From Tritonibacter horizontis (GTDB taxonomy: Bacteria > Pseudomonadota > Alphaproteobacteria > Rhodobacterales > Rhodobacteraceae), in contig NZ_LPUY01000138.1 in assembly GCF_001518015.1 (NCBI RefSeq), positions 1 to 64,000 on the forward strand: a stretch of DNA of 64,000 bases. The letters run 5' to 3'. Both the position numbers and the translations under genes were made by a program. This document shows positions 1-64,000 of the stretch, piece by piece. Below the pieces are notes generated by a model that had not been told where the DNA came from, made no database searches, and was given only the letters and a program-made list of their open reading frames with translations. Each line of letters starts with the position of its first letter. Position 1 is the stretch's first letter.

Positions 1-42
1 CCGTCCATGTCTGTCATGGGCGGCGCGCGCCGTCTTGAGCGG

Positions 43-846
43 TCACGTCGCCGGTTGCGGCTCTGGCGCGGGATCAACCACCACCAGCCGGGTCCCCGCC
101 GCCGCAAGCGCCGTTGCCAGATCCGGAGGCAGCGTACTATCGCAAACCAGCATGTCGACCTGCCCGGGCAGCAACCCCTTGTGCGGCGCGGTAGAGTGGA
201 GTTTTTCACCGGTCGCGCCGACCACGATGCGCGCCGCACCGCGCGCCACCACCCCAGCAAGCGCCGCCTCGGGCGGACTGTGGTAGAGATAGCCCTGCGA
301 GACCGAAATCGCATCGACGCCAAAAATCGCCAGGTCATAGGCGAACCGCGCGGCCTGCGTTTCGGTCAATGTGCCAAACGTGCCATTGTCGCGATTTGAC
401 ATTTCACCGCCCAGCAGATGGAGGCTGGTCCGGTTGCGATCAGACAGCGCCTGTCCAACGCTGACCCCATTGGTGACAATCGTCAAACCGCTGCGCCGGG
501 TCAGACATTCCGCCACAAAACTCGTGGTGGTGGAGACATCGAGAAAGACGGTCATGCCATCGGTGATCTCTGTCGCAATACGTCGGGCAATCGCGCGCTT
601 TTCCCGCGCGCGTTGCCCCATCCGGGCGACAAAATCGCTGCCACCGGTGTCCTGTCCTGACAGCAAGACGCCACCATGCACCCGCTGGACATGCCCTGCC
701 TCTGCGAGGCCGGCTATGGTGCGGCGCACGGTCTCGCCGGAGACATCCAGCGCCTCTGCCAGATCTGCCGAGCGGGCCGAGCCGCCGAACCGCTCCAGCG
801 CCTGCAAGAGCTCGACCCCACGATGGTTGAGCTTTTCCGCACTCAC
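43..846 (-). CDS. DeoR/GlpR-family transcriptional regulator
   Basis: A 267-residue protein with an N-terminal winged helix (about residues 8-58), seen as FGGSARSADLAEALDVSGET followed by VRR, ending in the family's RVHGGVLLS stretch. A C-terminal DeoR sugar-phosphate sensor domain (about 75-250) follows, with the TNGVSVGQAL and LLGGEMS segments. The start is GTG at 846. It is transcribed away from the sulfatase at 955 across a 108 bp gap, so it probably controls that divergent promoter. It is clearly paralogous to the regulator at 2712 (same length, same RFGGSAR and RVHGG motifs). DeoR proteins usually repress sugar catabolism and release DNA when they bind a phosphorylated intermediate; the effector here is unknown. 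Confidence 0.9.
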   Translation of the reverse strand: MSAEKLNHRGVELLQALERFGGSARSADLAEALDVSGETVRRTIAGLAEAGHVQRVHGGVLLSGQDTGGSDFVARMGQRAREKRAIARRIATEITDGMTVFLDVSTTTSFVAECLTRRSGLTIVTNGVSVGQALSDRNRTSLHLLGGEMSNRDNGTFGTLTETQAARFAYDLAIFGVDAISVSQGYLYHSPPEAALAGVVARGAARIVVGATGEKLHSTAPHKGLLPGQVDMLVCDSTLPPDLATALAAAGTRLVVVDPAPEPQPAT

Positions 847-870
847 GGGGCGATCACCTTGGGTGAAAAT

Positions 871-879
871 TCCACAAAA
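871..879. promoter_or_regulatory. Candidate DeoR operator half-site TCCACAAAA
   Basis: TCCACAAAA lies in the 108 bp gap between the divergent DeoR and sulfatase genes. Its reverse complement TTTTGTGGA occurs upstream of the second DeoR gene at 2673-2681, and a partial match TTTTGTG is at 2511. A shared site near two paralogous regulators suggests a common operator. It is only nine bases, so chance is not excluded. Confidence 0.25.
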
Positions 880-954
880 CTACCCATCGTCGCTTTCATT
901 CCTGTGTTATGGATCCGCGAGATGACGCGCTTGCCCGGACAATGAGGATACCGA

Positions 955-2490
955 ATGCCCCGCCCACGCAACATCCTGTTTGTGATCTTTGACCAACTCC
1001 GCGCAGATTGTGTTTCAGGTGCACTGGCGGCAAGTGTCGATCTGCCCAACATCCGCCAGTTCCGCCAGGACTCGGTGTCGTTTGATCGCCATGTTTCGGT
1101 AGTGAACCCCTGCGGGCCGTCCCGGACCTCGATTCTGACTGGCCAATACGCCATGAACCACCGCAGCGTGCGCAATGGTACGCCGCTGCGCCATGACACG
1201 CCGAACCTGGCGCGGGAGCTGCGCAAGGGCGGCCGGACGCCGCTGCTGTTCGGCTATACCGACACCACGCAGGATCCCCGCCAGTTTCCGCCGGGCGACC
1301 CGGCGATGCACAGCTATGAACAACCCATGGATGGATTTTCCGAAGCTCTGGAAATGCGGTTCGAGGAATCCTTTCCCTGGCGGGCACATCTGAAATCCAA
1401 AGGCTATTCCTTCGCCAGCTACGCAGATCTGTATCGACCTCTGGCGCCGCAGGGACGCACCGCAGGTCCCCGCGATCCGGCGCTGTACCGGGCCGAGGAC
1501 AGCGACACCGCGTTTCTGACCGACCGGGTTCTGGCGCATCTGCCCGGGCTCGAGGATCAGGGCTGGTGCGCCCATGTCACTTACATTCGTCCGCATCCGC
1601 CGCTGGTTGCCCCGGCCCCCTACAACACCATGTATGACCCCGCGCAGCTGCCGCTTCCGGTCGCCCATTCGGCACCTTCGGATGAGGCGGCGATCCACCC
1701 GTTCTGCGGCCCGGCGATGGCCGCGACCAAGGCCGGCGATATGGTGGTCGGTCAGCCAGGGCTGCACCCCGACACCAAGACGATCCAGCAGCTGCGCGCT
1801 GTCTACCTTGGCCTTGCGACGGAGGTCGACCATCATTTCGGACGCTTGATCGGGTATCTGAAGCAAAGCGGTCAATACGAGGATACGCTGGTGGTGATGA
1901 CTGCCGATCATGGCGAGATGCTCGGCGATCACCACATGTGGGGCAAACAGAGCTTTTACGACGCGGCCTATCACACGCCGCTGAGCATCCGCCTGCCGGG
2001 AAACCAGTCCCAGGCCGGTGTGGTGCGTCACGAACGGACGGAATCGGTCGACCTGATGCCGACCATACTGGAATTTTGCGAGCAAACGGTCCCCAATGCG
2101 GTCGACGGACGGTCGTTGATGCCGCTGCTGCACGGCACCTGCCCCGCGGATTGGCGGCGCTACAGCTTCTCTGAACTCGACTATGGCGATCCGATCACCC
2201 CCACCGCCTGGCAAACGGCGCTGGGCAGCGGCGCCAGCGACAGCAATCTGGCGATCCTGCGCGACGACAGGTTTACGCTGGTGGTCTTTGCCGCGGATCT
2301 GCCACCGGTGCTGTTTGATCATCACGGTGCAGGCGAAATGGTCAATGTCGCGGCGGCGGCGGAACACGCCGAGGACCTGAGCCGGATGATGCAGGCCATG
2401 CTGCGCCACCGGATGCGCAACATGAATCACCTGCTGTCCCTGGACGCGATCACGCCAGAGGGCGCCAAACAGGCCCGCCGCTTTGCCTAG
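955..2490 (+). CDS. Sulfatase / phosphonate monoester hydrolase-family enzyme
   Basis: A 511-residue alkaline-phosphatase-superfamily hydrolase. The N-terminus has the metal-binding FDQLRAD segment (Asp13). The sulfatase signature C-x-P-x-R is seen as Cys53-Gly-Pro-Ser-Arg57, followed by TSILTG; Cys53 would be converted to formylglycine. A second metal motif, TADHGEMLGDH, and GKQSFYD with a downstream His lie in the C-terminal half. No signal peptide is visible, so a cytoplasmic enzyme is likely. GAGG at 943-946 serves as ribosome binding site. It sits between two DeoR regulators and upstream of an ABC importer, suggesting it cleaves an imported sulfate or phosphonate ester. The substrate is not readable from the sequence. 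Confidence 0.88.
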   Translation: MPRPRNILFVIFDQLRADCVSGALAASVDLPNIRQFRQDSVSFDRHVSVVNPCGPSRTSILTGQYAMNHRSVRNGTPLRHDTPNLARELRKGGRTPLLFGYTDTTQDPRQFPPGDPAMHSYEQPMDGFSEALEMRFEESFPWRAHLKSKGYSFASYADLYRPLAPQGRTAGPRDPALYRAEDSDTAFLTDRVLAHLPGLEDQGWCAHVTYIRPHPPLVAPAPYNTMYDPAQLPLPVAHSAPSDEAAIHPFCGPAMAATKAGDMVVGQPGLHPDTKTIQQLRAVYLGLATEVDHHFGRLIGYLKQSGQYEDTLVVMTADHGEMLGDHHMWGKQSFYDAAYHTPLSIRLPGNQSQAGVVRHERTESVDLMPTILEFCEQTVPNAVDGRSLMPLLHGTCPADWRRYSFSELDYGDPITPTAWQTALGSGASDSNLAILRDDRFTLVVFAADLPPVLFDHHGAGEMVNVAAAAEHAEDLSRMMQAMLRHRMRNMNHLLSLDAITPEGAKQARRFA

Positions 2491-2672
2491 CGGGCCGAGG
2501 GTCGCCAAAGTTTTGTGCTGTTCTGTGGGTTTGACGCGGAATTTATTTTTTCAATCATAGCAGCAAGTTACGCCCCGACACCGGGGCGCAACAGGTCGCT
2601 CCGCAACCAAAATCGGTCGAAAACGGTCAACTTACGCAAATTAATACACAAATCTGTCACGTCCTCGTGCAC

Positions 2673-2681
2673 TTTTGTGGA
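2673..2681. promoter_or_regulatory. Candidate DeoR operator half-site TTTTGTGGA
   Basis: This is the reverse complement of the site at 871-879. It lies 31 bases before the start of the second DeoR gene, in a 221 bp gap that otherwise shows no gene. Related TTTTGTG and TCTGTGG words occur at 2511-2529 in the same gap. It is consistent with autoregulation by one or both DeoR paralogues, but this is inference. Confidence 0.25.
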
Positions 2682-2711
2682 GCAAGTCGAATCGCGAAAA
2701 GGCCGCGCCCC

Positions 2712-3515
2712 ATGGAAGACAGCGACAAGATCCCGCATCGCGGACATGAGGTCCTTGAGGTGCTGGCGCGCTTTGGCGGGTCGGCACGCAATGTTCAGAT
2801 CGCCCATGCACTCGGCGTTTCCGAAGAAACCGTGCGGCGGCTTGTGCGCAACCTGGCCCAGGCAGGCAAGGTCGAGCGGGTGCACGGCGGCACCTACCTC
2901 AGCCATCCGCAGGATGCGCCGATCTACTCCAGCGCGCTGGAAAAGAACGCCGGAGCCAAATCCGACATTGCCCGCAAGGCGGCAGAGCTGATTTCGGACG
3001 AGATGACCATCTTTCTGAATGTCGGCTCCACCACCACCTATGTTGCCGAACACCTGCGTCGCCACAGCGGTCTGACGGTGGTGACCAACTCGATCTCCGC
3101 GATTGCATCGCTGGCCGGCAACAACGGCAGCCGGGTCTTTTTGACCGGCGGCGAAGTCATGCGCGCCGAACGGGGCAGTTTTGGCCGCGCCGCCGAGGCG
3201 CTGGCGCAGCAGTTTTCCTATGACGCGCTGATCCTTGGCGCCGACGGTGTTTCACCACGGCATGGATTTGTCACAGGCAACGCGCTGGAGGCCGATATCA
3301 CCCGCGCTATCGCAGGTCAGGCCGACCGCATCATCGTGGTTGCGGATCTGTCGAAACGCGAAAAGCGGGCGCCTTTTGTCGCCTGCCCACCCGAACAGGT
3401 GACCGATTTTGTCACGGAAAAGAAACCCGATCCCGCACTGGCCGAAGCTTTGGCCCGCTGGGGGATCACAACCCATACAGCCCCTCCGTCAGAAAAAATG
3501 ACCAAAGCAAAATAG
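2712..3515 (+). CDS. DeoR/GlpR-family transcriptional regulator (second copy)
   Basis: A 267-residue regulator when started at ATG 2712 (MEDSDK). An upstream in-frame start at 2667 would add 15 residues without family resemblance. The N-terminal helix-turn-helix ends in VSEETVRRLV and RVHGGTYLS. The C-terminal DeoR effector domain contains LNVGSTTTYVAEHL and the TNSIS segment. It is paralogous to the protein at 43-846. It is followed by a 69 bp gap and then the ABC importer genes in the same direction, so it is probably the local repressor of that transporter. The inducing ligand cannot be deduced. Confidence 0.9.
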   Translation: MEDSDKIPHRGHEVLEVLARFGGSARNVQIAHALGVSEETVRRLVRNLAQAGKVERVHGGTYLSHPQDAPIYSSALEKNAGAKSDIARKAAELISDEMTIFLNVGSTTTYVAEHLRRHSGLTVVTNSISAIASLAGNNGSRVFLTGGEVMRAERGSFGRAAEALAQQFSYDALILGADGVSPRHGFVTGNALEADITRAIAGQADRIIVVADLSKREKRAPFVACPPEQVTDFVTEKKPDPALAEALARWGITTHTAPPSEKMTKAK

Positions 3516-3584
3516 CGGGACGGGCCTGTGAAGCCGGGCGACATCGCCCAAATCAGTCTGATAGGTTCTGGAGGAACGGAAACT

Positions 3585-5624
3585 ATGAAAAAACTACTTT
3601 TGACGACAGCCGCAGCGATGGTCCTGCCCAGTCTTGCACTTGCGGCCTGCCCGGCCGTGACCGTGGCCGATGCACAGGGCGTTGCTGCAGGGGCCTACCC
3701 ACAGCAATACGACCTGAGCGAATTTCAGACCGCAGCGTCCTGCGAATTGGGTTTTGCGGAAAACCCCGCCCTCGCGGAGTTGAACGCCCGCATCAAGGGC
3801 AACCCTGACCTGCCGCCACTGGCAGAGCGCCTGCCGGCGGAACCGCTGGTCGTCGCCCCCTATGAGGCGGTCGGCAGCTATGGCGGCACGTTTGAGGCGC
3901 TGTCAAATGCGACCGAAAGCGGCACCTCCGATTTCCTGTCGGTGCGTCACGTGAACCTGGTGCGCTATTCGGATGACCTGCAGACCATCGTGCCCAACGT
4001 CGCCAAATCCTGGGAATGGAACGCGGATTTCACCCAGCTCACTGTGCATCTGCGCAAGGGTCACAAATGGTCCGACGGCGCCCCCTTTACCGCCGAAGAT
4101 GTGGTGTTCTGGTACGACAACCTGATGATGGATACCAATGTCATCGCCGAAGCCAAGGGCTATGCGCTGGCCGGGGACGAACCGATGGAGGTCGTGGCCC
4201 TGGACGACACCACGGTTCAGTTCAACCTGAAAGCGCCAAAACCGGGTCTGCTGGAAACCTTCGCAGCCACCTATGTGCAGCCCTTCCTGCCCAAGCATTT
4301 CTTTGGCCAGTTCCACCCGGCGATCACCGCTGACGCGGATCAAAAAGCCAAGGATCTGGGCTATGAAGGCGGCTATGACCTGATCAAGGCCTATTACGGC
4401 AACTCCGACTGGATGGACACGCCCTCGCCAATGCTGACTGCCGGCGACAAGCTGGCGGGCCTGCCCAAGAACACCACCCCGACGCTGGAAAGCCATATCC
4501 TCGTCGAGGAAACCGCCGAAGGCCGCCAGTATGTGGCGAACCCCTACTTCTTCATGGTGGACACCGCCGGCAACCAGCTGCCCTATATCAACGAGCTGAA
4601 CGAGAACTACATCGGCGATGCCGAAGTCCGGAACCTGAAGCTGATCAACGGTGAGGTGACCTATAAATCACAGGCCGTCTCTCTCGACAGTGCACCGCTG
4701 TTGCTGGAAAATCAGGAAAAGGGCGGCTACAAGATTGATATCAAGCCGACCATCGCGATGACCACATTGGCCTTCAACGTCACCCATGAGGACGAAGCCC
4801 AGCGCGCGGTTTTCAACGACCTGAAGTTCCGCACCGCCATGTCCGTCGCCATCGACCGCAACGAGCTGAACGAGACCGTCTATTTCGGCATGGGCCAGCC
4901 CCAGCAACACGTCGGGTTTTCACCGCTGCCGGAGTTCATCGACGGCAAGTGGAAGGGCCACGAGATCGGATTTGACCCCGAGCGCGCAAAGGCGTTGCTG
5001 GACGAGATCGGTCTGGTTGATCAGGACGGCGACGGCATGCGCGATCTGCCCGGCGGCGGTCGTTTCCTGCTGAACTGGCAGTTCGCGACCCAGGCCACCC
5101 CGGCAGCAGCGGCAGAGCTGATCGCGCGCAACTGGTCGGACGTGGGTGTCGAGACCCAGATCAAGGAAGTCACCTCGGACGAGTATCGCTCGGCACAATC
5201 CGCCAACCAGCTGCAGGTTCTGTCCTGGGTTGCGGGCCAGCCGGCGGGCACCTCGCTCGGCGACAACCAGCTGTGGGTGCCGCCCTACTCCGACTATTTC
5301 GGCATCCGTCCCGCGATGGGCTGGGCTGAATATCTGTCCTCGGACGGCGCGGCCGGCATTGAACCCCCGGTCTGGGCCAAGGATCTGATGGCGGATCTGG
5401 CCACCTATCAATCCTCGGTTCCGGGTTCGGATGCCTCCAAGGCCGCCGCGGCAAGCATGGTCGAGACAATGACCGGCAACCTGCTGATCCTCGGCACCGT
5501 GCTGGCACCGGCCCCGATCTACCGCGATGCGGCGCTGAAGAACGTACCGGAGTTCAAGACCTCCTCCTACGAGTACTACCGCACCTACCCCTACCGTCCG
5601 CAGCAATGGTTCCTGGCGGAGTAA
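3585..5624 (+). CDS. ABC transporter substrate-binding protein, family 5 (peptide type)
   Basis: A 679-residue periplasmic solute-binding protein. I chose ATG 3585 because GGAGGA at 3570-3575 precedes it and the product then begins with a clear signal peptide (MKKLLLTTAAAMVLPSLALA, predicted cleavage after ALA). The upstream start at 3528 would bury the signal. The body is of SBP_bac_5 type, with VRYSDDLQTIVPNVAKSWEW, LRKGHKWSDGAPFTAEDVVF and FRTAMSVAIDRNELN. It is longer than typical DppA/OppA proteins (about 530-550), matching a larger subgroup in alphaproteobacteria. It is the first gene of a five-gene importer. The ligand is unknown; a sulfated or opine-like compound is possible from the neighbouring sulfatase. 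Confidence 0.93.
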   Translation: MKKLLLTTAAAMVLPSLALAACPAVTVADAQGVAAGAYPQQYDLSEFQTAASCELGFAENPALAELNARIKGNPDLPPLAERLPAEPLVVAPYEAVGSYGGTFEALSNATESGTSDFLSVRHVNLVRYSDDLQTIVPNVAKSWEWNADFTQLTVHLRKGHKWSDGAPFTAEDVVFWYDNLMMDTNVIAEAKGYALAGDEPMEVVALDDTTVQFNLKAPKPGLLETFAATYVQPFLPKHFFGQFHPAITADADQKAKDLGYEGGYDLIKAYYGNSDWMDTPSPMLTAGDKLAGLPKNTTPTLESHILVEETAEGRQYVANPYFFMVDTAGNQLPYINELNENYIGDAEVRNLKLINGEVTYKSQAVSLDSAPLLLENQEKGGYKIDIKPTIAMTTLAFNVTHEDEAQRAVFNDLKFRTAMSVAIDRNELNETVYFGMGQPQQHVGFSPLPEFIDGKWKGHEIGFDPERAKALLDEIGLVDQDGDGMRDLPGGGRFLLNWQFATQATPAAAAELIARNWSDVGVETQIKEVTSDEYRSAQSANQLQVLSWVAGQPAGTSLGDNQLWVPPYSDYFGIRPAMGWAEYLSSDGAAGIEPPVWAKDLMADLATYQSSVPGSDASKAAAASMVETMTGNLLILGTVLAPAPIYRDAALKNVPEFKTSSYEYYRTYPYRPQQWFLAE

Positions 5625-5731
5625 TCCGCCCCGGTAGACAGAACGACAATGACGGCGGGCACTTCGGTGCCCGCATGTCGCGCTGCACTCGCCAGACCTG
5701 CGCCCGCCCGTGACAGAGAGACCCAGACCCG

Positions 5732-6736
5732 ATGCTTCAGTTTGCCCGATTTGCCGTCACACGCGCCATTATGGCGTTTGTCACGCTGTTGATCGTCTCA
5801 TTTGTCGTGTTCTCGCTGATGGAGCTGGTGCCCGGCGATTGTGCCGAACGCTATATGGCCTACAAAAACACCCAAGGCGAAGCGATCACGCTGGAGGCAA
5901 TTGACGCCGAGCGTACGCGGTTGGGTCTGGACCGTCCCTATATCACCCGTTGGGCCAGCTGGCTTGGCGGGGCCTTTCGCGGCGATTTTGGCGACAGCTG
6001 CATTCTGCGGGTCAATATCGCGGACCTTCTGGGCGACAAGTTCTGGTTCTCGCTGGCGATCTGTTTCGGCTCGCTCCTGCTGGCCTATGCAATCGCGGTG
6101 CCGGTTGGCATTCTCTCAGCGGCCTCCAACAACGCCTTTGCCAACAACAGCCTGCGCATCGTCAGCTATCTGGGTCTGGCGCTGCCGAATTTTCTGCTCG
6201 CACTCATCATCATGCTGGTCTCCACCGTCTATTTTGGCGAAACACTGACCGGGTTGCTGTCGCCCGAATACAAGAACGCCGACTGGAGCTGGACCAAGCT
6301 GCTGGATCTGCTGAGCCACATCTGGTTGCCGATTTTCATCCTCGGCTGGTCTGCGACCGCCTTTGCCTTGCAAACGGTACGGGCGCTGATGTCCGACGAG
6401 CTGGGCAAATTGTATGTCACCGCCGCCGCCGCGCGTGGGGTGACGGGCCGCCGTCTGCTCTGGCGCTATCCGGCGCGCCATGCGCTGGGGCCGATCGTCA
6501 ATTCGGTGGGCTTTGACCTCAACCGGATCTTTAACGAGCTGCCGATTGTGGCGGTCATTCTGACACTGACCGATGCCGGGTCTTTGCTGCTCGATGCGCT
6601 TGCGCGCTCGAACGATCAGCAGTTGGCCGGCGCCATCATCTTTTTGCTGACGGCCACCATTGTCGCCCTGAATTTCGTCACCGATATCCTGCTCGCGGTG
6701 CTTGACCCGCGGGTCCGCAAGTCGATCCTGAAGTGA
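5732..6736 (+). CDS. ABC transporter permease, DppB/OppB type
   Basis: A 334-residue inner-membrane permease with an N-terminal membrane anchor (AIMAFVTLLIVSFVVFSLME) and the characteristic ELVPGD segment after it. About five further hydrophobic segments surround the binding-protein-dependent transport motif, with the EAA-like loop YVTAAAARGVTGRRLLWRYPAR. It forms the channel with the next gene. It starts 107 bases after the binding-protein gene and ends 7 bases before the second permease. Confidence 0.93.
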   Translation: MLQFARFAVTRAIMAFVTLLIVSFVVFSLMELVPGDCAERYMAYKNTQGEAITLEAIDAERTRLGLDRPYITRWASWLGGAFRGDFGDSCILRVNIADLLGDKFWFSLAICFGSLLLAYAIAVPVGILSAASNNAFANNSLRIVSYLGLALPNFLLALIIMLVSTVYFGETLTGLLSPEYKNADWSWTKLLDLLSHIWLPIFILGWSATAFALQTVRALMSDELGKLYVTAAAARGVTGRRLLWRYPARHALGPIVNSVGFDLNRIFNELPIVAVILTLTDAGSLLLDALARSNDQQLAGAIIFLLTATIVALNFVTDILLAVLDPRVRKSILK

Positions 6737-6743
6737 GCCCCCA

Positions 6744-7904
6744 ATGACCGATCTGTCCCAGGACCCGCAGACCGCCGCCGAGGAAACCGCGCTGGATGCC
6801 CGAAAACAGGCCTATTTCACCGCCTCACAGGGCCAGCTGATCTGGGCCCGCTTTAGGAAGCAACGCGCTGCGATGATCGCTGCTTGTGTGCTTTTGGTGC
6901 TGATCCTGTCGGGCCTTTTTGCGCCCTTCCTGTCGCCCTATGACCCAACGGCAAAGGGGCGCAATGCGGACTATCTGAACGGCGCGCCGCAGGTGCCGCA
7001 GTTCTGTGACAAATCCGGCTGCAGCCTGCGCCCCTTCCTGCACCCGGTGACCCGCGAACGCTCGCTTGCGACCAATTTTCGTTGGGTCGAAAAGGTCAAC
7101 GAGGACGAGCGGATCTATATGCAGTTCTTTGTGACCGGCGACGACTACAGGCTTTTCGGCGTTGTCCCCTCCCGCCTGCACCTCTTTGGCATGGAAGAGG
7201 GCTACATCCATATTTTCGGAACCGATGCGGCGGGCAAGGATATTTTCTCGCGCACCTTGCACGCGGTCTGGACCTCGTTGCAGGTCGGCGCGATGGGGGT
7301 GGTGATTTCCTTTGTGCTGGCGCTGATTATCGGCGGTGTTTCCGGCTATTACGGCGGCTGGCTGGACAGTGTGATCCAGATGATCACGGATGCCATCCGC
7401 ACCGTGCCGGCGATCCCGCTGTTCATGGCCATCGCCGCCTTCATCCCCGCCGAATGGTCGGCAGAGATGCGGTTTTTCTTCATCTCGATGATCCTCGGTC
7501 TGATCGGCTGGCCGACCCTGGCGCGGCGCATTCGCACCCATCTTCTGACCGAACGCAATCAAGACTACGTGCTGGCGGCACAACTTTCGGGGGCCTCGCC
7601 CTCCCATGTGATCCGCCGCCATCTGCTGCCCAGTTTCACCAGCTACATCATCGTCGATCTGGTGATCTCCTTTCCCTATATGGTGCTGTCGGAAACCGCG
7701 TTGAGCTTTATCGGGCTGGGGCTGAAGGACCCGGTGAATTCGCTCGGTGTGATGTTGCAGAACGTCACCAAGTCGGACGTCTTGCTGAACTATCAGTGGT
7801 ATTTCATCCCGGTGATCTTTTTCATCACGCTGGTGATGGCCTTTGTCTTTGTCGGCGACGGGCTGCGCGATGCGGCCGATCCCTATTCGGAAGTGAAGAA
7901 ATGA
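6744..7904 (+). CDS. ABC transporter permease, DppC/OppC type
   Basis: A 386-residue permease. It has an N-terminal cytoplasmic tail, a first membrane helix (MIAACVLLVLILSGLFAPFL), then a long periplasmic insertion (about residues 65-165, with two Cys in PQFCDKSGCSLRP) before GTDAAGKDIFSRTLHAVWTS and the usual membrane bundle. The EAA loop is YVLAAQLSGASPSHVIRRHLLP. The long insertion is larger than in classical DppC and is typical of the AppC-like subgroup. The stop overlaps the start of the ATPase gene (ATGA). Confidence 0.93.
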   Translation: MTDLSQDPQTAAEETALDARKQAYFTASQGQLIWARFRKQRAAMIAACVLLVLILSGLFAPFLSPYDPTAKGRNADYLNGAPQVPQFCDKSGCSLRPFLHPVTRERSLATNFRWVEKVNEDERIYMQFFVTGDDYRLFGVVPSRLHLFGMEEGYIHIFGTDAAGKDIFSRTLHAVWTSLQVGAMGVVISFVLALIIGGVSGYYGGWLDSVIQMITDAIRTVPAIPLFMAIAAFIPAEWSAEMRFFFISMILGLIGWPTLARRIRTHLLTERNQDYVLAAQLSGASPSHVIRRHLLPSFTSYIIVDLVISFPYMVLSETALSFIGLGLKDPVNSLGVMLQNVTKSDVLLNYQWYFIPVIFFITLVMAFVFVGDGLRDAADPYSEVKK

Positions 7905-8896
7905 GCCTGTTGACCGTCGAAAACCTCACCCTGCAGTTTCGCACCGACGAAGGGCTGATCACCGCCGTCGACGATATCTCCTTCACCCTCGACCGGGGCG
8001 AGGTGATGGGGTTGGTGGGCGAAAGCGGTTCTGGCAAGTCGGTGACCGCCAAGGCGCTGATGATGCTGAACGCGGGCAATGCCATCTACGGCCCCGAAAG
8101 CCGGATCACCCTGCACCTGGAAGACGGTGATGTGGATGTGCTGGCCTGCAAACGCCCGCGCGAGATGCGGGTGGTTCGCGGCGGCGCCATTTCGATGATC
8201 TTTCAGGAACCGATGGCGAGCTTTGCGCCCGCCATGACCATCGGCAGCCAGATGGTCGAACAGCTCCTGATCCACACCGATCTGTCCAGGGCACAGGCTA
8301 AGGCGCTGTCGGTCGAGATGCTGGACCGGGTCGGCATTTCCGATGCCTCTGCGCGGTTCAACCAATATGCGTTCGAACTGTCCGGCGGCATGCGCCAGCG
8401 GGCGATGATCGCCATGGCGCTGTCGACCAAGCCGCGCCTGCTGATCGCGGACGAGCCGACCACCGCGCTGGATGTGACCATTCAGGCGCAGGTGATCCAG
8501 CTGATGCAGGAACTGGTCAAGGATTTCGGCATGGGGATCATCTTCATCACCCATGACCTCGGCGTGGTGGCGCAGACCGCAGACAAGGTCGCGGTCATGT
8601 ATCTTGGGCGCATGGTCGAAAAAGGCCCGGTGCGGGCGGTGCTGCGGGGCCCTGCGCATCCCTATACCCAAGGGTTGATCGACGCCTTGCCCAAGCTCGA
8701 TGACCTTGACGCGCCATTGCGACCGGTGCCCGGCGACATTCCCTCGCCGCTGGAACGTCCGTCGGGCTGCGTCTTTCATACCCGCTGCGCCCGGGCCCTG
8801 GTTGACACTTGCCGCACGGCGGTGCCGCAATGGTCAAACGCGGGTCCAGACCATCGCGTTGCCTGCCATCTGAACACGGGAGAGACCTGCGCATGA
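7901..8896 (+). CDS. ABC transporter ATP-binding protein, DppD/OppD type
   Basis: A 331-residue ATPase starting at ATG 7901, four bases overlapping the permease stop. An open frame continues upstream of this, but that part is antisense noise within the permease gene. Walker A is GESGSGKS, the signature is [12 protein letters not shown], Walker B is LLIADEPTTALD and the H-loop is FITHDLG. The C-terminal oligopeptide-transporter extension carries Cys residues (GCVFHTRCARA...CRTAVPQW), as in DppD proteins with an Fe-S or Zn site. Its partner ATPase follows with a 4-base overlap. Confidence 0.95.
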   Translation: MSLLTVENLTLQFRTDEGLITAVDDISFTLDRGEVMGLVGESGSGKSVTAKALMMLNAGNAIYGPESRITLHLEDGDVDVLACKRPREMRVVRGGAISMIFQEPMASFAPAMTIGSQMVEQLLIHTDLSRAQAKALSVEMLDRVGISDASARFNQYAFELSGGMRQRAMIAMALSTKPRLLIADEPTTALDVTIQAQVIQLMQELVKDFGMGIIFITHDLGVVAQTADKVAVMYLGRMVEKGPVRAVLRGPAHPYTQGLIDALPKLDDLDAPLRPVPGDIPSPLERPSGCVFHTRCARALVDTCRTAVPQWSNAGPDHRVACHLNTGETCA

Positions 8897-9927
8897 CCTC
8901 GCCCCCAAACACATTGATCTCTACCCGCGATCTGCAGGTGGGGTTTGCCATTCGCAAAGGTCCCTTTAGCAAGGGGCTGCTGAAGGCCGTCGACGGGATC
9001 TCTATCGACATTCCCAAGGGCGCGTTTTTGGGCGTCGTCGGCGAGAGCGGTTCGGGCAAGACCACACTGGGCCGCGCCCTGTTGCAGGCGGTGCCGGTGA
9101 CAGGCGGCAGCGCCACCTATGACGATGGCGAGGTACGCTACGACCTGGGCCAGCTGAAGGGGGCGGCGCTCAAGGAATACCGCAGCCGCGCCCAGCTTAT
9201 TTTCCAGGATCCCTATGCGGCACTGTCCCCGCGCATGACCGTGCGCGACATTATCGCCGAACCGCTGGAGGTCATGGGGCTGACCAAATCACGCGCCGAA
9301 ACCGACGCCCGCGTGCGCGAGGTGGCGGCAACCTGTCGTCTGAACCTCGAACACCTGCGCCGCTTTCCACATGCGTTTTCCGGTGGACAACGCCAGCGGA
9401 TCTCTATCGCGCGGGCGCTGGTCTGTGGTCCGCGCTTTGTCATCGCGGATGAGGCGGTCGCGGCGCTGGATGTGTCGATCCAGGCGGATATCCTGAACCT
9501 GCTGAAACAGCTCCAGCGCGACCTTGGCATCACCTTCCTGTTCATCTCCCACGATCTGAGCGTGGTGGCCCATACCTGCGACCATGTGGCGGTGATGTAT
9601 CTGGGCCGCATTGTCGAAAGCGCGCCGACGCGGGCGCTGTTTCGCGCGCCCCGGCACCCCTACACACGGGCGCTGTTCTCGGCCATTCCCTCGCTCGACC
9701 CGGATGACAGGGGCCGCGCGCAGGTGCTGTCGGGCGAAATCCCCTCCCCTACCAACCAGCCTTCGGGCTGTACCTTCCACCCCCGTTGCCCCTTTGCCAC
9801 CGAGCGGTGCAAACGCGAGGCGCCACAGGCGGAAAAGGGCGCGGACGGCCATATGGTGAGCTGCCATCACTGGCGGGAATTGGCGGCGGCGCCTGACGCC
9901 ATAAGGCAGGCAGAACCGGCAGAGTGA
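8893..9927 (+). CDS. ABC transporter ATP-binding protein, DppF/OppF type
   Basis: A 344-residue ATPase from ATG 8893 (MTSPPNTLIS), translationally coupled to the previous gene. Walker A is GESGSGKTT, the signature is FSGGQRQRISIARAL, Walker B is FVIADEAVAALD and the H-loop is LFISHDLS. In Walker B the residue after the catalytic Glu is Ala-Val rather than the usual Pro-Thr; this is seen directly and is probably tolerated. The C-terminal GCTFHPRCPFATERC segment is typical of OppF. It is the last gene of the importer operon and faces the convergent aminotransferase. Confidence 0.94.
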   Translation: MTSPPNTLISTRDLQVGFAIRKGPFSKGLLKAVDGISIDIPKGAFLGVVGESGSGKTTLGRALLQAVPVTGGSATYDDGEVRYDLGQLKGAALKEYRSRAQLIFQDPYAALSPRMTVRDIIAEPLEVMGLTKSRAETDARVREVAATCRLNLEHLRRFPHAFSGGQRQRISIARALVCGPRFVIADEAVAALDVSIQADILNLLKQLQRDLGITFLFISHDLSVVAHTCDHVAVMYLGRIVESAPTRALFRAPRHPYTRALFSAIPSLDPDDRGRAQVLSGEIPSPTNQPSGCTFHPRCPFATERCKREAPQAEKGADGHMVSCHHWRELAAAPDAIRQAEPAE

Positions 9928-9982
9928 TCCACGACGCCCAGCGCCCGACCGAGGGGACGGCGCAGCCCACGCCCGGGACGCC

Positions 9983-9999
9983 GGCGGGGCTGCCCCGCC
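9983..9999. terminator. GC-rich hairpin between convergent genes
   Basis: A perfect 7-bp stem (GGCGGGG/CCCCGCC) with a 3-nt loop lies in the 91 bp between the importer operon end and the convergent aminotransferase gene. There is no clear T-run on either side, so it is only a candidate bidirectional terminator. Confidence 0.3.
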
Positions 10000-10018
10000 T
10001 CACGGCCGGAGGAAGCCC

Positions 10019-10966
10019 CTAGCCCCGCGCGGTTTTCTGCTCTGCCACGGTCCGTGCCACCAACTCCTTGTAAAGCGCGCGGATACGGGTGGTGACCGGA
10101 CGCTCCCCTGTGCCGATCTCCTTGCCGTCGATCGAGGCCACCGGGGTCTGCGCGCCAAAGGTGCCGGTCAGAAAGGCCTCGTCGGCGCCATAGGCCTCGT
10201 AGAGCGAGAAGTTCTTTTCAAACACCGGAATATCATTGGCACGGCAGAGGTCGATCACGTTCTGTCGCGTCACCCCGTTCATGCAATAATCCCCGGTCGA
10301 CGTCCAAACCTCGCCCCGCCGCACGATGAAAAAATTGCAGGCGTTGGTGGTGTTCACAAACCCATGTGGGTCCAGCATCAACCCTTCGTCGGCCCCGGCC
10401 TGTTCGGCCTGCAGGCAGGCAATGACGCAGTTCAGCTTGGAATGGCTGTTGTATTTGGCGTCCTGGCTCATCGGCAGGCCCCGGACCTGCGGCACGGTGG
10501 CCAGGCGGATCCCCTTGGCAGACAGGCTTTGGGCCGGTTTCGAGTGTTCGACGATGGCCACGATTGTCGGCCCCCAGCGCGACAGGCTGGGATGCTGAAA
10601 CGGTTTGGCCTTGCGACCGCGTGTGATCATCAACCGGCAATGGGCATCGCCGGTCATCCCGTTGGCGGCGGCCGTATCGTCGAGGATCTTGCGAATGTCG
10701 TCCGGTCCCAGACCAATTTCCAGCGAGACCGATTTCAGCGAATTGAACAGCCGGTCCATATGGGCATCGAAAAAGGCCCACTCGCCATCGTACAGCCGCA
10801 TCCCTTCCCACATGCCATCGCCCAGCATGAAGCCGGAATCATAGACCGACACCACCGCCTGGTCCTTTGGAACGATGTCACCGTTCACGTAGATCTTGAT
10901 GTGATCGTTGCGGTCGTCCGCTTCGGCGTCGTGGGTCGTGTGGGCGGGGGAGGTGTCTGGTGTCAT
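10019..10966 (-). CDS. Class IV PLP-dependent aminotransferase
   Basis: A 315-residue protein of the branched-chain / D-amino-acid aminotransferase and aminodeoxychorismate lyase fold. Visible family features are IYVNGDIVPKDQAVVSVYD near the N-terminus, the lysine-bearing segment DAKYNSHSKLN, and DPHGFVNTTNACNFFIV followed by GVTRQNVIDLC. The first 25 residues are a poorly conserved extension rich in Asp and His. Exact substrate preference (D-Ala/D-Glu, L-branched chain or other) cannot be fixed. It lies downstream of kdgK on the same strand but is separated by a 123 bp gap containing a strong hairpin, so it may be a separate transcription unit. Confidence 0.85.
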   Translation of the reverse strand: MTPDTSPAHTTHDAEADDRNDHIKIYVNGDIVPKDQAVVSVYDSGFMLGDGMWEGMRLYDGEWAFFDAHMDRLFNSLKSVSLEIGLGPDDIRKILDDTAAANGMTGDAHCRLMITRGRKAKPFQHPSLSRWGPTIVAIVEHSKPAQSLSAKGIRLATVPQVRGLPMSQDAKYNSHSKLNCVIACLQAEQAGADEGLMLDPHGFVNTTNACNFFIVRRGEVWTSTGDYCMNGVTRQNVIDLCRANDIPVFEKNFSLYEAYGADEAFLTGTFGAQTPVASIDGKEIGTGERPVTTRIRALYKELVARTVAEQKTARG

Positions 10967-11054
10967 GGGGCTCTCGTCCGAAATGGCGTTCGCCCGAGAC
11001 AGACCATGCGACCCGGCCGCTTGGCAAGGGGCCTCTCAGGATCAGAGCGGATCG

Positions 11055-11080
11055 ACAGACGCGCCAGATGGCGCGTCTGT
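11055..11080 (-). terminator. 11-bp perfect hairpin downstream of kdgK
   Basis: ACAGACGCGCC and GGCGCGTCTGT form a perfect 11-bp stem around a 4-nt AGAT loop, just after the kdgK stop in the direction of transcription. No T-tract follows, so it may be a weak terminator or an RNA-processing/stabilising hairpin between kdgK and the aminotransferase. Confidence 0.5.
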
Positions 11081-11089
11081 ACGGGCCCG

Positions 11090-11992
11090 TCAGGCATCAA
11101 GCGGGGCGATGGCTCCGGGATGTCCAACGACCATCTTGGCGCAGTCGTGACCGGCCTTCAGACAGTCCAGCTCCTCACGCTCCTGCAAGAAGGCCGCCAG
11201 GTAGGCACCGTTAAAGCTGTCGCCAGCGGCGGTTGTATCCACCACCCGCTGCGCCGCCTCAAAGGCCGGAACATCCAGCTGCGGATTGGCGAGCGGCACC
11301 GGGCCGAGCGGACCCCGTTTGAGCGCCCCCGCCACCCATGTTTTTTGGGCAAAACGTGCCAGCACCGACGCCTCATCAGCATCCCCGAACAGCGCCATTT
11401 CATCGTCGATGCTGGGCAGGGCGATATCCGCCATGGCCCAGGCCTGGGCTGTGATCTCCTGGGCGGTTGCAACATCTTCCCAGAGTTTCGGGCGGTAATT
11501 GGAATCAAAGGCGATCAGGCAGCCCGCATCCGATTTCAACTCTTCCAGCCGGGCGAACAACCGCGCGCGGGCGTCTGGCGCCAGGATGGCCAGGGTGATT
11601 GCCGAATAATAGACGATTTTCGCTGCCGGAATTTCGGTGGTCGCGGCCTCCGCAAACATGCTGCGCGCAGCAGAGGCCGAGCGCCAGTAGTGAAAACTAC
11701 GTTCGCCGTCCTTATCGGTTTTGACCGAGTAGAGGCCGATATTCCGATTGGCGTCGGCGCGGATTTCATCGGTTACGATGCCCTGTTCGGCGGCCAGTTG
11801 GCAAAACCCCTCGGAGAGAGGGTCTTCGCCAACGCGGGTGACATAGGCCACCGCCCCCGGCGCCAGCGCGCGGGCGCTGTAAACGGCGGTGTTGAAGGTG
11901 TCGCCGGCGAACCCGACAGACCACCCGGCTTTGGTGTCCTGGCGCAGTTCCGCCATGGCTTCGCCAATCGCGACAAGTTGGTATTTCATCAT
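11090..11992 (-). CDS. kdgK: 2-keto-3-deoxygluconate kinase (PfkB family)
   Basis: A 300-residue ribokinase/PfkB-family sugar kinase. The N-terminus VAIGEAMAELRQ is the PfkB start and the C-terminal signature DTTAAGDSFNGAYLA contains the catalytic Asp of the GDSF motif. In the uxuA-uxuB context it should phosphorylate 2-keto-3-deoxy-D-gluconate to KDPG for Entner-Doudoroff cleavage. Its two Met start codons (11992, 11989) overlap the uxuB stop, so translation is coupled. A KDPG aldolase is not present in the window. Confidence 0.88.
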   Translation of the reverse strand: MMKYQLVAIGEAMAELRQDTKAGWSVGFAGDTFNTAVYSARALAPGAVAYVTRVGEDPLSEGFCQLAAEQGIVTDEIRADANRNIGLYSVKTDKDGERSFHYWRSASAARSMFAEAATTEIPAAKIVYYSAITLAILAPDARARLFARLEELKSDAGCLIAFDSNYRPKLWEDVATAQEITAQAWAMADIALPSIDDEMALFGDADEASVLARFAQKTWVAGALKRGPLGPVPLANPQLDVPAFEAAQRVVDTTAAGDSFNGAYLAAFLQEREELDCLKAGHDCAKMVVGHPGAIAPLDA

Positions 11993-13443
11993 TTTTCGAC
12001 TTTCGCAGCTGCAACACCCCCCTGTTGCAACATGACGTCGAGTTTTTCAACAACTGCCTTGCGCCAGACCTGGCTGTCACGCAGTTTGCCCGGAAACACG
12101 GCGTGCAGATCATGCAGCGCCGCGCTGATCTGCACTGCGGTCTGCGCCGGTGCAAGGGCGGCGCGAATTTCTGCCGCGCGGGGATCGTCCAGCCCAGGAC
12201 CCGCCTGCACACAAAAGGCCATCCACCCCGCCACCGCAAAAGCAAAGGGCGCGACATCACCCTGCAGCTGCAGCGTTTCCAATGCAGGTGCCAGAATGCG
12301 CTGAGGCAGTTTTTCGCTGCCATCCATGGCGATCTGGTCGGTGCGATGTGCAATGGCGGTATTGGCAAACCGCGCCAGAAGTTCGGCCCGATAGTGATCA
12401 AGATCCACGGCAGGCAAATGCGGCAAGGTGGCCTGAGCCGCCCGCATGTGCCGATCCACCAGCGCCGCCAGCGCCGGATCCGCCATCACGTCCCGCACAT
12501 AGGTGCAGCCCGCCAGCCCCCCGACATAGGCCAACATCGAATGCGCCCCGTTGAGCATTCTGAGTTTCATCAGCTCGTAGGGTTGCACATCCGCCACGAA
12601 GATCGCCCCCGCCCGCTCCCAGGCGGGGCGCCCCGTCGGGAACCGGTCCTCGATCACCCATTGGCTGAAGGGTTCGGTTTCAACCGCGCCAAGGTCCTGA
12701 TGGCCCGTCAGGGCAGTGACATCCGCATAGGTTCGCGCGGTTGCGGCGGGCGTGATGCGATCGACCATGGTGGAGGGAAAACTGACAGTTTGCCCAATCC
12801 AGTCGGCAAGATCAGGATCAAACTGGCGGGCGAAATCGACAACCCCGTTGTGCAGGAGCACGCCGTTTTCCGGCAGGTTATCGCAGCACAGCACGGTAAA
12901 GGGCGCAAGACCGGCGGCGCGGCGGCGGCGCAGGGCCTCGACCAGCAGCCCGAGAACCCCTGTTGGCGCCTCGGGGGCGGCAAGATCAGCCCGAACCGCC
13001 GGGTGCGACAGGTCAACCCCCTGCGTCGCCCGGTCAATCCCATAGGCTTTTTCCGTCACGGTCAACGATACGATGCGCGTGCCGACGGCCGTCATCACCT
13101 TCAGAACCTCTGCCGGGCTCTGCGGTGCGGTCAGGACGCGGTCGATGGCTGCAATCACGCGGGCGGTGGTGCCCGCCGTGCTGCGCACCATCACCGTATA
13201 GCGTCCCTGTTGCGGGTTCAGCTGCTCGGCGGCCGTCGCGCTGCGCAGGCTGACCCCGACGATCCGCCAGTCGCCCCCAGCGGCAGCCAGGGCGGCGTCG
13301 GTATAGACGGCCTGATGCGCCCGGTGAAACGCCCCCAGTCCGAGATGAACGATCCCGACGCCATGCCGGACCGGATCATAGGCCGGCACTTGCACATCGG
13401 CGTTCATCTGGCTGTGGCTGGACAGTCTGGGCGCAAGGGTCAT
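11989..13443 (-). CDS. uxuB: D-mannonate oxidoreductase / fructuronate reductase
   Basis: A 484-residue member of the mannitol dehydrogenase family, close to the 486 residues of E. coli UxuB. The N-terminal Rossmann segment reads GIVHLGLGAFHRAHQAVYTD, with DWRIVGVSLRS. The C-terminal substrate domain includes KLRMLNGAHSMLAYVGGLAG, carrying the family's conserved Lys and Asn-x-x-His. It reduces D-fructuronate to D-mannonate with NADH. A mannitol 2-dehydrogenase is the alternative, but uxuA overlapping upstream and kdgK overlapping downstream favour UxuB. Confidence 0.85.
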   Translation of the reverse strand: MTLAPRLSSHSQMNADVQVPAYDPVRHGVGIVHLGLGAFHRAHQAVYTDAALAAAGGDWRIVGVSLRSATAAEQLNPQQGRYTVMVRSTAGTTARVIAAIDRVLTAPQSPAEVLKVMTAVGTRIVSLTVTEKAYGIDRATQGVDLSHPAVRADLAAPEAPTGVLGLLVEALRRRRAAGLAPFTVLCCDNLPENGVLLHNGVVDFARQFDPDLADWIGQTVSFPSTMVDRITPAATARTYADVTALTGHQDLGAVETEPFSQWVIEDRFPTGRPAWERAGAIFVADVQPYELMKLRMLNGAHSMLAYVGGLAGCTYVRDVMADPALAALVDRHMRAAQATLPHLPAVDLDHYRAELLARFANTAIAHRTDQIAMDGSEKLPQRILAPALETLQLQGDVAPFAFAVAGWMAFCVQAGPGLDDPRAAEIRAALAPAQTAVQISAALHDLHAVFPGKLRDSQVWRKAVVEKLDVMLQQGGVAAAKVEK

Positions 13444-14657
13444 GACCGCACCCCGTGCTGCGGGTGCGCCAGGGCGGTGGCGACGCCCCGCAGCTCCGCA
13501 AGCCCCTTGAGCCGCCCGATTGCCGGATATCCCGGCTGGCCGTTGCGATCCAGATCATCCAGGATATCTTGCCCGTGGTCGGGCCGCATCGGGATCTGCC
13601 AATCGCCACGCCCTGCCGCCTTGCGCCGGTTTTCTTCTGCCAACACCGCCGCAATGACGGCGACAAGATCGACATCCCCATCCAGGTGGCGGGATTCAAA
13701 AAACGACCCGCGCAGATCTGTGGTCTCACGGGTGACATTGCGCAGATGCAGGAAATGCACCTTGTCGCCCAGATGCTGCATCATTCTGGCAAGATCGTTG
13801 TCAGGGCGCGCGCCCAGAGACCCCGTGCACAGGGTGATGCCATTGGCCGGGCTGTCGACCGCTTCGGTGATATGCCGATAGTCGGCTTCGGTGGACATGA
13901 TCCGCGGCAATCCAAGGAGATCAAAGGGCGGATCGTCGGGATGGCAACACAACCGCAACCCCAATCGCTCTGCCACCGGGACGACCTCTGACAGGAAATC
14001 AATGAAGTTGCGGCGCAGCTGATCCGCGGAAATACCATCATATTCCGCCAGATGCTGCCGGATGTCATCCATCGTATAGCTGCCGCTGGCGCCGGGCAGA
14101 CCGCAAACGATATTGTCCGCCAGCGCGTGGCAGCGCGCGCCATCGAATGTGGCAAACCGCGCGGCCGCCTTGGCAACGATATCCGCGGGGAACGCGACAT
14201 CGGCCCCGGTCCGTTTCAGGATGAAGACATCAAAGGCAACAAAATCGAGCAAGTCGAAACGCATGCAGCGCGCCCCGTCCGGGCGCTCCCACCGCAGGTC
14301 GGTCCGCGCCCAGTCCAGCACCGGCATAAAGTTGTAACAGACGACGTTTATCCCCGCCTGGGCTATGTGCTCCAGGCTGGTTTTGTAGGCCTCGATATGC
14401 GCCCGCCACTCGCCGGATTGTTTTTTGATGTCCTCGGACACCGGCAGGCTTTCGACCACTTCCCAGGCCAGGCCGGAGGGGGTCCCGTTCGACCGGGTTG
14501 CGATTTCGGCCTGTCGCTGGGCGATCACGGCCGGGGTCCAGATGTGGCCCACCGGCACATGGTGCAGGGCGCTGACGACGCCCTCCACGCCCGCCTGCAA
14601 CATGGTTTCAATCCGCACGGTGTCATGTGGCCCGAACCACCGCCAAGTTTCTCGCAT
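13440..14657 (-). CDS. uxuA: Mannonate dehydratase
   Basis: A 405-residue protein from ATG 14657 (MRETWRWFGPHD, matching the family start METWRWYG). A TTG nine bases upstream is also open but less likely. Family features are EVVESLPVSEDIK, CCHPDDPPFDLLGLPRI (metal-binding His-Pro-Asp-Asp-Pro), KVHFLHLRNV and the C-terminal MRPDHGQDILDD. It removes water from D-mannonate to give 2-keto-3-deoxygluconate. It is the first gene of a coupled uxuA-uxuB-kdgK operon, with stop and start overlapping at 13440-13443. Confidence 0.93.
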   Translation of the reverse strand: MRETWRWFGPHDTVRIETMLQAGVEGVVSALHHVPVGHIWTPAVIAQRQAEIATRSNGTPSGLAWEVVESLPVSEDIKKQSGEWRAHIEAYKTSLEHIAQAGINVVCYNFMPVLDWARTDLRWERPDGARCMRFDLLDFVAFDVFILKRTGADVAFPADIVAKAAARFATFDGARCHALADNIVCGLPGASGSYTMDDIRQHLAEYDGISADQLRRNFIDFLSEVVPVAERLGLRLCCHPDDPPFDLLGLPRIMSTEADYRHITEAVDSPANGITLCTGSLGARPDNDLARMMQHLGDKVHFLHLRNVTRETTDLRGSFFESRHLDGDVDLVAVIAAVLAEENRRKAAGRGDWQIPMRPDHGQDILDDLDRNGQPGYPAIGRLKGLAELRGVATALAHPQHGVRS

Positions 14658-14734
14658 ATGTCTCAACCTTTATTCCGGCGACAACCGGCCGCCTGTGTCT
14701 GCGATAGCGATACCACGCAGGAAACTGATTGACT

Positions 14735-14749
14735 AGTATGGAAGTATGG
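14735..14749. promoter_or_regulatory. Direct repeat AGTATGG-A-AGTATGG in uxu divergent promoter region
   Basis: Two copies of AGTATGG separated by one base lie in the 122 bp between the divergent uxuA and gntR genes. A TTGACT at 14729 could be a -35 element on the plus strand. The position fits an operator for the FCD regulator encoded next door, but FCD operators are usually palindromic, so this is tentative. Confidence 0.25.
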
Positions 14750-14779
14750 CGATACAACCCAACAAGGGAGAACACGCAG

Positions 14780-15484
14780 ATGCAGTCAGGACAAGGCCAA
14801 CAACTGATCGATTTGAGCAGCGCCGCCGCGCCCCAGCTTTATCGGCTGCTGCGGCAGCGGATCATTCGATGTGAATTGCAACCGGGGGCCCGGATTTCGG
14901 AATCCGAAGTCGCGATGTCCTATGGTGTCAGCCGCCAGCCCGCCCGCGAGGCCTTTATCAAGCTGGCCGACGAAGGTCTGGTCGAAATCCGTCCCCAGCG
15001 CGGCACATTCGTGCGCAAGATCTCGGTCGATGCGGTGATGAACGCCCGGTTCGTGCGAGAGGCCATCGAGGCGGATATCGTCAAATTGCTTGCCGCGGCC
15101 CCGGACAGCGCGCTGGTGACGGACCTGCGATTGCAGATCAAGGAACAGCGCCGGGCCGCCAAGACGGACTCGGTCCGTTTCATCGAATTGGACGAGGCAT
15201 TTCACAACACGCTCGCCCTTGCTGCGGACAAAAGCCACGCCTGGTCCGTTGTTGAGACCAACAAGGCGCAGATGGATCGGGTCCGCCATCTGGCGACGCA
15301 AAAGTTTCCCATGCTGACCCTGACGGATCAACACGAACAGATCGTCGACACCATCGAACGCGGCAATGTGGCCGCCGCCGAGGCGGCGATCCGCACCCAT
15401 CTTCAGGCGATCCTGAAAGACCTTCCGGAAGTGGCCAGCGACTGGCCGACTTACTTCGAAGGCGGCGAAACCGCCGCAACGTAA
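14780..15484 (+). CDS. GntR-family (FCD) transcriptional regulator, likely hexuronate regulator
   Basis: A 234-residue protein from ATG 14780, preceded by AAGGGAG at 14764-14770. An upstream start at 14729 adds 17 unlike residues. The N-terminal winged helix contains LRQRIIRCELQPGARISESE and VSRQPAREAFIKLADEGLVE. The FCD effector domain follows (about 90-225) with FHNTLALAADKSHAW and the metal-binding His pattern of FadR/UxuR relatives. It lies between the uxu genes and the TRAP/uxaC genes and is probably a hexuronate-responsive repressor of both. Confidence 0.9.
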   Translation: MQSGQGQQLIDLSSAAAPQLYRLLRQRIIRCELQPGARISESEVAMSYGVSRQPAREAFIKLADEGLVEIRPQRGTFVRKISVDAVMNARFVREAIEADIVKLLAAAPDSALVTDLRLQIKEQRRAAKTDSVRFIELDEAFHNTLALAADKSHAWSVVETNKAQMDRVRHLATQKFPMLTLTDQHEQIVDTIERGNVAAAEAAIRTHLQAILKDLPEVASDWPTYFEGGETAAT

Positions 15485-15505
15485 ACTCAGCAGTAGGAGG
15501 AGACA

Positions 15506-16504
15506 ATGCTGAAACTTTTCAAAACCCGCCGGTCCGTATTGGGCCAGGGCATCGCGACGATTGCGACCGCTTTGGCACTGGTCAGCCCGGCTGTTGCAGC
15601 GGATTACACGCTGTCGGTGAACACCGCCCTGTCCACGACCGACCCACTCTATAAAGGGCTGGAGGCACTGCAGGCCAATATCTCCGAGGCCTCTGACGGC
15701 CGCCTTGAGGTCAAGCTGTTTCCAAACTCGCAGCTCGGCCCGGACGAGGACGTGCTGGAACAAGCCCGTGCAGGCGCCCCGGTTGCCGTGGTCGTCGATG
15801 GCGGTCGTCTGGCCGTGTTCCAGAACGAATTCGGCGTCCTGGGCGCGCCCTTTCTGGCCTCTGGCTATGATGGCATTCGCAAGGTTGTGACGTCTGACAT
15901 GTTCGAAGGCTGGGCCAAGGACCTGAACGAAGGATCCGGCCTGCAGGTGCTCAGCTTCAACTGGTGGCAGGGCGAGCGGCATCTGTTGACCAACAAGGAG
16001 ATCACCGGGCCGGCGGACCTGAAAGGGGTGCGTATGCGGACACCGGGTGCACCGGTCTGGATGGGCACCATCAACGCGATGGGCGCAACAGCGACGCCGC
16101 TGCCCTGGGCCGAAGTCTACTCTGCCTTGTCGTCCAACGTCATCGACGCGGCCGAAGCGCAAATGCCGGCCATCACCGGTGCCAAGCTGAACGAGGTCAT
16201 TACCCATGTCACCAAGACCGGGCATATCAACTTGATCACCGGCGTCGTGACCTCTGGCCCATGGTTCAACGCCCTGCCGGCCGATCTTCAGTCAATCCTG
16301 CGCGAAGAGACGCTGAAGGCCGGTGACATTGCCTCCTACGGGACCCAAGACGCCCTAGCCGGCATCGAAGAACAGCTGATCGCCGGAGGCGTGACCGTTT
16401 CCGAGATCGACACGGCCCCGTTCAAGGAGGCCACCGCAGCCGTCTATGACGAGCTGGGCTATGGCGAATTGCGCGATGTTCTGCGCGCAATGGCCGCCAA
16501 ATAA
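15506..16504 (+). CDS. dctP: TRAP transporter substrate-binding protein (DctP family)
   Basis: A 332-residue periplasmic binding protein with an N-terminal signal peptide (RRSVLGQGIATIATALALVS, then PAVAA). The DctP core shows LEVKLFPNSQLGPDEDVLEQ, the TNKEITGPADLKGVRMRTPG stretch with the carboxylate-binding Arg, and AEVYSALSSNVIDAAEAQ. AGGAGG at 15495-15500 is a strong ribosome binding site. Given the uxu and uxaC context the ligand is probably glucuronate or galacturonate. It is the first gene of dctPQM-uxaC and is followed by a strong hairpin before dctQ. Confidence 0.94.
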   Translation: MLKLFKTRRSVLGQGIATIATALALVSPAVAADYTLSVNTALSTTDPLYKGLEALQANISEASDGRLEVKLFPNSQLGPDEDVLEQARAGAPVAVVVDGGRLAVFQNEFGVLGAPFLASGYDGIRKVVTSDMFEGWAKDLNEGSGLQVLSFNWWQGERHLLTNKEITGPADLKGVRMRTPGAPVWMGTINAMGATATPLPWAEVYSALSSNVIDAAEAQMPAITGAKLNEVITHVTKTGHINLITGVVTSGPWFNALPADLQSILREETLKAGDIASYGTQDALAGIEEQLIAGGVTVSEIDTAPFKEATAAVYDELGYGELRDVLRAMAAK

Positions 16505-16514
16505 ACCCAAGTCT

Positions 16515-16545
16515 TTGCCCGCGCGCAGACCTTGCGCGCGGGCAA
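16515..16545 (+). terminator. Intercistronic 13-bp hairpin between dctP and dctQ
   Basis: TTGCCCGCGCGCA and TGCGCGCGGGCAA form a perfect 13-bp stem around a 5-nt GACCT loop. It sits 11 bases after the dctP stop and 23 before the dctQ start. In TRAP operons the binding protein is needed in excess over the membrane subunits; such a hairpin could attenuate read-through or protect the dctP message. There is no long T-run. Confidence 0.6.
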
Positions 16546-16567
16546 GAATACATAAAGGGACGGAACT

Positions 16568-17089
16568 GTGCACACCCTCTATAGTAAGGTCGAATTTGCG
16601 GTAGGTTTTGCGTTGCTGGCCGTGATTTCCGGTCTGGTCTTTGTCGCCGCCGTCATGCGTTTTCTGGGCAGTCCCATCATCTGGTCGGTGGATATGGCGC
16701 AGCTGCTGTTCATCTGGCTCTGCTTCATCGGGGCCACCCGCGCGATGCGCCAGAAGTCCCATCTCGGTGTGGACTACCTTGTCAGGCTGTTTCCATATCG
16801 CGCCCGGTTGAGGGTCGAAACCCTTCTGACACTACTCTTCATCGCGTTTTTACTGACCCTGGCTGTGGTCGGCTATGACCTGACGATGCTGAACTGGGAA
16901 CGGGTGTTTGGTGACAGTGGCCTGTCTTATGCCTGGGTCACCATCGCGGTTCCCGTCGGTGCGGTCCTGCTCAGCCTGACGCTGTCTTTCAACCTGGTCG
17001 AGGCCTGGCGATCCTCAGACCGGCTCGTTTACACGCGCACAACCGACAGCGAGGGCACCGACGCCCTGCCCCCCGCAGGAATGAACTGA
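16568..17089 (+). CDS. dctQ: TRAP transporter small permease (DctQ)
   Basis: A 173-residue four-helix membrane protein starting at GTG 16568 after AAGGGA. Hydrophobic segments are visible at about residues 12-35, 45-65, 85-108 and 125-150. The family landmark is QLLFIWLCFIGATRAMRQKS, with HLGVDYLV following. It bridges DctP to the large permease. Its stop lies two bases before the dctM start. Confidence 0.92.
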   Translation: MHTLYSKVEFAVGFALLAVISGLVFVAAVMRFLGSPIIWSVDMAQLLFIWLCFIGATRAMRQKSHLGVDYLVRLFPYRARLRVETLLTLLFIAFLLTLAVVGYDLTMLNWERVFGDSGLSYAWVTIAVPVGAVLLSLTLSFNLVEAWRSSDRLVYTRTTDSEGTDALPPAGMN

Positions 17090-17091
17090 TC

Positions 17092-18372
17092 ATGGGCCTT
17101 ATTGCACTCGTTTTCCTGGTTCTGTTGGTCCTGGGCGCGCCGGTCGCCTTTGCCATCGGCATCTCCGGTTTCACCTTCTTCTGGACCTCCGACATCATGC
17201 CGCTGTCAATCGGCGTGCAGAAGATCGCCACCGTCAGCCAGAGCTTTCCCCTGCTTGCGGTGCCCTTTTTCGTGCTCGCCGGCCATTTGATGAATGAAAG
17301 CGACATCACGGATCGCTTGTTCCGGTTCTCGCGGGTGGCGGTGGCCTGGATGGCTGGCGGGCTGGCGCAGGTCTCCATCATTCTGTCCACCCTGATGGGC
17401 GGTGTATCCGGATCTGCCGTGGCTGATGCTGCCATGCAGTCCCGCGTGGTCGGCCCACAGATGCTGGGCCAGGGTTACTCAAAAGGCTACACCGCCGCTG
17501 TGATCGCCCTGTCGTCCCTCATCACCGCGACCATCCCCCCCTCAATCGGGCTGATCCTCTATGGGTTTGTCGGTCAGGTTTCCATTGGACGCCTGTTCCT
17601 GGCGGGGATCGTGCCGGGCGTCCTGATGATGCTGTTCCTGATGGCCGCCGCCTGGTTCGTGGCCCGCAGGCGCGGCTACAAGGTCGCCGGTGCCACAGTT
17701 CCGACCCCCGGCGAACTCGGCCATGCGGCATGGGATGCCAAATGGGCGATCTTGTTTCCCGTGCTCCTGGTCCTGTCCATTCGCGGCGGCATATTTGTTC
17801 CGTCAGAGGTCGGCGCCTTCGCGGTGGTCTACGCGCTGCTGGTGGGCACCCTGGCGCATCGGGTAATGACCTGGCAGCGGATCAAACTGGCCTTTGAACG
17901 GGCGCTCAGCGATATCGGTCTGATCATGCTGATCATCCTGATGTCCGGCATGATCGGCTTTGCAATCATCTTTTTGCAGGTGCCGCAGAGCATCGCAACG
18001 ATGATGCTGAGCAACCTGTCCGATCCGGTCGTGATCGTTGCGGTGATCCTGTTGAGCCTGTTCATTGCCGGGTTGTTCTTTGAAAGCACCATTCTGGTCC
18101 TGCTTTTGACCCCGATCTTTGTGCCGATCATCGAAAAAGCGGGCGTCGATCCGGTGCATTTCGGCATCTTGATGATGACAATTGTGACGCTGGGGTCGAT
18201 GACACCGCCGGTCGGGGTGGCCATGTATACCGTTTGCAGCCTACTGGAAACGCCGATCGAGGACTACGTGCGCGAAAGCATTCCCTTCTTTGCCGCCATT
18301 CTTGCCCTCGTGATTGTCTTGACCCTGTTTCCGGGCCTCGTACTCTTCCTGCCAAACCTTGCCTTCGGATAA
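17092..18372 (+). CDS. dctM: TRAP transporter large permease (DctM)
   Basis: A 426-residue permease with about 12 membrane helices. Landmarks are VPFFVLAGHLMNESDITDRL, the GGVSGSAVADAAMQSR core, the TATIPPSIGLILYG hairpin and GSMTPPVGVAMYTVCSL. It carries out sodium-coupled uptake of the DctP ligand. It ends exactly where uxaC begins (18372/18373), so the importer is co-expressed with the first catabolic enzyme. Confidence 0.94.
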   Translation: MGLIALVFLVLLVLGAPVAFAIGISGFTFFWTSDIMPLSIGVQKIATVSQSFPLLAVPFFVLAGHLMNESDITDRLFRFSRVAVAWMAGGLAQVSIILSTLMGGVSGSAVADAAMQSRVVGPQMLGQGYSKGYTAAVIALSSLITATIPPSIGLILYGFVGQVSIGRLFLAGIVPGVLMMLFLMAAAWFVARRRGYKVAGATVPTPGELGHAAWDAKWAILFPVLLVLSIRGGIFVPSEVGAFAVVYALLVGTLAHRVMTWQRIKLAFERALSDIGLIMLIILMSGMIGFAIIFLQVPQSIATMMLSNLSDPVVIVAVILLSLFIAGLFFESTILVLLLTPIFVPIIEKAGVDPVHFGILMMTIVTLGSMTPPVGVAMYTVCSLLETPIEDYVRESIPFFAAILALVIVLTLFPGLVLFLPNLAFG

Positions 18373-19788
18373 ATGACGCCAATGCCCCTCCTCGACCCAG
18401 ACCGCCTGCTGCCTGCAGACCCGACGACCCGCGCCATCGCCCGGGAAATCTACGATGCAGTCAGCGATCTTGCCATCATCTCGCCCCATGGGCACACCGA
18501 TCCGCATTGGTTCGCCGAGGACGCCTGTTTCGAGGATGCGGCATCGCTGTTTCTGACACCGGACCACTACGTCCTGCGGATGCTGCGTTCGCATGGATTG
18601 TCCTACGACGCCCTGGGGGTGCCCCGGCGGGATGGCGGCGCGGTCGCCGATGGACGCCATGCCTGGCGGACCTTTGCCGGGCAGTATCATCTCTTTGCCG
18701 GCACCCCCTCGCAGCTCTGGATCGACCACGCGATGAACTGGGGGTTCGGCATCGACGAACGTCTAAGCGCCGCCAACGCGGACCGGATCTATGACCAGAT
18801 CACCGAGCGGCTGCAGCAGGACGACATGCGCCCCTGCGCCATCCTCGACAAGGCAAAGGTAGAGGTGATCGCAACCACAGAATTCGCGCTGGACCCGCTG
18901 GCGGCACAGGGCAAACTGGCGGACAAGGGGCTGGTGGGACGTATTCGCACCACCTACCGACCGGACGATGTGACCGACCCCGATATGCCCGGGTTCCTGG
19001 CGAACCTCAAACGCCTCGGCGACCTTACCAACTGTGACACCCAAAGCTGGGAGGGCATGATCGAGGCCCATCGCATCCGCCGGGCTGCGTTTCGCAGTTT
19101 TGGCGCAACCGCGACGGATCATGGCGTGCCCGACCTGGTGACAGCCGACCTCGCCCCGCGCGAAAAACAGGCGTTGCTGAACCGCGTCCTGTCTGGCACG
19201 GCGGCAGCCGCCGACGCGGCAACATTCCGGGCGCAAATGCTGACGGAAATGGCCGCCTTGTCGGTCGAGGACGGGATGGTGATGCAGATCCATGCGGGCA
19301 TCGACCGCAACACCGATCCGCAATTGTTCGCCGAACGCGGTCCCAACCTTGGCGCTGACATCCCGCGGGCAGTTTCGCCGCGGGCGGGACTTGCCCCGAT
19401 GCTGCAGCGGTTTGGCAATCACCCTGACTTCAGCCTGATCGTTTTTTGTCTCGATGAAAGCACCTATGCCCGCGAACTGGCCCCGATGGCGGGCTATTGG
19501 CCGGCCCTGAAGGTCGGGCCACCCTGGTGGTTCCACGACAGTCCGCGCGGCATCGCGCGCTACCTGGACGCGTTGGTCGAAACCGCCGGGTTCTACAACC
19601 TGGCCGGGTTCAACGACGACACCCGGGCGCTGCTGTCGATCCCGGCCCGGCATGATGTCTGGCGTCGTTCGGTTGCCACATTTCTGTCGGATATGGTTGC
19701 CCGAAGGCTGCTGAACCTGACCGAAGCGCGCGAAATCGCGGTTTGGCTGGTCTATGGCGCCGCAAAACAGGCCTACAAGTTCGACTGA
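18373..19788 (+). CDS. uxaC: Uronate isomerase (glucuronate isomerase)
   Basis: A 471-residue protein, the normal UxaC length. It starts LLDPDRLLPADPTTRAIARE and contains the metal-binding SPHGHTDP (a variant of the usual DxHxH), DEFRL-like downstream segments, MQIHAGIDRNT, and C-terminal GYWPALKVGPPWWFHDSP and FNDDTRALLSIPARHDVWRR. It interconverts D-glucuronate with D-fructuronate (or galacturonate with tagaturonate), feeding UxuB. It is the last gene of the operon and is followed by a good intrinsic terminator. Confidence 0.94.
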   Translation: MTPMPLLDPDRLLPADPTTRAIAREIYDAVSDLAIISPHGHTDPHWFAEDACFEDAASLFLTPDHYVLRMLRSHGLSYDALGVPRRDGGAVADGRHAWRTFAGQYHLFAGTPSQLWIDHAMNWGFGIDERLSAANADRIYDQITERLQQDDMRPCAILDKAKVEVIATTEFALDPLAAQGKLADKGLVGRIRTTYRPDDVTDPDMPGFLANLKRLGDLTNCDTQSWEGMIEAHRIRRAAFRSFGATATDHGVPDLVTADLAPREKQALLNRVLSGTAAAADAATFRAQMLTEMAALSVEDGMVMQIHAGIDRNTDPQLFAERGPNLGADIPRAVSPRAGLAPMLQRFGNHPDFSLIVFCLDESTYARELAPMAGYWPALKVGPPWWFHDSPRGIARYLDALVETAGFYNLAGFNDDTRALLSIPARHDVWRRSVATFLSDMVARRLLNLTEAREIAVWLVYGAAKQAYKFD

Positions 19789-19793
19789 AACCG

Positions 19794-19833
19794 GAGCTGC
19801 CGGTCGGCCTGCCCCACCGGCAGCTCTCGTTTT
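19794..19833 (+). terminator. Rho-independent terminator after uxaC
   Basis: GAGCTGCCGGT and ACCGGCAGCTC pair as a perfect 11-bp stem with an 11-nt loop, followed by TCGTTTT. It starts 6 bases after the uxaC stop and separates the hexuronate operon from the Kai operon. Confidence 0.75.
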
Positions 19834-19952
19834 CCGAGTAAAACACTGGACATGCTGACGTGACGTCACTACCGTTTGCGCAGGCTGCGGTGGGTGTGGC
19901 CAATGTAACTTGTACCATTCCTGTAGCGTCAGCAGGACCGGAGGCCTCTCAA

Positions 19953-20462
19953 ATGACCGTTATTCCGGATCGCTTTCAGGATGCCCCCATCACGAGAGAC
20001 CGCGACCAGTTCCTGCGTGAATTGCTGCGGGAATTGTCTGGTGTCCTCGAAGATATGGTGGGTCTGGAAGAAGCCGAAGGTTTCATTGCCAAGGTCGGCA
20101 ACAGGGTCGGCCTGATGATGGATACCGAATATCGCCAGATCGCAAACGTCGACCGGCTCGACAAGGACGCCGTGGCCGATGCGATGGTCGATCTCAAACG
20201 CCGCATCAAGGGCGGTTTCAGTGTCGAGAGCCTTGAAGAAGACCGGATCGTCCTGACCAACACCCATTGCCCGTTTGGAAAATTCGTCGCGGGGCGCAAG
20301 TCGCTTTGCATGATGACGTCGAATGTCTTTGGGCGCATCGCCGCCAACAACCTTGAATACGCTCGGGTCGAGCTTGCCGAAACAATTGCCGAAGGCGGAT
20401 CGCGCTGCCGTGTCATCGTTCACCTGACCGAGGGCGACGCGGGTCGTGAATATTTCAGTTGA
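19953..20462 (+). CDS. Methanogen-output-domain-1-like sensor protein of the Kai operon
   Basis: A 169-residue protein from ATG 19953 with CCGGAGG at 19938-19944. An open frame extends 31 residues upstream without family likeness. It resembles proteins annotated as methanogen output domain 1, which often accompany histidine kinases. An N-terminal helical half (LRELLRELSGVLEDM) is followed by a mixed alpha/beta half with three Cys: Cys106 (THCPFG), Cys119 (SLCMM) and Cys152 (SRCRVIVHL). The spacing suggests metal or redox sensing, which is inference. It is the first gene of the Kai operon and its end overlaps the histidine kinase gene by 17 bases. No signal peptide or membrane segment is visible. 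Confidence 0.7.
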   Translation: MTVIPDRFQDAPITRDRDQFLRELLRELSGVLEDMVGLEEAEGFIAKVGNRVGLMMDTEYRQIANVDRLDKDAVADAMVDLKRRIKGGFSVESLEEDRIVLTNTHCPFGKFVAGRKSLCMMTSNVFGRIAANNLEYARVELAETIAEGGSRCRVIVHLTEGDAGREYFS

Positions 20463-21678
20463 GCCGATGACACCGTCCTCCGTTGTTGAAACGGCTTTTG
20501 ATGTGCTCCCCCGGGCCGCCCTCGTCGTGGACCGTGAGGCGCAGATCGTCTATCGCAACAGCCTGGCAAAACACGAGTGGCACTGGCCCGGCGAGGCCCC
20601 GCCCCCCAATCTGGATGATCTGTTCGTCGGCAACCGCAAGGAGCTGCGCACCGAAATCATCGCCTGCGCCTCTGGCGGCATCATCGTGCTGCGCAAGCGC
20701 GGTGACGACACTGCCGAGGCGCTTCGGTTCGAGGTTGCAGCGCTGCGACAACAAGACGGGCGACCGAAGCATTTCGTGTTGCTGCAAGACCTCTCGCAAC
20801 GCGGCAAGCGCGCCTTTGCGCATATGAACGCCGAACTGAAAGCCGCCAACGCAGAAGGCGCCGAGGTGCGACGCCACAACCTGAAACTTCGCCAGCAGCA
20901 GGACGCCCTGGCAGAGGCCAATCGTCAGCTGGCCGACCTGAACGCCGCCCTGCAGCGCAGCAACCGAGAGCTGGACGATTTTGCGCATATCACGTCGCAT
21001 GACCTGCGCGAGCCGATCCGCGGCGTGGCCATCAACGCCAAATTACTGCTCAAAGAACACCTGAGCCCGGCGGTCGAAAAGAGGCTCAACCGGATCCTCG
21101 TCCTGTGTGACCGTATGGACCGATTGAACGTCGACCTGCTGCAATATGCCAAATTGACCACCCAAACCAACGTCGCCGCCGTGACCGATCCCGGTCCCGT
21201 GCTGCGCGACATCCGCCAGTCCCTGACCGAAATGCTGACAGACCGATCTGCAACTCTGGAGGTCGCGACCGAGTTGCCAACCGTTGCCCTCGCCGTGCCA
21301 CAAACCAAGACCGTGTTTCAGAACCTCATCGTCAATGGCTTGAAATACAACAGGTCGCTTCGTAAAATCGTGCGGGTCGGATTTGCCAAAACAGCCATGC
21401 TGCGCGGCACCCCGGTAAATGATGTATTTTTTGTCGAAGACAACGGAACGGGGATTGAAGATCGGAACCGGGAAAGCGTTTTTAAAATGTTCAACCGCTT
21501 GCACAGTGACGCGGCCTTTGGCGAAGGCACGGGTGCGGGTCTGGCCTTTGTGAAGAAAATTGCCGAAACCAGCGGTGGCTGGGTCGATTTCCAAAGCCCC
21601 CCTGACGGCGGTACTATTTTTTACGTGGCCCTGCCCCTGGCCTCGCCCGAGGCGACCAGCGAAGCCAACCCGCCATGA
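20446..21678 (+). CDS. PAS-type sensor histidine kinase of the Kai operon
   Basis: A 410-residue cytoplasmic kinase. A PAS-like sensor fold is at about residues 10-118 (VLPRAALVVDREAQIVYRNS). A heptad-rich coiled coil spans about 125-178. HisKA has phosphoacceptor His185 in FAHITSHDLREPIRG. The HATPase domain has the N-box NLIVNGLKYNRS, G1 DNGTGI and G2 GEGTGAGLAF. No membrane segments are seen. The start overlaps the preceding gene by 17 bases; ATG 20467 is an alternative. The SHDLREP box belongs to phytochrome-like kinases. The likely partner is the receiver protein encoded next. Confidence 0.85.
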   Translation: MNISVEPMTPSSVVETAFDVLPRAALVVDREAQIVYRNSLAKHEWHWPGEAPPPNLDDLFVGNRKELRTEIIACASGGIIVLRKRGDDTAEALRFEVAALRQQDGRPKHFVLLQDLSQRGKRAFAHMNAELKAANAEGAEVRRHNLKLRQQQDALAEANRQLADLNAALQRSNRELDDFAHITSHDLREPIRGVAINAKLLLKEHLSPAVEKRLNRILVLCDRMDRLNVDLLQYAKLTTQTNVAAVTDPGPVLRDIRQSLTEMLTDRSATLEVATELPTVALAVPQTKTVFQNLIVNGLKYNRSLRKIVRVGFAKTAMLRGTPVNDVFFVEDNGTGIEDRNRESVFKMFNRLHSDAAFGEGTGAGLAFVKKIAETSGGWVDFQSPPDGGTIFYVALPLASPEATSEANPP

Positions 21679-21826
21679 GGCCGCGCCCCGTCCGATTGCC
21701 ACAGATCGCCGCCAGGGGCGACCGCTATACCAAGCGACCGGTCTGGCAGCATCCGCATCCCTTTGCGTGGCTGGACTCTGGGCCTGATGGCCGCCTTCAC
21801 GTTCAGACAGATATCGGAGAAGGCTG

Positions 21827-22723
21827 ATGCGTATTCTGGCGATTGACGACTCTCCGGATGACCTGGACCTGATCACCGCGCTGCTGGACGAGGCGGACGG
21901 CGACTATACGCTTTTGGCGGTGCAGAACAGCTCCGAGGCCTACGCCAGCCTCGACGACGGACCGGTTGATTGTGTTCTGCTGGACTATCGGCTCAGCGGC
22001 GAGAGTGGGCTGGCGATCCTCAGCACGTTGAAAGAGCGCGATGCCGATTGCCCGGTGATCCTGATGTCGGGGATCGGGTCGGTCGATGTCGCGGTCGATG
22101 CGGTGCGCCTCGGTGCAAGCGATTTCTTGTACAAGGACGAGCTATCGGCTGCAACGCTCAAGACCAAGATCGCAATGGCGCTTCAGCGCGCCGCTCTCAG
22201 CAAGGAGCTGGAGCAAACGTTGCAGACCGTCAAATCCCTGCCACCAACCAGCGATCCGGAATTTGCCAAGGTCGTCAAAGAAGCCAATCTGGAAAGCGTG
22301 ATGGCGCGATCTCTGGGTGTGCTGCGCAACATGTCGATGGCCGGCAGCAGCACCCCGGTGACCCGCGCCGTCACCGGGGTCAGCGGCCTGCGCGATCGAA
22401 ATCCGCACCTGTTTCACGAATTGGTCAACCGCTACCTTGGCGTGCTGGATCCCTACCTGCGCCAACTCACCGCGAAATCCGACAAACCCTTGTCAGAAAT
22501 GCGCGCCATCGCTCATGCTGTTGGTTCTTATGCCGGCGGGCCGCGTGACCTGCTGGATATTCACGTCGCGGCGACGGAAATCGGGGCCAGACAGGTGGCT
22601 CCGTCGCGTGCCGAAGCCGTCTTGATCGAAGGGCGCCTGCTGGCGCTTGAACTGATGGGGTTACTTGTTGACTACTATCGTTATCGGCGCATCGAGCCCA
22701 ACCCGGAAAGGGACCAGAATTGA
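21827..22723 (+). CDS. Response regulator with atypical helical C-terminal domain
   Basis: A 298-residue protein. The receiver domain (1-120) has the acidic pair Asp7-Asp8, phosphoacceptor Asp53 (CVLLDYRLSG), a Ser/Thr position at LMSGIGS and Lys in FLYKDEL. The remaining 170 residues have no recognised DNA-binding or enzymatic output domain. They are helical, with IAHAVGSYAGGPRDLLDIH around His230, which loosely recalls an Hpt phosphotransfer helix. It lies 148 bases after the kinase gene and its stop overlaps the kaiB TTG start. It could be a phosphorelay intermediate or an anti-sigma-type partner switch; neither is proven. Confidence 0.85.
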   Translation: MRILAIDDSPDDLDLITALLDEADGDYTLLAVQNSSEAYASLDDGPVDCVLLDYRLSGESGLAILSTLKERDADCPVILMSGIGSVDVAVDAVRLGASDFLYKDELSAATLKTKIAMALQRAALSKELEQTLQTVKSLPPTSDPEFAKVVKEANLESVMARSLGVLRNMSMAGSSTPVTRAVTGVSGLRDRNPHLFHELVNRYLGVLDPYLRQLTAKSDKPLSEMRAIAHAVGSYAGGPRDLLDIHVAATEIGARQVAPSRAEAVLIEGRLLALELMGLLVDYYRYRRIEPNPERDQN

Positions 22724-23019
22724 AGTATATCCTCAGACTGTACATCGCGGGCTCCTCGCACAGCTCTTCGGCGGCCATCGCCCAGCTCGAAGAAATCTGC
22801 AAGAACCACCTGAGCGAAAGTTACCAGCTCGAAGTGATCGACGTGCTCGAAAATCCGGAAATGGCGGAAAAAGACAAAGTCATCGCCACACCGACGCTGA
22901 TACGCGAATTGCCACCACCGCTGCGGAAAATCATCGGCAGCCTGACAGAACGACAAAAATTGCTGATCGGTCTTGATCTGATTGAGGCAGATCGGCTGAC
23001 GCAGGGAGAAAATAAATGA
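22720..23019 (+). CDS. kaiB: Circadian clock protein KaiB
   Basis: A 99-residue thioredoxin-like clock protein beginning at TTG 22720, coupled to the preceding stop (TTGA). Family features are YILRLYIAGSSHSS, LEVIDVLENPEMAEKDKVIA, the TPTLIRELPPPLRKIIG segment around the cis-Pro and the fold-switch region. The length matches cyanobacterial KaiB (about 102). It binds the CI ring of KaiC after fold switching. It overlaps kaiC by four bases, the usual kaiBC order. Confidence 0.95.
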   Translation: MKYILRLYIAGSSHSSSAAIAQLEEICKNHLSESYQLEVIDVLENPEMAEKDKVIATPTLIRELPPPLRKIIGSLTERQKLLIGLDLIEADRLTQGENK

Positions 23020-24539
23020 AACGTGCGGCACTGCACCCGATGACCACTGGCGTGCCAGGTCTTGATGAAATCACCGACGGCGGCTTGCCACGGGGGCGCA
23101 CGACCCTGGTGGCCGGCACCGCAGGCAGCGGTAAGACGGTTCTGGCCCTGCAGTTCATCTATACCGGCATCCAGGAATTCAACGAACCCGGTGTCGTCGT
23201 GACCTTTGAAGAATCCCCCGACGAGCTGAAGCGGAACGTTTTCTCGCTCGGCTGGGATCTGGATGCGCTGGAGGATGCAGGCACGCTGGCCTTTGTCGAT
23301 GCGTCGCCCGAACCTGGTGAAGAAATCGTCGAAAGCGGCAGCTATGACCTGACGGCCCTGCTGGCCCGTATCGAATATGCTGTCACGCGAACCGGTGCCA
23401 AACGTGTGGTGCTGGATGCCATCGGGTCAATCTTTCCACAGTTCAAGGACCCGACCGTGGTCCGGCGGGAGCTGCACCGGATTGCGGGCGGCCTGCGCAT
23501 ACTGGGCGTCACTGCCCTGATGACCATCGAGCGTAGCGACGAATACGGCCCGATTGCCCGGTTCAGCGTCGAAGAATTTGTCGCCGACAATGTGATCATC
23601 CTGCGCAATCAGCTGGAACAGGAGAAACGCCGCCGCACCATCGAGGTCCTCAAGATCCGCGGGGCGTCACATCGCAAGGGCGAGTTCCCCTTCACGATCA
23701 ACCGCCCCACCGGGCTGACCATCGTCCCGCTGACCTCCATCATGCTGACCCAGCCCTCCACCGACATCCGGATTTCGTCGGGCAATGCAGAGCTGGACGA
23801 GATGTGCGGCGGCGGCATGATGCAGAACTCGATCATCCTGATCAGCGGCGCCACCGGGACCGGCAAGACACTGATGTCGACCGAATTCACCAAGGCCGCA
23901 ATCACGAACGGCCAAAGGGCGCTTGTTTTTGCCTATGAAGAAAGTCGCGAACAGCTGTTCCGCAATGCGCTGTCCTGGGGTGTGGACTACCAGGCCGCCG
24001 AAGACGCAGGCCTGTTGAAGGTGATCTGCCGGTACCCGGAAACCATGGGACTGGAAGAACATCTGATCGTGATGCAGGAAGCCATCGAAGAATTCCAGCC
24101 AGACCGGATTGCGGTGGACAGCATGTCGGCGCTGGAACGCGGCGCCACTGTGAAATCCTTCCGTGAGTTCGTCATCGGCATCACGGGGCACATCAAGGCA
24201 AAGGGCATGGCGGGGCTGTTCACCAACACCACCTCCATGCTGGTCGGCGGCGAGTCGATCACGGAAACCCATATTTCAACCATCACGGACAGCATCATCC
24301 TGCTGCGCTACGTCGAACTCTTTGGCGAGATGCGCCGGGGGCTTGCGGTTCTGAAAATGCGGGGTTCACAACATGATAAGGAAATTCGCGAATATACTAT
24401 CGGTAACGATGGTATGACGATCCTGGGTCAGTTTCTCGGTGTGAACGGGATTCTGAGTGGCGTCCCTGTTGTGTCCGTCGTGGGCGAAAAGGACCGGTTA
24501 ACAAGTATGTTCAGCGATGCCAATGGCGCTGGAGAGTAA
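23016..24539 (+). CDS. kaiC: Circadian clock ATPase/autokinase KaiC
   Basis: A 507-residue protein with two RecA-like domains. CI has Walker A GTAGSGKT (34-41) and catalytic Glu65-Glu66. CII has Walker A GATGTGKT (278-285) and Glu308-Glu309. The autophosphorylation segment SITETHISTITDS keeps Thr416, Ser421 and Thr422, aligning with Thr426/Ser431/Thr432 of Synechococcus KaiC. The C-terminus stops soon after an A-loop-like segment (GVNGILSGVPVVSVV) and lacks the longer coiled-coil tail reported for the Rhodobacter sphaeroides protein. No kaiA lies in the window. It should act as a hexameric ATPase timer with KaiB and report to the SasA-like kinase downstream. Confidence 0.96.
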   Translation: MKRAALHPMTTGVPGLDEITDGGLPRGRTTLVAGTAGSGKTVLALQFIYTGIQEFNEPGVVVTFEESPDELKRNVFSLGWDLDALEDAGTLAFVDASPEPGEEIVESGSYDLTALLARIEYAVTRTGAKRVVLDAIGSIFPQFKDPTVVRRELHRIAGGLRILGVTALMTIERSDEYGPIARFSVEEFVADNVIILRNQLEQEKRRRTIEVLKIRGASHRKGEFPFTINRPTGLTIVPLTSIMLTQPSTDIRISSGNAELDEMCGGGMMQNSIILISGATGTGKTLMSTEFTKAAITNGQRALVFAYEESREQLFRNALSWGVDYQAAEDAGLLKVICRYPETMGLEEHLIVMQEAIEEFQPDRIAVDSMSALERGATVKSFREFVIGITGHIKAKGMAGLFTNTTSMLVGGESITETHISTITDSIILLRYVELFGEMRRGLAVLKMRGSQHDKEIREYTIGNDGMTILGQFLGVNGILSGVPVVSVVGEKDRLTSMFSDANGAGE

Positions 24540-24559
24540 GTCAAGAGGGTAGGTTCTAT

Positions 24560-25738
24560 ATGACAACTCAAGACTCCGACTCCGCGCAAGATCCGCGACC
24601 GGAATGGCAGTTTGAATTCTATCACTCGAATTCCGTCATAGAGCTGGACGCCGCTCTGACGCGGTTGAAACGTCTGCTGGATACCCATCTCATCGGGCGA
24701 TATGCGCTGGATGTGGTGGATGTCACCGATCATCCCGACCGCGCGGAGCGGGAAAAGATTACCGCGACGCCGACCTTCCTGCTGCGCGGGCCGAGGGAGA
24801 CACGCAAATTGCTGGGCGTGCCATCCACGGTCGAGGATATCCACTTTCTGGCCGGGCATACCGCGACCCAGAAACAGACCCCGATGAACAGGAACGGGCG
24901 GCCCACCGGGCCGCCTTCCCCCTCCGCCGCCGGTTCCACCGCCGCAAATGACCAAGAACTACAACTGGCCCGGGCAAAGGCGCAGCTGTCCCAAGCCAGA
25001 CAGGAAATCGACGAGCAGGAAGCCACCATTGAACGGCTGCAATCGGTCAATGCCGAGCTCAAGGATTTTGCCTATCGCTTTGCCCATGACGCAAAAGGCC
25101 CGCTGAGGACCGTGCGTCAGATGATTGCCTTTGTCGAAGAAGACAGCGGCGACGCGCTGACAGAGGAATCGCGCGGCGATCTGCAGCGCGCCGTCGACAT
25201 CGCGGCCCGGCTTTCCACCCTGATGGACAATACGCTGACCTATGCCCGCGCGGGCGCTGCACCGCTCACCATGAAATCCGTCGATCTCGGCAAGCTGCTG
25301 AACTGGGTCTCGACCGACCTGCGCGCAGCGCTGATAGAAAGCGGCGGCAGTGTGGACATCGGGCCCATGCCGAAGGTGGCCGGCGAAGAAAGCGAACTTT
25401 ATCGCTTGTTTCTCAACCTGTTGGGCAACGCCATCAAATACCGACGGCCCGATGTAGCGCCTTTTGTCAAAATCTGGTCGGAGCCGGTCAAGAATAGCAA
25501 ACAGGTCCGCGTGCATATCAGTGACAATGGAATTGGATTTGACGATTCCTACGGCCGCCGGATTTTTGAACCGTTTACGCGGCTTGTCGACAACAGCAAA
25601 TATGAGGGATCCGGCCTCGGCCTCGCCATCGTCAACAGAACGGTGGAACGCCATGGCGGGTCGATCTCTGCCAAGGCAAAATTGGGCGAAGGCAGCACCT
25701 TTTCCATCACCTTGCCCGCAGCCCCCCGACAAGCGTAA
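24560..25738 (+). CDS. SasA-like histidine kinase with N-terminal KaiB-like domain
   Basis: A 392-residue kinase. Residues 17-98 align with the adjacent KaiB: both have Y-x-L-x-V-x-DV, then P-x-x-AE-x-x-K, then ATPT and RK-x-x-G. A Pro/Ser-rich linker (105-128), a coiled coil (132-168), HisKA with His176 in FAYRFAHDAKGPLR, and HATPase (NLLGNAIKYRR, DNGIGF, GSGLGLAI) follow. This is the domain layout of cyanobacterial SasA, which competes with KaiB for KaiC and passes the clock state to RpaA. It is 20 bases downstream of kaiC. No RpaA-type DNA-binding regulator is in the window. Confidence 0.88.
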   Translation: MTTQDSDSAQDPRPEWQFEFYHSNSVIELDAALTRLKRLLDTHLIGRYALDVVDVTDHPDRAEREKITATPTFLLRGPRETRKLLGVPSTVEDIHFLAGHTATQKQTPMNRNGRPTGPPSPSAAGSTAANDQELQLARAKAQLSQARQEIDEQEATIERLQSVNAELKDFAYRFAHDAKGPLRTVRQMIAFVEEDSGDALTEESRGDLQRAVDIAARLSTLMDNTLTYARAGAAPLTMKSVDLGKLLNWVSTDLRAALIESGGSVDIGPMPKVAGEESELYRLFLNLLGNAIKYRRPDVAPFVKIWSEPVKNSKQVRVHISDNGIGFDDSYGRRIFEPFTRLVDNSKYEGSGLGLAIVNRTVERHGGSISAKAKLGEGSTFSITLPAAPRQA

Positions 25739-25895
25739 TTGAATCTGTCCGCCTCCCTGCCCTGTCTGGTAGGTTTCAGCAAACAACGCCCTGTTCGCAA
25801 ACCTTGCCTGTCGTGACGCGGCTGCAGGGCTTTCGGCCAGGGGCAGCCTCGCACGGCGGCTTGCCAATGGCCGAAAATCCCGGTCTTGCCCTTGA

Positions 25896-26276
25896 TCAGA
25901 GAATAACGCGATGTCCGCGGCCGATCAGGCAGTTGCGGACCACATCCTCCTGTTCGTCCATGGTGCCAGAGGAGGCAGCAGCTGCGCCGCTGGCTGCCCC
26001 CAGAAGAGTAGCACCCGCAGCATTGGCCAGCCGATCATCGCCCGGATCTGGCTTCACCGCCGCACCAATAACGCCCAAAAGCGCCGCCCCGGCAAGGGCG
26101 CCCCCCAGCGTATTGCCCGCTCCGTGAGACCGGGCCGTTTGTTGGCACTCCGTCAGATCGGCGCGGAAATGCGCGTTCTCCGGCCCATCCAGCGTCGGGC
26201 GATAGTCAGCCCCCGTCCCTTCGCAACCTGCAAGCAACATAAGCCCGCCAGCTACGCACAACATAGGTTGTCGCAT
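25896..26276 (-). CDS. Small glycine-zipper outer-membrane lipoprotein
   Basis: A 126-residue predicted lipoprotein. The signal peptide ends in a lipobox, LMLLAGC, with Cys at residue 18. A glycine/alanine-rich pair of helices (NTLGGALAGAALLGVIGAA and NAAGATLLGAASGAAAASS) gives the 17-kDa antigen/glycine-zipper pattern. The C-terminus is Cys-containing (VVRNCLIGRGHRVIL). The start at 26276 has GGAGAG upstream. It is transcribed convergently to the Kai operon and divergently from the DUF2975 gene. A structural or envelope-stress role is typical of such proteins. Confidence 0.8.
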   Translation of the reverse strand: MRQPMLCVAGGLMLLAGCEGTGADYRPTLDGPENAHFRADLTECQQTARSHGAGNTLGGALAGAALLGVIGAAVKPDPGDDRLANAAGATLLGAASGAAAASSGTMDEQEDVVRNCLIGRGHRVIL

Positions 26277-26411
26277 CGTTTTCTCTCCAGTTACTGAACC
26301 CCGGACGGGACCACTGCACCGCCCTGCGCGAGTCGTATAACAGATATTTTTTATTGATAAACAGCAATTTTTCGCCTAAGAACAAAATGTCAAAGCCTGT
26401 AGGAGAAAAGC

Positions 26412-26936
26412 ATGCGGTATCTTGCACTCGGTCTAAGGGTCGTGTTCGTCGTCTATCTTGTCGTTGATCTGGTATTGCTGTTTTTGATCCTGCTTGCCGC
26501 TGCAAATGGCGAAACGGAGGGCGTGATCCTCTTTGCCGGGATGGAACATCAGGTCCCCCTCGGAACCCAGGTCCCGCTTTGGGGGCTTGCTGTGACGGCG
26601 CTTGTCGCGGCCGGTTATCTTGGCAGCGTCGCTGTTTTGTTCTATGCCATTCATTTGCTGTTGGGATTTGCTCAACAGCAGGATCTGCACAACCCGCGCA
26701 CCGGCCTCCTGCTACGCCGGATGGGGAAATCCCTGGTGGCGCTCTGGGCTGTGTTGATCCTGATTGAAACCGTTGTGCCGGTCGCGCTTTTTGCCAGTGG
26801 TGTCGAAATCGAGGTCGATCTTGCGCCACTGGATGTAAAGGTCGTACTGGCGATCGTCGGCGCTGCCCTTTGGCTAGTGGCGCGCCTGGCAGACGATGCG
26901 CAAAGAATGCGAGAGGAATTGGATCATGTCGTCTGA
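26412..26936 (+). CDS. DUF2975-family membrane protein
   Basis: A 174-residue inner-membrane protein with four hydrophobic helices (about residues 8-30, 52-82, 106-130 and 143-160). It shows DUF2975 landmarks: NPRTGLLLRRMGKSLVALWA in the middle and a short charged C-terminus. The end overlaps the XRE gene by 11 bases. DUF2975 proteins regularly pair with a small YozG-like XRE regulator, as here. The function is unknown; the pair behaves like a membrane-sensor/regulator unit in context. Confidence 0.8.
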   Translation: MRYLALGLRVVFVVYLVVDLVLLFLILLAAANGETEGVILFAGMEHQVPLGTQVPLWGLAVTALVAAGYLGSVAVLFYAIHLLLGFAQQQDLHNPRTGLLLRRMGKSLVALWAVLILIETVVPVALFASGVEIEVDLAPLDVKVVLAIVGAALWLVARLADDAQRMREELDHVV

Positions 26937-27156
26937 CCCAGGAGAGATAATCGTTCGACTGGATGTGATGCTGGCCCTGCGCAAAATGAAATCGCGCGAA
27001 TTGGCGCAACGGGTTGGTATCACCGAGGCCAATATTTCGTTACTGAAGTCTGGAAACGTCCGCGCCGTACGCTTCAGCACCCTTGCGGCAATCTGCGCGG
27101 CGCTGGACTGTCAACCCGGAGACCTTCTGGAGTTTCAAGCGTCCTCAAACGACTAA
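26926..27156 (+). CDS. Small XRE/Cro-family (YozG-like) transcriptional regulator
   Basis: A 76-residue protein from ATG 26926 with GAGAGGAA upstream. It is almost entirely a Cro/CI helix-turn-helix: MLALRKMKSRELAQRVGITE, then ANISLLKSGNVRAVRFSTLA and CQPGDLLEF at the end. It overlaps the DUF2975 gene. It probably autoregulates the pair. Confidence 0.85.
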   Translation: MSSDPGEIIVRLDVMLALRKMKSRELAQRVGITEANISLLKSGNVRAVRFSTLAAICAALDCQPGDLLEFQASSND

Positions 27157-27345
27157 CCCAGCTCGCCGTAATCCCGGGCCCGGCCGCGCGGCCACGGCGT
27201 GTCTTCGACGGCGCCCGCTGCCCCGACAAAGCAACAGATAAAACCAGTCGGACGCTGACTTTGAGCAAGCAACTGGACGCGCCGAACGGAAGCGCGACCG
27301 ATCAAGGCAGGAGCCCGACCGATCCGCGTGCCTCCTGTGCCATGC

Positions 27346-27373
27346 CTGTGGGCCGGGCGAACCCGACCCACAG
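27346..27373 (-). terminator. Hairpin downstream of the RTX gene
   Basis: CTGTGGG and CCCACAG (7 bp) enclose a further GGG/CCC pair and a CGAA tetraloop, interrupted by a 2x2 internal loop. It lies 17 bases after the RTX stop in the direction of transcription. No T-run follows. Confidence 0.35.
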
Positions 27374-27390
27374 ATGATACTCAAAGACGA

Positions 27391-30300
27391 TCAAAGGATG
27401 AAGTCACTGGCGAGATAGTCTGCCGCCACAGTTCCAGCACCGTCATTCACCCGGATGGAGAGGTCGATGACGCCATCATTATCCACACTTGCAAAAATGC
27501 GAGTCTGGGTTCCCGAGTCCACGACCCACAAGCTGCCTGGCCCCGCCGCAAGGCCGTCAGCGTTGGTCACGTTGCCGAGGAAGGTAAAGGTCTGGTTGCC
27601 CGCAACAGTGGTGTCTGCATCAATGCCGGACAAATCGATCCGGTCCCCCCCGCCAACACCAATGCCGGACATATCCTGAATGACATCTTCGGCACCAACT
27701 GCGGAGTCCGATGTGAAGTTGAAATCGAAAATGTCGTCCCCGGTGCCACCGAGCAGATTGTCCGCGCCAGCGCCGCCCAGCAGGGTATCACTGCCGTTGC
27801 CGCCTACCAGCGTGTCATTCCCAGAGCCACCCTCCAACAGGTCAAACCCGTCATCACCACGCAGGACATCGTCGCCAGCTTGTCCGAACAGCAGGTCATT
27901 CTGCTGATCCCCATTCAGGGTATCATTGCCGTTGCCGCCGTACATCGTGTCTTCACCGGCATTCCCCAACATGAGGTCGTCGTCATTTTCACCGAACATT
28001 TGGTCATTACCATTGCCACCGCGCAAGACGTCATTGCCATCCCCGCCCAGCATGATGTCATTGCCGTTTTCGCCAACAACCGTGTCGGCGCCGTCTTCAC
28101 CATCAATGAAGTCGTTCCCGCCGCTACCGCTCAGGCTGTCATTACCGATGCCACCACGGACACTGTCATTGTCGTTACCTGCAAATACCGTATCATTGCC
28201 GGCCCCGCCATTGATCACATCGATGCCATCGTTGCCGCGCAGCGTGTCATCGCCATCCCCACCGTCCAGGCTGTCATTTCCGGCCCCACCTTCAAGCAGG
28301 TCACTGCCGACGCCGCCATTGGCGGAGTCATCGCCTTGACTGGCAAAGATCGTGTCGCTGCCCTCACCACCGTTCAGGGTGTCGTTTCCTTCACCACCGG
28401 TCAGCGTGTCGTTGCCAATGCCACCACTCAGCATATCGTCCCCGGAAAACCCGAGGATCCGGTCATTGCCGCCGTTGCCGACCATGATGTTCGCACCACT
28501 GGTGCCGCGCAGATCATCACTACCATCACCTGATGTGATATTCTCAAAATTGATGAAGGATTCTCCGGCGAAATTGGTGTTCCCGGATATCAGGTTAACC
28601 ACATAGTCGCCGTTGAAAAGCGTCGTATCCAAGGTGTCGATATCGGCACCACCGTCGAGCAGTTCGGCAGTCCCCAGACCGGCAAAGATCGTGTCGTCGC
28701 CTTCCTCACCAAAAATCGTCGATTCCCCGGAGGAGGTCAGATTATCATTGCCGGTCCCGCCAAAGATCGTATCGAAGCCGCCAGCGTTGGTATTGGTCAC
28801 GGTATCATTGCCGGCGCCAGCAATGACGATGTCATCCCCCAGACCAGAATCGATCGAGTCATCGCCCGATCCGGTGGTGATGCTGTTGGCCGTGCTGGTC
28901 CCGACGACGGTGGTGTTGCCATTGCCAGTGACGATGTTTTCGAAGTTGATAAAGGATTCACCGAAGTTAGTCACTCCGGTCACCAGATTGACCTCGTAAA
29001 GACCATTGTACAGGGTCGTGTTCAACGTGTCGTTTCCGGCACCGCCATCAAGCGTTTCAAACGATGTGTTGCTTGCGAAAATCACGTCATTTCCACCGCC
29101 GCCGAAATATTCACCCCCTCCGGTAGAGGCATGGATGACATCATCACCAGCCTGACCATACACGGTCTTGGTGCCAGTGCCTGCCAGAACGGTCGATCCG
29201 CCAATTCCGGTGGTGATGACATCGGAATTCAGAACGTTCGCCACTTCGTTGTCATAATCATCCGGGTCGATGGTCGACCCCCGCGGATCCCAGACAGAAG
29301 CAAAGATTTCGCCCGAGGTCTGATCGGTCCAGGCAAAGAGGATACGTCCGTCACCGGTGACGCTCATATCAATGTTGGTGGTGCCGACATTCTCCACCAC
29401 GAACTCAGCGCCATCGGTTGTACCATCCGCGTTGAACCGCTGGGCCCGCAGGGATTGGTTGGTGTCGTCATCCCAGGCGATGACAAAATCGCCATCGGGC
29501 AAGGCCTGGATGACCGGTTCGTTTTGAAAGTTGGTGCCACCGGCGACGAGCGTCGTAGCAAAGGTTTGAACACCGGTGTTGGAAAAGGCCCGCATGTAGA
29601 TATCGTTGTTCTCGACCCAGGTCGCAACAAAACCGCCCCCTTCGAGGCTTGTCACGCGCGGATCAGATGCGGGTCCGCCAACAAGGGCGAAGGCGCTAGC
29701 GCCGACGGTGGTACCGGACGCCGTGCGGATGGTGAATTCAAGGCTGGTGGTCCCGGAGTCATCTTCCTCGTACACAGTCACGAAGTCGCCATTGCTCAAT
29801 ACGGCCACATCGCCGAGCCGATCAAAGTCAGCGCTGTTCTGCGCTGCCCCGAATTCAGTTCCCAGTACCCCCGCCTGGTCAATGACCTTCGCGTTGATAT
29901 CGACATCGGCCCCGACGTCGTCGTCATAGGCGATAAAGATATCGTCGTTGCTGGCGATCAGGTTGGCCGCAATTTGCGGATTTCTCAGGAAATCCGCGGC
30001 AACGTTTTCCGTTTCAATGGTGAAGGCGGTCCCTGTCCCGAACTGTCGGTCACCATCGAAATCAAACCGTTCGTAGACAACACCGGTCTGGTTCGTATTT
30101 CCAATATCATCATCGATGGCCGTCAATGCGAAACCATCGTGGGTCGCCGCCAGTTCGAAATCACGCTCGTCGTCCGCATTGGCAAACTGGTTCAAACGGA
30201 AGCTGTCGCGGACCACGTTGCCTTCGGCGTCATAGATCTTGGCGATGATGTCAGTCCCGGCTGGGCTCGCGCCTGCAATGTCGCCGTTGGTCGCTTCGAC

Positions 30301-30420
30301 CCAGGCAACGATAAAATATCCGTTGTTCAGCCCGAGGATCTTGGGATCCGACTGACTGCCAGTCGCAGCTGTGCCGGTGTTAACCTGAAATTCATTGAGC
30401 CATTCTGTTGGGGTTGCCAT
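27391..30420 (-). CDS. RTX (hemolysin-type) calcium-binding protein, type I secreted
   Basis: A 1009-residue secreted protein starting at 30420 (MATPTEWLNEFQ) with AAGGA upstream; 26 further residues are open but unlike any start. Residues about 20-400 hold repeated beta-rich modules of the type LNNGYFIVAWVE and DGDFVIAWDDD. From about residue 440 to 880 there are many RTX nonapeptides (GGxGxDxxx) that bind Ca2+. They are interrupted by two copies of a module ending GESFINFENI. The last 120 residues resemble the serralysin C-terminal region (DVIQDMSGIGVGGGDRIDLS) and end in DFIL, as in type I secretion signals. No protease motif is seen, so it may be a surface or adhesion protein. No secretion genes are adjacent. 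Confidence 0.88.
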   Translation of the reverse strand: MATPTEWLNEFQVNTGTAATGSQSDPKILGLNNGYFIVAWVEATNGDIAGASPAGTDIIAKIYDAEGNVVRDSFRLNQFANADDERDFELAATHDGFALTAIDDDIGNTNQTGVVYERFDFDGDRQFGTGTAFTIETENVAADFLRNPQIAANLIASNDDIFIAYDDDVGADVDINAKVIDQAGVLGTEFGAAQNSADFDRLGDVAVLSNGDFVTVYEEDDSGTTSLEFTIRTASGTTVGASAFALVGGPASDPRVTSLEGGGFVATWVENNDIYMRAFSNTGVQTFATTLVAGGTNFQNEPVIQALPDGDFVIAWDDDTNQSLRAQRFNADGTTDGAEFVVENVGTTNIDMSVTGDGRILFAWTDQTSGEIFASVWDPRGSTIDPDDYDNEVANVLNSDVITTGIGGSTVLAGTGTKTVYGQAGDDVIHASTGGGEYFGGGGNDVIFASNTSFETLDGGAGNDTLNTTLYNGLYEVNLVTGVTNFGESFINFENIVTGNGNTTVVGTSTANSITTGSGDDSIDSGLGDDIVIAGAGNDTVTNTNAGGFDTIFGGTGNDNLTSSGESTIFGEEGDDTIFAGLGTAELLDGGADIDTLDTTLFNGDYVVNLISGNTNFAGESFINFENITSGDGSDDLRGTSGANIMVGNGGNDRILGFSGDDMLSGGIGNDTLTGGEGNDTLNGGEGSDTIFASQGDDSANGGVGSDLLEGGAGNDSLDGGDGDDTLRGNDGIDVINGGAGNDTVFAGNDNDSVRGGIGNDSLSGSGGNDFIDGEDGADTVVGENGNDIMLGGDGNDVLRGGNGNDQMFGENDDDLMLGNAGEDTMYGGNGNDTLNGDQQNDLLFGQAGDDVLRGDDGFDLLEGGSGNDTLVGGNGSDTLLGGAGADNLLGGTGDDIFDFNFTSDSAVGAEDVIQDMSGIGVGGGDRIDLSGIDADTTVAGNQTFTFLGNVTNADGLAAGPGSLWVVDSGTQTRIFASVDNDGVIDLSIRVNDGAGTVAADYLASDFIL

Positions 30421-31736
30421 TTTAAAAATCCTTAAAAACACTGGTAAAGCCCAAGAGTGCAGGCAACGCTCCGATTCGATCAACACCCCCACTGGCAACT
30501 GGCGATCAGGTTAAATGCTGAACATGTTGCCTAAGTACTCCCCCTCGCGAACGGACAGCAGTCGGGCCAACCGATCCAGCGCAGACAATAGTCGTTTATA
30601 TGCAAGTTCTTCCCGGCATTCCGACTGTGCCGCGCGCCGCTGTTTTGTGCGCTCTCATCCGAGTGATCATGATACCTCGCATCCCCAACGGACCGTTCAT
30701 TCCATGCCGTTTCTTCGGCGAATTTCCGCCACCGCTGGTAATTGGATCCAAAAGCATCGCTCCAGACGGCTCGGACCACGGTGAATTGATCGTCAAACAC
30801 GCTTTGTATTTGCAGCCGCGGAGCAGCGTTTCGCGCGTTTCTCGGCCGCTGAACGACCACCCCGTCGATCTCCATCCGCGGACCCGAATGGAGTTGCTCG
30901 GCAATTGCGTCGGCAATCACCAGCCAGGCCCCATCGGCGCAAAGGTGTCGTAGCAGGCAAGCTTGTGCTTGCCGTAGAAATCCACAACTCCCAGTCAGGG
31001 GCGATCTGGTCACGCAGGGCCTTGCCCCCATCCTTCGGGAAGAGCATCATGGCAGCATCCGTCATCTTTGCCGCCGAAGCTGGACGGCGATCATGCCAAA
31101 CGTGCTTTCGATCACCACTCGCAACCTGGTTCAGTGATCCACCCACCACACTTGCCATGAATGCCGCGCTTTGAACACGCTTCAGAAGCACGTGACAGGC
31201 ATAGCCTGTCGAGGTCTGCCTTCGGTATTTGGCAGCATAGATCACCAGATCACGGCCTTCACAGGCCACAAGATCCTCTCTATGGTTCAGAACCGCTCCA
31301 AGAGTGCCAGCCCAGAAAGTCTCGCAAAAGGGGCGTAAGACCTGCGAAAACAAAAAGTGACAGAACGTGAAAGTGGAAAAGAGCGTAGGAAGCCGAAAAA
31401 CGCTCCGCCAAGATCCCTCGGCTTCGAGTGGCGCAACGATATGACTTAATGGCGGAGGGAATGACTCGCTCCGCAATTCGGCTGTTTTGGCGTTTCGGAT
31501 CGTGTCTAGACGCCACGAAAATCCCTGAAACTTGAGAAATCTGTCCGACCCCATGCCAATGGGCATCGCGCCACCGCGAAGGATACGACATGTTTTCGAT
31601 GCTGAGCGCCAATTTACGCTCTATCCGCCTGTTTCGGACATAGCCTCTGAGTACTCAACATACCGACTTGAATAGGTTTTCTTCTTACGGCTTCGTTCTG
31701 CTGCGACCATAGTGAGTTGCGCAAAAGGAGACGAAA
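30421..31736. other. 1.3-kb stretch without a supportable intact gene
   Basis: This gap lies between the RTX gene and the first AlpA-like HTH gene. It holds the RTX promoter region and several mutually overlapping open frames on both strands, none with a recognisable domain. On the minus strand, coding-like segments appear in different frames: a 257-codon frame at 30793-31566, then in another frame a VVDFYGKHKLACYDTFAPMG segment near 30930-31000, and a startless frame near 30514-30660 ending DRLARLLSVREGEYLGNMFS. This looks like a decayed minus-strand gene or genes rather than coding sequence, and probably marks the left margin of the accessory region. Confidence 0.35.
30793..31566 (-). pseudogene. 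Possible decayed gene of unknown function
   Basis: The frame encodes 257 residues. Its middle part (REDLVACEGRDLVIYAAKYR, then MLFPKDGGKALRDQIAPDW) reads like protein. After about 30990 the sense appears to move to another frame (DFYGKHKLACYDTF), which soon hits a stop. I do not recognise the family. The Arg/Ser-rich tail of the frame is unlike protein. It may equally be non-coding. Confidence 0.2.
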
Positions 31737-31937
31737 ATGAGCGAAGTATGTCTGAGTCAGATCGAACTGGCGGCCCGTTGGAAGATCAGCCACCGAACAC
31801 TTGAGCGCTGGCGTTGGGCTCAAGAGGGTCCGCGATACCTCAAGCTGGGCGGACGGGTAATCTACAGGCTGTCCGATGTCGAGGCATTCGAGAGGGAGGT
31901 TCAAAGCTTTCCAGACAAGCTATCGATCGAAGATTGA
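31737..31937 (+). CDS. AlpA/excisionase-like helix-turn-helix protein
   Basis: A 66-residue protein with AAAAGGAG about 7 bases upstream. It is a single MerR/AlpA-like winged helix: LSQIELAARWKISHRTLERW, then RYLKLGGRVIYRLSDVEAFE. It is closely similar to the minus-strand protein at 38835-39044 (shared ISHRTLERWRW and KLGGRV-Y). Such proteins act as recombination directionality factors or regulators in integrative elements. It heads a plus-strand group with the methyltransferase gene. Confidence 0.8.
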   Translation: MSEVCLSQIELAARWKISHRTLERWRWAQEGPRYLKLGGRVIYRLSDVEAFEREVQSFPDKLSIED

Positions 31938-32148
31938 CGCCGCTGGCTCGACGCTTGTCTTGCATGAAGAGGCTTCGCAGAGATACAAAATCCAATCCAG
32001 ATCGGTCGAGTTTTCACCGATTGCGTGACCACGTTTGTCGTCTCCTGAGCAATCAAGGCGGAGCAAACCGACAAGCAACGGCCACCTACCCCCACACGGG
32101 CATTCTACTATGGATAAGTAGCAAGGCCGCTTATTGAAAGGTACAGCA

Positions 32149-33351
32149 ATGCCTGCGGAAGATCCTGGGAAGCTAGTCGCGGGTAACCGCTACCTGCATC
32201 GAGACGCGGTCGCCCATCTGGAGCAAGCCTTGCAGTCAGAAGTCTGGGAGGCAGAAGCGATAGCGAATGCATCGCACTGGAACGTCGTCAAGATTAACAC
32301 GATTGGACTAAAGCGAATTTCGCTCCTAACTTACGAGGATTTTGAACGGCCGTTTCCGGCCTTGCTCGAGAGCATCACCGTGAACCTAGAGAACCAGACT
32401 GCGGTTCGGCGTTCTTACCGTGCACGCGTCAACCCACCAGTACTTCATCGCAAAGAACTTCTCCTGCCAGCTGATCACCCAAGGTGCGAGGAGTTTAGCG
32501 AACTGACGATGGGCCTCGAACGCATAGGGCTTCTCAGAGAGACGAGTTCCATTGGGACACGGCGTGCATGGGACGAACGTATGCGGGAAGCGGGCGTCAA
32601 AATTGTCGGGCATACAATTGAGCTGCTTGACGAGCCCCTTTCAAAGCCAGATGCCACCATCCAACGACATCTCGCGGCCATCCGGAGAGACGGGCTATCG
32701 TCACCAATTCAGTCACTGATCCGTTATGGCTTAATCAACGAAGAGAGCACCGTATTCGACTACGGGTGCGGATTCGGATCGGATATCGAAGGGCTTCAGG
32801 CGGCTGGCATTTCGGCCGCCGGGTGGGATCCATACTACGCTCCGGATCAGCCACGCGAGCCAGCTCACGTGGTAAACCTCGGCTTTGTTCTGAATGTGAT
32901 CGAGACCCCCGCTGAGCGGCAGGATGTCCTGCGTTCGGCCTTTGCCCTCGCGCAACGCTGCCTTGCGGTCGCCGTCATCACCTCCAGCCGCGCGCGAACA
33001 GAGACGTGCCGACCCTATGGTGACGGGCACGTCACACGCCGTGGTACGTTTCAGAAATTCTATCGCCCGGTCGAACTCAAGGAAGTTATTGAATCCACGC
33101 TGGGCAGAGAGGCATTTCCAGCAGGACCAGGTCTCTTCTTCATTTTTGCAGATCCGTTGTCCGAGCAATCCTACATGCTGTCTCGACAAACTCGCCGGTC
33201 CGTCCCGTCCGTGAGCGCCGCCGCAAGGCGAAAGGAGGCGCGAGAAGCGGCCTTCGAGGCCCTCCGACCTGACCCTCGAAGCCATTGCGGCAGTAGCGAC
33301 AGAACTTGGAAGGTGGCCAGCGGTGGTCGAACTTCCGCAAGAAATACTTAA
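32149..33351 (+). pseudogene. DNA phosphorothioation-associated methyltransferase, N-terminal part (frameshifted)
   Basis: A 400-residue open frame from ATG 32149 (GAAAGG seven bases upstream; a TTG at 32134 is also open). The first 150 residues contain YEDFERPFPALLESITVNLE and PPVLHRKELLLPADHPRCEE. A SAM-binding Rossmann domain follows: VFDYGCGFGSDIEGL, GWDPYY and VVNLGFVLNVIE. This is the architecture of the TIGR04096-like family found near dnd DNA-sulfur-modification genes. The last 28 codons (from about 33267) are out of frame and end early, while the natural continuation lies in the +1 frame (33323-34126). Thus one gene is split by a one-base-type frameshift. No dndB-E genes are in the window. 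Confidence 0.75.
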
Positions 33352-34126
33352 CCGGCTCGAGGCGGCAAATACCTCGGCCGCGAAGGCAATCAGTTTGGCG
33401 AGTAGCCTGTCCGACCCCGAAATTCTCGACGAAGTAGCCCAGCAGAGGCAGGACGATATCGCTGTCTATTTAGCGCTCAATCAATTCAATCGGCGCAAGA
33501 ATTACAGGGACTTGCCAGAGCGTCTCCAAAGGGATGTCCGCGCGCTGTTCCAGAATTTCACCATGGCGCAAGCGACAGCGCGTGATCTGCTTTTCTCTCT
33601 CGCTGACTCTGAGCGTCTCTGCGCCGCGGCCGAGGCTACCGCCAGCGAAGGTCTGGGTTATTTGGACGAAGACCATAACTACTGGGTTAGCACCGAACTG
33701 ACACCGCGACTCCCCGCAGTGCTGCGTTGTTTTGCAGGCTGTGCTGAAAAGTACGCCGGTGGCTTCGACGAGATGCAACTTATTAAATTTCATCTTCGAA
33801 CCGGCAAGTTGACGGGTTTCCGCTATGCAGACTTTGAACTGTCCCCTCTTCCGCGTCTAGAGGTTCGAACTAAGGTCGATCTGAGGCGGCAGCGAATTTC
33901 GGACTTCGACCACCACGGTGAGGATCAGCGCCTGCTCTTGAAGTCTCGATTCATGGCATCTGATCAAACTGGGTTTGAGCGTCAGAAAAGGTTCGATGCG
34001 CAAGCGGCTGAAATCGGATTGGATGGGTTCGGGATCCGCGCCACCGGAACGGAGATAGCGTTGGCCGCCGAAACTGCGGGCCTTGTTCTTAGCGGGTGGA
34101 GTTGGGCGCCTGTTGCTTTCCGATAG
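33323..34126 (+). pseudogene. DNA phosphorothioation-associated methyltransferase, C-terminal part
   Basis: A 267-residue frame starting at GTG 33323, overlapping the previous frame by 29 bases. The same reading frame is coding-like from about 33267 (DLTLEAIAAVATELGRWPAV), upstream of any start. It contains YLALNQFNRRKNYRDLPERL, RCFAGCAEKY and a second copy of the domain seen at the N-terminus of the other half (FRYADFELSPLPRLEVRTKV, then LLLKSRF). It is the missing C-terminal half of the family. It could be translated separately from GTG, but gene decay or a sequencing error is simpler. Confidence 0.7.
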
Positions 34127-34374
34127 CAAAAGCACTTTTATTCATGGCTGCCAGGACTGGCTGATAAGCTTGGGGAGTTGCTTTGCGCCGCTACGAAGAA
34201 CTAGATTAGGCAAAAAAACCGATGCGTTGCCAAGTGCATTACTTCAACCAGTAGGCAGGCGATACTCAGCGTGAAACCAGGCATTTTCCTCACCAAGCGC
34301 GCTCAGACCCGCCCGCCATCGACAAGTATGCGCAATTCAGTCCAGAGCAAAACCATCCGCAGCTTCCCCCAAGG

Positions 34375-34989
34375 TCATTCGGCTATGCTGATGATATGAG
34401 CAAAACTAAACTCCTTGAGTTCCTCAGAAATACCATGTCGATGACGGACGTCTACCAGCCGGTGGTCGTGAGGGAACTGCTCTTGCATGGTGGGCACCGC
34501 ACAAAGACCGAACTGGCTGCCGCGCTCGCGGCCCATGACATCGCCGTTCAGGAATATTACGAACGCATCGTGATGCGCTGGCCGAAGATCAGCCGCCATA
34601 CTCAGCTGAAGATTGCTTTGTCGGAACTTGTCGTCGTCAAGCGTCAGCAGCGCGAAGCCAATCCACCCTGCGCCATCGTAGACCAGCAGCAGGCCCTCAT
34701 CCTCAACCCATGCGCGCCAGCCAGTCCGGGGCGGCAAGCGCAGCCATGCACCATCTGTGAATAGTGCAACGTTCAGGTCCCAGCCCGCCCAATCGCCCGT
34801 GCCGCCGCTGGCCACGATATAGCGGTCGCCATCGGCGGGGCTTCCGGGCGGCGCGGTCAGGTCCCGGTCGAGGACGGAGAGCTGCACGAGCCCGTCGAGG
34901 ATGCGCAGCGCCTCGTTGTGGGTGACATGCTTCTGGCCCTGCGCCGCGAGGATGTACGGCAGCAGCAGGTTGGTCGTCGTATCAGACAT
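34375..34989 (-). pseudogene. DUF2793 phage/GTA tail-associated protein, C-terminally truncated
   Basis: The first 115-125 residues are a DUF2793 domain: NLLLPYILAAQGQKHVTHNE, LDRDLTAPPGSPADGDRYIV, then LVYDGAGWIGFAL. Such proteins follow the tail megatron gene in GTA-like clusters and prophages, as here (11 bases downstream). Beyond about 34630 the frame is antisense to the HNH fragment and its product (LSMAADLRPAHHDAFVIFLN and so on) has no family likeness. The natural C-terminus, perhaps a carbohydrate-binding or receptor-tip region, is lost. Confidence 0.75.
34396..34764 (+). pseudogene. Truncated HNH-endonuclease-family N-terminus
   Basis: The first 65 residues (MSKTKLLEFLRNTMSMTDVY, then QPVVVRELLLHGG and QEYYERIVMRWPKI) match the N-terminal helical domain that precedes an HNH nuclease in a family of bacterial endonucleases. 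After about 34590 the frame runs antisense through the DUF2793 gene and is meaningless. The HNH domain is absent. The gene was cut by recombination at about 34590-34630. Confidence 0.6.
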
Positions 34990-34999
34990 GGGTTGGCCT

Positions 35000-37900
35000 T
35001 CAGAATGTGAGCGTGGCGGTTTTGGCCGCCCCCCGCCCGATCAGGGCGGAAAGCTGGTAGATACGGATTGTCAGCGTGTCGCCGGGCGCAAGCGGCGCGC
35101 CCCAATCGGCCGTTTGCTGGGCGGCGGTGTAGATCGCGCTGGTCGTGGAGGCGGTCAGCACCCGCTTCACGGTGGCGCCGTCTAGGATCTCCACCTCGTA
35201 GGCTTCGAGCTCCTCGGCCAGCGACACCTCCACCGCGCCCCAGCTGTCGGCCGCGAGGGCCCTGGACCGCCGCGTCCAGCGGGTCGTCAGATCGCCCGGC
35301 GTGCGCGGCCTGCGCCATGGCTGCTCCACATGGGCCACGGAGAACGGCCGCAGCCCGACGCCCACCGGCGTGAAAGCTTGCGCAACGTAGGTCTCGTCGC
35401 TGACAGACCGGCTTGCGGGACCGATGCGCCAGTTCCACGGCAGCCCGAGATCGGCTTCGGCGATTGGCAATGAGGCGAGAGCGTCGTCCAGCACCACAAC
35501 CCGCGCGCCTGCCGGAGCCGGATTGGCCATGGCTGCCTCCGTGCCGCGCTGGCCGCGCAGCAACCGCGTGAGCCGATACCGGCCGGGGGCGACCAGTTCC
35601 GCCACGCCCGCCTGCACGACTTCCCAGACTCCCGATGCACTCTCTATCGCCAGCGCGTTTGCCCCACCGAACAGGGTTAGTTCGGTGACGCTTTCCAGCG
35701 TGCCGGTTAGCAGATCGACCACCAGAGCATTGCCGAGATCGAAGCGCGAGGTGGGGCCTGCGAAGAAATCCGAGACCAGAGTTCCAATCCGGGCCCGGCC
35801 GCCGAACGTCGTCAACAGTTCGAAGCCATCGGTCGATGGGCTGCGAAACACCGCCATCTCCCCCGGCCAGGGAACGGCATGAGCCGCGACGAACGGTCGA
35901 TGCGCAGGCTGATCCTCAGTCAATTGCGGCAGATCCAGCAGCACCAACTCGGGTGCGCCGAACACCACGGCTTTTGACAGGGACGATGGGCGTGGTGCTC
36001 CGGGTGGCAGATCGTGGGCCGCGCGGTCTTGACGGACAGCTTCGATCCCACGTGCCTCCGCATCTGCGATTGAGACAAGCCGCAGCGGGATGTGCCGTCC
36101 GTCATGGATCAGAGTGACGACGTCCGCCGGATCCAGCGCCAGCCGTGAGGGCGGCAAGCGAAACGCTGCCGTCTCCCGCCCGGTCCATGCTTCCATCAGC
36201 GCGCGGCGGCAGCGGCGCTCGGCCTCCTCTGGCGGAACCGCCATGGGGAAGCTTTCTGAGGCGATGCGCGTGGTGTCGACGGTGATGCGCCGCGCCTCGA
36301 CGAGGGCGGCGTCATAATCCTCATCGGCGCGGGCGACCTGCCATTTGAGCGCCTGTGGCAGTTCGGTCTCCTGCGCGCGGGTCAGTTCCAATAGGTCGCC
36401 CTCGCGGGCCGCCACCAGATCGTCATGTGCGATGCCGGTGATGGACGTCCGGCCGCGCATCACGAAACGGATCATGCCCTCGGTCTCCACCGCGTCGAAC
36501 CCGAAATGCCGCGACAGCGTGGTGATCGAGGCGCGCGGGCTTTCCAGGGCGCCAATGGCGTAGCCTTCGACCGCGCCCCAGAGTCCGGTGACGTCGATCC
36601 GGGCCTCGGGCATTCCCGCACGCACGCAGAGATGGCGCACAAGGGCTGCGAGCGACACCGCCCCGAGCCGTCCCGTCAGCCAGTGGCCGAGCCGCCAGTT
36701 CGCTCCGTCCGTCCAAACGTCGGTGAGCGCCGGAAAGAACGGATAGGGCCGCGCGTCCCAGGTCCAGGCGGCGCATTCCGGAACGTGGACCATGCGCCCG
36801 CCATAGACGGACGACACCGGGTTGTTCGCGGCCTCACCCCACCAGAGATATGTCGCCTCGAGATAGGCGCGCTGGATCGCGTCGTCGCGCCAGCCCCGCG
36901 AGAAATGCGGCGTGAAACTCTCCGACGACTTCGGATCGAAGAAGACGTTCGGCTGGTTGGTGCCCCGGTCGATGGCCGGACAGCCGAGCTCGGTGAACCA
37001 GATCGGCTTGGACTCCGGCACCCACGCCGTCGGCGTCCCGCTCTCCACCCCGCCCGGGCGGTCGTAATGCGCGTTCGTCCACCAGGCGCGTAGATCCTTG
37101 TAGCGGAAGACCCACGGCTTGGCCGCCGCACCATCGGTGATCGCGGTCCGGACCTGCGCGGTGCGATCGGCAGCGCTGGCATAAAACCAGTCGAAGCCTT
37201 CCCCGCCTTCTATGTTCGCCTGCAGGTAGGCGCGGTCGTAGATCGCGGGCCAGCCCTCGGCCGCATCTGCATGCTCGAACCCGTCGCGCCAATCCGAGAG
37301 CGGCGTGTAGTTGTCGATCCCGATGAAATCGATCTCCGGATCGGCCCAGAGCGGATCGAGGTGTAAGAACACGTCGCCGCTACCGTCGCCCGGCTGGTGT
37401 CCAAAGTATTCCGACCAGTCGGCGGCATAGCCGATCCTGGTGCCGGACCCGAGGATCGAGCGGACGTCCGCAAGAAGGTCCCGATACGCCTGCACAGCCG
37501 GATAAGTGCTGGCTCCAGAGCGGATCGTCGTCAACCCCGGCATCTCGGTGCCGATCAGAAAGGCATCGACCCCGCCTGCCGCCGCGCAGAGATGGGCGTA
37601 GTGCAGCACCATCCGGCGCAGACCCCAGTCGCCGGACGCGCCGGTCCAAGAAACCGACTGACCCGAGACGTTGAAGCTGGCGGGCGTCGCCGCGCCGAAC
37701 AGCGCCGCCACCTGGCTTGCGGCCGTGGCGGTCTTGTCCACGGTCCCAGCATAGCCCGCAGCCGGAGAACAGGTGATCCGCCCTCGCCAGGGGAATGCAG
37801 GTTGGCCCGTGCCGGCGGTGTCATCGGAATATGGGTTAGGCAGGGAGTTGCCCGGCGGCACATCCATCAGGATGAACGGATAGAAGGTGACGCGCAGGCC

Positions 37901-38434
37901 GCGCGCCTTCATCTCCCGGATTGCCTGCATCACCGCGAAATCGGCGGGCGTGCCACCATAAACCGGCCGATCCTGATCGTCGCGGCTGACCAGAAAGGCA
38001 TTGGCCCGGCTGACGCCATTCACGGACCAGGCCGACGGCGTTGTGGTCTTGGCGGTTACCTCAACCCCGGGCCGCACCTTGCAATTACCTGCCCGCAGAT
38101 CGTCGCCGAACCAGGCAACCACCAGCGACACGCTCTCGACCTTCGGCGCCATGGCCTGCAGCCGGTCCAGCGCCACCACCATGTCGGCGGTGTCGGTCAG
38201 CGCGTTCAGGTTCTCGGGAGTTTGCGATCCACTGCCGCCTTTGCGAATACCCTGCGTGGCATAGCGGACGGCAAGCCCGGCATTTAAGCGGGTCTTGGCG
38301 GCCTTGTCGCGCTTCAGGCGCTCGTCGATCTCGCGCTGCAAGATCGCCAGCAACTCGACCGGCAGGGCCGCGATTTCCGCTGCACTGAGGAACGGCAGAT
38401 CGTCCGGCGTTGGGGTGTTCTCGGGGAATGGCAT
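35000..38434 (-). CDS. Chimeric tail megatron: element protein N-terminus fused to GTA/phage baseplate multidomain protein
   Basis: A 1144-residue product from ATG 38434 (GGAGACC upstream). Residues 1-60 (MPFPENTPTPDDLPFLSAAE through KTRLNAGLAVRYAT) belong to a different family, a small protein of Rhodobacterales integrative elements. From about residue 65 the sequence is the GTA gp15-like baseplate megatron: VSLVVAWFGDDLRAGNCKVR, a glycoside-hydrolase-like TIM barrel (FYPFILMDVPPGNS, DFIGIDNYTPLSDWRDG, WFTELGCPAID) and C-terminal phage-tail domains ending AAKTATLTF. The usual 250-350 N-terminal residues of the megatron are missing. The join is in frame, so the fusion could be expressed. Confidence 0.8.
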   Translation of the reverse strand: MPFPENTPTPDDLPFLSAAEIAALPVELLAILQREIDERLKRDKAAKTRLNAGLAVRYATQGIRKGGSGSQTPENLNALTDTADMVVALDRLQAMAPKVESVSLVVAWFGDDLRAGNCKVRPGVEVTAKTTTPSAWSVNGVSRANAFLVSRDDQDRPVYGGTPADFAVMQAIREMKARGLRVTFYPFILMDVPPGNSLPNPYSDDTAGTGQPAFPWRGRITCSPAAGYAGTVDKTATAASQVAALFGAATPASFNVSGQSVSWTGASGDWGLRRMVLHYAHLCAAAGGVDAFLIGTEMPGLTTIRSGASTYPAVQAYRDLLADVRSILGSGTRIGYAADWSEYFGHQPGDGSGDVFLHLDPLWADPEIDFIGIDNYTPLSDWRDGFEHADAAEGWPAIYDRAYLQANIEGGEGFDWFYASAADRTAQVRTAITDGAAAKPWVFRYKDLRAWWTNAHYDRPGGVESGTPTAWVPESKPIWFTELGCPAIDRGTNQPNVFFDPKSSESFTPHFSRGWRDDAIQRAYLEATYLWWGEAANNPVSSVYGGRMVHVPECAAWTWDARPYPFFPALTDVWTDGANWRLGHWLTGRLGAVSLAALVRHLCVRAGMPEARIDVTGLWGAVEGYAIGALESPRASITTLSRHFGFDAVETEGMIRFVMRGRTSITGIAHDDLVAAREGDLLELTRAQETELPQALKWQVARADEDYDAALVEARRITVDTTRIASESFPMAVPPEEAERRCRRALMEAWTGRETAAFRLPPSRLALDPADVVTLIHDGRHIPLRLVSIADAEARGIEAVRQDRAAHDLPPGAPRPSSLSKAVVFGAPELVLLDLPQLTEDQPAHRPFVAAHAVPWPGEMAVFRSPSTDGFELLTTFGGRARIGTLVSDFFAGPTSRFDLGNALVVDLLTGTLESVTELTLFGGANALAIESASGVWEVVQAGVAELVAPGRYRLTRLLRGQRGTEAAMANPAPAGARVVVLDDALASLPIAEADLGLPWNWRIGPASRSVSDETYVAQAFTPVGVGLRPFSVAHVEQPWRRPRTPGDLTTRWTRRSRALAADSWGAVEVSLAEELEAYEVEILDGATVKRVLTASTTSAIYTAAQQTADWGAPLAPGDTLTIRIYQLSALIGRGAAKTATLTF

Positions 38435-38478
38435 GAAATGGTCTCCGTGATCGGTGAAAAAGGATTGGAAGGCGGGCA

Positions 38479-38835
38479 TCACGCGGCCTCGAGCAGGCGC
38501 ACCGACAAGGCGGCTCCGCTGGACCGGGGTTTGGGCCGCGCGATGGCGATGTAGGCGAAGTGGTCGGGCCCAATCCGCGCCTGGACGAGATGGACAAGGT
38601 TCTGCTCGGCCGCGCGGAGGGCCGCGGCCGCGACCTGACGCAAGGCGCGCTGACGGTCTGCAGGCAGCTTCGACAGGACGGCGGTGGCATCGACCGCGAG
38701 AAACCTGCGGTGATAGATCAGCGTCTCGCCGGGCTCGGCCTGCGCGATCCAAGCGCAGAGCCCAACCTCGTCCAGGCCGCCTGCGGCGCAGAACGGCACG
38801 ACTCGGTCGTCCGCAAAATCATCGAGGCGGACCAT
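38479..38835 (-). CDS. Hypothetical protein of the integrative element
   Basis: A 118-residue protein from ATG 38835 (MVRLDDFADDRVVPFCAAGG). It contains LIYHRRFLAVDATAVLSKLP and a helical RQRALRQVAAAALRAAEQN segment, ending in a basic region. I do not recognise a domain. The start overlaps the stop of the HTH gene, and the chimeric megatron start follows after 44 bases, so HTH, this protein and the megatron's N-terminal part formed an original three-gene operon. Confidence 0.6.
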   Translation of the reverse strand: MVRLDDFADDRVVPFCAAGGLDEVGLCAWIAQAEPGETLIYHRRFLAVDATAVLSKLPADRQRALRQVAAAALRAAEQNLVHLVQARIGPDHFAYIAIARPKPRSSGAALSVRLLEAA

Positions 38836-39044
38836 CACGCCGCACCCGCCTTCGCATCCCCGCCGGTGCTGTGGCGCAGCTGTTCCTGTTCGAACGCGAT
38901 GATATCCTCCATGCGGTAAACCACACGGCCGCCCAGCTTCATGAACTGCGGGCCTTCTCCGGCCCACCGCCACCGCTCCAGCGTGCGGTGCGAGATGTTC
39001 CACCGCCGGCCCAGTTCTTTCTGATTGAGGTGTTTGAGCTGCAT
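38835..39044 (-). CDS. AlpA/excisionase-like helix-turn-helix protein (second copy)
   Basis: A 69-residue protein: LNQKELGRRWNISHRTLERW, then FMKLGGRVVYRMEDIIAFEQ. It is a paralogue of the protein at 31737-31937, on the opposite strand. It is coupled by an ATGA overlap to the 118-residue gene. A role as excisionase or operon regulator is likely. Confidence 0.8.
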   Translation of the reverse strand: MQLKHLNQKELGRRWNISHRTLERWRWAGEGPQFMKLGGRVVYRMEDIIAFEQEQLRHSTGGDAKAGAA

Positions 39045-39193
39045 CTTTGTCTCCTGTCGCTCGCTGCGTTGGGAGGAAGATGCGAAATCCTGCTGTGGGA
39101 TGTCGTCAGGATCGAAGTGGGATGCGGAGGGGGATCAGTTTGAGCCTTGCAACTCAGCGGCGACTGCCGTGGCGGGGGATGGTGATCCCACTC

Positions 39194-39943
39194 TCATCCC
39201 CCGGCGCATCCCACTGTGGAGCCGGAGGGACACGCGTGCCGGAACGGGATGGGTCGGAAGCAGCCGCAGTTCAGACGATAGTTGCCGCGACCGTTCGATT
39301 CGATCAGCGACCGCCACTGCTTCTGGGATTTGAACACGTCGGACATCTTCAGGCTCTTGGAGCCCGCAGCCGACAGGATCGCCTTGCCACTCTGCCAGGC
39401 CTCGCCACGGCGCGTAGCCTCATGCAGCGCACGGACAACCTGCGCCTGGATCGGGCCAAGGCGGAACTGGTGCCCGCCGCAACGCACTTCGTGATATTCA
39501 GGTGACGCGCTAAAGATTGGCAGTTGCGGTCCAGTGTCTGCGCCGGAGAACCCTGTCTCGGTTTCGAAACGGTCACGTTCCTCGAGCCTTAGCAGCAGAT
39601 CTCCTATCATGACGAAGATCGGCTCAGCTTCGCCATAGAGCGCTGCATAGGACGCGCGCGGCGTCCGGAAATCGCTGATATGGATCTCGCTGCACCGGAA
39701 AAGCTGGAAGACGTCCTGAGCATAGAGATCCAGCAGGCCGCTATAGCGGCTGTGCTCCCACGGAACGCGGAACCGCTCCCCGTTGCCGGTATCCTCGTAA
39801 TCACCCAGCTCAAGCGGGATGCCGAAGACGCGCACCGACAGCCGCAGCTTGTCGTTCTCCGCTAGATAGATCAGGTCGGCCTCGGAGATGGACCAGCGAT
39901 CGAGGATCTCCGGCAGAGTAAAATACGCCTTCTCGATCTCCAT
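39194..39943 (-). CDS. Hypothetical protein of the integrative element, divergent from S24 repressor
   Basis: About 249 residues from ATG 39943 (MEIEKAYFTLPEILDRWSIS), preceded by a GGGGG run; in-frame starts at 39964 and 40009 are less likely. The N-terminus looks like a helix-turn-helix (LPEILDRWSISEADLIYLAE). The C-terminal 90 residues (GGHQFRLGPIQAQVVRALHE, then ILSAAGSKSLKMSDVFKSQK) resemble a winged helix. It lies head-to-head with the S24 repressor, typical of a phage or element control region. The function is not known. Confidence 0.65.
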   Translation of the reverse strand: MEIEKAYFTLPEILDRWSISEADLIYLAENDKLRLSVRVFGIPLELGDYEDTGNGERFRVPWEHSRYSGLLDLYAQDVFQLFRCSEIHISDFRTPRASYAALYGEAEPIFVMIGDLLLRLEERDRFETETGFSGADTGPQLPIFSASPEYHEVRCGGHQFRLGPIQAQVVRALHEATRRGEAWQSGKAILSAAGSKSLKMSDVFKSQKQWRSLIESNGRGNYRLNCGCFRPIPFRHACPSGSTVGCAGG

Positions 39944-39970
39944 CTGACCCCCGATCCCTGCCATTGAGTG

Positions 39971-39988
39971 TTTAGGGTTTGTTCTAAA
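39971..39988. promoter_or_regulatory. Candidate operator TTTAGGGTTTGTTCTAAA of the divergent control region
   Basis: An interrupted inverted repeat (TTTAG and CTAAA arms, 8-base spacer) lies between the divergent genes at 39943 and 40052. A TTGACG follows at 39992 with TATCCT at 40018 as a possible plus-strand promoter. The position fits binding by the S24 repressor encoded at 40052. Confidence 0.4.
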
Positions 39989-40051
39989 TCCTTGACGCGC
40001 TCCGATCAATCCTGTTTTATCCTATTTGATCCACAGCCCTTTGGGGAAAAC

Positions 40052-40729
40052 ATGACCGAGCATCACACGCTCTCAGACCGCCTCCGCGCCCGCGCCCAGC
40101 AACTGGGGCTCAGCCCGGCTCATGTCGCCGAGATGGCCGGGGTCAATCGCTCTTTCGTCTACGACATCCTGCGCGGTCGCTCTGCTCGCCCAGGCATCGA
40201 CAAGCTGGCCGAGGTCGCGCGGGTTCTTAAGGTCGAGCGGGAATGGCTGATCCACGGCATCGGCGAGGTGGAGGGTGAGCCACCCTTTATCGAGAACCCG
40301 GACGAAACCTTCGTGGCGATCGCGCATGCCAGCCCGCGCCCATCAATGGGCGGCGGCGCTGTTGTGACCGAGGATCATGACACGCCCGGCCGCGCCTATC
40401 ACTTCCGTCGGTCCTGGATAAAGGGCAGCCTCAAGGCCAGCCCGTCACAGCTACGCATCATGCATGTGGAAGGCGACAGCATGGCGCCGACGCTGCTGGA
40501 TGGCGACACGGTGCTGGTCGACATGACCCGCCGCGCGCCGAACCCGCCCGGGATCTTCGTGCTGGACGACGGAATGGGGCTTGTCGCCAAGCGGCTCGAG
40601 CATGTGCCCAACAGCGAACCGCCCGCAGTGCGGGTGATCTCGGACAATGGCTTCTATAGCCCCTATGAGCGCAGCGCCGAGGAGATCCACATCATCGGCC
40701 GCATCCGCTGGTTTGCGCGGGAGATTTGA
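40052..40729 (+). CDS. S24/LexA-like phage-type repressor
   Basis: A 225-residue protein from ATG 40052 (GGGGAAAA upstream). The N-terminal Cro/CI helix-turn-helix (LSPAHVAEMAGVNRSFVYDI, residues 19-40) is followed by a C-terminal S24 self-cleaving domain with catalytic Ser143 (VEGDSMAPTL) and Lys180 (LVAKRLE). Family knowledge: DNA damage and RecA trigger autocleavage and induce the element. It is coupled to the 241-residue gene one base downstream. It is the probable master repressor of the integrative element. Confidence 0.9.
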   Translation: MTEHHTLSDRLRARAQQLGLSPAHVAEMAGVNRSFVYDILRGRSARPGIDKLAEVARVLKVEREWLIHGIGEVEGEPPFIENPDETFVAIAHASPRPSMGGGAVVTEDHDTPGRAYHFRRSWIKGSLKASPSQLRIMHVEGDSMAPTLLDGDTVLVDMTRRAPNPPGIFVLDDGMGLVAKRLEHVPNSEPPAVRVISDNGFYSPYERSAEEIHIIGRIRWFAREI

Positions 40730-40730
40730 G

Positions 40731-41456
40731 ATGATCGAATTCCGTCAGATCGACGATGGGAACCCGGCGCTTGTGCACTCACCGATGGTGCGGGCGCTGG
40801 AAAAGACTTTCTCCTACATCGCCGAACATGGCGGGATCGGGCTGACGCCGTCGAAGGCCTTCAAGCGCGTGTTCTTGCATTGGGCAGCGCGGGAGTTCGA
40901 CTGGCCCGGCTATTCCGAGGAAGACCTCTTCGCCATCAACAAGGTGCTGAACGAGATCGACTTTGGCCCGCTGATGGATTTGCATGACGTGATGATCGCG
41001 TTGAAGGTTGGGCGGCACTACAAGGGGCAGTTCAAGCTGACCAAGGCGGGTCAGGAACTGGTTGGCCAGCCGGGTCGGATCTTCGGCATCTTCACGCCTT
41101 TCTACCTGTTCGAGGTAAATCACGCCCGCTTCTCGCGCTTCGACGACGAGCCGGTGTTGGGCAACTGGGACGTGTTCCTGAACGTACTAAACGTCGAGAC
41201 CGAGGACGGCGCGACCGGCGCTGACCTGCGACGGGTACTATTCGGCGAACCTGATCTTGCCGGTGGTTTCGACGATGTGCTGAGCAGCCTCTACATCCAG
41301 GTGCTTCGGCCTCTCTGCTGGACGGGATTGCTGCAAGAGAACAGAGACAAGGGGTTGCTTCAGACGCGGGAGAGCACTTTCACCAAGACGCCATTGTGGC
41401 GGGCGGCGCTGCGGCTGGAGACTGGCGGGGTGGTGCGAAGAGCGCCAAGACATTGA
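40731..41456 (+). CDS. Hypothetical protein of the integrative element
   Basis: A 241-residue protein from ATG 40731 (MIEFRQIDDGNPALVHSPMV), starting right after the repressor stop. Segments such as FKRVFLHWAAREFDWPGYSE, VMIALKVGRHYKGQFKLTKA and FGIFTPFYLFEVNHARFSRF suggest a largely helical soluble protein, possibly with winged-helix repeats. I do not recognise a family. Co-transcription with the S24 repressor suggests a regulatory or maintenance role. Confidence 0.65.
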   Translation: MIEFRQIDDGNPALVHSPMVRALEKTFSYIAEHGGIGLTPSKAFKRVFLHWAAREFDWPGYSEEDLFAINKVLNEIDFGPLMDLHDVMIALKVGRHYKGQFKLTKAGQELVGQPGRIFGIFTPFYLFEVNHARFSRFDDEPVLGNWDVFLNVLNVETEDGATGADLRRVLFGEPDLAGGFDDVLSSLYIQVLRPLCWTGLLQENRDKGLLQTRESTFTKTPLWRAALRLETGGVVRRAPRH

Positions 41457-41512
41457 CCCGCAAGTTCCAAATCTTTTTCACAACTTGAAGACTATTGCTG
41501 CTTTTCAAATAT

Positions 41513-42565
41513 CTAGCTGCACTTAAGCGAAATTCTTGCTTTCAGTTCCCGATTGAAGGATGCGCTAAAAATATCCGAATTCTCAGAGACACCGTAAACA
41601 AGTTTGTAGGCCCCGATGTATCGAGCTTGGAAAATTGGCAATTTTTCGGATTCAATTATTCGAGTTCGCATTTCCGATGCCAGGTTAAGAAGCGCGTCTT
41701 TTACGCGGCGCTCTGCTACCTTCTTGTGCAAGTAGCTTTTTACAAAATCGTAGAACGTGATGTAATTAGGAACGTGAGAAGCGCTGAGCGCACTTGCTTG
41801 ATAAAGGAGATCAGCCTCGACCTCATCTCCCCGATAACTGCGGGTCCATGCGCTCACTGCCCTCTTTCCGAGCGCTACCTGCAATTGCTCAATCGCGCGC
41901 TGTCGGGAAATATGCCAGGACATGTAACTGTCGGCCCTCTCCTGGGCAAATGCCAAAAGATAATCTGTTGCCTTTATGGAGTCTTCCGTACTGCCAGGTG
42001 CATGAATCCCATCATCTCGAATATCGACATAGAAACTTGCCTGTTTGAACCAATCAAGTTTCTCAAGCGCATCATTAGGCGCGTAATAGCGGTAAAGGTA
42101 GCGACTATGCATGGGGTCGCCTTCGTACGAGGCTCGAATGATCTTTCCGTATGAGAGTATCTCCTCCTGCTTAGTTTTATGACTTCCACCGGTCTTCCAG
42201 TGTTTCTTCCAAGCGTCGCGATCAACTCCGTGTTCGTACTTTAGAAACGTCTCGATAATGATCTTTATTTTTGCTAACTCTTCAAGGGCAAGAACCACAA
42301 GAGCTGAGCCACGCGCAGACCTTTCATTTGAAAGAAGGAACCGAGCGTCTGATAGCAGGTCGATTCCATTCTTCAGATACGCCACAGATGCATCAGCGAC
42401 TTCAGTTTCGCTCAGTTCGCCTTTTCGTTTAATTGCAGATCCAGGTTTGGCGATCCACGCCGTAAGTTGATCATCTTCACACATTTTTTCATTTCCGGTT
42501 AGCCTGCGTGCTGGATGCAAATTCTTGATGCTTAAGCACTGCAGAGCGAGGTCGCCTTTAGTCAT
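41513..42565 (-). CDS. AbiV-family abortive infection protein (HEPN-like)
   Basis: A 350-residue protein. The diagnostic part is ASVAYLKNGIDLLSDARFLL, then SARGSALVVLALEELAKIKI and WKKHWKTGGSHKTKQEEILS, which is the AbiV/HEPN pattern of a helical bundle with a Lys/His-rich loop. The C-terminal 150 residues (DYLLAFAQERADSYMSWHIS) are helical and unassigned. The gene is noticeably more AT-rich than its neighbours and uses AT-ending codons, indicating recent transfer. It is antisense to the surrounding element genes, like a cargo gene. Family members block phage by arresting host translation. The start is 42565 or 42484 (MCEDDQL). Confidence 0.72.
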   Translation of the reverse strand: MTKGDLALQCLSIKNLHPARRLTGNEKMCEDDQLTAWIAKPGSAIKRKGELSETEVADASVAYLKNGIDLLSDARFLLSNERSARGSALVVLALEELAKIKIIIETFLKYEHGVDRDAWKKHWKTGGSHKTKQEEILSYGKIIRASYEGDPMHSRYLYRYYAPNDALEKLDWFKQASFYVDIRDDGIHAPGSTEDSIKATDYLLAFAQERADSYMSWHISRQRAIEQLQVALGKRAVSAWTRSYRGDEVEADLLYQASALSASHVPNYITFYDFVKSYLHKKVAERRVKDALLNLASEMRTRIIESEKLPIFQARYIGAYKLVYGVSENSDIFSASFNRELKARISLKCS

Positions 42566-42755
42566 AGCTACCCGCTTGTCTTAAACGCTGCCAAGACTGC
42601 ATTTGGGAAAAATCTGATTTCGTTGAGTTCCGCAGACCAGATCTCCGACACGCACGCCCTCCTACGCAGGAACACGATAAATCATTGTTTTAACTTGAAA
42701 TCCCCTTCGCATCGCGGCCACCACAGGACAAAACAGTTCCTGAGGTTCGCCCGCC

Positions 42756-42977
42756 ATGCCAGACATCAACGTCAATTTTGCCCCGCCGCCTGAAACGCTC
42801 ACCACCGATGAGCGGCTGGCGGAACTCGCCCGGATCCTCGCCGCAGCCGTGGATCGCATCAACCCACCGGAATTTAACGAGAATTCTTTGAACGAAGCAG
42901 ACAGTTCGCTGGACATCCTCGCCCTTGTTCGCCGTCGTCGTCACCAGTTGCGAACCCGAGTTGGAGATGACGAATGA
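42756..42977 (+). CDS. Small hypothetical protein upstream of DUF2924/recombinase
   Basis: A 73-residue protein from ATG 42756, acidic in the middle and ending RRRRHQLRTRVGDDE. The stop overlaps the DUF2924 start (ATGA), so it belongs to the recombinase operon. No domain is recognised. Confidence 0.6.
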   Translation: MPDINVNFAPPPETLTTDERLAELARILAAAVDRINPPEFNENSLNEADSSLDILALVRRRRHQLRTRVGDDE

Positions 42978-43474
42978 CGAAAACCAGAACTAAATCAGTA
43001 GGAAAGAGAACGGGCATCGGCTCTGCGCACGGCCACGCTGTCCTGGCAGACCTGGTCGCGCTGAAGGCCATGACCGTGCCGGAGCTGCGAGAGAAATGGG
43101 CGGCGATCTTTGACACGCCTGCGCCGAACACCAGCCGCCAGAATCTCGAGTTGCGGCTTGGGTACCGAATCCAGGAATTTGCCCTTGGCGGCATCGGCCG
43201 CGACACCCGACGAACGCTGGATGCGCTGACGGCGGAGGTCGCCTCAGGCGAGCCCGGTCAGATCATGTCCGATCCGCGCCGCCCGATGCCCGGCACCAAG
43301 CTGGTCCGTGAATGGAACGGTGTCGAGCACACCGTCACCGTTTTGCCGAAGGGCTTTGAGTGGCAGGGCCGCAGGTACAAGTCGCTCTCCGGCGCGGCGC
43401 GGGCCATCACCGGCGCGAACTGGAACGGCTGGAAATTCTTCGGCTTCACCCCACGCCCGAGGATCAGAAAATGA
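42974..43474 (+). CDS. DUF2924 domain protein
   Basis: A 166-residue protein with DUF2924 features: LVALKAMTVPELREKWAAIF, RQNLELRLGYRIQEFALGGI, then PGTKLVREWNGVEHTVTVLP and the C-terminal GRRYKSLSGAARAITGANWN, GWKFFGF. The last part is the small domain common near serine recombinases. The stop overlaps the recombinase start. Family members almost always precede a large serine recombinase, suggesting a cofactor or directionality role. Confidence 0.9.
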   Translation: MTKTRTKSVGKRTGIGSAHGHAVLADLVALKAMTVPELREKWAAIFDTPAPNTSRQNLELRLGYRIQEFALGGIGRDTRRTLDALTAEVASGEPGQIMSDPRRPMPGTKLVREWNGVEHTVTVLPKGFEWQGRRYKSLSGAARAITGANWNGWKFFGFTPRPRIRK

Positions 43475-44796
43475 CGCGCCAGACACAGCCACAACCGCCC
43501 CGTCGCCTGCGCTGCGCCATCTACACCCGCAAATCGAGCGAGGAAGGGCTCGACATGGAGTTCAACAGCCTCGACGCGCAACGGGAGGCGTGTGAGGCCT
43601 ATATCGCCAGCCAGAAGGCAGAGGGTTGGGTATGCCTGCGCGACAAATACAATGACGGCGGCTTCTCCGGTGGCACGCTGGAACGCCCTGCGCTGAAGGA
43701 CCTGATTGCCGACATCGAGGACGGATTGATCGACATCGTCATGGTCTACAAGATCGACCGTCTGTCGCGCGCTTTGATGGATTTCTCCAAACTGGTCGAG
43801 ATCTTCGACAAGCACGGCGTCACCTTCGTGTCCGTCACGCAGTCCTTCAATACGACGACGTCGATGGGGCGGCTGACGCTGAACATCCTGCTCAGCTTCG
43901 CCCAGTTCGAGCGCGAAGTGATCGGCGAGCGGATCCGCGACAAGGTCGCCGCCTCGCGCAAGAAGGGCATCTGGATGGGTGGGCCTGTGCCGCTCGGCTA
44001 TAACGTGAAGGACCGCAAGCTGATCGTGGACCCGGCCGAGGCCGAGACAGTGCGGACGATCTTCACGCTCTACGCCCGGTCCAGTTCCACGGCGCAGGTG
44101 ATCCTAGAGTTGGACGCGCGCGCGATCCTGACCAAGACCGGCAGGCCATACGACAAGACCTCGCTGCTCAAGACCCTGCACAACAAGGTCTATCGTGGCC
44201 TCGCGGTCCACAAGGGCACCGCCTATCCCGGCGAACACGACGCGATCATCGACGAGACGCTCTGGGACGAGGTGCATGAGGTGATCGCGAACAACCGGTA
44301 TCTTAGGAAGGCCGCGGCTCAGGAACCCTCACCGGCGCTGCTGCGCGGGCTGCTCTTCACCGAAACCGGCGTAGCCATGACTCCGCATCACACTAAGAAA
44401 GGCACTCGGCGCTATCGCTACTATGTCTCGATGGACGTGATCAAGAAACGGCCCAAGGCCGAGCTACGAGGGCCGCAGCGGTTGCCGGGTGGCATGGTTG
44501 AGGATGCCGTGGTCGGCGAAATCCGCCGCCTGCTGCGCACCCCGGAGGTCGCTGCGCGAGTGTCGCGGACCCTGCGCAAGGAACGGCCAGACCTTGGCGA
44601 GGCGGACATCAGCGCCTCGCTCACCCAGTTCGACGACATGTGGAGGGCGCTGATCCCGGCCGAACAGGCCCGAGTGGTCAGGCTTCTGGTGGCGCGGGTC
44701 ACCGCCAGCGAGGCTGGGTTGGCTGTCGACCTCCGACACGAGGGTCTAGGCGCGATTGCCGCGCTGATGGCCCCGGCCAAGCCGGAGGTGGCGTGA
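43471..44796 (+). CDS. Large serine recombinase (resolvase/invertase family)
   Basis: A 441-residue integrase from ATG 43471; an open frame extends 37 codons upstream but is antisense to nothing and unlike the family. The N-terminal catalytic domain has IYTRKSSEEG with catalytic Ser22, then YKIDRLSRALMDF and the TTTSMGRLTLNILLSFAQFE segment with REVIGERIRDK. The recombinase domain (WMGGPVPLGYNVKDRKLIVD) and a C-terminal helical region follow. It probably mobilises the island. It is 4-base coupled to DUF2924 upstream and 1-base overlapped with the next gene. Confidence 0.93.
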   Translation: MTRQTQPQPPRRLRCAIYTRKSSEEGLDMEFNSLDAQREACEAYIASQKAEGWVCLRDKYNDGGFSGGTLERPALKDLIADIEDGLIDIVMVYKIDRLSRALMDFSKLVEIFDKHGVTFVSVTQSFNTTTSMGRLTLNILLSFAQFEREVIGERIRDKVAASRKKGIWMGGPVPLGYNVKDRKLIVDPAEAETVRTIFTLYARSSSTAQVILELDARAILTKTGRPYDKTSLLKTLHNKVYRGLAVHKGTAYPGEHDAIIDETLWDEVHEVIANNRYLRKAAAQEPSPALLRGLLFTETGVAMTPHHTKKGTRRYRYYVSMDVIKKRPKAELRGPQRLPGGMVEDAVVGEIRRLLRTPEVAARVSRTLRKERPDLGEADISASLTQFDDMWRALIPAEQARVVRLLVARVTASEAGLAVDLRHEGLGAIAALMAPAKPEVA

Positions 44797-45176
44797 TGGC
44801 AGAGCCCGAGACCCTGCGTGTCCACATCCCACTCACTCTGCGCAATCGTGGCGGCCGCCCGCGCATCCTGCCGCCCAAAGAAATTGAGGTCGCCATGGAT
44901 CGCGGCCAGGACGCCCGCCTCCTGCGCGCTATCGGCCGCGCGTGGGACTGGCGGCGCAGGCTCGAGCACGGCGACGTCAACACCATCGCCGATCTCGCCA
45001 GAGAGGAAGCCATCTCCGACCGCTATGTCAGCCGGGTGATCCGGCTGGCATGGCTCTCGCCATCGGTACTGGAACGGTTGGTCCTGCGGCGCGAGCCCAC
45101 GGTTCTGTCGATCTTCGACCTCTGCGGCGTGGCCGAACTGCCATGGGTCGAGCAGCCGGGGCGCGTGTTTGATTGA
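44796..45176 (+). CDS. Helix-turn-helix protein downstream of the recombinase
   Basis: A 126-residue protein from ATG 44796, whose first base overlaps the recombinase stop (TGATG). It contains GGRPRILPPKEIEVAMDRGQ and a helix-turn-helix-like NTIADLAREEAISDRYVSRV followed by IRLAWLSPSVLERLV, similar to the ParB-type or resolvase C-terminal DNA-binding region. It is commonly found after such recombinases and is probably an accessory DNA-binding factor. Confidence 0.7.
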   Translation: MAEPETLRVHIPLTLRNRGGRPRILPPKEIEVAMDRGQDARLLRAIGRAWDWRRRLEHGDVNTIADLAREEAISDRYVSRVIRLAWLSPSVLERLVLRREPTVLSIFDLCGVAELPWVEQPGRVFD

Positions 45177-45179
45177 GGG

Positions 45180-46010
45180 TCAGTGAAAGCTGGCCTGAAA
45201 GCTCGTGGCGGTCAGCGACACGTGGGCGTCCAGCGGCGGGCGCAGTTCGAACGCCTTCGGCTCGCGTGCAAAGTGATAGAGCCGCATGAGGCACCAGTCC
45301 GCCCGCCGTTCGTCGGCAACAGCCAGCTCGTTCCGCGAAATATGGAATGGTGTGCGTTCCCAGCCGTTGGTCGTCTTCACTTCGATCAGACGGGGCCGAC
45401 CATCCGGCGCATAACTGGCGATATCATACCCCGCGCCATCGCCATCCTCCTCCGAGACCCATCGCACCTTTGACGCAAGATCAGAGCGCCCGGAGCCAGC
45501 CAGCACCGCTTTCTCATGCGCCAGCGCGCGTTCCTCTCCCGCCCGGCCAAGCGCGCGGTTGCGCTCGTCACGCTCCGCCACATCGAATTTGCGGGCGGTG
45601 GCGATGGTTTGCTCAAGTTCAGCCGGAGGCGGTTGGTTGCTGAGCGTCGGGGGCGGTCCAATCCAAAGTTGAGCCGCCTCGCGGAGGCCCATCGCGGGCC
45701 GGTCCGGAATGCGGGACAGCCAGCCGGGGTTGAGTTCCAGCCAACGCGCCACCGCCTCTTCTAGTGTGCCCTGGTAGTTTTGCGCGGGCTTGTAGCCGGG
45801 GATCCAGTCCTCTCCGAGTGCCCGGAGAACTGCGCTAATGTTCTGGTGCTTGAACTCAATCGAACTGCGGTTGCGGTCGATCTGGGCCTGAAGATCGCGA
45901 TTGTGCGCGGCCTTGTTATAGGACTGACCAGCGAAGTCCGCAGCCAGCATCGCGAAGTAATCCGCGACGATCAGGTCATTCTCTGCATCTGTCCAAGGCC
46001 CGTTCGACAT
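45180..46010 (-). CDS. DUF3883 (restriction-nuclease-like) protein
   Basis: A 276-residue protein. The C-terminal third is DUF3883: GRAGEERALAHEKAVL, then Asp196 in DGAGYDIASY and Glu210-Val-Lys212 in RPRLIEVKTTNGW, matching the PD-(D/E)xK nuclease arrangement, followed by PFHISRNELAVADERRADWC. The N-terminal half (DAENDLIVADYFAMLAADFA, IEFKHQNISAVLRALGEDWI) is a module often attached to DUF3883 nucleases. It is convergent with the 126-residue gene. A defence or restriction role is likely, and it forms the right-hand cargo of the island. Confidence 0.8.
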   Translation of the reverse strand: MSNGPWTDAENDLIVADYFAMLAADFAGQSYNKAAHNRDLQAQIDRNRSSIEFKHQNISAVLRALGEDWIPGYKPAQNYQGTLEEAVARWLELNPGWLSRIPDRPAMGLREAAQLWIGPPPTLSNQPPPAELEQTIATARKFDVAERDERNRALGRAGEERALAHEKAVLAGSGRSDLASKVRWVSEEDGDGAGYDIASYAPDGRPRLIEVKTTNGWERTPFHISRNELAVADERRADWCLMRLYHFAREPKAFELRPPLDAHVSLTATSFQASFH

Positions 46011-46403
46011 GCGGCCAGGCTAGACGCGGGAAAATCATTTGTCATCAGCGGTTTCGGTTGGGGAAATGGGATGCAAACCTACCCAAGAGATCCGTCGATT
46101 TACGCTAGCATCCCGAGCAACGCGCCTACCGCATGTTCTGGCTATGTTGCCATCGATGTCGTTCGGAACGCACGTTTGGGTTTTGGCGGAGTTCGGCAGC
46201 AGTGCATTGAAAGGTAACGAGAAAACGAGACCGAACCGAAACGGGTGAGGTTCGCCCAAACTGAGACTGAGGGTCATTTTGAGCCCACCTTCGGCTAGGC
46301 GGCGCGTCTATGAGGTTCGGTCGGTTTCCGCAAACCCCTTTGATAACACGGAAAAATCCGTGCCCGTCAGGGCGGTGTCACTGGTTCGAAATGGGGATAA
46401 TGG
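46011..46403. other. Intergenic stretch between DUF3883 gene and tRNA-Ser
   Basis: 393 bases without a supportable gene. It contains the DUF3883 promoter region and the 3' flank of tRNA-Ser. I looked for a copy of the tRNA 3' end that would mark an attachment site elsewhere in the island and did not see one. Confidence 0.5.
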
Positions 46404-46490
46404 CGGGGAGACAGGGATTCGAACCCTGGGAACGCTCTCACGTTCAACGGTTTTCAAGACCGCCGCATTCGACCACTCTGCCACCTCCCC
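46404..46490 (-). tRNA. tRNA-Ser (anticodon UGA)
   Basis: On the minus strand the sequence starts GGGGAGGTGGCAGAGTGG and has the anticodon loop CTTGAAA flanked by GGT/ACC stems (anticodon TGA). It has the long variable arm typical of serine (GAACGTGAGAGCGTTC) and the T-loop GGTTCGAATCC. Genomic CCA follows at 46401-46403. Decodes UCA and related serine codons. It sits at the right margin of the accessory region. Confidence 0.95.
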
Positions 46491-46809
46491 GGTACCAGCT
46501 CGAATTGTCGTGCGGTGTAGGCTGCTCGTTCGCCAGTGGCAAGGGGAAATCGGGAAAATCCAAGGCGCCTGATGGATTGCTGCGGGCGGATACATCGCCT
46601 CGGGTTCCGGACAGGATCGGGATCACAAACGCGCAATCTGTCGCCCATTCCAGCCAATCCGGGAAACCGCAGGGTTTTCATAGCAAACGACTGCGTTTAT
46701 GCTGCCGCCAAAAGGCGTGTCTGATCGAAAAACCGTCACCGGCCCCAGCCGAGAAACGAGGGCTATGGCACGCAGAGGCTAAGATCACGCCACCCACAGA
46801 AAACAGACC
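46491..46809. other. Intergenic stretch upstream of tRNA-Ser and the SPOR gene
   Basis: 319 bases between the divergent tRNA-Ser and the SPOR lipoprotein gene. Overlapping short frames are antisense noise. Both promoters must lie here; no clear consensus elements stand out. Confidence 0.5.
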
Positions 46810-47769
46810 ATGAGCAGGCAGGACCCCCGGATGAGCAAGCCACAGAATTCCAAAGCAGCCTCGCGCAAGGTCGCTCGACGGAGCGTCCGTCTGGCGCTGG
46901 TCGGCCTGCTGGCGATGGCCGCCTGCACAGACACGCCCTCCCCGGTGGGGGGCGCATCCTCGGGCGACAACAGCGACGGCAAGTCATTCTTTTCGTTTCT
47001 GAAACCAAAGGAAACCGTGGACCAGGGCACACCGACCAATTCGACCAAGCTGGTCGACCGCGATGTCGAGGCACCGGATGTATTTCAGGTCACCGAGGCC
47101 GGGCTTTGGGACGGTCGCCCCTCCATTGGCGGCGTCTGGGTGGCCCATCCGGATGTTGTCGACCCCGAACGCGTGATCATCCGAAACAATGCCAACGGCA
47201 AATTCGTGATCGGCGCCCTGTTCCGCCGCGAACGGGCCATTCCGGGACCACGCTTGCAGGTCTCCTCCGATGCGGCGGCGGCGCTGTCGATGCTGGCCGG
47301 CGCACCGGTCGAGCTGAACGTGACCGCCCTGCGTCGGGAAACGGTTGACACGGCGCCTCCTGCCGCGACCGATGGCCAGATCGAAACACTGGACGATGGC
47401 ACCCCGATTGCCGCCTCGGCCGAGGTGGAAACCCAGACGCTGGACCCCATCGCCAGCGACGCGGCCTCGGCGATTGCCGCCGCCCCGGTGAGCCCGGAAC
47501 CGGTCGCGCCGTCGGCGGCATCGCAACGGTCCGCCCTGTCCAAGCCCTATATTCAGATCGGTATCTTCAGCGTCGAAGCAAATGCCAACCGCACCGCGGA
47601 CCAAATGCGCAACGCCGGGGTGATCCCGACCATTTACGAGCAATCCTCCAACGGCAAACCGTTCTGGCGGGTGGTCGTCGGCCCGGCACAGTCGCGCAGT
47701 GAACGCACGCAACTGCTCAAGAACGTCAAGAGCGCCGGCTTTGCGGACGCTTATGCCGTGACCAACTGA
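46810..47769 (+). CDS. SPOR-domain lipoprotein with degenerate RlpA-like barrel
   Basis: A 319-residue protein from ATG 46810 (46831 also possible). A basic N-terminus and hydrophobic segment end in LLAMAAC with Cys39 as lipid-attachment site. Residues about 95-175 align with the RlpA double-psi barrel: VIIRNNANGKFVIGALFRRE, then PGPRLQVSSDAAAALSM. The catalytic NDRGP motif of RlpA is replaced by FRRERAIPGP, so lytic activity is unlikely. A Pro/Ala-rich linker and a C-terminal SPOR domain (PYIQIGIFSVEANANRTADQ, to the end) bind denuded septal glycan. It lies 58 bases before a D,D-carboxypeptidase gene, consistent with septal cell-wall work. Confidence 0.85.
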   Translation: MSRQDPRMSKPQNSKAASRKVARRSVRLALVGLLAMAACTDTPSPVGGASSGDNSDGKSFFSFLKPKETVDQGTPTNSTKLVDRDVEAPDVFQVTEAGLWDGRPSIGGVWVAHPDVVDPERVIIRNNANGKFVIGALFRRERAIPGPRLQVSSDAAAALSMLAGAPVELNVTALRRETVDTAPPAATDGQIETLDDGTPIAASAEVETQTLDPIASDAASAIAAAPVSPEPVAPSAASQRSALSKPYIQIGIFSVEANANRTADQMRNAGVIPTIYEQSSNGKPFWRVVVGPAQSRSERTQLLKNVKSAGFADAYAVTN

Positions 47770-47827
47770 CCCGGCCCGACCGGCGCGCGAACACAAGAGA
47801 CCTGCGACATCAGGGAGGAGCTTTCCC

Positions 47828-49018
47828 GTGACCACCTGCTTCACTTCGACCTCCGCGACCGCTTGTATGGGCGTGCTGACAGGGCTTTGGCTGGTTCTGT
47901 CCGCGCCCACCGCGCAGGCTTTTGACACCAAGGCGCGCGCCGCTTACGTGATGGATCAGGGCACCGATACCGTGCTGCTCGACAAAAATGCCAATACGCC
48001 GCTGCCCCCGGCCTCAATGTCCAAACTGATGACGCTCTACGTGGCGTTCGAGGCCGTGCGCGACGGGCGATTGACCATGGATGAAGAGCTGCCGGTCAGC
48101 GCCCATGCCATGAGCTATCGCGGGTCGACCATGTTCCTGGACACCACCGACCGGGTGCGGGTCGAGGATCTGCTGCGCGGCATTATCGTGCTGTCCGGCA
48201 ATGACGCCTGCGCCGTTATCGCCGAGGCCCTCAGCCCCGATGGCACCGAGGCGGGATTTGCCCGCTATATGACCCGTCGGGCGCGCGAAATGGGGATGAC
48301 CGACAGCACCTTTACCAACTCCAACGGCTGGCCAGACCCGAACCATAGGATGTCTGTGCGCGACCTTGCGATTCTGGCGGACCGTCTGATCGAAGATTTC
48401 CCCGAGTTTTATCCGCTGTTCTCTGAAAAGGAATTCACGTTCGATGGTCGTGCGCCTTCGAACGTCAACAACCGCAACCCGCTGCTGGCGCTGGATATCG
48501 GGGCTGATGGGCTCAAGACCGGGCATACCGAGGAAGCCGGCTATGGGCTTGTGGGCTCCGCCAAACAGGGGGACCGGCGGGTGATTTTTGTCCTGTCCGG
48601 GCTGAACAGCACCCGCGAACGCGCCGAAGAAAGCGAGGCGGTCGTCAACTGGTCCTTTCGCCAGTTCATCAAGAAAACCCTAGCCCGCCAGGGCCAGCCG
48701 GTTGAACAGGCCGAGGTCTGGATGGGCGACAGTCCGACGGTCGGCCTGGTGCCGGCGCAGGATCTCGAAATCCTGCTCCCCGCCTTGTCGGACGGCGTCG
48801 TCAACGCAGAGGTGGTCTATACCGGCCCGGTCACCGCGCCAATCGTTGCTGGCGAACAGCTGGCCGAACTGGTGCTGCAACCCGAAGACCTGCCGGAAAT
48901 GCGCCTGCCGCTGGTGGCGCAAAACGATGTCGGCACGGGTGGCTTTCCGGTCAAGATCGTGACCGCCGCGCGGATCCTTGTATCCCGCGTTCTGAACGGG
49001 CCAGAGGGCGAACTGTGA
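47828..49018 (+). CDS. dacC: D-alanyl-D-alanine carboxypeptidase (peptidase S11)
   Basis: A 396-residue periplasmic penicillin-binding protein from GTG 47828 (GGGAGGAG upstream). The signal peptide ends near APTAQA. Active-site motifs are Ser63-Met-Ser-Lys66, Ser123-Gly-Asn125 and Lys230-Thr-Gly232. A C-terminal PBP5-like beta domain (about 285-375) and an amphipathic tail for membrane anchoring follow. It trims the terminal D-Ala of pentapeptides. It overlaps tmk by 4 bases; this order (dac-tmk-holB) is common in alphaproteobacteria. The symbol dacA/dacF would be equally valid. Confidence 0.92.
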   Translation: MTTCFTSTSATACMGVLTGLWLVLSAPTAQAFDTKARAAYVMDQGTDTVLLDKNANTPLPPASMSKLMTLYVAFEAVRDGRLTMDEELPVSAHAMSYRGSTMFLDTTDRVRVEDLLRGIIVLSGNDACAVIAEALSPDGTEAGFARYMTRRAREMGMTDSTFTNSNGWPDPNHRMSVRDLAILADRLIEDFPEFYPLFSEKEFTFDGRAPSNVNNRNPLLALDIGADGLKTGHTEEAGYGLVGSAKQGDRRVIFVLSGLNSTRERAEESEAVVNWSFRQFIKKTLARQGQPVEQAEVWMGDSPTVGLVPAQDLEILLPALSDGVVNAEVVYTGPVTAPIVAGEQLAELVLQPEDLPEMRLPLVAQNDVGTGGFPVKIVTAARILVSRVLNGPEGEL

Positions 49019-49689
49019 CATCACCGCAAACCGACGGGCTGTTCCTGACCTTCGAGGGGATCGACGGGTCAGGCAAATCCACACAATGCCGCCTTCTGGC
49101 CGACCATCTGCGCCGCAGCGGGCGTGAGGTTGTCCTGACCCGAGAACCCGGTGGATCACCGGGGGCGGAGGAAATACGGCGTCTGGTCCTGGAAGGCGAT
49201 CCGGACCGGTGGTCGGCAGAGACCGAGCTTTTGCTCTTCACCGCAGCCCGCCGCGACCATCTGGAACGGACGATCCTGCCCGCGCTGCGGGCAGGCAAGG
49301 TCGTCGTCTGCGACCGTTTTGCCGATTCCACCCGGATGTATCAGGGGCTGTCGCGCGGCGACCTGCGCACCACGGTGGATCGCCTGCACAGCCTGATGAT
49401 CGGGCGCGACCCCGACCTGACCGTGCTGATAGATATGGACCCCGCTACCGGGCTCGCCCGTGCCAAGGGTCGACAGGGCAGCGAAGAACGGTTCGAGGAT
49501 TTTGGACTGGACCTGCAGGAAAAGATGCGCGCCGGCTTCCTGTCGCTTGCAGAGGAATTCGCAGACCGGTTCCGTGTCATCGACGGAAACCGACCGGTGG
49601 ATGACGTGGCCGCCGAGGTCGCAGCCACTGTTGCCGCCGCGCTGAGCGCGACACATCCGGCTCCGGCCTCAGAGGAGAGCGGCGGATGA
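49015..49689 (+). CDS. tmk: Thymidylate kinase
   Basis: A 224-residue kinase from GTG 49015. The P-loop is FEGIDGSGKST (residues 13-23). REPGG, the DRFADST motif and the LIDMDP segment match Tmk, with a lid region ARAKGRQGSEERFEDFG. It phosphorylates dTMP to dTDP. It overlaps holB by 4 bases. Confidence 0.95.
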   Translation: MTSPQTDGLFLTFEGIDGSGKSTQCRLLADHLRRSGREVVLTREPGGSPGAEEIRRLVLEGDPDRWSAETELLLFTAARRDHLERTILPALRAGKVVVCDRFADSTRMYQGLSRGDLRTTVDRLHSLMIGRDPDLTVLIDMDPATGLARAKGRQGSEERFEDFGLDLQEKMRAGFLSLAEEFADRFRVIDGNRPVDDVAAEVAATVAAALSATHPAPASEESGG

Positions 49690-50807
49690 GCGACGCAGAA
49701 GACGCGCCCCGCGCCGATCAAACCGAGGGCGCGCCGCACCCGCGCGAAACGGTGCAACTGTTTGGCCAGAGCAAGGCCGAAGCCGCCTTTCTGGAGGCCT
49801 ACACCACCGATCGCCTGCATCACGCCTGGCTGATCATGGGGCCAAAGGGTGTCGGCAAGGCCACGCTGGCCTGGCGCATCGCCCGCTTCCTGCTGGCCAG
49901 CCCCCCGCTTGAGGACGATGGGCTGTTTGGCGCACCGCCGCCGCCAACCAGCCTCGACATTGCCGAGGATCACCCGGTCAGCCATAGCATTCAGGCGCTG
50001 GCCGAACCGGGGCTGGCCGCGATCACCCGCAGCTATAACGACAAGGGCCGCCTGCGCGATCAGATCGTTGTCGACGATATCCGGGTGCTCAACAAATTCT
50101 TCGGCCTGTCCTCGGCCGAAGGCGGGCGCCGTGTCGTGATCGTGGACAGCGCCGACGAAATGAACGCCAACGCCGCCAACGCCCTGTTGAAGATGCTCGA
50201 AGAGCCGCCCGCCCGGACCACGCTGCTGCTGATCTCGCACCAGCCCTCCAGGCTCCTGCCGACCATCCGGTCGCGCTGCCGGACCCTGCGATTGGGGCCG
50301 CTCGCACCAGACGACATGCAAAGAGCATTGGAGCAGGCAGGGGCCGAGCTGCCAGTCGATCCGTCCCATCTGTCGGCCCTTGCCGCCGGATCTGTGGGCG
50401 CGGCGATGCGGCTTTTGTCACTCGACGGGCCGAAACTTTATGGCGAGGTTCTGGCCCTTGCCGACAGCCTGCCGCGACTTGACCGGCAACGCGCGATGGC
50501 CCTCGCGGAAAAGGCCGCTGGGCGAAACGCCGGGGAGCGGTTCGAACTCCTTCTGACCCTGTTTGATCTGGCCTTGGTGCGTCTTGCCCTCACCGGCGCA
50601 ACCGGGCAGCCCCCCGCCCCCGAAGCCGCTCCGAACGAGGCCGCGATCCTGTCCCGCCTGTCGCCCGATGCGCACAAAGCGCGGGCATGGGCGGATCTGG
50701 CCGCCATCGTGACCGAGCGGACACGGCATGGCCAGGCGGTGAACCTTGACCCTGCCGCGCTGGTCCTAGATACGGTGTTCAAGATGCAGGAAACCGCGTC
50801 GCGCTGA
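49686..50807 (+). CDS. holB: DNA polymerase III subunit delta'
   Basis: A 373-residue clamp-loader subunit. It shows GQSKAEAAFLEAYTTDRLHH, AWLIMGPKGVGKATLAWRIA with a P-loop-like sequence, VIVDSADEMNANAANALLKM, then LEEPPARTTLLLISHQPSRL and the arginine-finger region TIRSRCRTL. Zinc-binding Cys residues are absent, as in many alphaproteobacteria. It is part of the dac-tmk-holB-tatD cluster. Confidence 0.93.
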   Translation: MSDAEDAPRADQTEGAPHPRETVQLFGQSKAEAAFLEAYTTDRLHHAWLIMGPKGVGKATLAWRIARFLLASPPLEDDGLFGAPPPPTSLDIAEDHPVSHSIQALAEPGLAAITRSYNDKGRLRDQIVVDDIRVLNKFFGLSSAEGGRRVVIVDSADEMNANAANALLKMLEEPPARTTLLLISHQPSRLLPTIRSRCRTLRLGPLAPDDMQRALEQAGAELPVDPSHLSALAAGSVGAAMRLLSLDGPKLYGEVLALADSLPRLDRQRAMALAEKAAGRNAGERFELLLTLFDLALVRLALTGATGQPPAPEAAPNEAAILSRLSPDAHKARAWADLAAIVTERTRHGQAVNLDPAALVLDTVFKMQETASR

Positions 50808-50901
50808 GGGTCGGCTCCGGCTCCGGGCGGCGCACCGGGCTGCGGCCAAGAACTGCACGACCAGCAAACGGCGACAGGTACAAGGCGACAGAGGCACTAC
50901 T

Positions 50902-51705
50902 ATGACGACCCCGCAGATTACAGACAGCCATTGCCACCTTGATTTTCCCGATTTTGACGGCGAGTTGCCCGATATCCTGTCCCGCGCTGCCGAGGCGGGG
51001 GTGACCCGGATGGTCACCATCTGCACCCGGTTGCGCAATGAACCCGCCGTCCGGGCCCTCGCCGAAGCTCATGCGCCGGTGTTCTACGCCGCAGGCACCC
51101 ACCCGATGAGCGCCGCCGAAGAACCGCTGGCCACGGTCGATGACCTCGTCGCGCTGGCCCAGCATCCGAAATTCGTTGGCATCGGTGAAACCGGGCTGGA
51201 CTACCACTACACCGGCGACAGCGCCGAGGTTCAGCAAGACAGCCTGCGCATCCATATCCGGGCGGCGCAGGAAACCGGATTGCCGTTGATCATCCATGCC
51301 CGCGCGGCAGATGATGACATGACCGCCATCCTGCGCGAAACCCACGCGGAAAAGGCCTTTTCCTGTGTGATGCACTGTTTTTCCTCCTCTGCCGAGCTGG
51401 GCCACGCGGCGCTTGATCTGGGATTCTACCTGTCGATGTCGGGCATCGCCGCCTTCCCCAAGAGCCAGGAGCTGCGCGATATTTTCGCCGAGGCCCCGAT
51501 TGACCGCATTCTGGTGGAGACCGACAGCCCCTACCTCGCGCCGCCCCCCTATCGTGGCAAACGCAACGAACCCGCCTACACCGCCCATACGGCCAAGGTC
51601 GGCGCCGAGGTCTTTGGCCTCGACTATGTGGAATTCGCCGCGCGCACGCAGGAAAATTTCGACCGGCTGTTCTGGAAAGTCGCGCAATACGAGGCCGCCG
51701 CCTGA
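50902..51705 (+). CDS. tatD: TatD-family metal-dependent deoxyribonuclease
   Basis: A 267-residue TIM-barrel hydrolase. Metal ligands are visible in DSHCHLDFPDFD (H-x-H), GIGETGLDYHY (Glu), IIHAR and HCFS (His residues) and VETDSPYLAP (Asp). It is a 3'-5' exonuclease active in DNA repair. In many alphaproteobacteria metG sits between holB and tatD; it is absent here. The stop overlaps the next gene by one base. Confidence 0.93.
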   Translation: MTTPQITDSHCHLDFPDFDGELPDILSRAAEAGVTRMVTICTRLRNEPAVRALAEAHAPVFYAAGTHPMSAAEEPLATVDDLVALAQHPKFVGIGETGLDYHYTGDSAEVQQDSLRIHIRAAQETGLPLIIHARAADDDMTAILRETHAEKAFSCVMHCFSSSAELGHAALDLGFYLSMSGIAAFPKSQELRDIFAEAPIDRILVETDSPYLAPPPYRGKRNEPAYTAHTAKVGAEVFGLDYVEFAARTQENFDRLFWKVAQYEAAA

Positions 51706-52502
51706 TGCCGGAGCTGCGGTGTACGATCCTCGGCTGCGGGTCTTCGGGCGGTGTGCCCCGCCTTGGCGGGCTATGGGGCGACTGCGACCCGAACAATCCC
51801 AAGAACCGCCGCCGCCGCTGTTCGATGCTGGTCGAACGCGACGGGCCAGAAGGCACAACAACGGTGCTGATCGACACCAGCCCGGATATGCGGGATCAAC
51901 TGCTCAGCGCTGGCGTCGGTCGATTGGATGCGGTGGTCTATACCCATTCCCATGCCGATCACGTCCACGGGCTGGATGATCTGCGGATGATCGTTTTCAA
52001 CATGCGCGAACGCCTGCCCGTCTATGCCGACGCGCCGACCCGAACGGACCTCTTGGCGCGATTTGCCTATGCCTTTGTCCAGCCCGAAGGCTCCACCTAC
52101 CCGCCAATCCTCGATATCTGCGACATCGACGGGGCCTTTGTGATCGAGGGCGCTGGCGGTGCGATCCCGTTTCTGCCGTTCCGGGTCAATCATGGCGCCG
52201 TGGACGCATTGGGGTTTCGGATCGGAGATCTGGCCTATCTGCCCGATGTCGCCGCGATCCCGGATCAGGTTGTTCCCGTGCTCGAAGGCCTCGATTGCTG
52301 GGTCCTTGATGCGCTGCGCTACACGCCCCATCCAACCCATTTTTGCTATCAGACCGCGCTGTCGTGGATTGACCGGATGCAACCCAACCGCGCCGTGCTG
52401 ACCAACATGCATATCGACATGGATTACGCCACGGTCGAGGCCGCAACCCCCGACCACATTACACCCGCCTACGACGGCATGGTGATCCACACGGACTACT
52501 GA
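51705..52502 (+). CDS. PhnP-like MBL-fold metallo-hydrolase
   Basis: A 265-residue metallo-beta-lactamase-fold protein. It opens with ILGCGSSGGVPRLGGLWGDC, the PhnP/RNase Z-like start, and has the metal motif THSHADHVHGLDDLR. Later ligands include DAL and THF-CYQTALSW and MHIDMDYA. It probably cleaves a cyclic phosphodiester; the exact substrate is uncertain because no phn genes are nearby. It is co-transcribed with tatD. Confidence 0.88.
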   Translation: MPELRCTILGCGSSGGVPRLGGLWGDCDPNNPKNRRRRCSMLVERDGPEGTTTVLIDTSPDMRDQLLSAGVGRLDAVVYTHSHADHVHGLDDLRMIVFNMRERLPVYADAPTRTDLLARFAYAFVQPEGSTYPPILDICDIDGAFVIEGAGGAIPFLPFRVNHGAVDALGFRIGDLAYLPDVAAIPDQVVPVLEGLDCWVLDALRYTPHPTHFCYQTALSWIDRMQPNRAVLTNMHIDMDYATVEAATPDHITPAYDGMVIHTDY

Positions 52503-52555
52503 CGGCGCACCACCGCAAGACACCGACACCGCCAACGGACAGGACCGGGCACATC

Positions 52556-53488
52556 ATGATCTTCAGCCTTTTCAATGTCGTGCTACCCGTTTTTGTGGTG
52601 GTGGGTATCGGTTATGTCCTAACCCTGCGTGGCATGTTTCAGCAAAGCCAGATCGACGGGCTGATGAAATTTGCCCAAGGGGTCGCGATCCCGTTCCTGC
52701 TGTTTCGGGCGATGGCGGGGATCGACCTCAGCGCCGGGTTCGACCCGGACCTGTTGATCAGTTTCTACGTCAGCGCGGGCGCCTGTTTCTTTGCCGGCTT
52801 CGGCGGTGCCCGGCTCTTTTTCAAGCGGGACTGGGAGGATTGCGTCGCCATCGGGTTTTGCTGCCTTTTCAGCAACTCGGTCCTCTTGGGTCTGCCGATC
52901 ACCGAACGCGCCTTTGGTCCGGACGCACTGGTCGGAAACTATGCGATCATTGCCTTCCATTCGCCCTTTTGCTACGGCCTTGGCATCACCGCGATGGAGA
53001 TTTTTCGCAACCGCGGCAATGGCACGATGCGCACCGTGTCGGCGGTTTTGAAATCCATCTTCAACAACAATCTGATCCTGGCCATTCTCGCGGGGTTCGC
53101 TGTGAACCTCTCCGGGTTTTCCATTCCGGCCTCAGTGGATGACGCCTTGGCCGTTGTTGCTTCGGCGGGTCTGCCAACCGCGCTTTTTGCCCTTGGCGGC
53201 ATCATGGTTCAGTACCGCCCCGAAGGCGATCTGCGCACCATTGCCATGGTGTGCTGCATTTCACTCCTGCTGCATCCGGCGCTCGTCTACGGGCTGGGCA
53301 GCGCGCTTGAGGTGCGGGAGGACCTTTTCAGATCCGGCGTCGTGAACGCCGCGATGGCACCTGGGATCAACGGCTACATCTTTGCCAATATGTACGGGCG
53401 GGCCAAACGCGTTGCAGCCTCTTCGGTGTTGATCGCCACCGCCTCCTGCGTTGTCACTGCCATGCTGTGGCTGACGCTGCTCAGCTAA
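52556..53488 (+). CDS. AEC-family transporter (auxin efflux carrier type)
   Basis: A 310-residue membrane protein with about ten hydrophobic helices in two halves. The first runs FNVVLPVFVVVGIGYVLTLR and the second AMAPGINGYIFANMYGRAKR, the AEC landmark with conserved Gly and Asn. Malonate or other carboxylate export is typical. It lies 53 bases after the MBL gene and faces the convergent MYG1 gene. Confidence 0.88.
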   Translation: MIFSLFNVVLPVFVVVGIGYVLTLRGMFQQSQIDGLMKFAQGVAIPFLLFRAMAGIDLSAGFDPDLLISFYVSAGACFFAGFGGARLFFKRDWEDCVAIGFCCLFSNSVLLGLPITERAFGPDALVGNYAIIAFHSPFCYGLGITAMEIFRNRGNGTMRTVSAVLKSIFNNNLILAILAGFAVNLSGFSIPASVDDALAVVASAGLPTALFALGGIMVQYRPEGDLRTIAMVCCISLLLHPALVYGLGSALEVREDLFRSGVVNAAMAPGINGYIFANMYGRAKRVAASSVLIATASCVVTAMLWLTLLS

Positions 53489-53575
53489 TCCCCCGGAGGG
53501 GCCGGGTTTTGCAAGGGCCTGAGAAGGCACCCGATCTGGCGTCTTGCTGAGGGAAAGGCGGGACGCTGGCCCGGA

Positions 53576-54502
53576 TCAGCCCTGACGCAGGGCTTCGGCG
53601 ACCGCCAGATCTGCCAGCTTCAGGATCGCCTCGCGACTGTCGGCAACGGCAATGAAGCGTCCGTTGTGGCAAAACTTCGCCCCCGCCACGCCCGAAACCT
53701 CTTCCAGCGCCGCATCTGTCAGCCCGGCCCAGGCCGCCGGCAGATCCGCGCGGTTGTCGAAGGTGTCATCCCCGACGCGGATGGTCGTCAGGGTCCAGTC
53801 GCTGCCGCGCGGGTGCACCACAAACAACAGATGATCCGCCCCTGCCTTTTCAACGGCAGAACGGAACGGCATGCCGCGTTCCAGTTCCAGCACCTGCGCC
53901 GCCCCCGCCTGAACGATGGAGGCCTGCACCATCGTCTCGGCGCGCCGCTTGGCGGTCTTGCGGCGCAGGCTGGCCTCGACAAATACGCGCGCCACCGACA
54001 AGGCCGCGTCAAAGGCACGGTCATCGGCCTCCGGCGCGTCGTCATCAAAGGATGGCTTCAGCGTTTCCAACAGCGACGGCAGCGTCAGATCGGCCAGCGG
54101 CCCGGCAACCGAAGGGTCAACCGCGCCGTTGTCCATCAGATCAATCGGCAGGACAAAGCTGCGATCGAACGACGCGTGGATGTCCTCAAGATCATCCTCC
54201 GGCACGCTGAGCGCGCGCAGGTACTCCAGCCCGAAGTGTTTCCAGATCAAACCAAACGAACTGTAGGGCTGGCCGTCGGGGCGCAATGGCGCGTCCTTCT
54301 GGTGATGGTCGAAAATTCCGGCCTGCGGGTCATAGGCGCGGCCGACATCATAGATAACGCGATCCGCCGCCGGTGTGATCCAGCTCTCCTCGCGGCTGCG
54401 GACAATCGCCGCCTTTGGGTTCAGACGGGTCAGCACCACAGAGGACAGCAGCTCGTCCGCGTGAAATCCACCTGAGTGGGTGACGAGATAAGACAGGCTC
54501 AT
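53576..54502 (-). CDS. MYG1-family protein (DHH-type phosphoesterase/exonuclease)
   Basis: A 308-residue protein from ATG 54502 (AAGGAGATCC upstream); 43 further codons are open but unlike the family. It starts VTHSGGFHADELLSSVVLTR and has YDVGRAYDPQAGIFDHHQKD with the DHH metal motif, and C-terminal GAKFCHNGRFIAVADSREAI. Family members bind divalent metal and hydrolyse phosphodiester or RNA substrates. It is separated by 281 bases from the end of the nitrate operon and so probably has its own promoter. Confidence 0.9.
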   Translation of the reverse strand: MSLSYLVTHSGGFHADELLSSVVLTRLNPKAAIVRSREESWITPAADRVIYDVGRAYDPQAGIFDHHQKDAPLRPDGQPYSSFGLIWKHFGLEYLRALSVPEDDLEDIHASFDRSFVLPIDLMDNGAVDPSVAGPLADLTLPSLLETLKPSFDDDAPEADDRAFDAALSVARVFVEASLRRKTAKRRAETMVQASIVQAGAAQVLELERGMPFRSAVEKAGADHLLFVVHPRGSDWTLTTIRVGDDTFDNRADLPAAWAGLTDAALEEVSGVAGAKFCHNGRFIAVADSREAILKLADLAVAEALRQG

Positions 54503-54783
54503 GCGGAGGATCTCCTTCTGCGACGGGGCTGGGGCAGAACAATGGACCAGGCCAGTGCGACAGGACAGATACGCCTTGCCCTGCGGCGACCTGGGTTGCA
54601 CTGCCGACACCAGAGGTCGCCAAATCAACATTGGTTGGTCAGCTTGTAGTTGCGCCCACGACCGAGGCCAAGCCGCATTTCACTGCGCCGTCACGTCGTT
54701 TCGATATATTTGTCTGGTTCAGGCGCTGATCTGCGCAGTACCGGCCCTGTCGGCGCAACCGGCAATGGCCGTGGGCCGGCCCG

Positions 54784-55671
54784 TCAGGCGACAACCTTTT
54801 GCGCCATCGCGCCCTCTTGCCCCGGGTCCTGCGACAGGTGCGGCGCAGATCCGCGCTCCTCGTCGATAGTGTCACCAGCCGTTGTCGCGGGCCTCTGGCT
54901 CGGCCAGGTCGCAAGGATCAGCGCGCAGCCCTTGACCCCGTTGCGCGCCAAGACTGTGGCCAGTTCACCAAGCGGACACCGCAACAATCGCTGCGATGAT
55001 TTTTCCACCTCGACCGCAATCTGGACCTCCAGCCCCGGCGGCATTCCCCTGGCCAGAAGCCCGGCCGTGATCCGGGGGGCCTGCCCCACCGCCATGTAAA
55101 ACGCAATCGTCGTACCCGGCGCGGCATGGCGGACGCAGTCAGGCAGCGGGTTATCGGCCGCACCGGTGCCCGTGGTCAAAACCAATGTATCGCTCTGGCC
55201 CCGCTCGGTCAGGCTGCGCCCCAGGGCGGCGGCGGCGGCGGATGCGGCGGTGATGCCCGGCACCAGCTCCACCGGAATTCCGGCGGCACGGGCAACCTCC
55301 AGCTCTTCGCCGGCACGCCCGAAAATGCCGGGATCGCCGGATTTCAACCGGACCACCCGCCGTCCCTTGCGGGCTTCGGCAACAATAATCGCGTTGATCT
55401 GCCCCTGCGGCCAGGCATGAGCACCCACGTGTTTGCCGACAAAAACCCGCTCGGCGCCGGGCCGTGCGAGGTCCAGAACATCTGCCTCCACAAGGCGATC
55501 ATAAAAGATCACATCGGCCTCCTGCAGGTGCCGCAGGGCGCGCAGCGTCAGCAGATCGCGCGCGCCAGGGCCAGCGCCAACCAATACGATCCGTCCGCGC
55601 CCGGGCGTGCCGGCGCCAAGACCGGTCACTGGCAGGCCAAGATCTGTCGATAGTGTCGGAACCAGTGTCAT
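54784..55671 (-). CDS. cobA: Uroporphyrinogen-III C-methyltransferase
   Basis: A 295-residue SUMT from ATG 55671 (AAGGGGA upstream); 17 more codons are open. Motifs are VGAGPGARDLLTLRALRHLQ, then VFVGKH, LKSGDPGIFGRAGEE, and PGITAASAAAAALGRSLTER. It makes precorrin-2 for siroheme, the cofactor of NirB in the same operon. It has no CysG-type dehydrogenase/ferrochelatase half. It is the last gene of the nitrate assimilation operon in the window. Confidence 0.93.
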   Translation of the reverse strand: MTLVPTLSTDLGLPVTGLGAGTPGRGRIVLVGAGPGARDLLTLRALRHLQEADVIFYDRLVEADVLDLARPGAERVFVGKHVGAHAWPQGQINAIIVAEARKGRRVVRLKSGDPGIFGRAGEELEVARAAGIPVELVPGITAASAAAAALGRSLTERGQSDTLVLTTGTGAADNPLPDCVRHAAPGTTIAFYMAVGQAPRITAGLLARGMPPGLEVQIAVEVEKSSQRLLRCPLGELATVLARNGVKGCALILATWPSQRPATTAGDTIDEERGSAPHLSQDPGQEGAMAQKVVA

Positions 55672-55682
55672 CGCATATCCCC

Positions 55683-56633
55683 TTATGCTGCGCGTTGTCT
55701 CAGGCGGCTGGACCACAGGCACTGGGCCTCACCCGCCGCGTCGCCAACCCCCAGCGTGTCGAGCGCCAGTGCAGCCGTGCCAAGCACCATCTGTTCCGCC
55801 ACAGGGGCCGCAGCCCCGGCCCATAGTCCGGCAAGGTCACAATCAGCCTCTGGCCCCTGACCGGTCGGCAGATCTTCCAGCAAGGCCGGCCAACTGTCCT
55901 GCCAGACCCGGCGATCCCGCAGGCCAAAAGCCTCGATCTGTTTCAGCGGCACCCGCTCGAACTCGCCACCACCGCCCTTGATGATCGTCAGCGCCTGCCA
56001 CCCCAGCAGCGCGGCAGCATTGGCCTGCAGCTGCCGGTAGGAGGGATGGAACACCCCCTGCACGCTCGCGTCGGCCCGGCCGGGATTCAGCATCCGGCAG
56101 ACCGTGTTGACACAGGATCTCAGCCCGAGCACGTCGCGCAGGTTCAGCAGATCAAACAGCGCCGGATGCAGGGTTTCAAGCGGCAAGTAGGCGATGCCCT
56201 CGCGCGCAACGAGGTCGGCCGCCTCTTGCGGGGTGCGCGCGACCGAAATCCCCGCCTGCGCCAACCCCGCGCGAACCTTCGGATCGCTGCCGTTCCAGCC
56301 ATGCATCAGCACGCGACGCCCGGACCGCGCCACAAGCTGCGCCGACAACAAGAACCACGGCAACCCCCGTGTCCGCCCCGCCGCATAGCTCGGCCAGTCC
56401 AGATCAACACCCGGAATCGCCGGGATCTCCGCCTGGGCGGCCCGGGCAAAACCGGCGATTTCCTCGGGCACCTCACCTTTCATGCGCAACAACATCAACA
56501 GCGCGCCGATGGCTTCGGGTGCTGCCGTGCCGCGCAGCATCAGGGTCATCGCCTGCGCCGCCTCATCTTCGGTCATCGACCGCGACCGCCCGGGGCCACG
56601 GCCCAGAATTCTGACGTAGTCCGACAGGCTCAT
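55683..56633 (-). CDS. Anthranilate phosphoribosyltransferase-like (TrpD2/YbiB family) protein
   Basis: A 316-residue protein from ATG 56633 (MSLSDYVRILGRGPGRSRSM), overlapping the nasA stop. It has the glycosyltransferase-family-3 N-terminal helical domain (EDEAAQAMTLMLRGTAAPEA, IGALLMLLRMKGE) and the phosphoribosyltransferase-like body (VARSGRRVLMHGWNGSDPKV, LGLRSCVNTVCRMLNPGRAD, IIKGGGGEFERVP). The TrpD GTGGD loop is not present. Relatives such as YbiB bind DNA rather than make tryptophan. Its place between nasA and cobA recurs in Rhodobacterales, but its job there is unknown. Confidence 0.85.
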   Translation of the reverse strand: MSLSDYVRILGRGPGRSRSMTEDEAAQAMTLMLRGTAAPEAIGALLMLLRMKGEVPEEIAGFARAAQAEIPAIPGVDLDWPSYAAGRTRGLPWFLLSAQLVARSGRRVLMHGWNGSDPKVRAGLAQAGISVARTPQEAADLVAREGIAYLPLETLHPALFDLLNLRDVLGLRSCVNTVCRMLNPGRADASVQGVFHPSYRQLQANAAALLGWQALTIIKGGGGEFERVPLKQIEAFGLRDRRVWQDSWPALLEDLPTGQGPEADCDLAGLWAGAAAPVAEQMVLGTAALALDTLGVGDAAGEAQCLWSSRLRQRAA

Positions 56634-59266
56634 TCCGCCGCCTCCCGCACCTGTGCTGCGCTCAACAGCGCGGCGATCTCCGGCTGGCACGAACCACAAT
56701 TGGTCCCTGCCTGAAGCGCCGCCCCCACCGCATCGACCGAGCTGAGACCGTCGTTTTCGATGCCGCGCAGGATGGTGTTGACCCCCACGCCAAAGCACGA
56801 ACACAAGACCGGACCGGGATCCGGCATATCCGCCGACGGCCGCCCCGACAGGACATTGGGGGCATCCGTGCCCGGCAAGGTGGCAAGATAGTCCCGCATC
56901 ACCGCCACTGGCGTTTTGGCCACAAACAGCGCCGCGGCCAGATGGCCATCCTGCATCAGGGCGATGCGCGCCAGCCCCCGGCCTGCATCCTGAAACGACA
57001 CCGCGACGGCATCGGGCAGATCGAACAGACGCCGGGCCTCCTCTTCCCAGTTGTCTGCCGCGACCGCGCCGGCCAGCTCGGCCCGATAGCCGGTGCCGGT
57101 CCGCGCCCGCGCCCAATAGGCGCTGTCGGGTTTCATCTCGCCGCGCGACACGGCAAAGCCATACCAGGCCGCGCGATAGGGACGCACCGCAACCACGCTT
57201 GCCTTGCTTTCAGGCTGGCCAGAAACCGGGTCTGTCGCACCGGGCACCAGCGCATCAATGCGCGCGGATGGGGCCGTCTCGCCAGTCCAGTGCATCGAGG
57301 CAAAGACCTGCCCCGGCTGCACCGCGTCGGTGATCCGGGCGCGCAGGATCGCGGTGGCCAGCGGGCTTTGCACCTCGACCAGATCCGCCGGCAGGATTTG
57401 GAGCAAAGTTGCATCTGTCGGGTGGATTTCCAGAAACGGCTCCGCCAGATGCGCCGACAGCTTCGGACTGAGCGCCGTGCGCGTCATCGTGTGCCATTGA
57501 TCCCGCACCCGTCCGGTGTTCAGCCGGAACGGATAGCGCGGTTCGGTTCTGGCCGCCGGCGGGCGGTGACGCACGGGCAACAGCCGCCCCTTGCCACCAG
57601 GGTGAAAGAAGCCGCCTTCTGCGAAAAACCGCCCCCCCTGCCGCTCTGCTGTGACGGGCCAGCGCACCGGCTCCAGCTGCTCGTAGGCGGCATCGCCCAG
57701 CGCCGCGAGGCCGGAGATGTCAAAATCGCGACCGAACTTGGCTGCAATCCCGGACAAAGCGGCATGCTCGCGGAAAATCTCCGCCGGGGTTTCGTAATCA
57801 AAGGCCTTGGTCCAGCCCATCCGCTGGCCGACTTCAGCCAGGATCGCCCAATCCGGCCGCGTGTTTCCCGGTGCAGGCAGGGCGGCGCGCTGGCGACTGA
57901 TGGTGCGGTCGGAATTGGTGACAGTGCCGTCCTTTTCCCCCCAGGCGGTTGCTGGCAACAGCACATCCGCCAACCGCGCCGTATCGGTGGCGGCAGTGAT
58001 ATCGCTGACCACCGTGAAGGGACAGGCGGCAATGGCATCGCGCACCAGATCCGCTTCGGGCATCGAGACGACAGGGTTGGTGTGAATGATCCACAGCGCC
58101 TTGATCCGCCCGTCGCCGACAGCACGGAACATATCCACCGCCTTCAACCCCGGCGCATCCGGGATATCGGTCGGCGCATCCCAGCAATCGCGTACGGCGG
58201 CCCGGTGGTCGGGGTTTTCCAGATCCAGATGGCAGGCCAGCATATTGGCCAGCCCGCCAACCTCGCGGCCGCCCATCGCATTGGGCTGACCGGTGACCGA
58301 CAAGGGCCCCATGCCCGGTCGTCCGATCCGGCCGGTCGCAAGATGGCAGTTCAGGATCGCATTCACCTTGTCAGAGCCGCTGGTGGACTGGTTGACCCCC
58401 TGGCTGAAGATGGTGACAACCTTTTCGGTCGTCCGCCACAGATCGCAAAACGCCGCAATCTCGGCCTCCTGCAACCCGGTCACCGCGACATCATCGGCCT
58501 CTGCCGCAGCCAGCGCGGCGTCAAACCCTTCGGTCCGGGCAAGATAGTCGTGATCAATCGCCCCATGTTTGGCCAGATCGCTCAGCAAGCGGTTGAACAG
58601 GGCCACATCGCTGCCCGGCGCCAGCGCCAGATGCATGTCCGCGCCATCACAGCTGGCGGTACGGCGGGGATCAACTACCACGATCCGGGTCCCGCGCGCC
58701 TTTTTCGCCGCCAGAAGCCGCTGATTGAGAACCGGATGGCACCAGGCCAGGTTGGACCCGACCAGCACCACCAGATCGGCCTCTTCGATATCCTCATAGG
58801 TGCCGGGCACGGTATCGGTGCCAAAGGCACGGCGATGCCCCGCCACTGTGGACGCCATGCAAAGCCTTGAATTGGTGTCAATATTCGCCGAGCCGATGAA
58901 ACCCTTCATCAGCTTGTTGGCAAGATAGTAGTCCTCGGTCAGCATCTGCCCGGAGACGTAAAAGGCCACGCTGTCGCGCCCGTGTTCGGCGATGGTCTGC
59001 TTGAACCGGTTGGCGACCAGCTGCAAGGCGGCGTCCCAATCGGCCTCCTGCCCGTCGATCTGCGGGGCCAACAGGCGTGACTCCAGCCCCAGCGTTTCCG
59101 CCAACGCCGAGCCCTTGGAGCACAGACGCCCGAAATTCGCCGGGTGGTCCGGGTCGCCGCGCACCGACAGGCCGCCCTGCCCGTCCGCGCGCAGCAGAAC
59201 GCCACAACCGACCCCACAATAGGGGCAGGTCGAGCGTGTTTCGGGCAGGCCTGCGCCATCCATCAC
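56630..59266 (-). CDS. nasA: Assimilatory nitrate reductase, catalytic subunit
   Basis: An 878-residue molybdenum enzyme without a Tat signal, hence cytoplasmic. The [4Fe-4S] ligands are Cys14, Cys17, Cys21 and Cys49 (STCPYCGVGCGVLL, FGRLCSKG). The Mo-bis-MGD body shows GSANIDTNSRLCMASTVAGH, FSQGVNQSTSGSDKVNAILN and a C-terminal molydopterin-binding domain (FRLNTGRVRDQWHTMTRT). A C-terminal BFD-like [2Fe-2S] domain has VLCSCFGVG and TNCGSCQPE. It reduces nitrate to nitrite. The start overlaps the nirD stop (ATGA). Confidence 0.95.
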   Translation of the reverse strand: MMDGAGLPETRSTCPYCGVGCGVLLRADGQGGLSVRGDPDHPANFGRLCSKGSALAETLGLESRLLAPQIDGQEADWDAALQLVANRFKQTIAEHGRDSVAFYVSGQMLTEDYYLANKLMKGFIGSANIDTNSRLCMASTVAGHRRAFGTDTVPGTYEDIEEADLVVLVGSNLAWCHPVLNQRLLAAKKARGTRIVVVDPRRTASCDGADMHLALAPGSDVALFNRLLSDLAKHGAIDHDYLARTEGFDAALAAAEADDVAVTGLQEAEIAAFCDLWRTTEKVVTIFSQGVNQSTSGSDKVNAILNCHLATGRIGRPGMGPLSVTGQPNAMGGREVGGLANMLACHLDLENPDHRAAVRDCWDAPTDIPDAPGLKAVDMFRAVGDGRIKALWIIHTNPVVSMPEADLVRDAIAACPFTVVSDITAATDTARLADVLLPATAWGEKDGTVTNSDRTISRQRAALPAPGNTRPDWAILAEVGQRMGWTKAFDYETPAEIFREHAALSGIAAKFGRDFDISGLAALGDAAYEQLEPVRWPVTAERQGGRFFAEGGFFHPGGKGRLLPVRHRPPAARTEPRYPFRLNTGRVRDQWHTMTRTALSPKLSAHLAEPFLEIHPTDATLLQILPADLVEVQSPLATAILRARITDAVQPGQVFASMHWTGETAPSARIDALVPGATDPVSGQPESKASVVAVRPYRAAWYGFAVSRGEMKPDSAYWARARTGTGYRAELAGAVAADNWEEEARRLFDLPDAVAVSFQDAGRGLARIALMQDGHLAAALFVAKTPVAVMRDYLATLPGTDAPNVLSGRPSADMPDPGPVLCSCFGVGVNTILRGIENDGLSSVDAVGAALQAGTNCGSCQPEIAALLSAAQVREAAE

Positions 59267-59592
59267 GCCGCGCTCCGTTTGCCCAACGCGGTTCCGTCCA
59301 GAAAAATTCGACCGCTCTCCAATTTGACCGGATAGGTGTCGATCTGAGCGTCTTCGCCCACCGCCTGCCCGGTATTAAGATCAAACACCCAGTTGTGCAG
59401 CGGGCAGGTCACCTTGTTGCCATGCACGATCCCCTCGGCCAGGGGGCCGGCCTTGTGCGGGCAGGTGTTGGAAACGGCAAAAACCTCCTCGGGGGCGGTG
59501 CGAAACAGGGCAACACAGCCCAGCGGCGTTTTCACCACGCGGGCACCGCGCTCCGGGACGTCGTCGATTTGTCCAATGTCGATCCAGCTCAT
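59263..59592 (-). CDS. nirD: Nitrite reductase small subunit
   Basis: A 109-residue Rieske-fold protein. Unlike some NirD proteins it retains a complete set of Rieske ligands: Cys44-Pro-His46 (NTCPHKAGPL) and Cys63-Pro-Leu-His66 (VTCPLHNWVF). It pairs with NirB for NAD(P)H-dependent nitrite reduction. It overlaps both nirB and nasA by 4 bases. Confidence 0.95.
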   Translation of the reverse strand: MSWIDIGQIDDVPERGARVVKTPLGCVALFRTAPEEVFAVSNTCPHKAGPLAEGIVHGNKVTCPLHNWVFDLNTGQAVGEDAQIDTYPVKLESGRIFLDGTALGKRSAA

Positions 59593-62027
59593 TCCGCGGC
59601 CTCCAGGGTCAGATCCGCAAGGGGGGCAAAGTCGCGGGACTTGTCCGCATGTTCTGCCCAGGGGTCCTTGCGATAGATGGTTTGTGACAGTTCAAAGGCG
59701 TCGATCAGCCGGCGCCGTTCCTCCAGATCCATGATCCGTTCGCGCACCCAGTCCAGCCCGACCTTGGCGACCCATTTGTAGGGCCGGTCGAGGTATTTCG
59801 CGGATTCGCGATAGAGCTGCACAAAGGCGACCGTGACGTCGATGGCCTCCTGCTCTGTCGGCACATCAAGCAGCCGCTCGGTTTCCTTCAGGTCCATGCC
59901 CGCCGCTCCGCCGACACCCACCTGATAGCCACTGTCGACACAGATGATACCGACATCCTTGCAAGTCGCCTCGGCGCAGTTGCGCGGACAGCCCGAGACC
60001 GCCAGCTTGACCTTATGCGGCGTCCACGATCCCCAGAGCATCTGCTCCAGCTTGATGCCAAGCCCGGTGGAATCCTGGGTGCCAAAGCGGCAGTGGTCGG
60101 TCCCGACACAGGTTTTGACGGTGCGCAGCCCCTTGGAATAGGCATGCCCCGACACCAGCCCGGCCCGGTTGAGATCGGCCCAGATGGCGGGCAGATCCTC
60201 GCCCTTGACGCCCAGAAGGTCGATCCGCTGGCCGCCGGTGACCTTGACCGTCGGCACCCCGAATTTTTCCGCCGCATCCGCAATGGCCCGCAGCTCGCCG
60301 GGGTTGGTGATCCCCCCCCACATGCGCGGAACCACGGAAAACGTGCCGTCTTTCTGGATGTTGGCGTGTTTGCGTTCGTTGACGAACCGGCTCTGCGGGT
60401 CGTCACGATATTCCAGCGGCCAATCCGCCAGCAGGTAAAAGTTCACCGCCGGGCGACAGACATGGCAGCCGTTGGGCGTTTTCCAGCCCAGCTCCTGCCA
60501 GACGGCGGCCTGCGATTTCAACTCCTGGGATTTGATCAGACGGCGCACATCCTCGTGGCACAGATCGGTACAGCCACAGACCGGTTGCACCGTCGGCATC
60601 TGGAAGTCATCGCCAAGCGTGACCTGCAAGAGCTGCTCCACCAGACCGGTACAGGTCCCGCAGGACGCACTCGCCTTGGTGACTGCCTTGACAGCCCCCA
60701 GATCGTTGGCCCCCGCCTGGATCGCCTCGACGATGGTGCCTTTGCAAACGCCGTTACAGCCACAGATTTCCGCCTCAGGCGGCAAGGCTGCAACGGCTGA
60801 CAAAGGGTCCGATTGGGCACCCCCCTGAAACGCCGGGCCAAAGATGACCGTGTCGCGCATATCCTCGATCGAGGTCGCGTCCTTGATCAGGCCAAAGAAC
60901 CAGTTGCCATCGGCCGTGTCGCCATACATGACGCAGCCCACCAGCCGGTCGCCTTCGATCACCAGCCGTTTGTAGACGCCGCGTGCGGGGTCGCGGAAAA
61001 CAATGTCTTCGCGCCCTTCGCCCTCGGCGAAATCACCGGCGCTGAACAGATCGCAGCCGGTGACCTTGAGCTTGGTCGACAGCGTCTTTTGCACAAAAGT
61101 CGCCGCCTCGCCCATCAGGGTCTGTGCCGCCACGCGGGCCTGATCGTACAGCGGTGCAACCAGGCCAAAGATCGCGCCATCGTGTTCGACACATTCGCCA
61201 ACAGCCAGGATATTCTCGTCCGAGGTCAGCATCTGGTCATCGACATGAATGCCACGCCCGACCGCGAGGCCGGCCTCTTTGCCCAGGGCGATATTGGGGC
61301 GAATGCCCACCGCCATCACCAAAAGGTCACAGGGCAGTTCGGTGCCATCGTCCAGCTGCAGGGCCCGGACCTTGCCGTTTTCGCCAAGGATCTGCTTGGA
61401 GTTGGCGCTGACGCGGACCGTGATGCCCTTCTCTTCCAGCGACTTCTTCAGCAGATAGCCTGCCGCCTCGTCCAGCTGGCGTTCCATCAGGTGGCCCATG
61501 ATATGGATCACGGTGACATCCGCGCCGCGTGCGGCCATGCCGGCCGCCGCCTCCAGCCCGAGCAGGCCGCCGCCGATCACCACCACCCGGTTGCCCTCGG
61601 TCATGGTCATCATGCGTTCGGTGTCTTCCAGATCGCGGTAGGCGATCACCCCTTCCAGATCGTGGCCGGGCAATGGGATGATAAAGGGGTTGGACCCGCT
61701 TGCCACCACCAGCTTGTCATAGGACAGGGTGCCGTTCTCGCCCTCGACTTCGCGGTTTTCGCGATCGATGCGCAGCACTTTTTCACCAAACCGGCAGGTG
61801 ACCCCATGTTCGGCGTACCAGGCATCGGAATGGGTCACGATCTCGTCGTAGGTCTTGTCACCTGACAAGACCGGCGACAGCATGATCCGGTTGTAGTTGC
61901 CGCGCGGCTCTGCGTTGAACAAGGTAATGTCATAGGCGTCAGGGGCATGTTCGAGCAGCTGCTCGATGACCCGGCCCGAGGCCATGCCGGCCCCGATGAT
62001 AACAAGTTTCTGTTTCATGTGCGTCAC
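59589..62027 (-). CDS. nirB: Nitrite reductase [NAD(P)H], large subunit
   Basis: An 812-residue protein (start 62027, or 62018 at MKQKLV). The order is FAD/NAD(P) reductase (LVIIGAGMASGRVIEQLL, VIGGGLLGLEAAAGMAARGA), then BFD-like [2Fe-2S] segments (CGCNGVCKGTIVEA and KASASCGTCTGLVEQLL), then ferredoxin-like halves and the siroheme/[4Fe-4S] domain (CVGTDHCRFGTQDS and SGCPRNCAEATCKDVG). It reduces nitrite to ammonium with six electrons. It is coupled to nirD downstream and the transporter ATPase upstream. Confidence 0.96.
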   Translation of the reverse strand: MTHMKQKLVIIGAGMASGRVIEQLLEHAPDAYDITLFNAEPRGNYNRIMLSPVLSGDKTYDEIVTHSDAWYAEHGVTCRFGEKVLRIDRENREVEGENGTLSYDKLVVASGSNPFIIPLPGHDLEGVIAYRDLEDTERMMTMTEGNRVVVIGGGLLGLEAAAGMAARGADVTVIHIMGHLMERQLDEAAGYLLKKSLEEKGITVRVSANSKQILGENGKVRALQLDDGTELPCDLLVMAVGIRPNIALGKEAGLAVGRGIHVDDQMLTSDENILAVGECVEHDGAIFGLVAPLYDQARVAAQTLMGEAATFVQKTLSTKLKVTGCDLFSAGDFAEGEGREDIVFRDPARGVYKRLVIEGDRLVGCVMYGDTADGNWFFGLIKDATSIEDMRDTVIFGPAFQGGAQSDPLSAVAALPPEAEICGCNGVCKGTIVEAIQAGANDLGAVKAVTKASASCGTCTGLVEQLLQVTLGDDFQMPTVQPVCGCTDLCHEDVRRLIKSQELKSQAAVWQELGWKTPNGCHVCRPAVNFYLLADWPLEYRDDPQSRFVNERKHANIQKDGTFSVVPRMWGGITNPGELRAIADAAEKFGVPTVKVTGGQRIDLLGVKGEDLPAIWADLNRAGLVSGHAYSKGLRTVKTCVGTDHCRFGTQDSTGLGIKLEQMLWGSWTPHKVKLAVSGCPRNCAEATCKDVGIICVDSGYQVGVGGAAGMDLKETERLLDVPTEQEAIDVTVAFVQLYRESAKYLDRPYKWVAKVGLDWVRERIMDLEERRRLIDAFELSQTIYRKDPWAEHADKSRDFAPLADLTLEAAE

Positions 62028-63709
62028 TCCGCGGCCATGGTTTGGGTTTTGGGCTTGGGTTTCGCCCCGTGCTCGTATTCCTCAAGAAAATCGAGCACTT
62101 CCTGCCGATAGGCGTAGTAATCGGGATGTTCGAGCAGCGCCTTGCGGGTGCGCGGGCGCGGCAGGTCGACATGGGTGATCTTGCCGATGGTGGCCTGCGG
62201 ACCGTTGGTCATCATCACCACCCGGTCGGCCAGCAGGATCGCCTCGTCCACGTCATGGGTGACGCAGATGGCGGTAACCTTGGTCCGGCTCCAGACCTCC
62301 ATCAGCACCTCCTGCAGCTCCCAACGCGTCAGGCTGTCGAGCATGCCAAAGGGTTCATCCAGCAGCAGCAGTTTCGGCGACAGCGCAAAGGCGCGCGCGA
62401 TACCGACCCGTTGCTGCATGCCGTTGGACATTTCCGCCGCCGGCTTGTCCATCGCATCGGCCAGGCCGACCCGTTCGAGGTAATATTCCACCACGTCCTG
62501 CCGCTCGGCCTGGCTGGCGCGCGGATAGACCTTGTCGGCGCCGATGGCGACGTTTTCCTTGGCGCTGAGCCAGGGAAAGAGGTTCGGGGACTGGAACACC
62601 ACCGCGCGTTCCGGATCGGCGCCTTCGACGTGGCGGCCATCCAGTTTGATCGCGCCTTTTGAGATCGAGTTCAGCCCCGCCGCCATGGTCAGAACCGTGG
62701 ATTTGCCACAGCCGGAATGGCCGATCAGGCTGATGAATTCACCCCGGTCGATCTTGAGGTCGAAATCTTCGACCACCGTCAGCGGGCCCTTTGGCGTCGG
62801 ATAGATCTTGTGCAGTTGGCTGAAGTTCAGGAACCGCTCGTCGATCATGGTTTTCTGCGCCGTCTTGACCGCCGCAGGCAGGCTGTGGATCGGCGTCACC
62901 TCCGGAAGCAGGCGGGTGCCTTCGACCTTGGCTTCGATGCCGACATCCATCAGATACTTGGTGACTTCGGCCCGCAGATGTTTGAACGCTTCGTCGCTGT
63001 TCATGGCGCTGCGGTCGCGGGGGCGCGGGATCGTGACCCGGAATTCTTCCCCAAGCGTGCCATCAGGGTTCAGCGCGATGATGCGGTCCGCGAGGATGAT
63101 CGCCTCGTCCACATCGTTGGTGATCAGCACGCAGGTCTTCTTGTCCTGTTCCCAGATCTGTTCGATCTCATCCGCCAGATTGGCCCGGGTCAGCGCATCC
63201 AGCGCCGACAGCGGTTCGTCCAGCAGCAACATTTCCGGGTTCATCGCCAGGGCACGCGCCACGTTGACCCGCTGGCGCATGCCGCCGGACAGTTCCGCCG
63301 GGCGACGTGCCGCCGCATGGCCGAGGCCAACCATCTGGACGTAATGGGCGACTTTCTCGGCCTTTTTCGCCTTGGACAGGCCGGGAAACACGGTATCGAC
63401 CGCCAGCCCCACATTGCCGCTGACCGTCAGCCAGGGCATCAGCGAATAGGACTGAAAGATCACACCGCGCTCCGGGCCAGGGCCGGTGATCGGCTTGCCC
63501 TTGAAGGTGGCGCTGCCCTTGGTCGGGGCCTCCAGCCCCGCCATCAGGTTGATCAGGGTTGTCTTTCCGGTACCGGAAAAGCCCAGGATGACCAGGAATT
63601 CGCCTTCGGCAACCTCCAGATCAATGTTCTTCAGAACATGGGTTGCATGGGTGCCACTGCCAAAACTCTTGGACAGATTGTCGAATTTGAGAATGCTCAT
63701 ATCGCTCAC
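62024..63709 (-). CDS. Nitrate ABC transporter ATPase, fused NrtC/NrtD-type double ABC protein
   Basis: A 561-residue protein with two complete ABC domains. Domain 1 (about 5-270): Walker [10 protein letters not shown], signature LSGGMRQR, Walker [13 protein letters not shown]-loop replaced by Asn ([10 protein letters not shown]). Domain 2 (about 295-545): Walker [10 protein letters not shown], signature MSNGMQQR, Walker [13 protein letters not shown]-loop [10 protein letters not shown]. Cyanobacterial NrtC carries an NrtA-like domain instead of a second ABC, so this is a distinct fusion. It powers nitrate/nitrite uptake through NrtB. It overlaps nrtB and nirB by 4 bases. The start is 63709 or 63700. 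Confidence 0.93.
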
Positions 63710-64000
63710 CGGTTATTCGTGAAGGTAAAGAGCGACTGCAGAGCGAACATCACACGGTCCAGCATGAAGCCGATGATGCCGATGGTCACCACGGCGACCA
63801 TGATCTTGGCGAGGCTGCTGGAAGAGCCGTTCTGGAATTCGTCCCAGACGAATTTGCCCAGTCCGGGGTTCTGCGCCAGCATTTCCGCCGCAATCAGAAC
63901 CATCCAGCCCACACCAAGCGACAAGCGCAGCCCGGTAAAGATCAGCGGCAGCGCCGAGGGCAGCACCAGCTTGGTGATCTTGGTCCAGGTGTTCATCTTC
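63706..64000 (-). CDS. nrtB: Nitrate ABC transporter permease, C-terminal part (cut by window edge)
   Basis: The last 96-98 codons of a permease whose 5' end lies beyond position 64000. It shows the BPD-transport EAA-like end ([20 protein letters not shown]), [20 protein letters not shown] and a final membrane helix ([20 protein letters not shown]), as in NrtB/SsuC. It overlaps the ATPase gene by 4 bases. NrtA is expected further upstream, outside the window. Confidence 0.9.

Follow-up and report, generated by a model that had tools for sequence, protein, structure and literature searches.

The question raised by this locus is whether a kai operon of an alphaproteobacterium lacks a kaiA, as an earlier note on the DNA had stated, or encodes a KaiA-type protein among its two-component genes. 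Between positions 19953 and 25738 of the window (the whole stretch of 64,000 nucleotides analysed), the open reading frame list and Pfam place six tightly spaced genes on the + strand, named here g1 to g6 (Table 1), all of them where the note had located them. Three pairs overlap (17 bases for g1/g2, 4 for g3/g4 and for g4/g5), several short overlaps having been reported in the note; gaps of 148 bases (g2-g3) and 20 bases (g5-g6) are found elsewhere, and these overlaps and short gaps agree with its description of one compact unit. A promoter and terminator scan returned 4 and 9 sites respectively, for 1.7 and 6.3 expected, with nothing promoter-like in the 148 bases between g2 and g3. For g1, the ATG at 19953 was favoured over a GTG at 19860 because 169 aa is likewise the length of two MetOD1 homologues.

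Table 1. Genes of the kai operon, in window coordinates.
Gene	Position	Strand	Product	Profile match
g1	19953..20462	+	MetOD1-domain protein, 169 aa	PF18546 1.5e-22
g2	20446..21678	+	histidine kinase, 410 aa, His185	HisKA + HATPase_c
g3	21827..22723	+	putative KaiA3-type protein: receiver (Asp53, residues 1-120) and KaiA-like helical domain (about 161-289)	
g4	22720..23019	+	KaiB, 99 aa	PF07689 2.3e-27
g5	23016..24539	+	KaiC, 507 aa	Pfam KaiC 2e-115
g6	24560..25738	+	KaiB-domain (about 15-94) histidine kinase, 392 aa, His176	Pfam KaiB 1.5e-9

The operon is adjoined by a glucuronate-isomerase-like gene (18373-19788, named by eye), of which contig C79 of this genome carries a second copy, 53% identical. 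Copies of the uxaC beside the operon occur in 3 of 17 other genus genomes, at 50-53% identity; an empty-site comparison in the genus yielded nothing, because this neighbouring gene has no close orthologue there. Elsewhere in the window are a 1035-aa protein with long glycine/aspartate repeats, RTX-like by eye (27391-30498, - strand), a tRNA gene that is the one Rfam match in the window (46404-46490, - strand) and, from about 57000 to 64000, genes for nitrite/nitrate reductase and ABC transporters, which share 77-80% identity with Leisingera and Ruegeria plasmids.

The KaiA3B3C3 system was described in Synechocystis in 2024. According to the sections of that paper used here, KaiA3 is a receiver with a phosphorylatable Asp followed by a KaiA-like C-domain, canonical KaiA having a pseudo-receiver without the Asp, and the gene order in most genomes is kaiA3-kaiB3-kaiC3 (PMC11372060). 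The N-terminus of g3 is such a receiver (Response_reg, PF00072, 4.3e-19), with D8, D53 and K103 invariant across 28 aligned g3-type rows. When a profile of its C-domain was compared with PDB, KaiA accounted for 8 of 9 matches, at weak E-values (0.07-1.4). With the full-length g3 model, receivers alone were present among the best 50 matches listed (Foldseek and VIA), and a separate model of the C-domain was made for that reason; KaiA was ranked first with it. KaiA heads all three lists, from profile and model comparisons, each with a marginal score, so that a KaiA-type four-helix C-domain is indicated by both approaches; the model comparison also brought out a resemblance to RsbR. The profile PF07688 did not match g3, and matched a single one of the 28 KaiA3-like members, at 0.14. 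A tblastn search of plasmids with g3 was swamped by generic receivers. The gene lies directly upstream of kaiB and kaiC, as in kaiA3B3C3 clusters. We conclude that g3 probably combines an intact receiver with a KaiA-like C-domain, and that the operon probably does have a KaiA-type protein. With a KaiA-like domain in the kaiA3 position, the label "KaiA-less" is probably wrong, and the second two-component branch that the earlier note had envisaged is probably not separate, because its receiver is this same protein.

The KaiC encoded by g5 has the features of a double-domain, clock-type protein: two KaiC domains, P-loops at 34 and 278, intact catalytic Glu pairs (Glu65/66 in CI, Glu308/309 in CII) and phospho-sites Ser421/Thr422. 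It passes both NCBIfam KaiC cut-offs (TIGR02655, 635 bits for a cut-off of 546), and its short tail carries LTSMF near the end. Its placement as a putative KaiC3 is by synteny, the tree having included no KaiC3 reference sequence. As for g4, it scores 95 bits with PF07689 (cut-off 27) and 3.8e-27 with KaiB of PDB, and stays below both NCBIfam KaiB equivalog cut-offs (PRK09301, 103.4 for 110; TIGR02654, 97.3 for 145.3).

The tail of KaiC turned out to be associated with kaiA3. Where the locus includes kaiA3, each of the 25 short-tail KaiC ends in a motif of the type hydrophobic-x-x-[ML]F; of the 7 from loci without it, none does (Fisher p 3e-7, uncorrected for kinship, the motif having been defined after inspection). 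This count covers 32 KaiC of the short-tail clade (phmmer E<1e-140), the window left out; the window itself has both kaiA3 and the motif. One of the seven kaiA3-less proteins (L107) is a truncated frame; no KaiA3 domain was found at E<=0.01 in the four whole genomes behind the seven (G457, G634, G375, G826), and the remaining three are plasmid records. The diverged G471, outside the E cut, has a KaiA3-like gene and no tail motif. In L025, L063 and L105, the tails of kaiA3-less KaiC end early, and these proteins might phosphorylate without KaiA.

These observations bear on a simpler reading, in which the operon is a KaiA-less KaiBC hourglass and g1-g2-g3 an ordinary two-component system merely alongside. 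R. sphaeroides, a member of the same family if our genome G051 is that species, has a characterised timer of this kind, without KaiA according to the sections cited (PMC10076222), and the failure of PF07688 to recognise g3 would fit. Yet g5 belongs to another clade and lacks the long C-terminal coiled-coil of that mechanism and of the KaiC2 type, the C-domain of g3 is KaiA-like, the g3 gene overlaps kaiB, and no kaiA3 was found in the loci of the 15 KaiC that belong to the other clade, most of which have the coiled-coil tail. We consider the hourglass quite improbable here.

Turning to g6, the KaiB-like N-terminal domain claimed at residues 17-98 is recovered by Pfam at 30-89 (37.9 bits, cut-off 27) and by a KaiB profile built here at 15-94 (E 2.4e-16). 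It is followed by a HATPase domain and a HisKA match under the Pfam cut-off (19.7 bits for 26.9), with His176 and the N, G1 and G2 motifs present, so that a SasA-like architecture is supported. In a PDB sequence search, the head is nearer KaiB (2.7e-8) than SasA (0.39). The whole protein scores 98.1 bits with NCBIfam PRK09303, which we take to be the SasA model, for a cut-off of 342; g6 may thus work like SasA, yet it is not filed as a SasA orthologue.

Apart from g6, KaiB-kinase fusions scoring above the Pfam cut-off were detected neither in 398 Pseudomonadota genomes (37 with KaiB at E<=1e-5) nor in 385 alphaproteobacterial ones (KaiB over cut-off in 14, at E<=0.001 in 19), two samples that overlap, and 0 of 54 related loci had one at the thresholds used. 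Several candidates were discarded. A 360-aa frame of G747, the only other case above 300 aa over the KaiB cut-off, corresponds to a 91-aa KaiB gene, and a sub-threshold 316-aa KaiB frame of G562 has no kinase match. Searching for KaiB-like heads on the kai-linked kinases of relatives, including the PAS kinases behind kaiC, gave a score for g6 alone, the next E being 0.3. A plasmid tblastn with the g6 head (E limit 1) returned 16 records, in each of which the features under the matches include KaiB-family genes; the two best matches, from Hymenobacter, are both stand-alone KaiB genes. With whole g6, the plasmid search was swamped by generic kinases (at least 5000 records), and a search of genome contigs gave one irrelevant kinase locus.

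As to the origin of g6, its head sits on an unsupported branch of length 7.8 in the KaiB-domain tree, which therefore does not establish whether it derives from KaiB or from the second KaiB of relatives. This second, diverged KaiB gene is found behind kaiC in L070, L080, L084, L085, L086, L088, L092 and L096 and forms a separate branch; its C-terminal half is unlike KaiB, and a further open frame follows closely in the loci inspected. L084 also carries, at 9860-10814, short KaiA3-like and KaiC-like pieces beside its intact cluster, perhaps remnants of a second one. By its kinase core, g6 clusters with kinases from four of the family's MetOD1 loci (support 100/93), which suggests, from trees of kinases and KaiB built without any cyanobacterial SasA, that g6 is a SasA-like protein assembled independently of the cyanobacterial one. 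The simplest reading would be that a kai module came together with a MetOD1-kinase module already resident, and that a KaiB domain became fused to one of the kinase cores.

The other two proteins, g1 and g2, may form the input. As to the Cys-rich sensor proposed for g1, Cys106, Cys119 and Cys152 are kept in 15 of 15 aligned MetOD1 proteins; g1 is likely a redox/metal or small-molecule sensor. The PAS domain attributed to g2 was not found by Pfam at E<=0.1. Its N-terminal part resembles four MetOD1-linked kinases, and its core, on a long branch without firm support, falls with the kinases found upstream of kaiA3 in relatives. A constrained tree joining g2 to the MetOD1-linked kinases and g6 was not rejected (p 0.32); a second constraint left out rows nested in the constrained group. 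Elsewhere in the family, 5 of 14 MetOD1 loci have a neighbouring kinase matching the g2/g6 cores (phmmer), four of these five also resembling the N-part of g2, and a sixth, very diverged, was detected by profile in L129. The kinases beside MetOD1 in L126 and L129 fall away from the g6 group. No Kai genes were seen around the small MetOD1 loci, about 1.5 kb being covered on each side.

A same-strand histidine kinase lies at most 1.5 kb upstream in 15 of the 19 kaiA3-kaiB-kaiC loci with at least 2 kb of room on that side (L094 was dropped for want of room), and was not found in L031, L069, L082 and L098. Eight further kaiA3 genes sit behind kaiB or kaiC, none with a kinase directly upstream. When 87 kinase cores were placed in a tree, the 16 upstream kinases (those of the 15 loci and of G605) all fell into one group of 25 together with g2 and 8 others (support 90/81, not starred), nested in a 30-row clade (100/98), the REC-kinases and PAS-kinases behind kaiC being placed elsewhere. 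Six of the 8 others are second kinases further upstream in loci already counted, to which are added the second upstream kinase of L091 and the opposite-strand kinase of L082. PAS, HAMP, Cache/TorS-like and four-helix sensor matches were obtained with the 10 of 16 upstream kinases scanned (E<=0.001), and no phytochrome. We regard g2, by its sequence and position, as a candidate KaiA3 kinase.

Instead of an input and an output, the two kinases could be part of a closed loop, KaiC-bound g6 phosphorylating or dephosphorylating the g3 receiver so that clock state feeds back by His-Asp transfer. Indeed g3 is the sole receiver encoded within the operon, where no RpaA-like gene is present, and the cores of g6 and g2 share the 30-row clade with the kaiA3-upstream kinases. 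Cyanobacterial SasA, on the other hand, acts on a separate regulator, RpaA (PMC5520375, as far as cited here), and we hold such a loop to be unlikely.

The operon is rare among relatives, own genome included in each count: a KaiC turned up in two of the family's 295 genomes (E<=1e-60), in 1 of 18 genus genomes (E<=1e-40), which is this one, and in 11 of 385 genomes of the class (E<=1e-80). The other family genome, G051, has a KaiC 38% identical, of the different, coiled-coil-tailed type, and no KaiA3 match was found in it. The assertion that such operons exist in related bacteria is therefore too wide for the family, and because KaiC is so infrequent in family, genus and class, the operon is a rare acquisition or a rare survivor. 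In its own genome, KaiB matches are confined to g4 and g6; PF06745 also matches two weaker frames (C77:13749-14303 and C74:121198-121428).

KaiA3-like receivers were found in 5 of 318 alphaproteobacterial genomes searched. Two of the five, G605 and G503, yielded no KaiC at E<=1e-15 and are not among the 19 KaiB-positive genomes of the 385, a sample whose KaiB-negative genomes are listed in part; the gene of G605 (L137:7276-8127) comes after a kinase and a CheY-like receiver, that of G503 lies at L138:205-879. KaiA3-like receivers in genomes where KaiC was not found imply that the domain serves response regulators as an ordinary output as well, and a KaiA-like shape by itself does not prove action on KaiC. 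KaiA would then be a recruited response regulator, which fits the likeness to RsbR seen here and that of the KaiA3 C-domain to RsbU proposed earlier (PMC11372060, in the sections cited).

The Kai proteins might also form a stress or metabolic switch, dependent on ATP/ADP or redox state and devoid of timing. Non-cyanobacterial Kai homologues have been connected with responses to stress (PMC11372060, same sections), and the rarity of the operon in its family goes in this direction; against it, KaiC has kept its phospho-sites and its two ATPase sites, and KaiB is retained together with a KaiA-like protein. We give such a switch a lesser, though not negligible, chance.

The reading we favour, with moderate confidence, is that of a post-translational timer, made of KaiA3, KaiB and KaiC and equipped with two-component wiring of its own. 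What is seen by computation is the domain content, a KaiA-like fold for g3, catalytic and phospho-site residues left intact, the gene order with its conservation, and the association of kaiA3 with the tail motif. The sensor g1 would respond to a small molecule or redox state and control g2, which would phosphorylate g3 at Asp53. This would alter the grip of the KaiA-like domain on the short KaiC tail, and thereby set autophosphorylation at Ser421/Thr422; KaiB would bind phosphorylated KaiC and drive dephosphorylation. The KaiB-like head of g6 could dock on KaiC in competition with KaiB and switch the kinase, which would relay the state of the clock to the receiver of g3 or of some unlinked regulator. 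More tentatively, and with odds that we put below even, the locus would be a KaiABC-type oscillator outside cyanobacteria, with a KaiA-like true phospho-receiver driven by a sensor kinase of its own, and closed by a home-made SasA, in which a KaiB domain sits on a core of MetOD1-linked type, independent of cyanobacterial SasA. His-Asp transfer and KaiC Ser/Thr phosphorylation would then make one circuit, and KaiA would stem from an output domain of response regulators that is still met in the absence of Kai.

In the sections cited of the 2024 work, the kinase for the receiver of Synechocystis KaiA3 is unidentified and SasA-RpaA is not used (PMC11372060). The operon offers a candidate for each of the two gaps left there, the histidine kinase of the receiver and the reader of KaiC3, and a kinase upstream of kaiA3 recurs in relatives. 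More generally, a compact clock-like gene set made of small parts gives a testable route by which signals may enter and leave a bacterial timer outside cyanobacteria.

Compared with known systems, the operon shares with cyanobacterial KaiABC and SasA a KaiA-like protein, KaiB, KaiC and a kinase with a KaiB-like head, but the g3 receiver has its Asp, the g6 head is nearer KaiB, and the operon has no RpaA-like gene. A 2017 survey reported, in the part cited, that SasA homologues outside cyanobacteria have no KaiB-like domain and that their stimulation by KaiC is very unlikely (PMC5520375); g6 is a counter-example in sequence. The Nt_HK kinases of Ramlibacter adjoin kaiC and were proposed to interact with KaiC, their N-domain being likened to SasA/KaiB at 16% and 10% identity in a genome found without KaiB or KaiA, according to the excerpt used (PMC3164672), whereas the g6 domain passes the Pfam KaiB cut-off. 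The KaiBC system of R. sphaeroides has in common a KaiB and a KaiC, of a separate clade and with a coiled-coil tail, and G051, if that species, has no KaiA3 match. MetOD1 and histidine kinase pairs of the family resemble g1-g2 in the pairing of sensor and kinase, in loci that show no Kai genes. A likeness to KaiA3B3C3 of Synechocystis PCC 6803 is drawn through KaiA3 architecture, gene order and a KaiC without coiled-coil, g3 being likened to Synechocystis KaiA3 (Sll0485) by architecture and gene order; Synechocystis kaiC3 is located elsewhere (PMC11372060, as cited), and the window has, in addition, a sensor of MetOD1 type, a linked kinase and a kinase with a KaiB domain. We conclude that the operon is of the KaiA3B3C3 kind, with a mechanism that we infer and with a new addition, its linked kinases, one of which is SasA-like by fusion.
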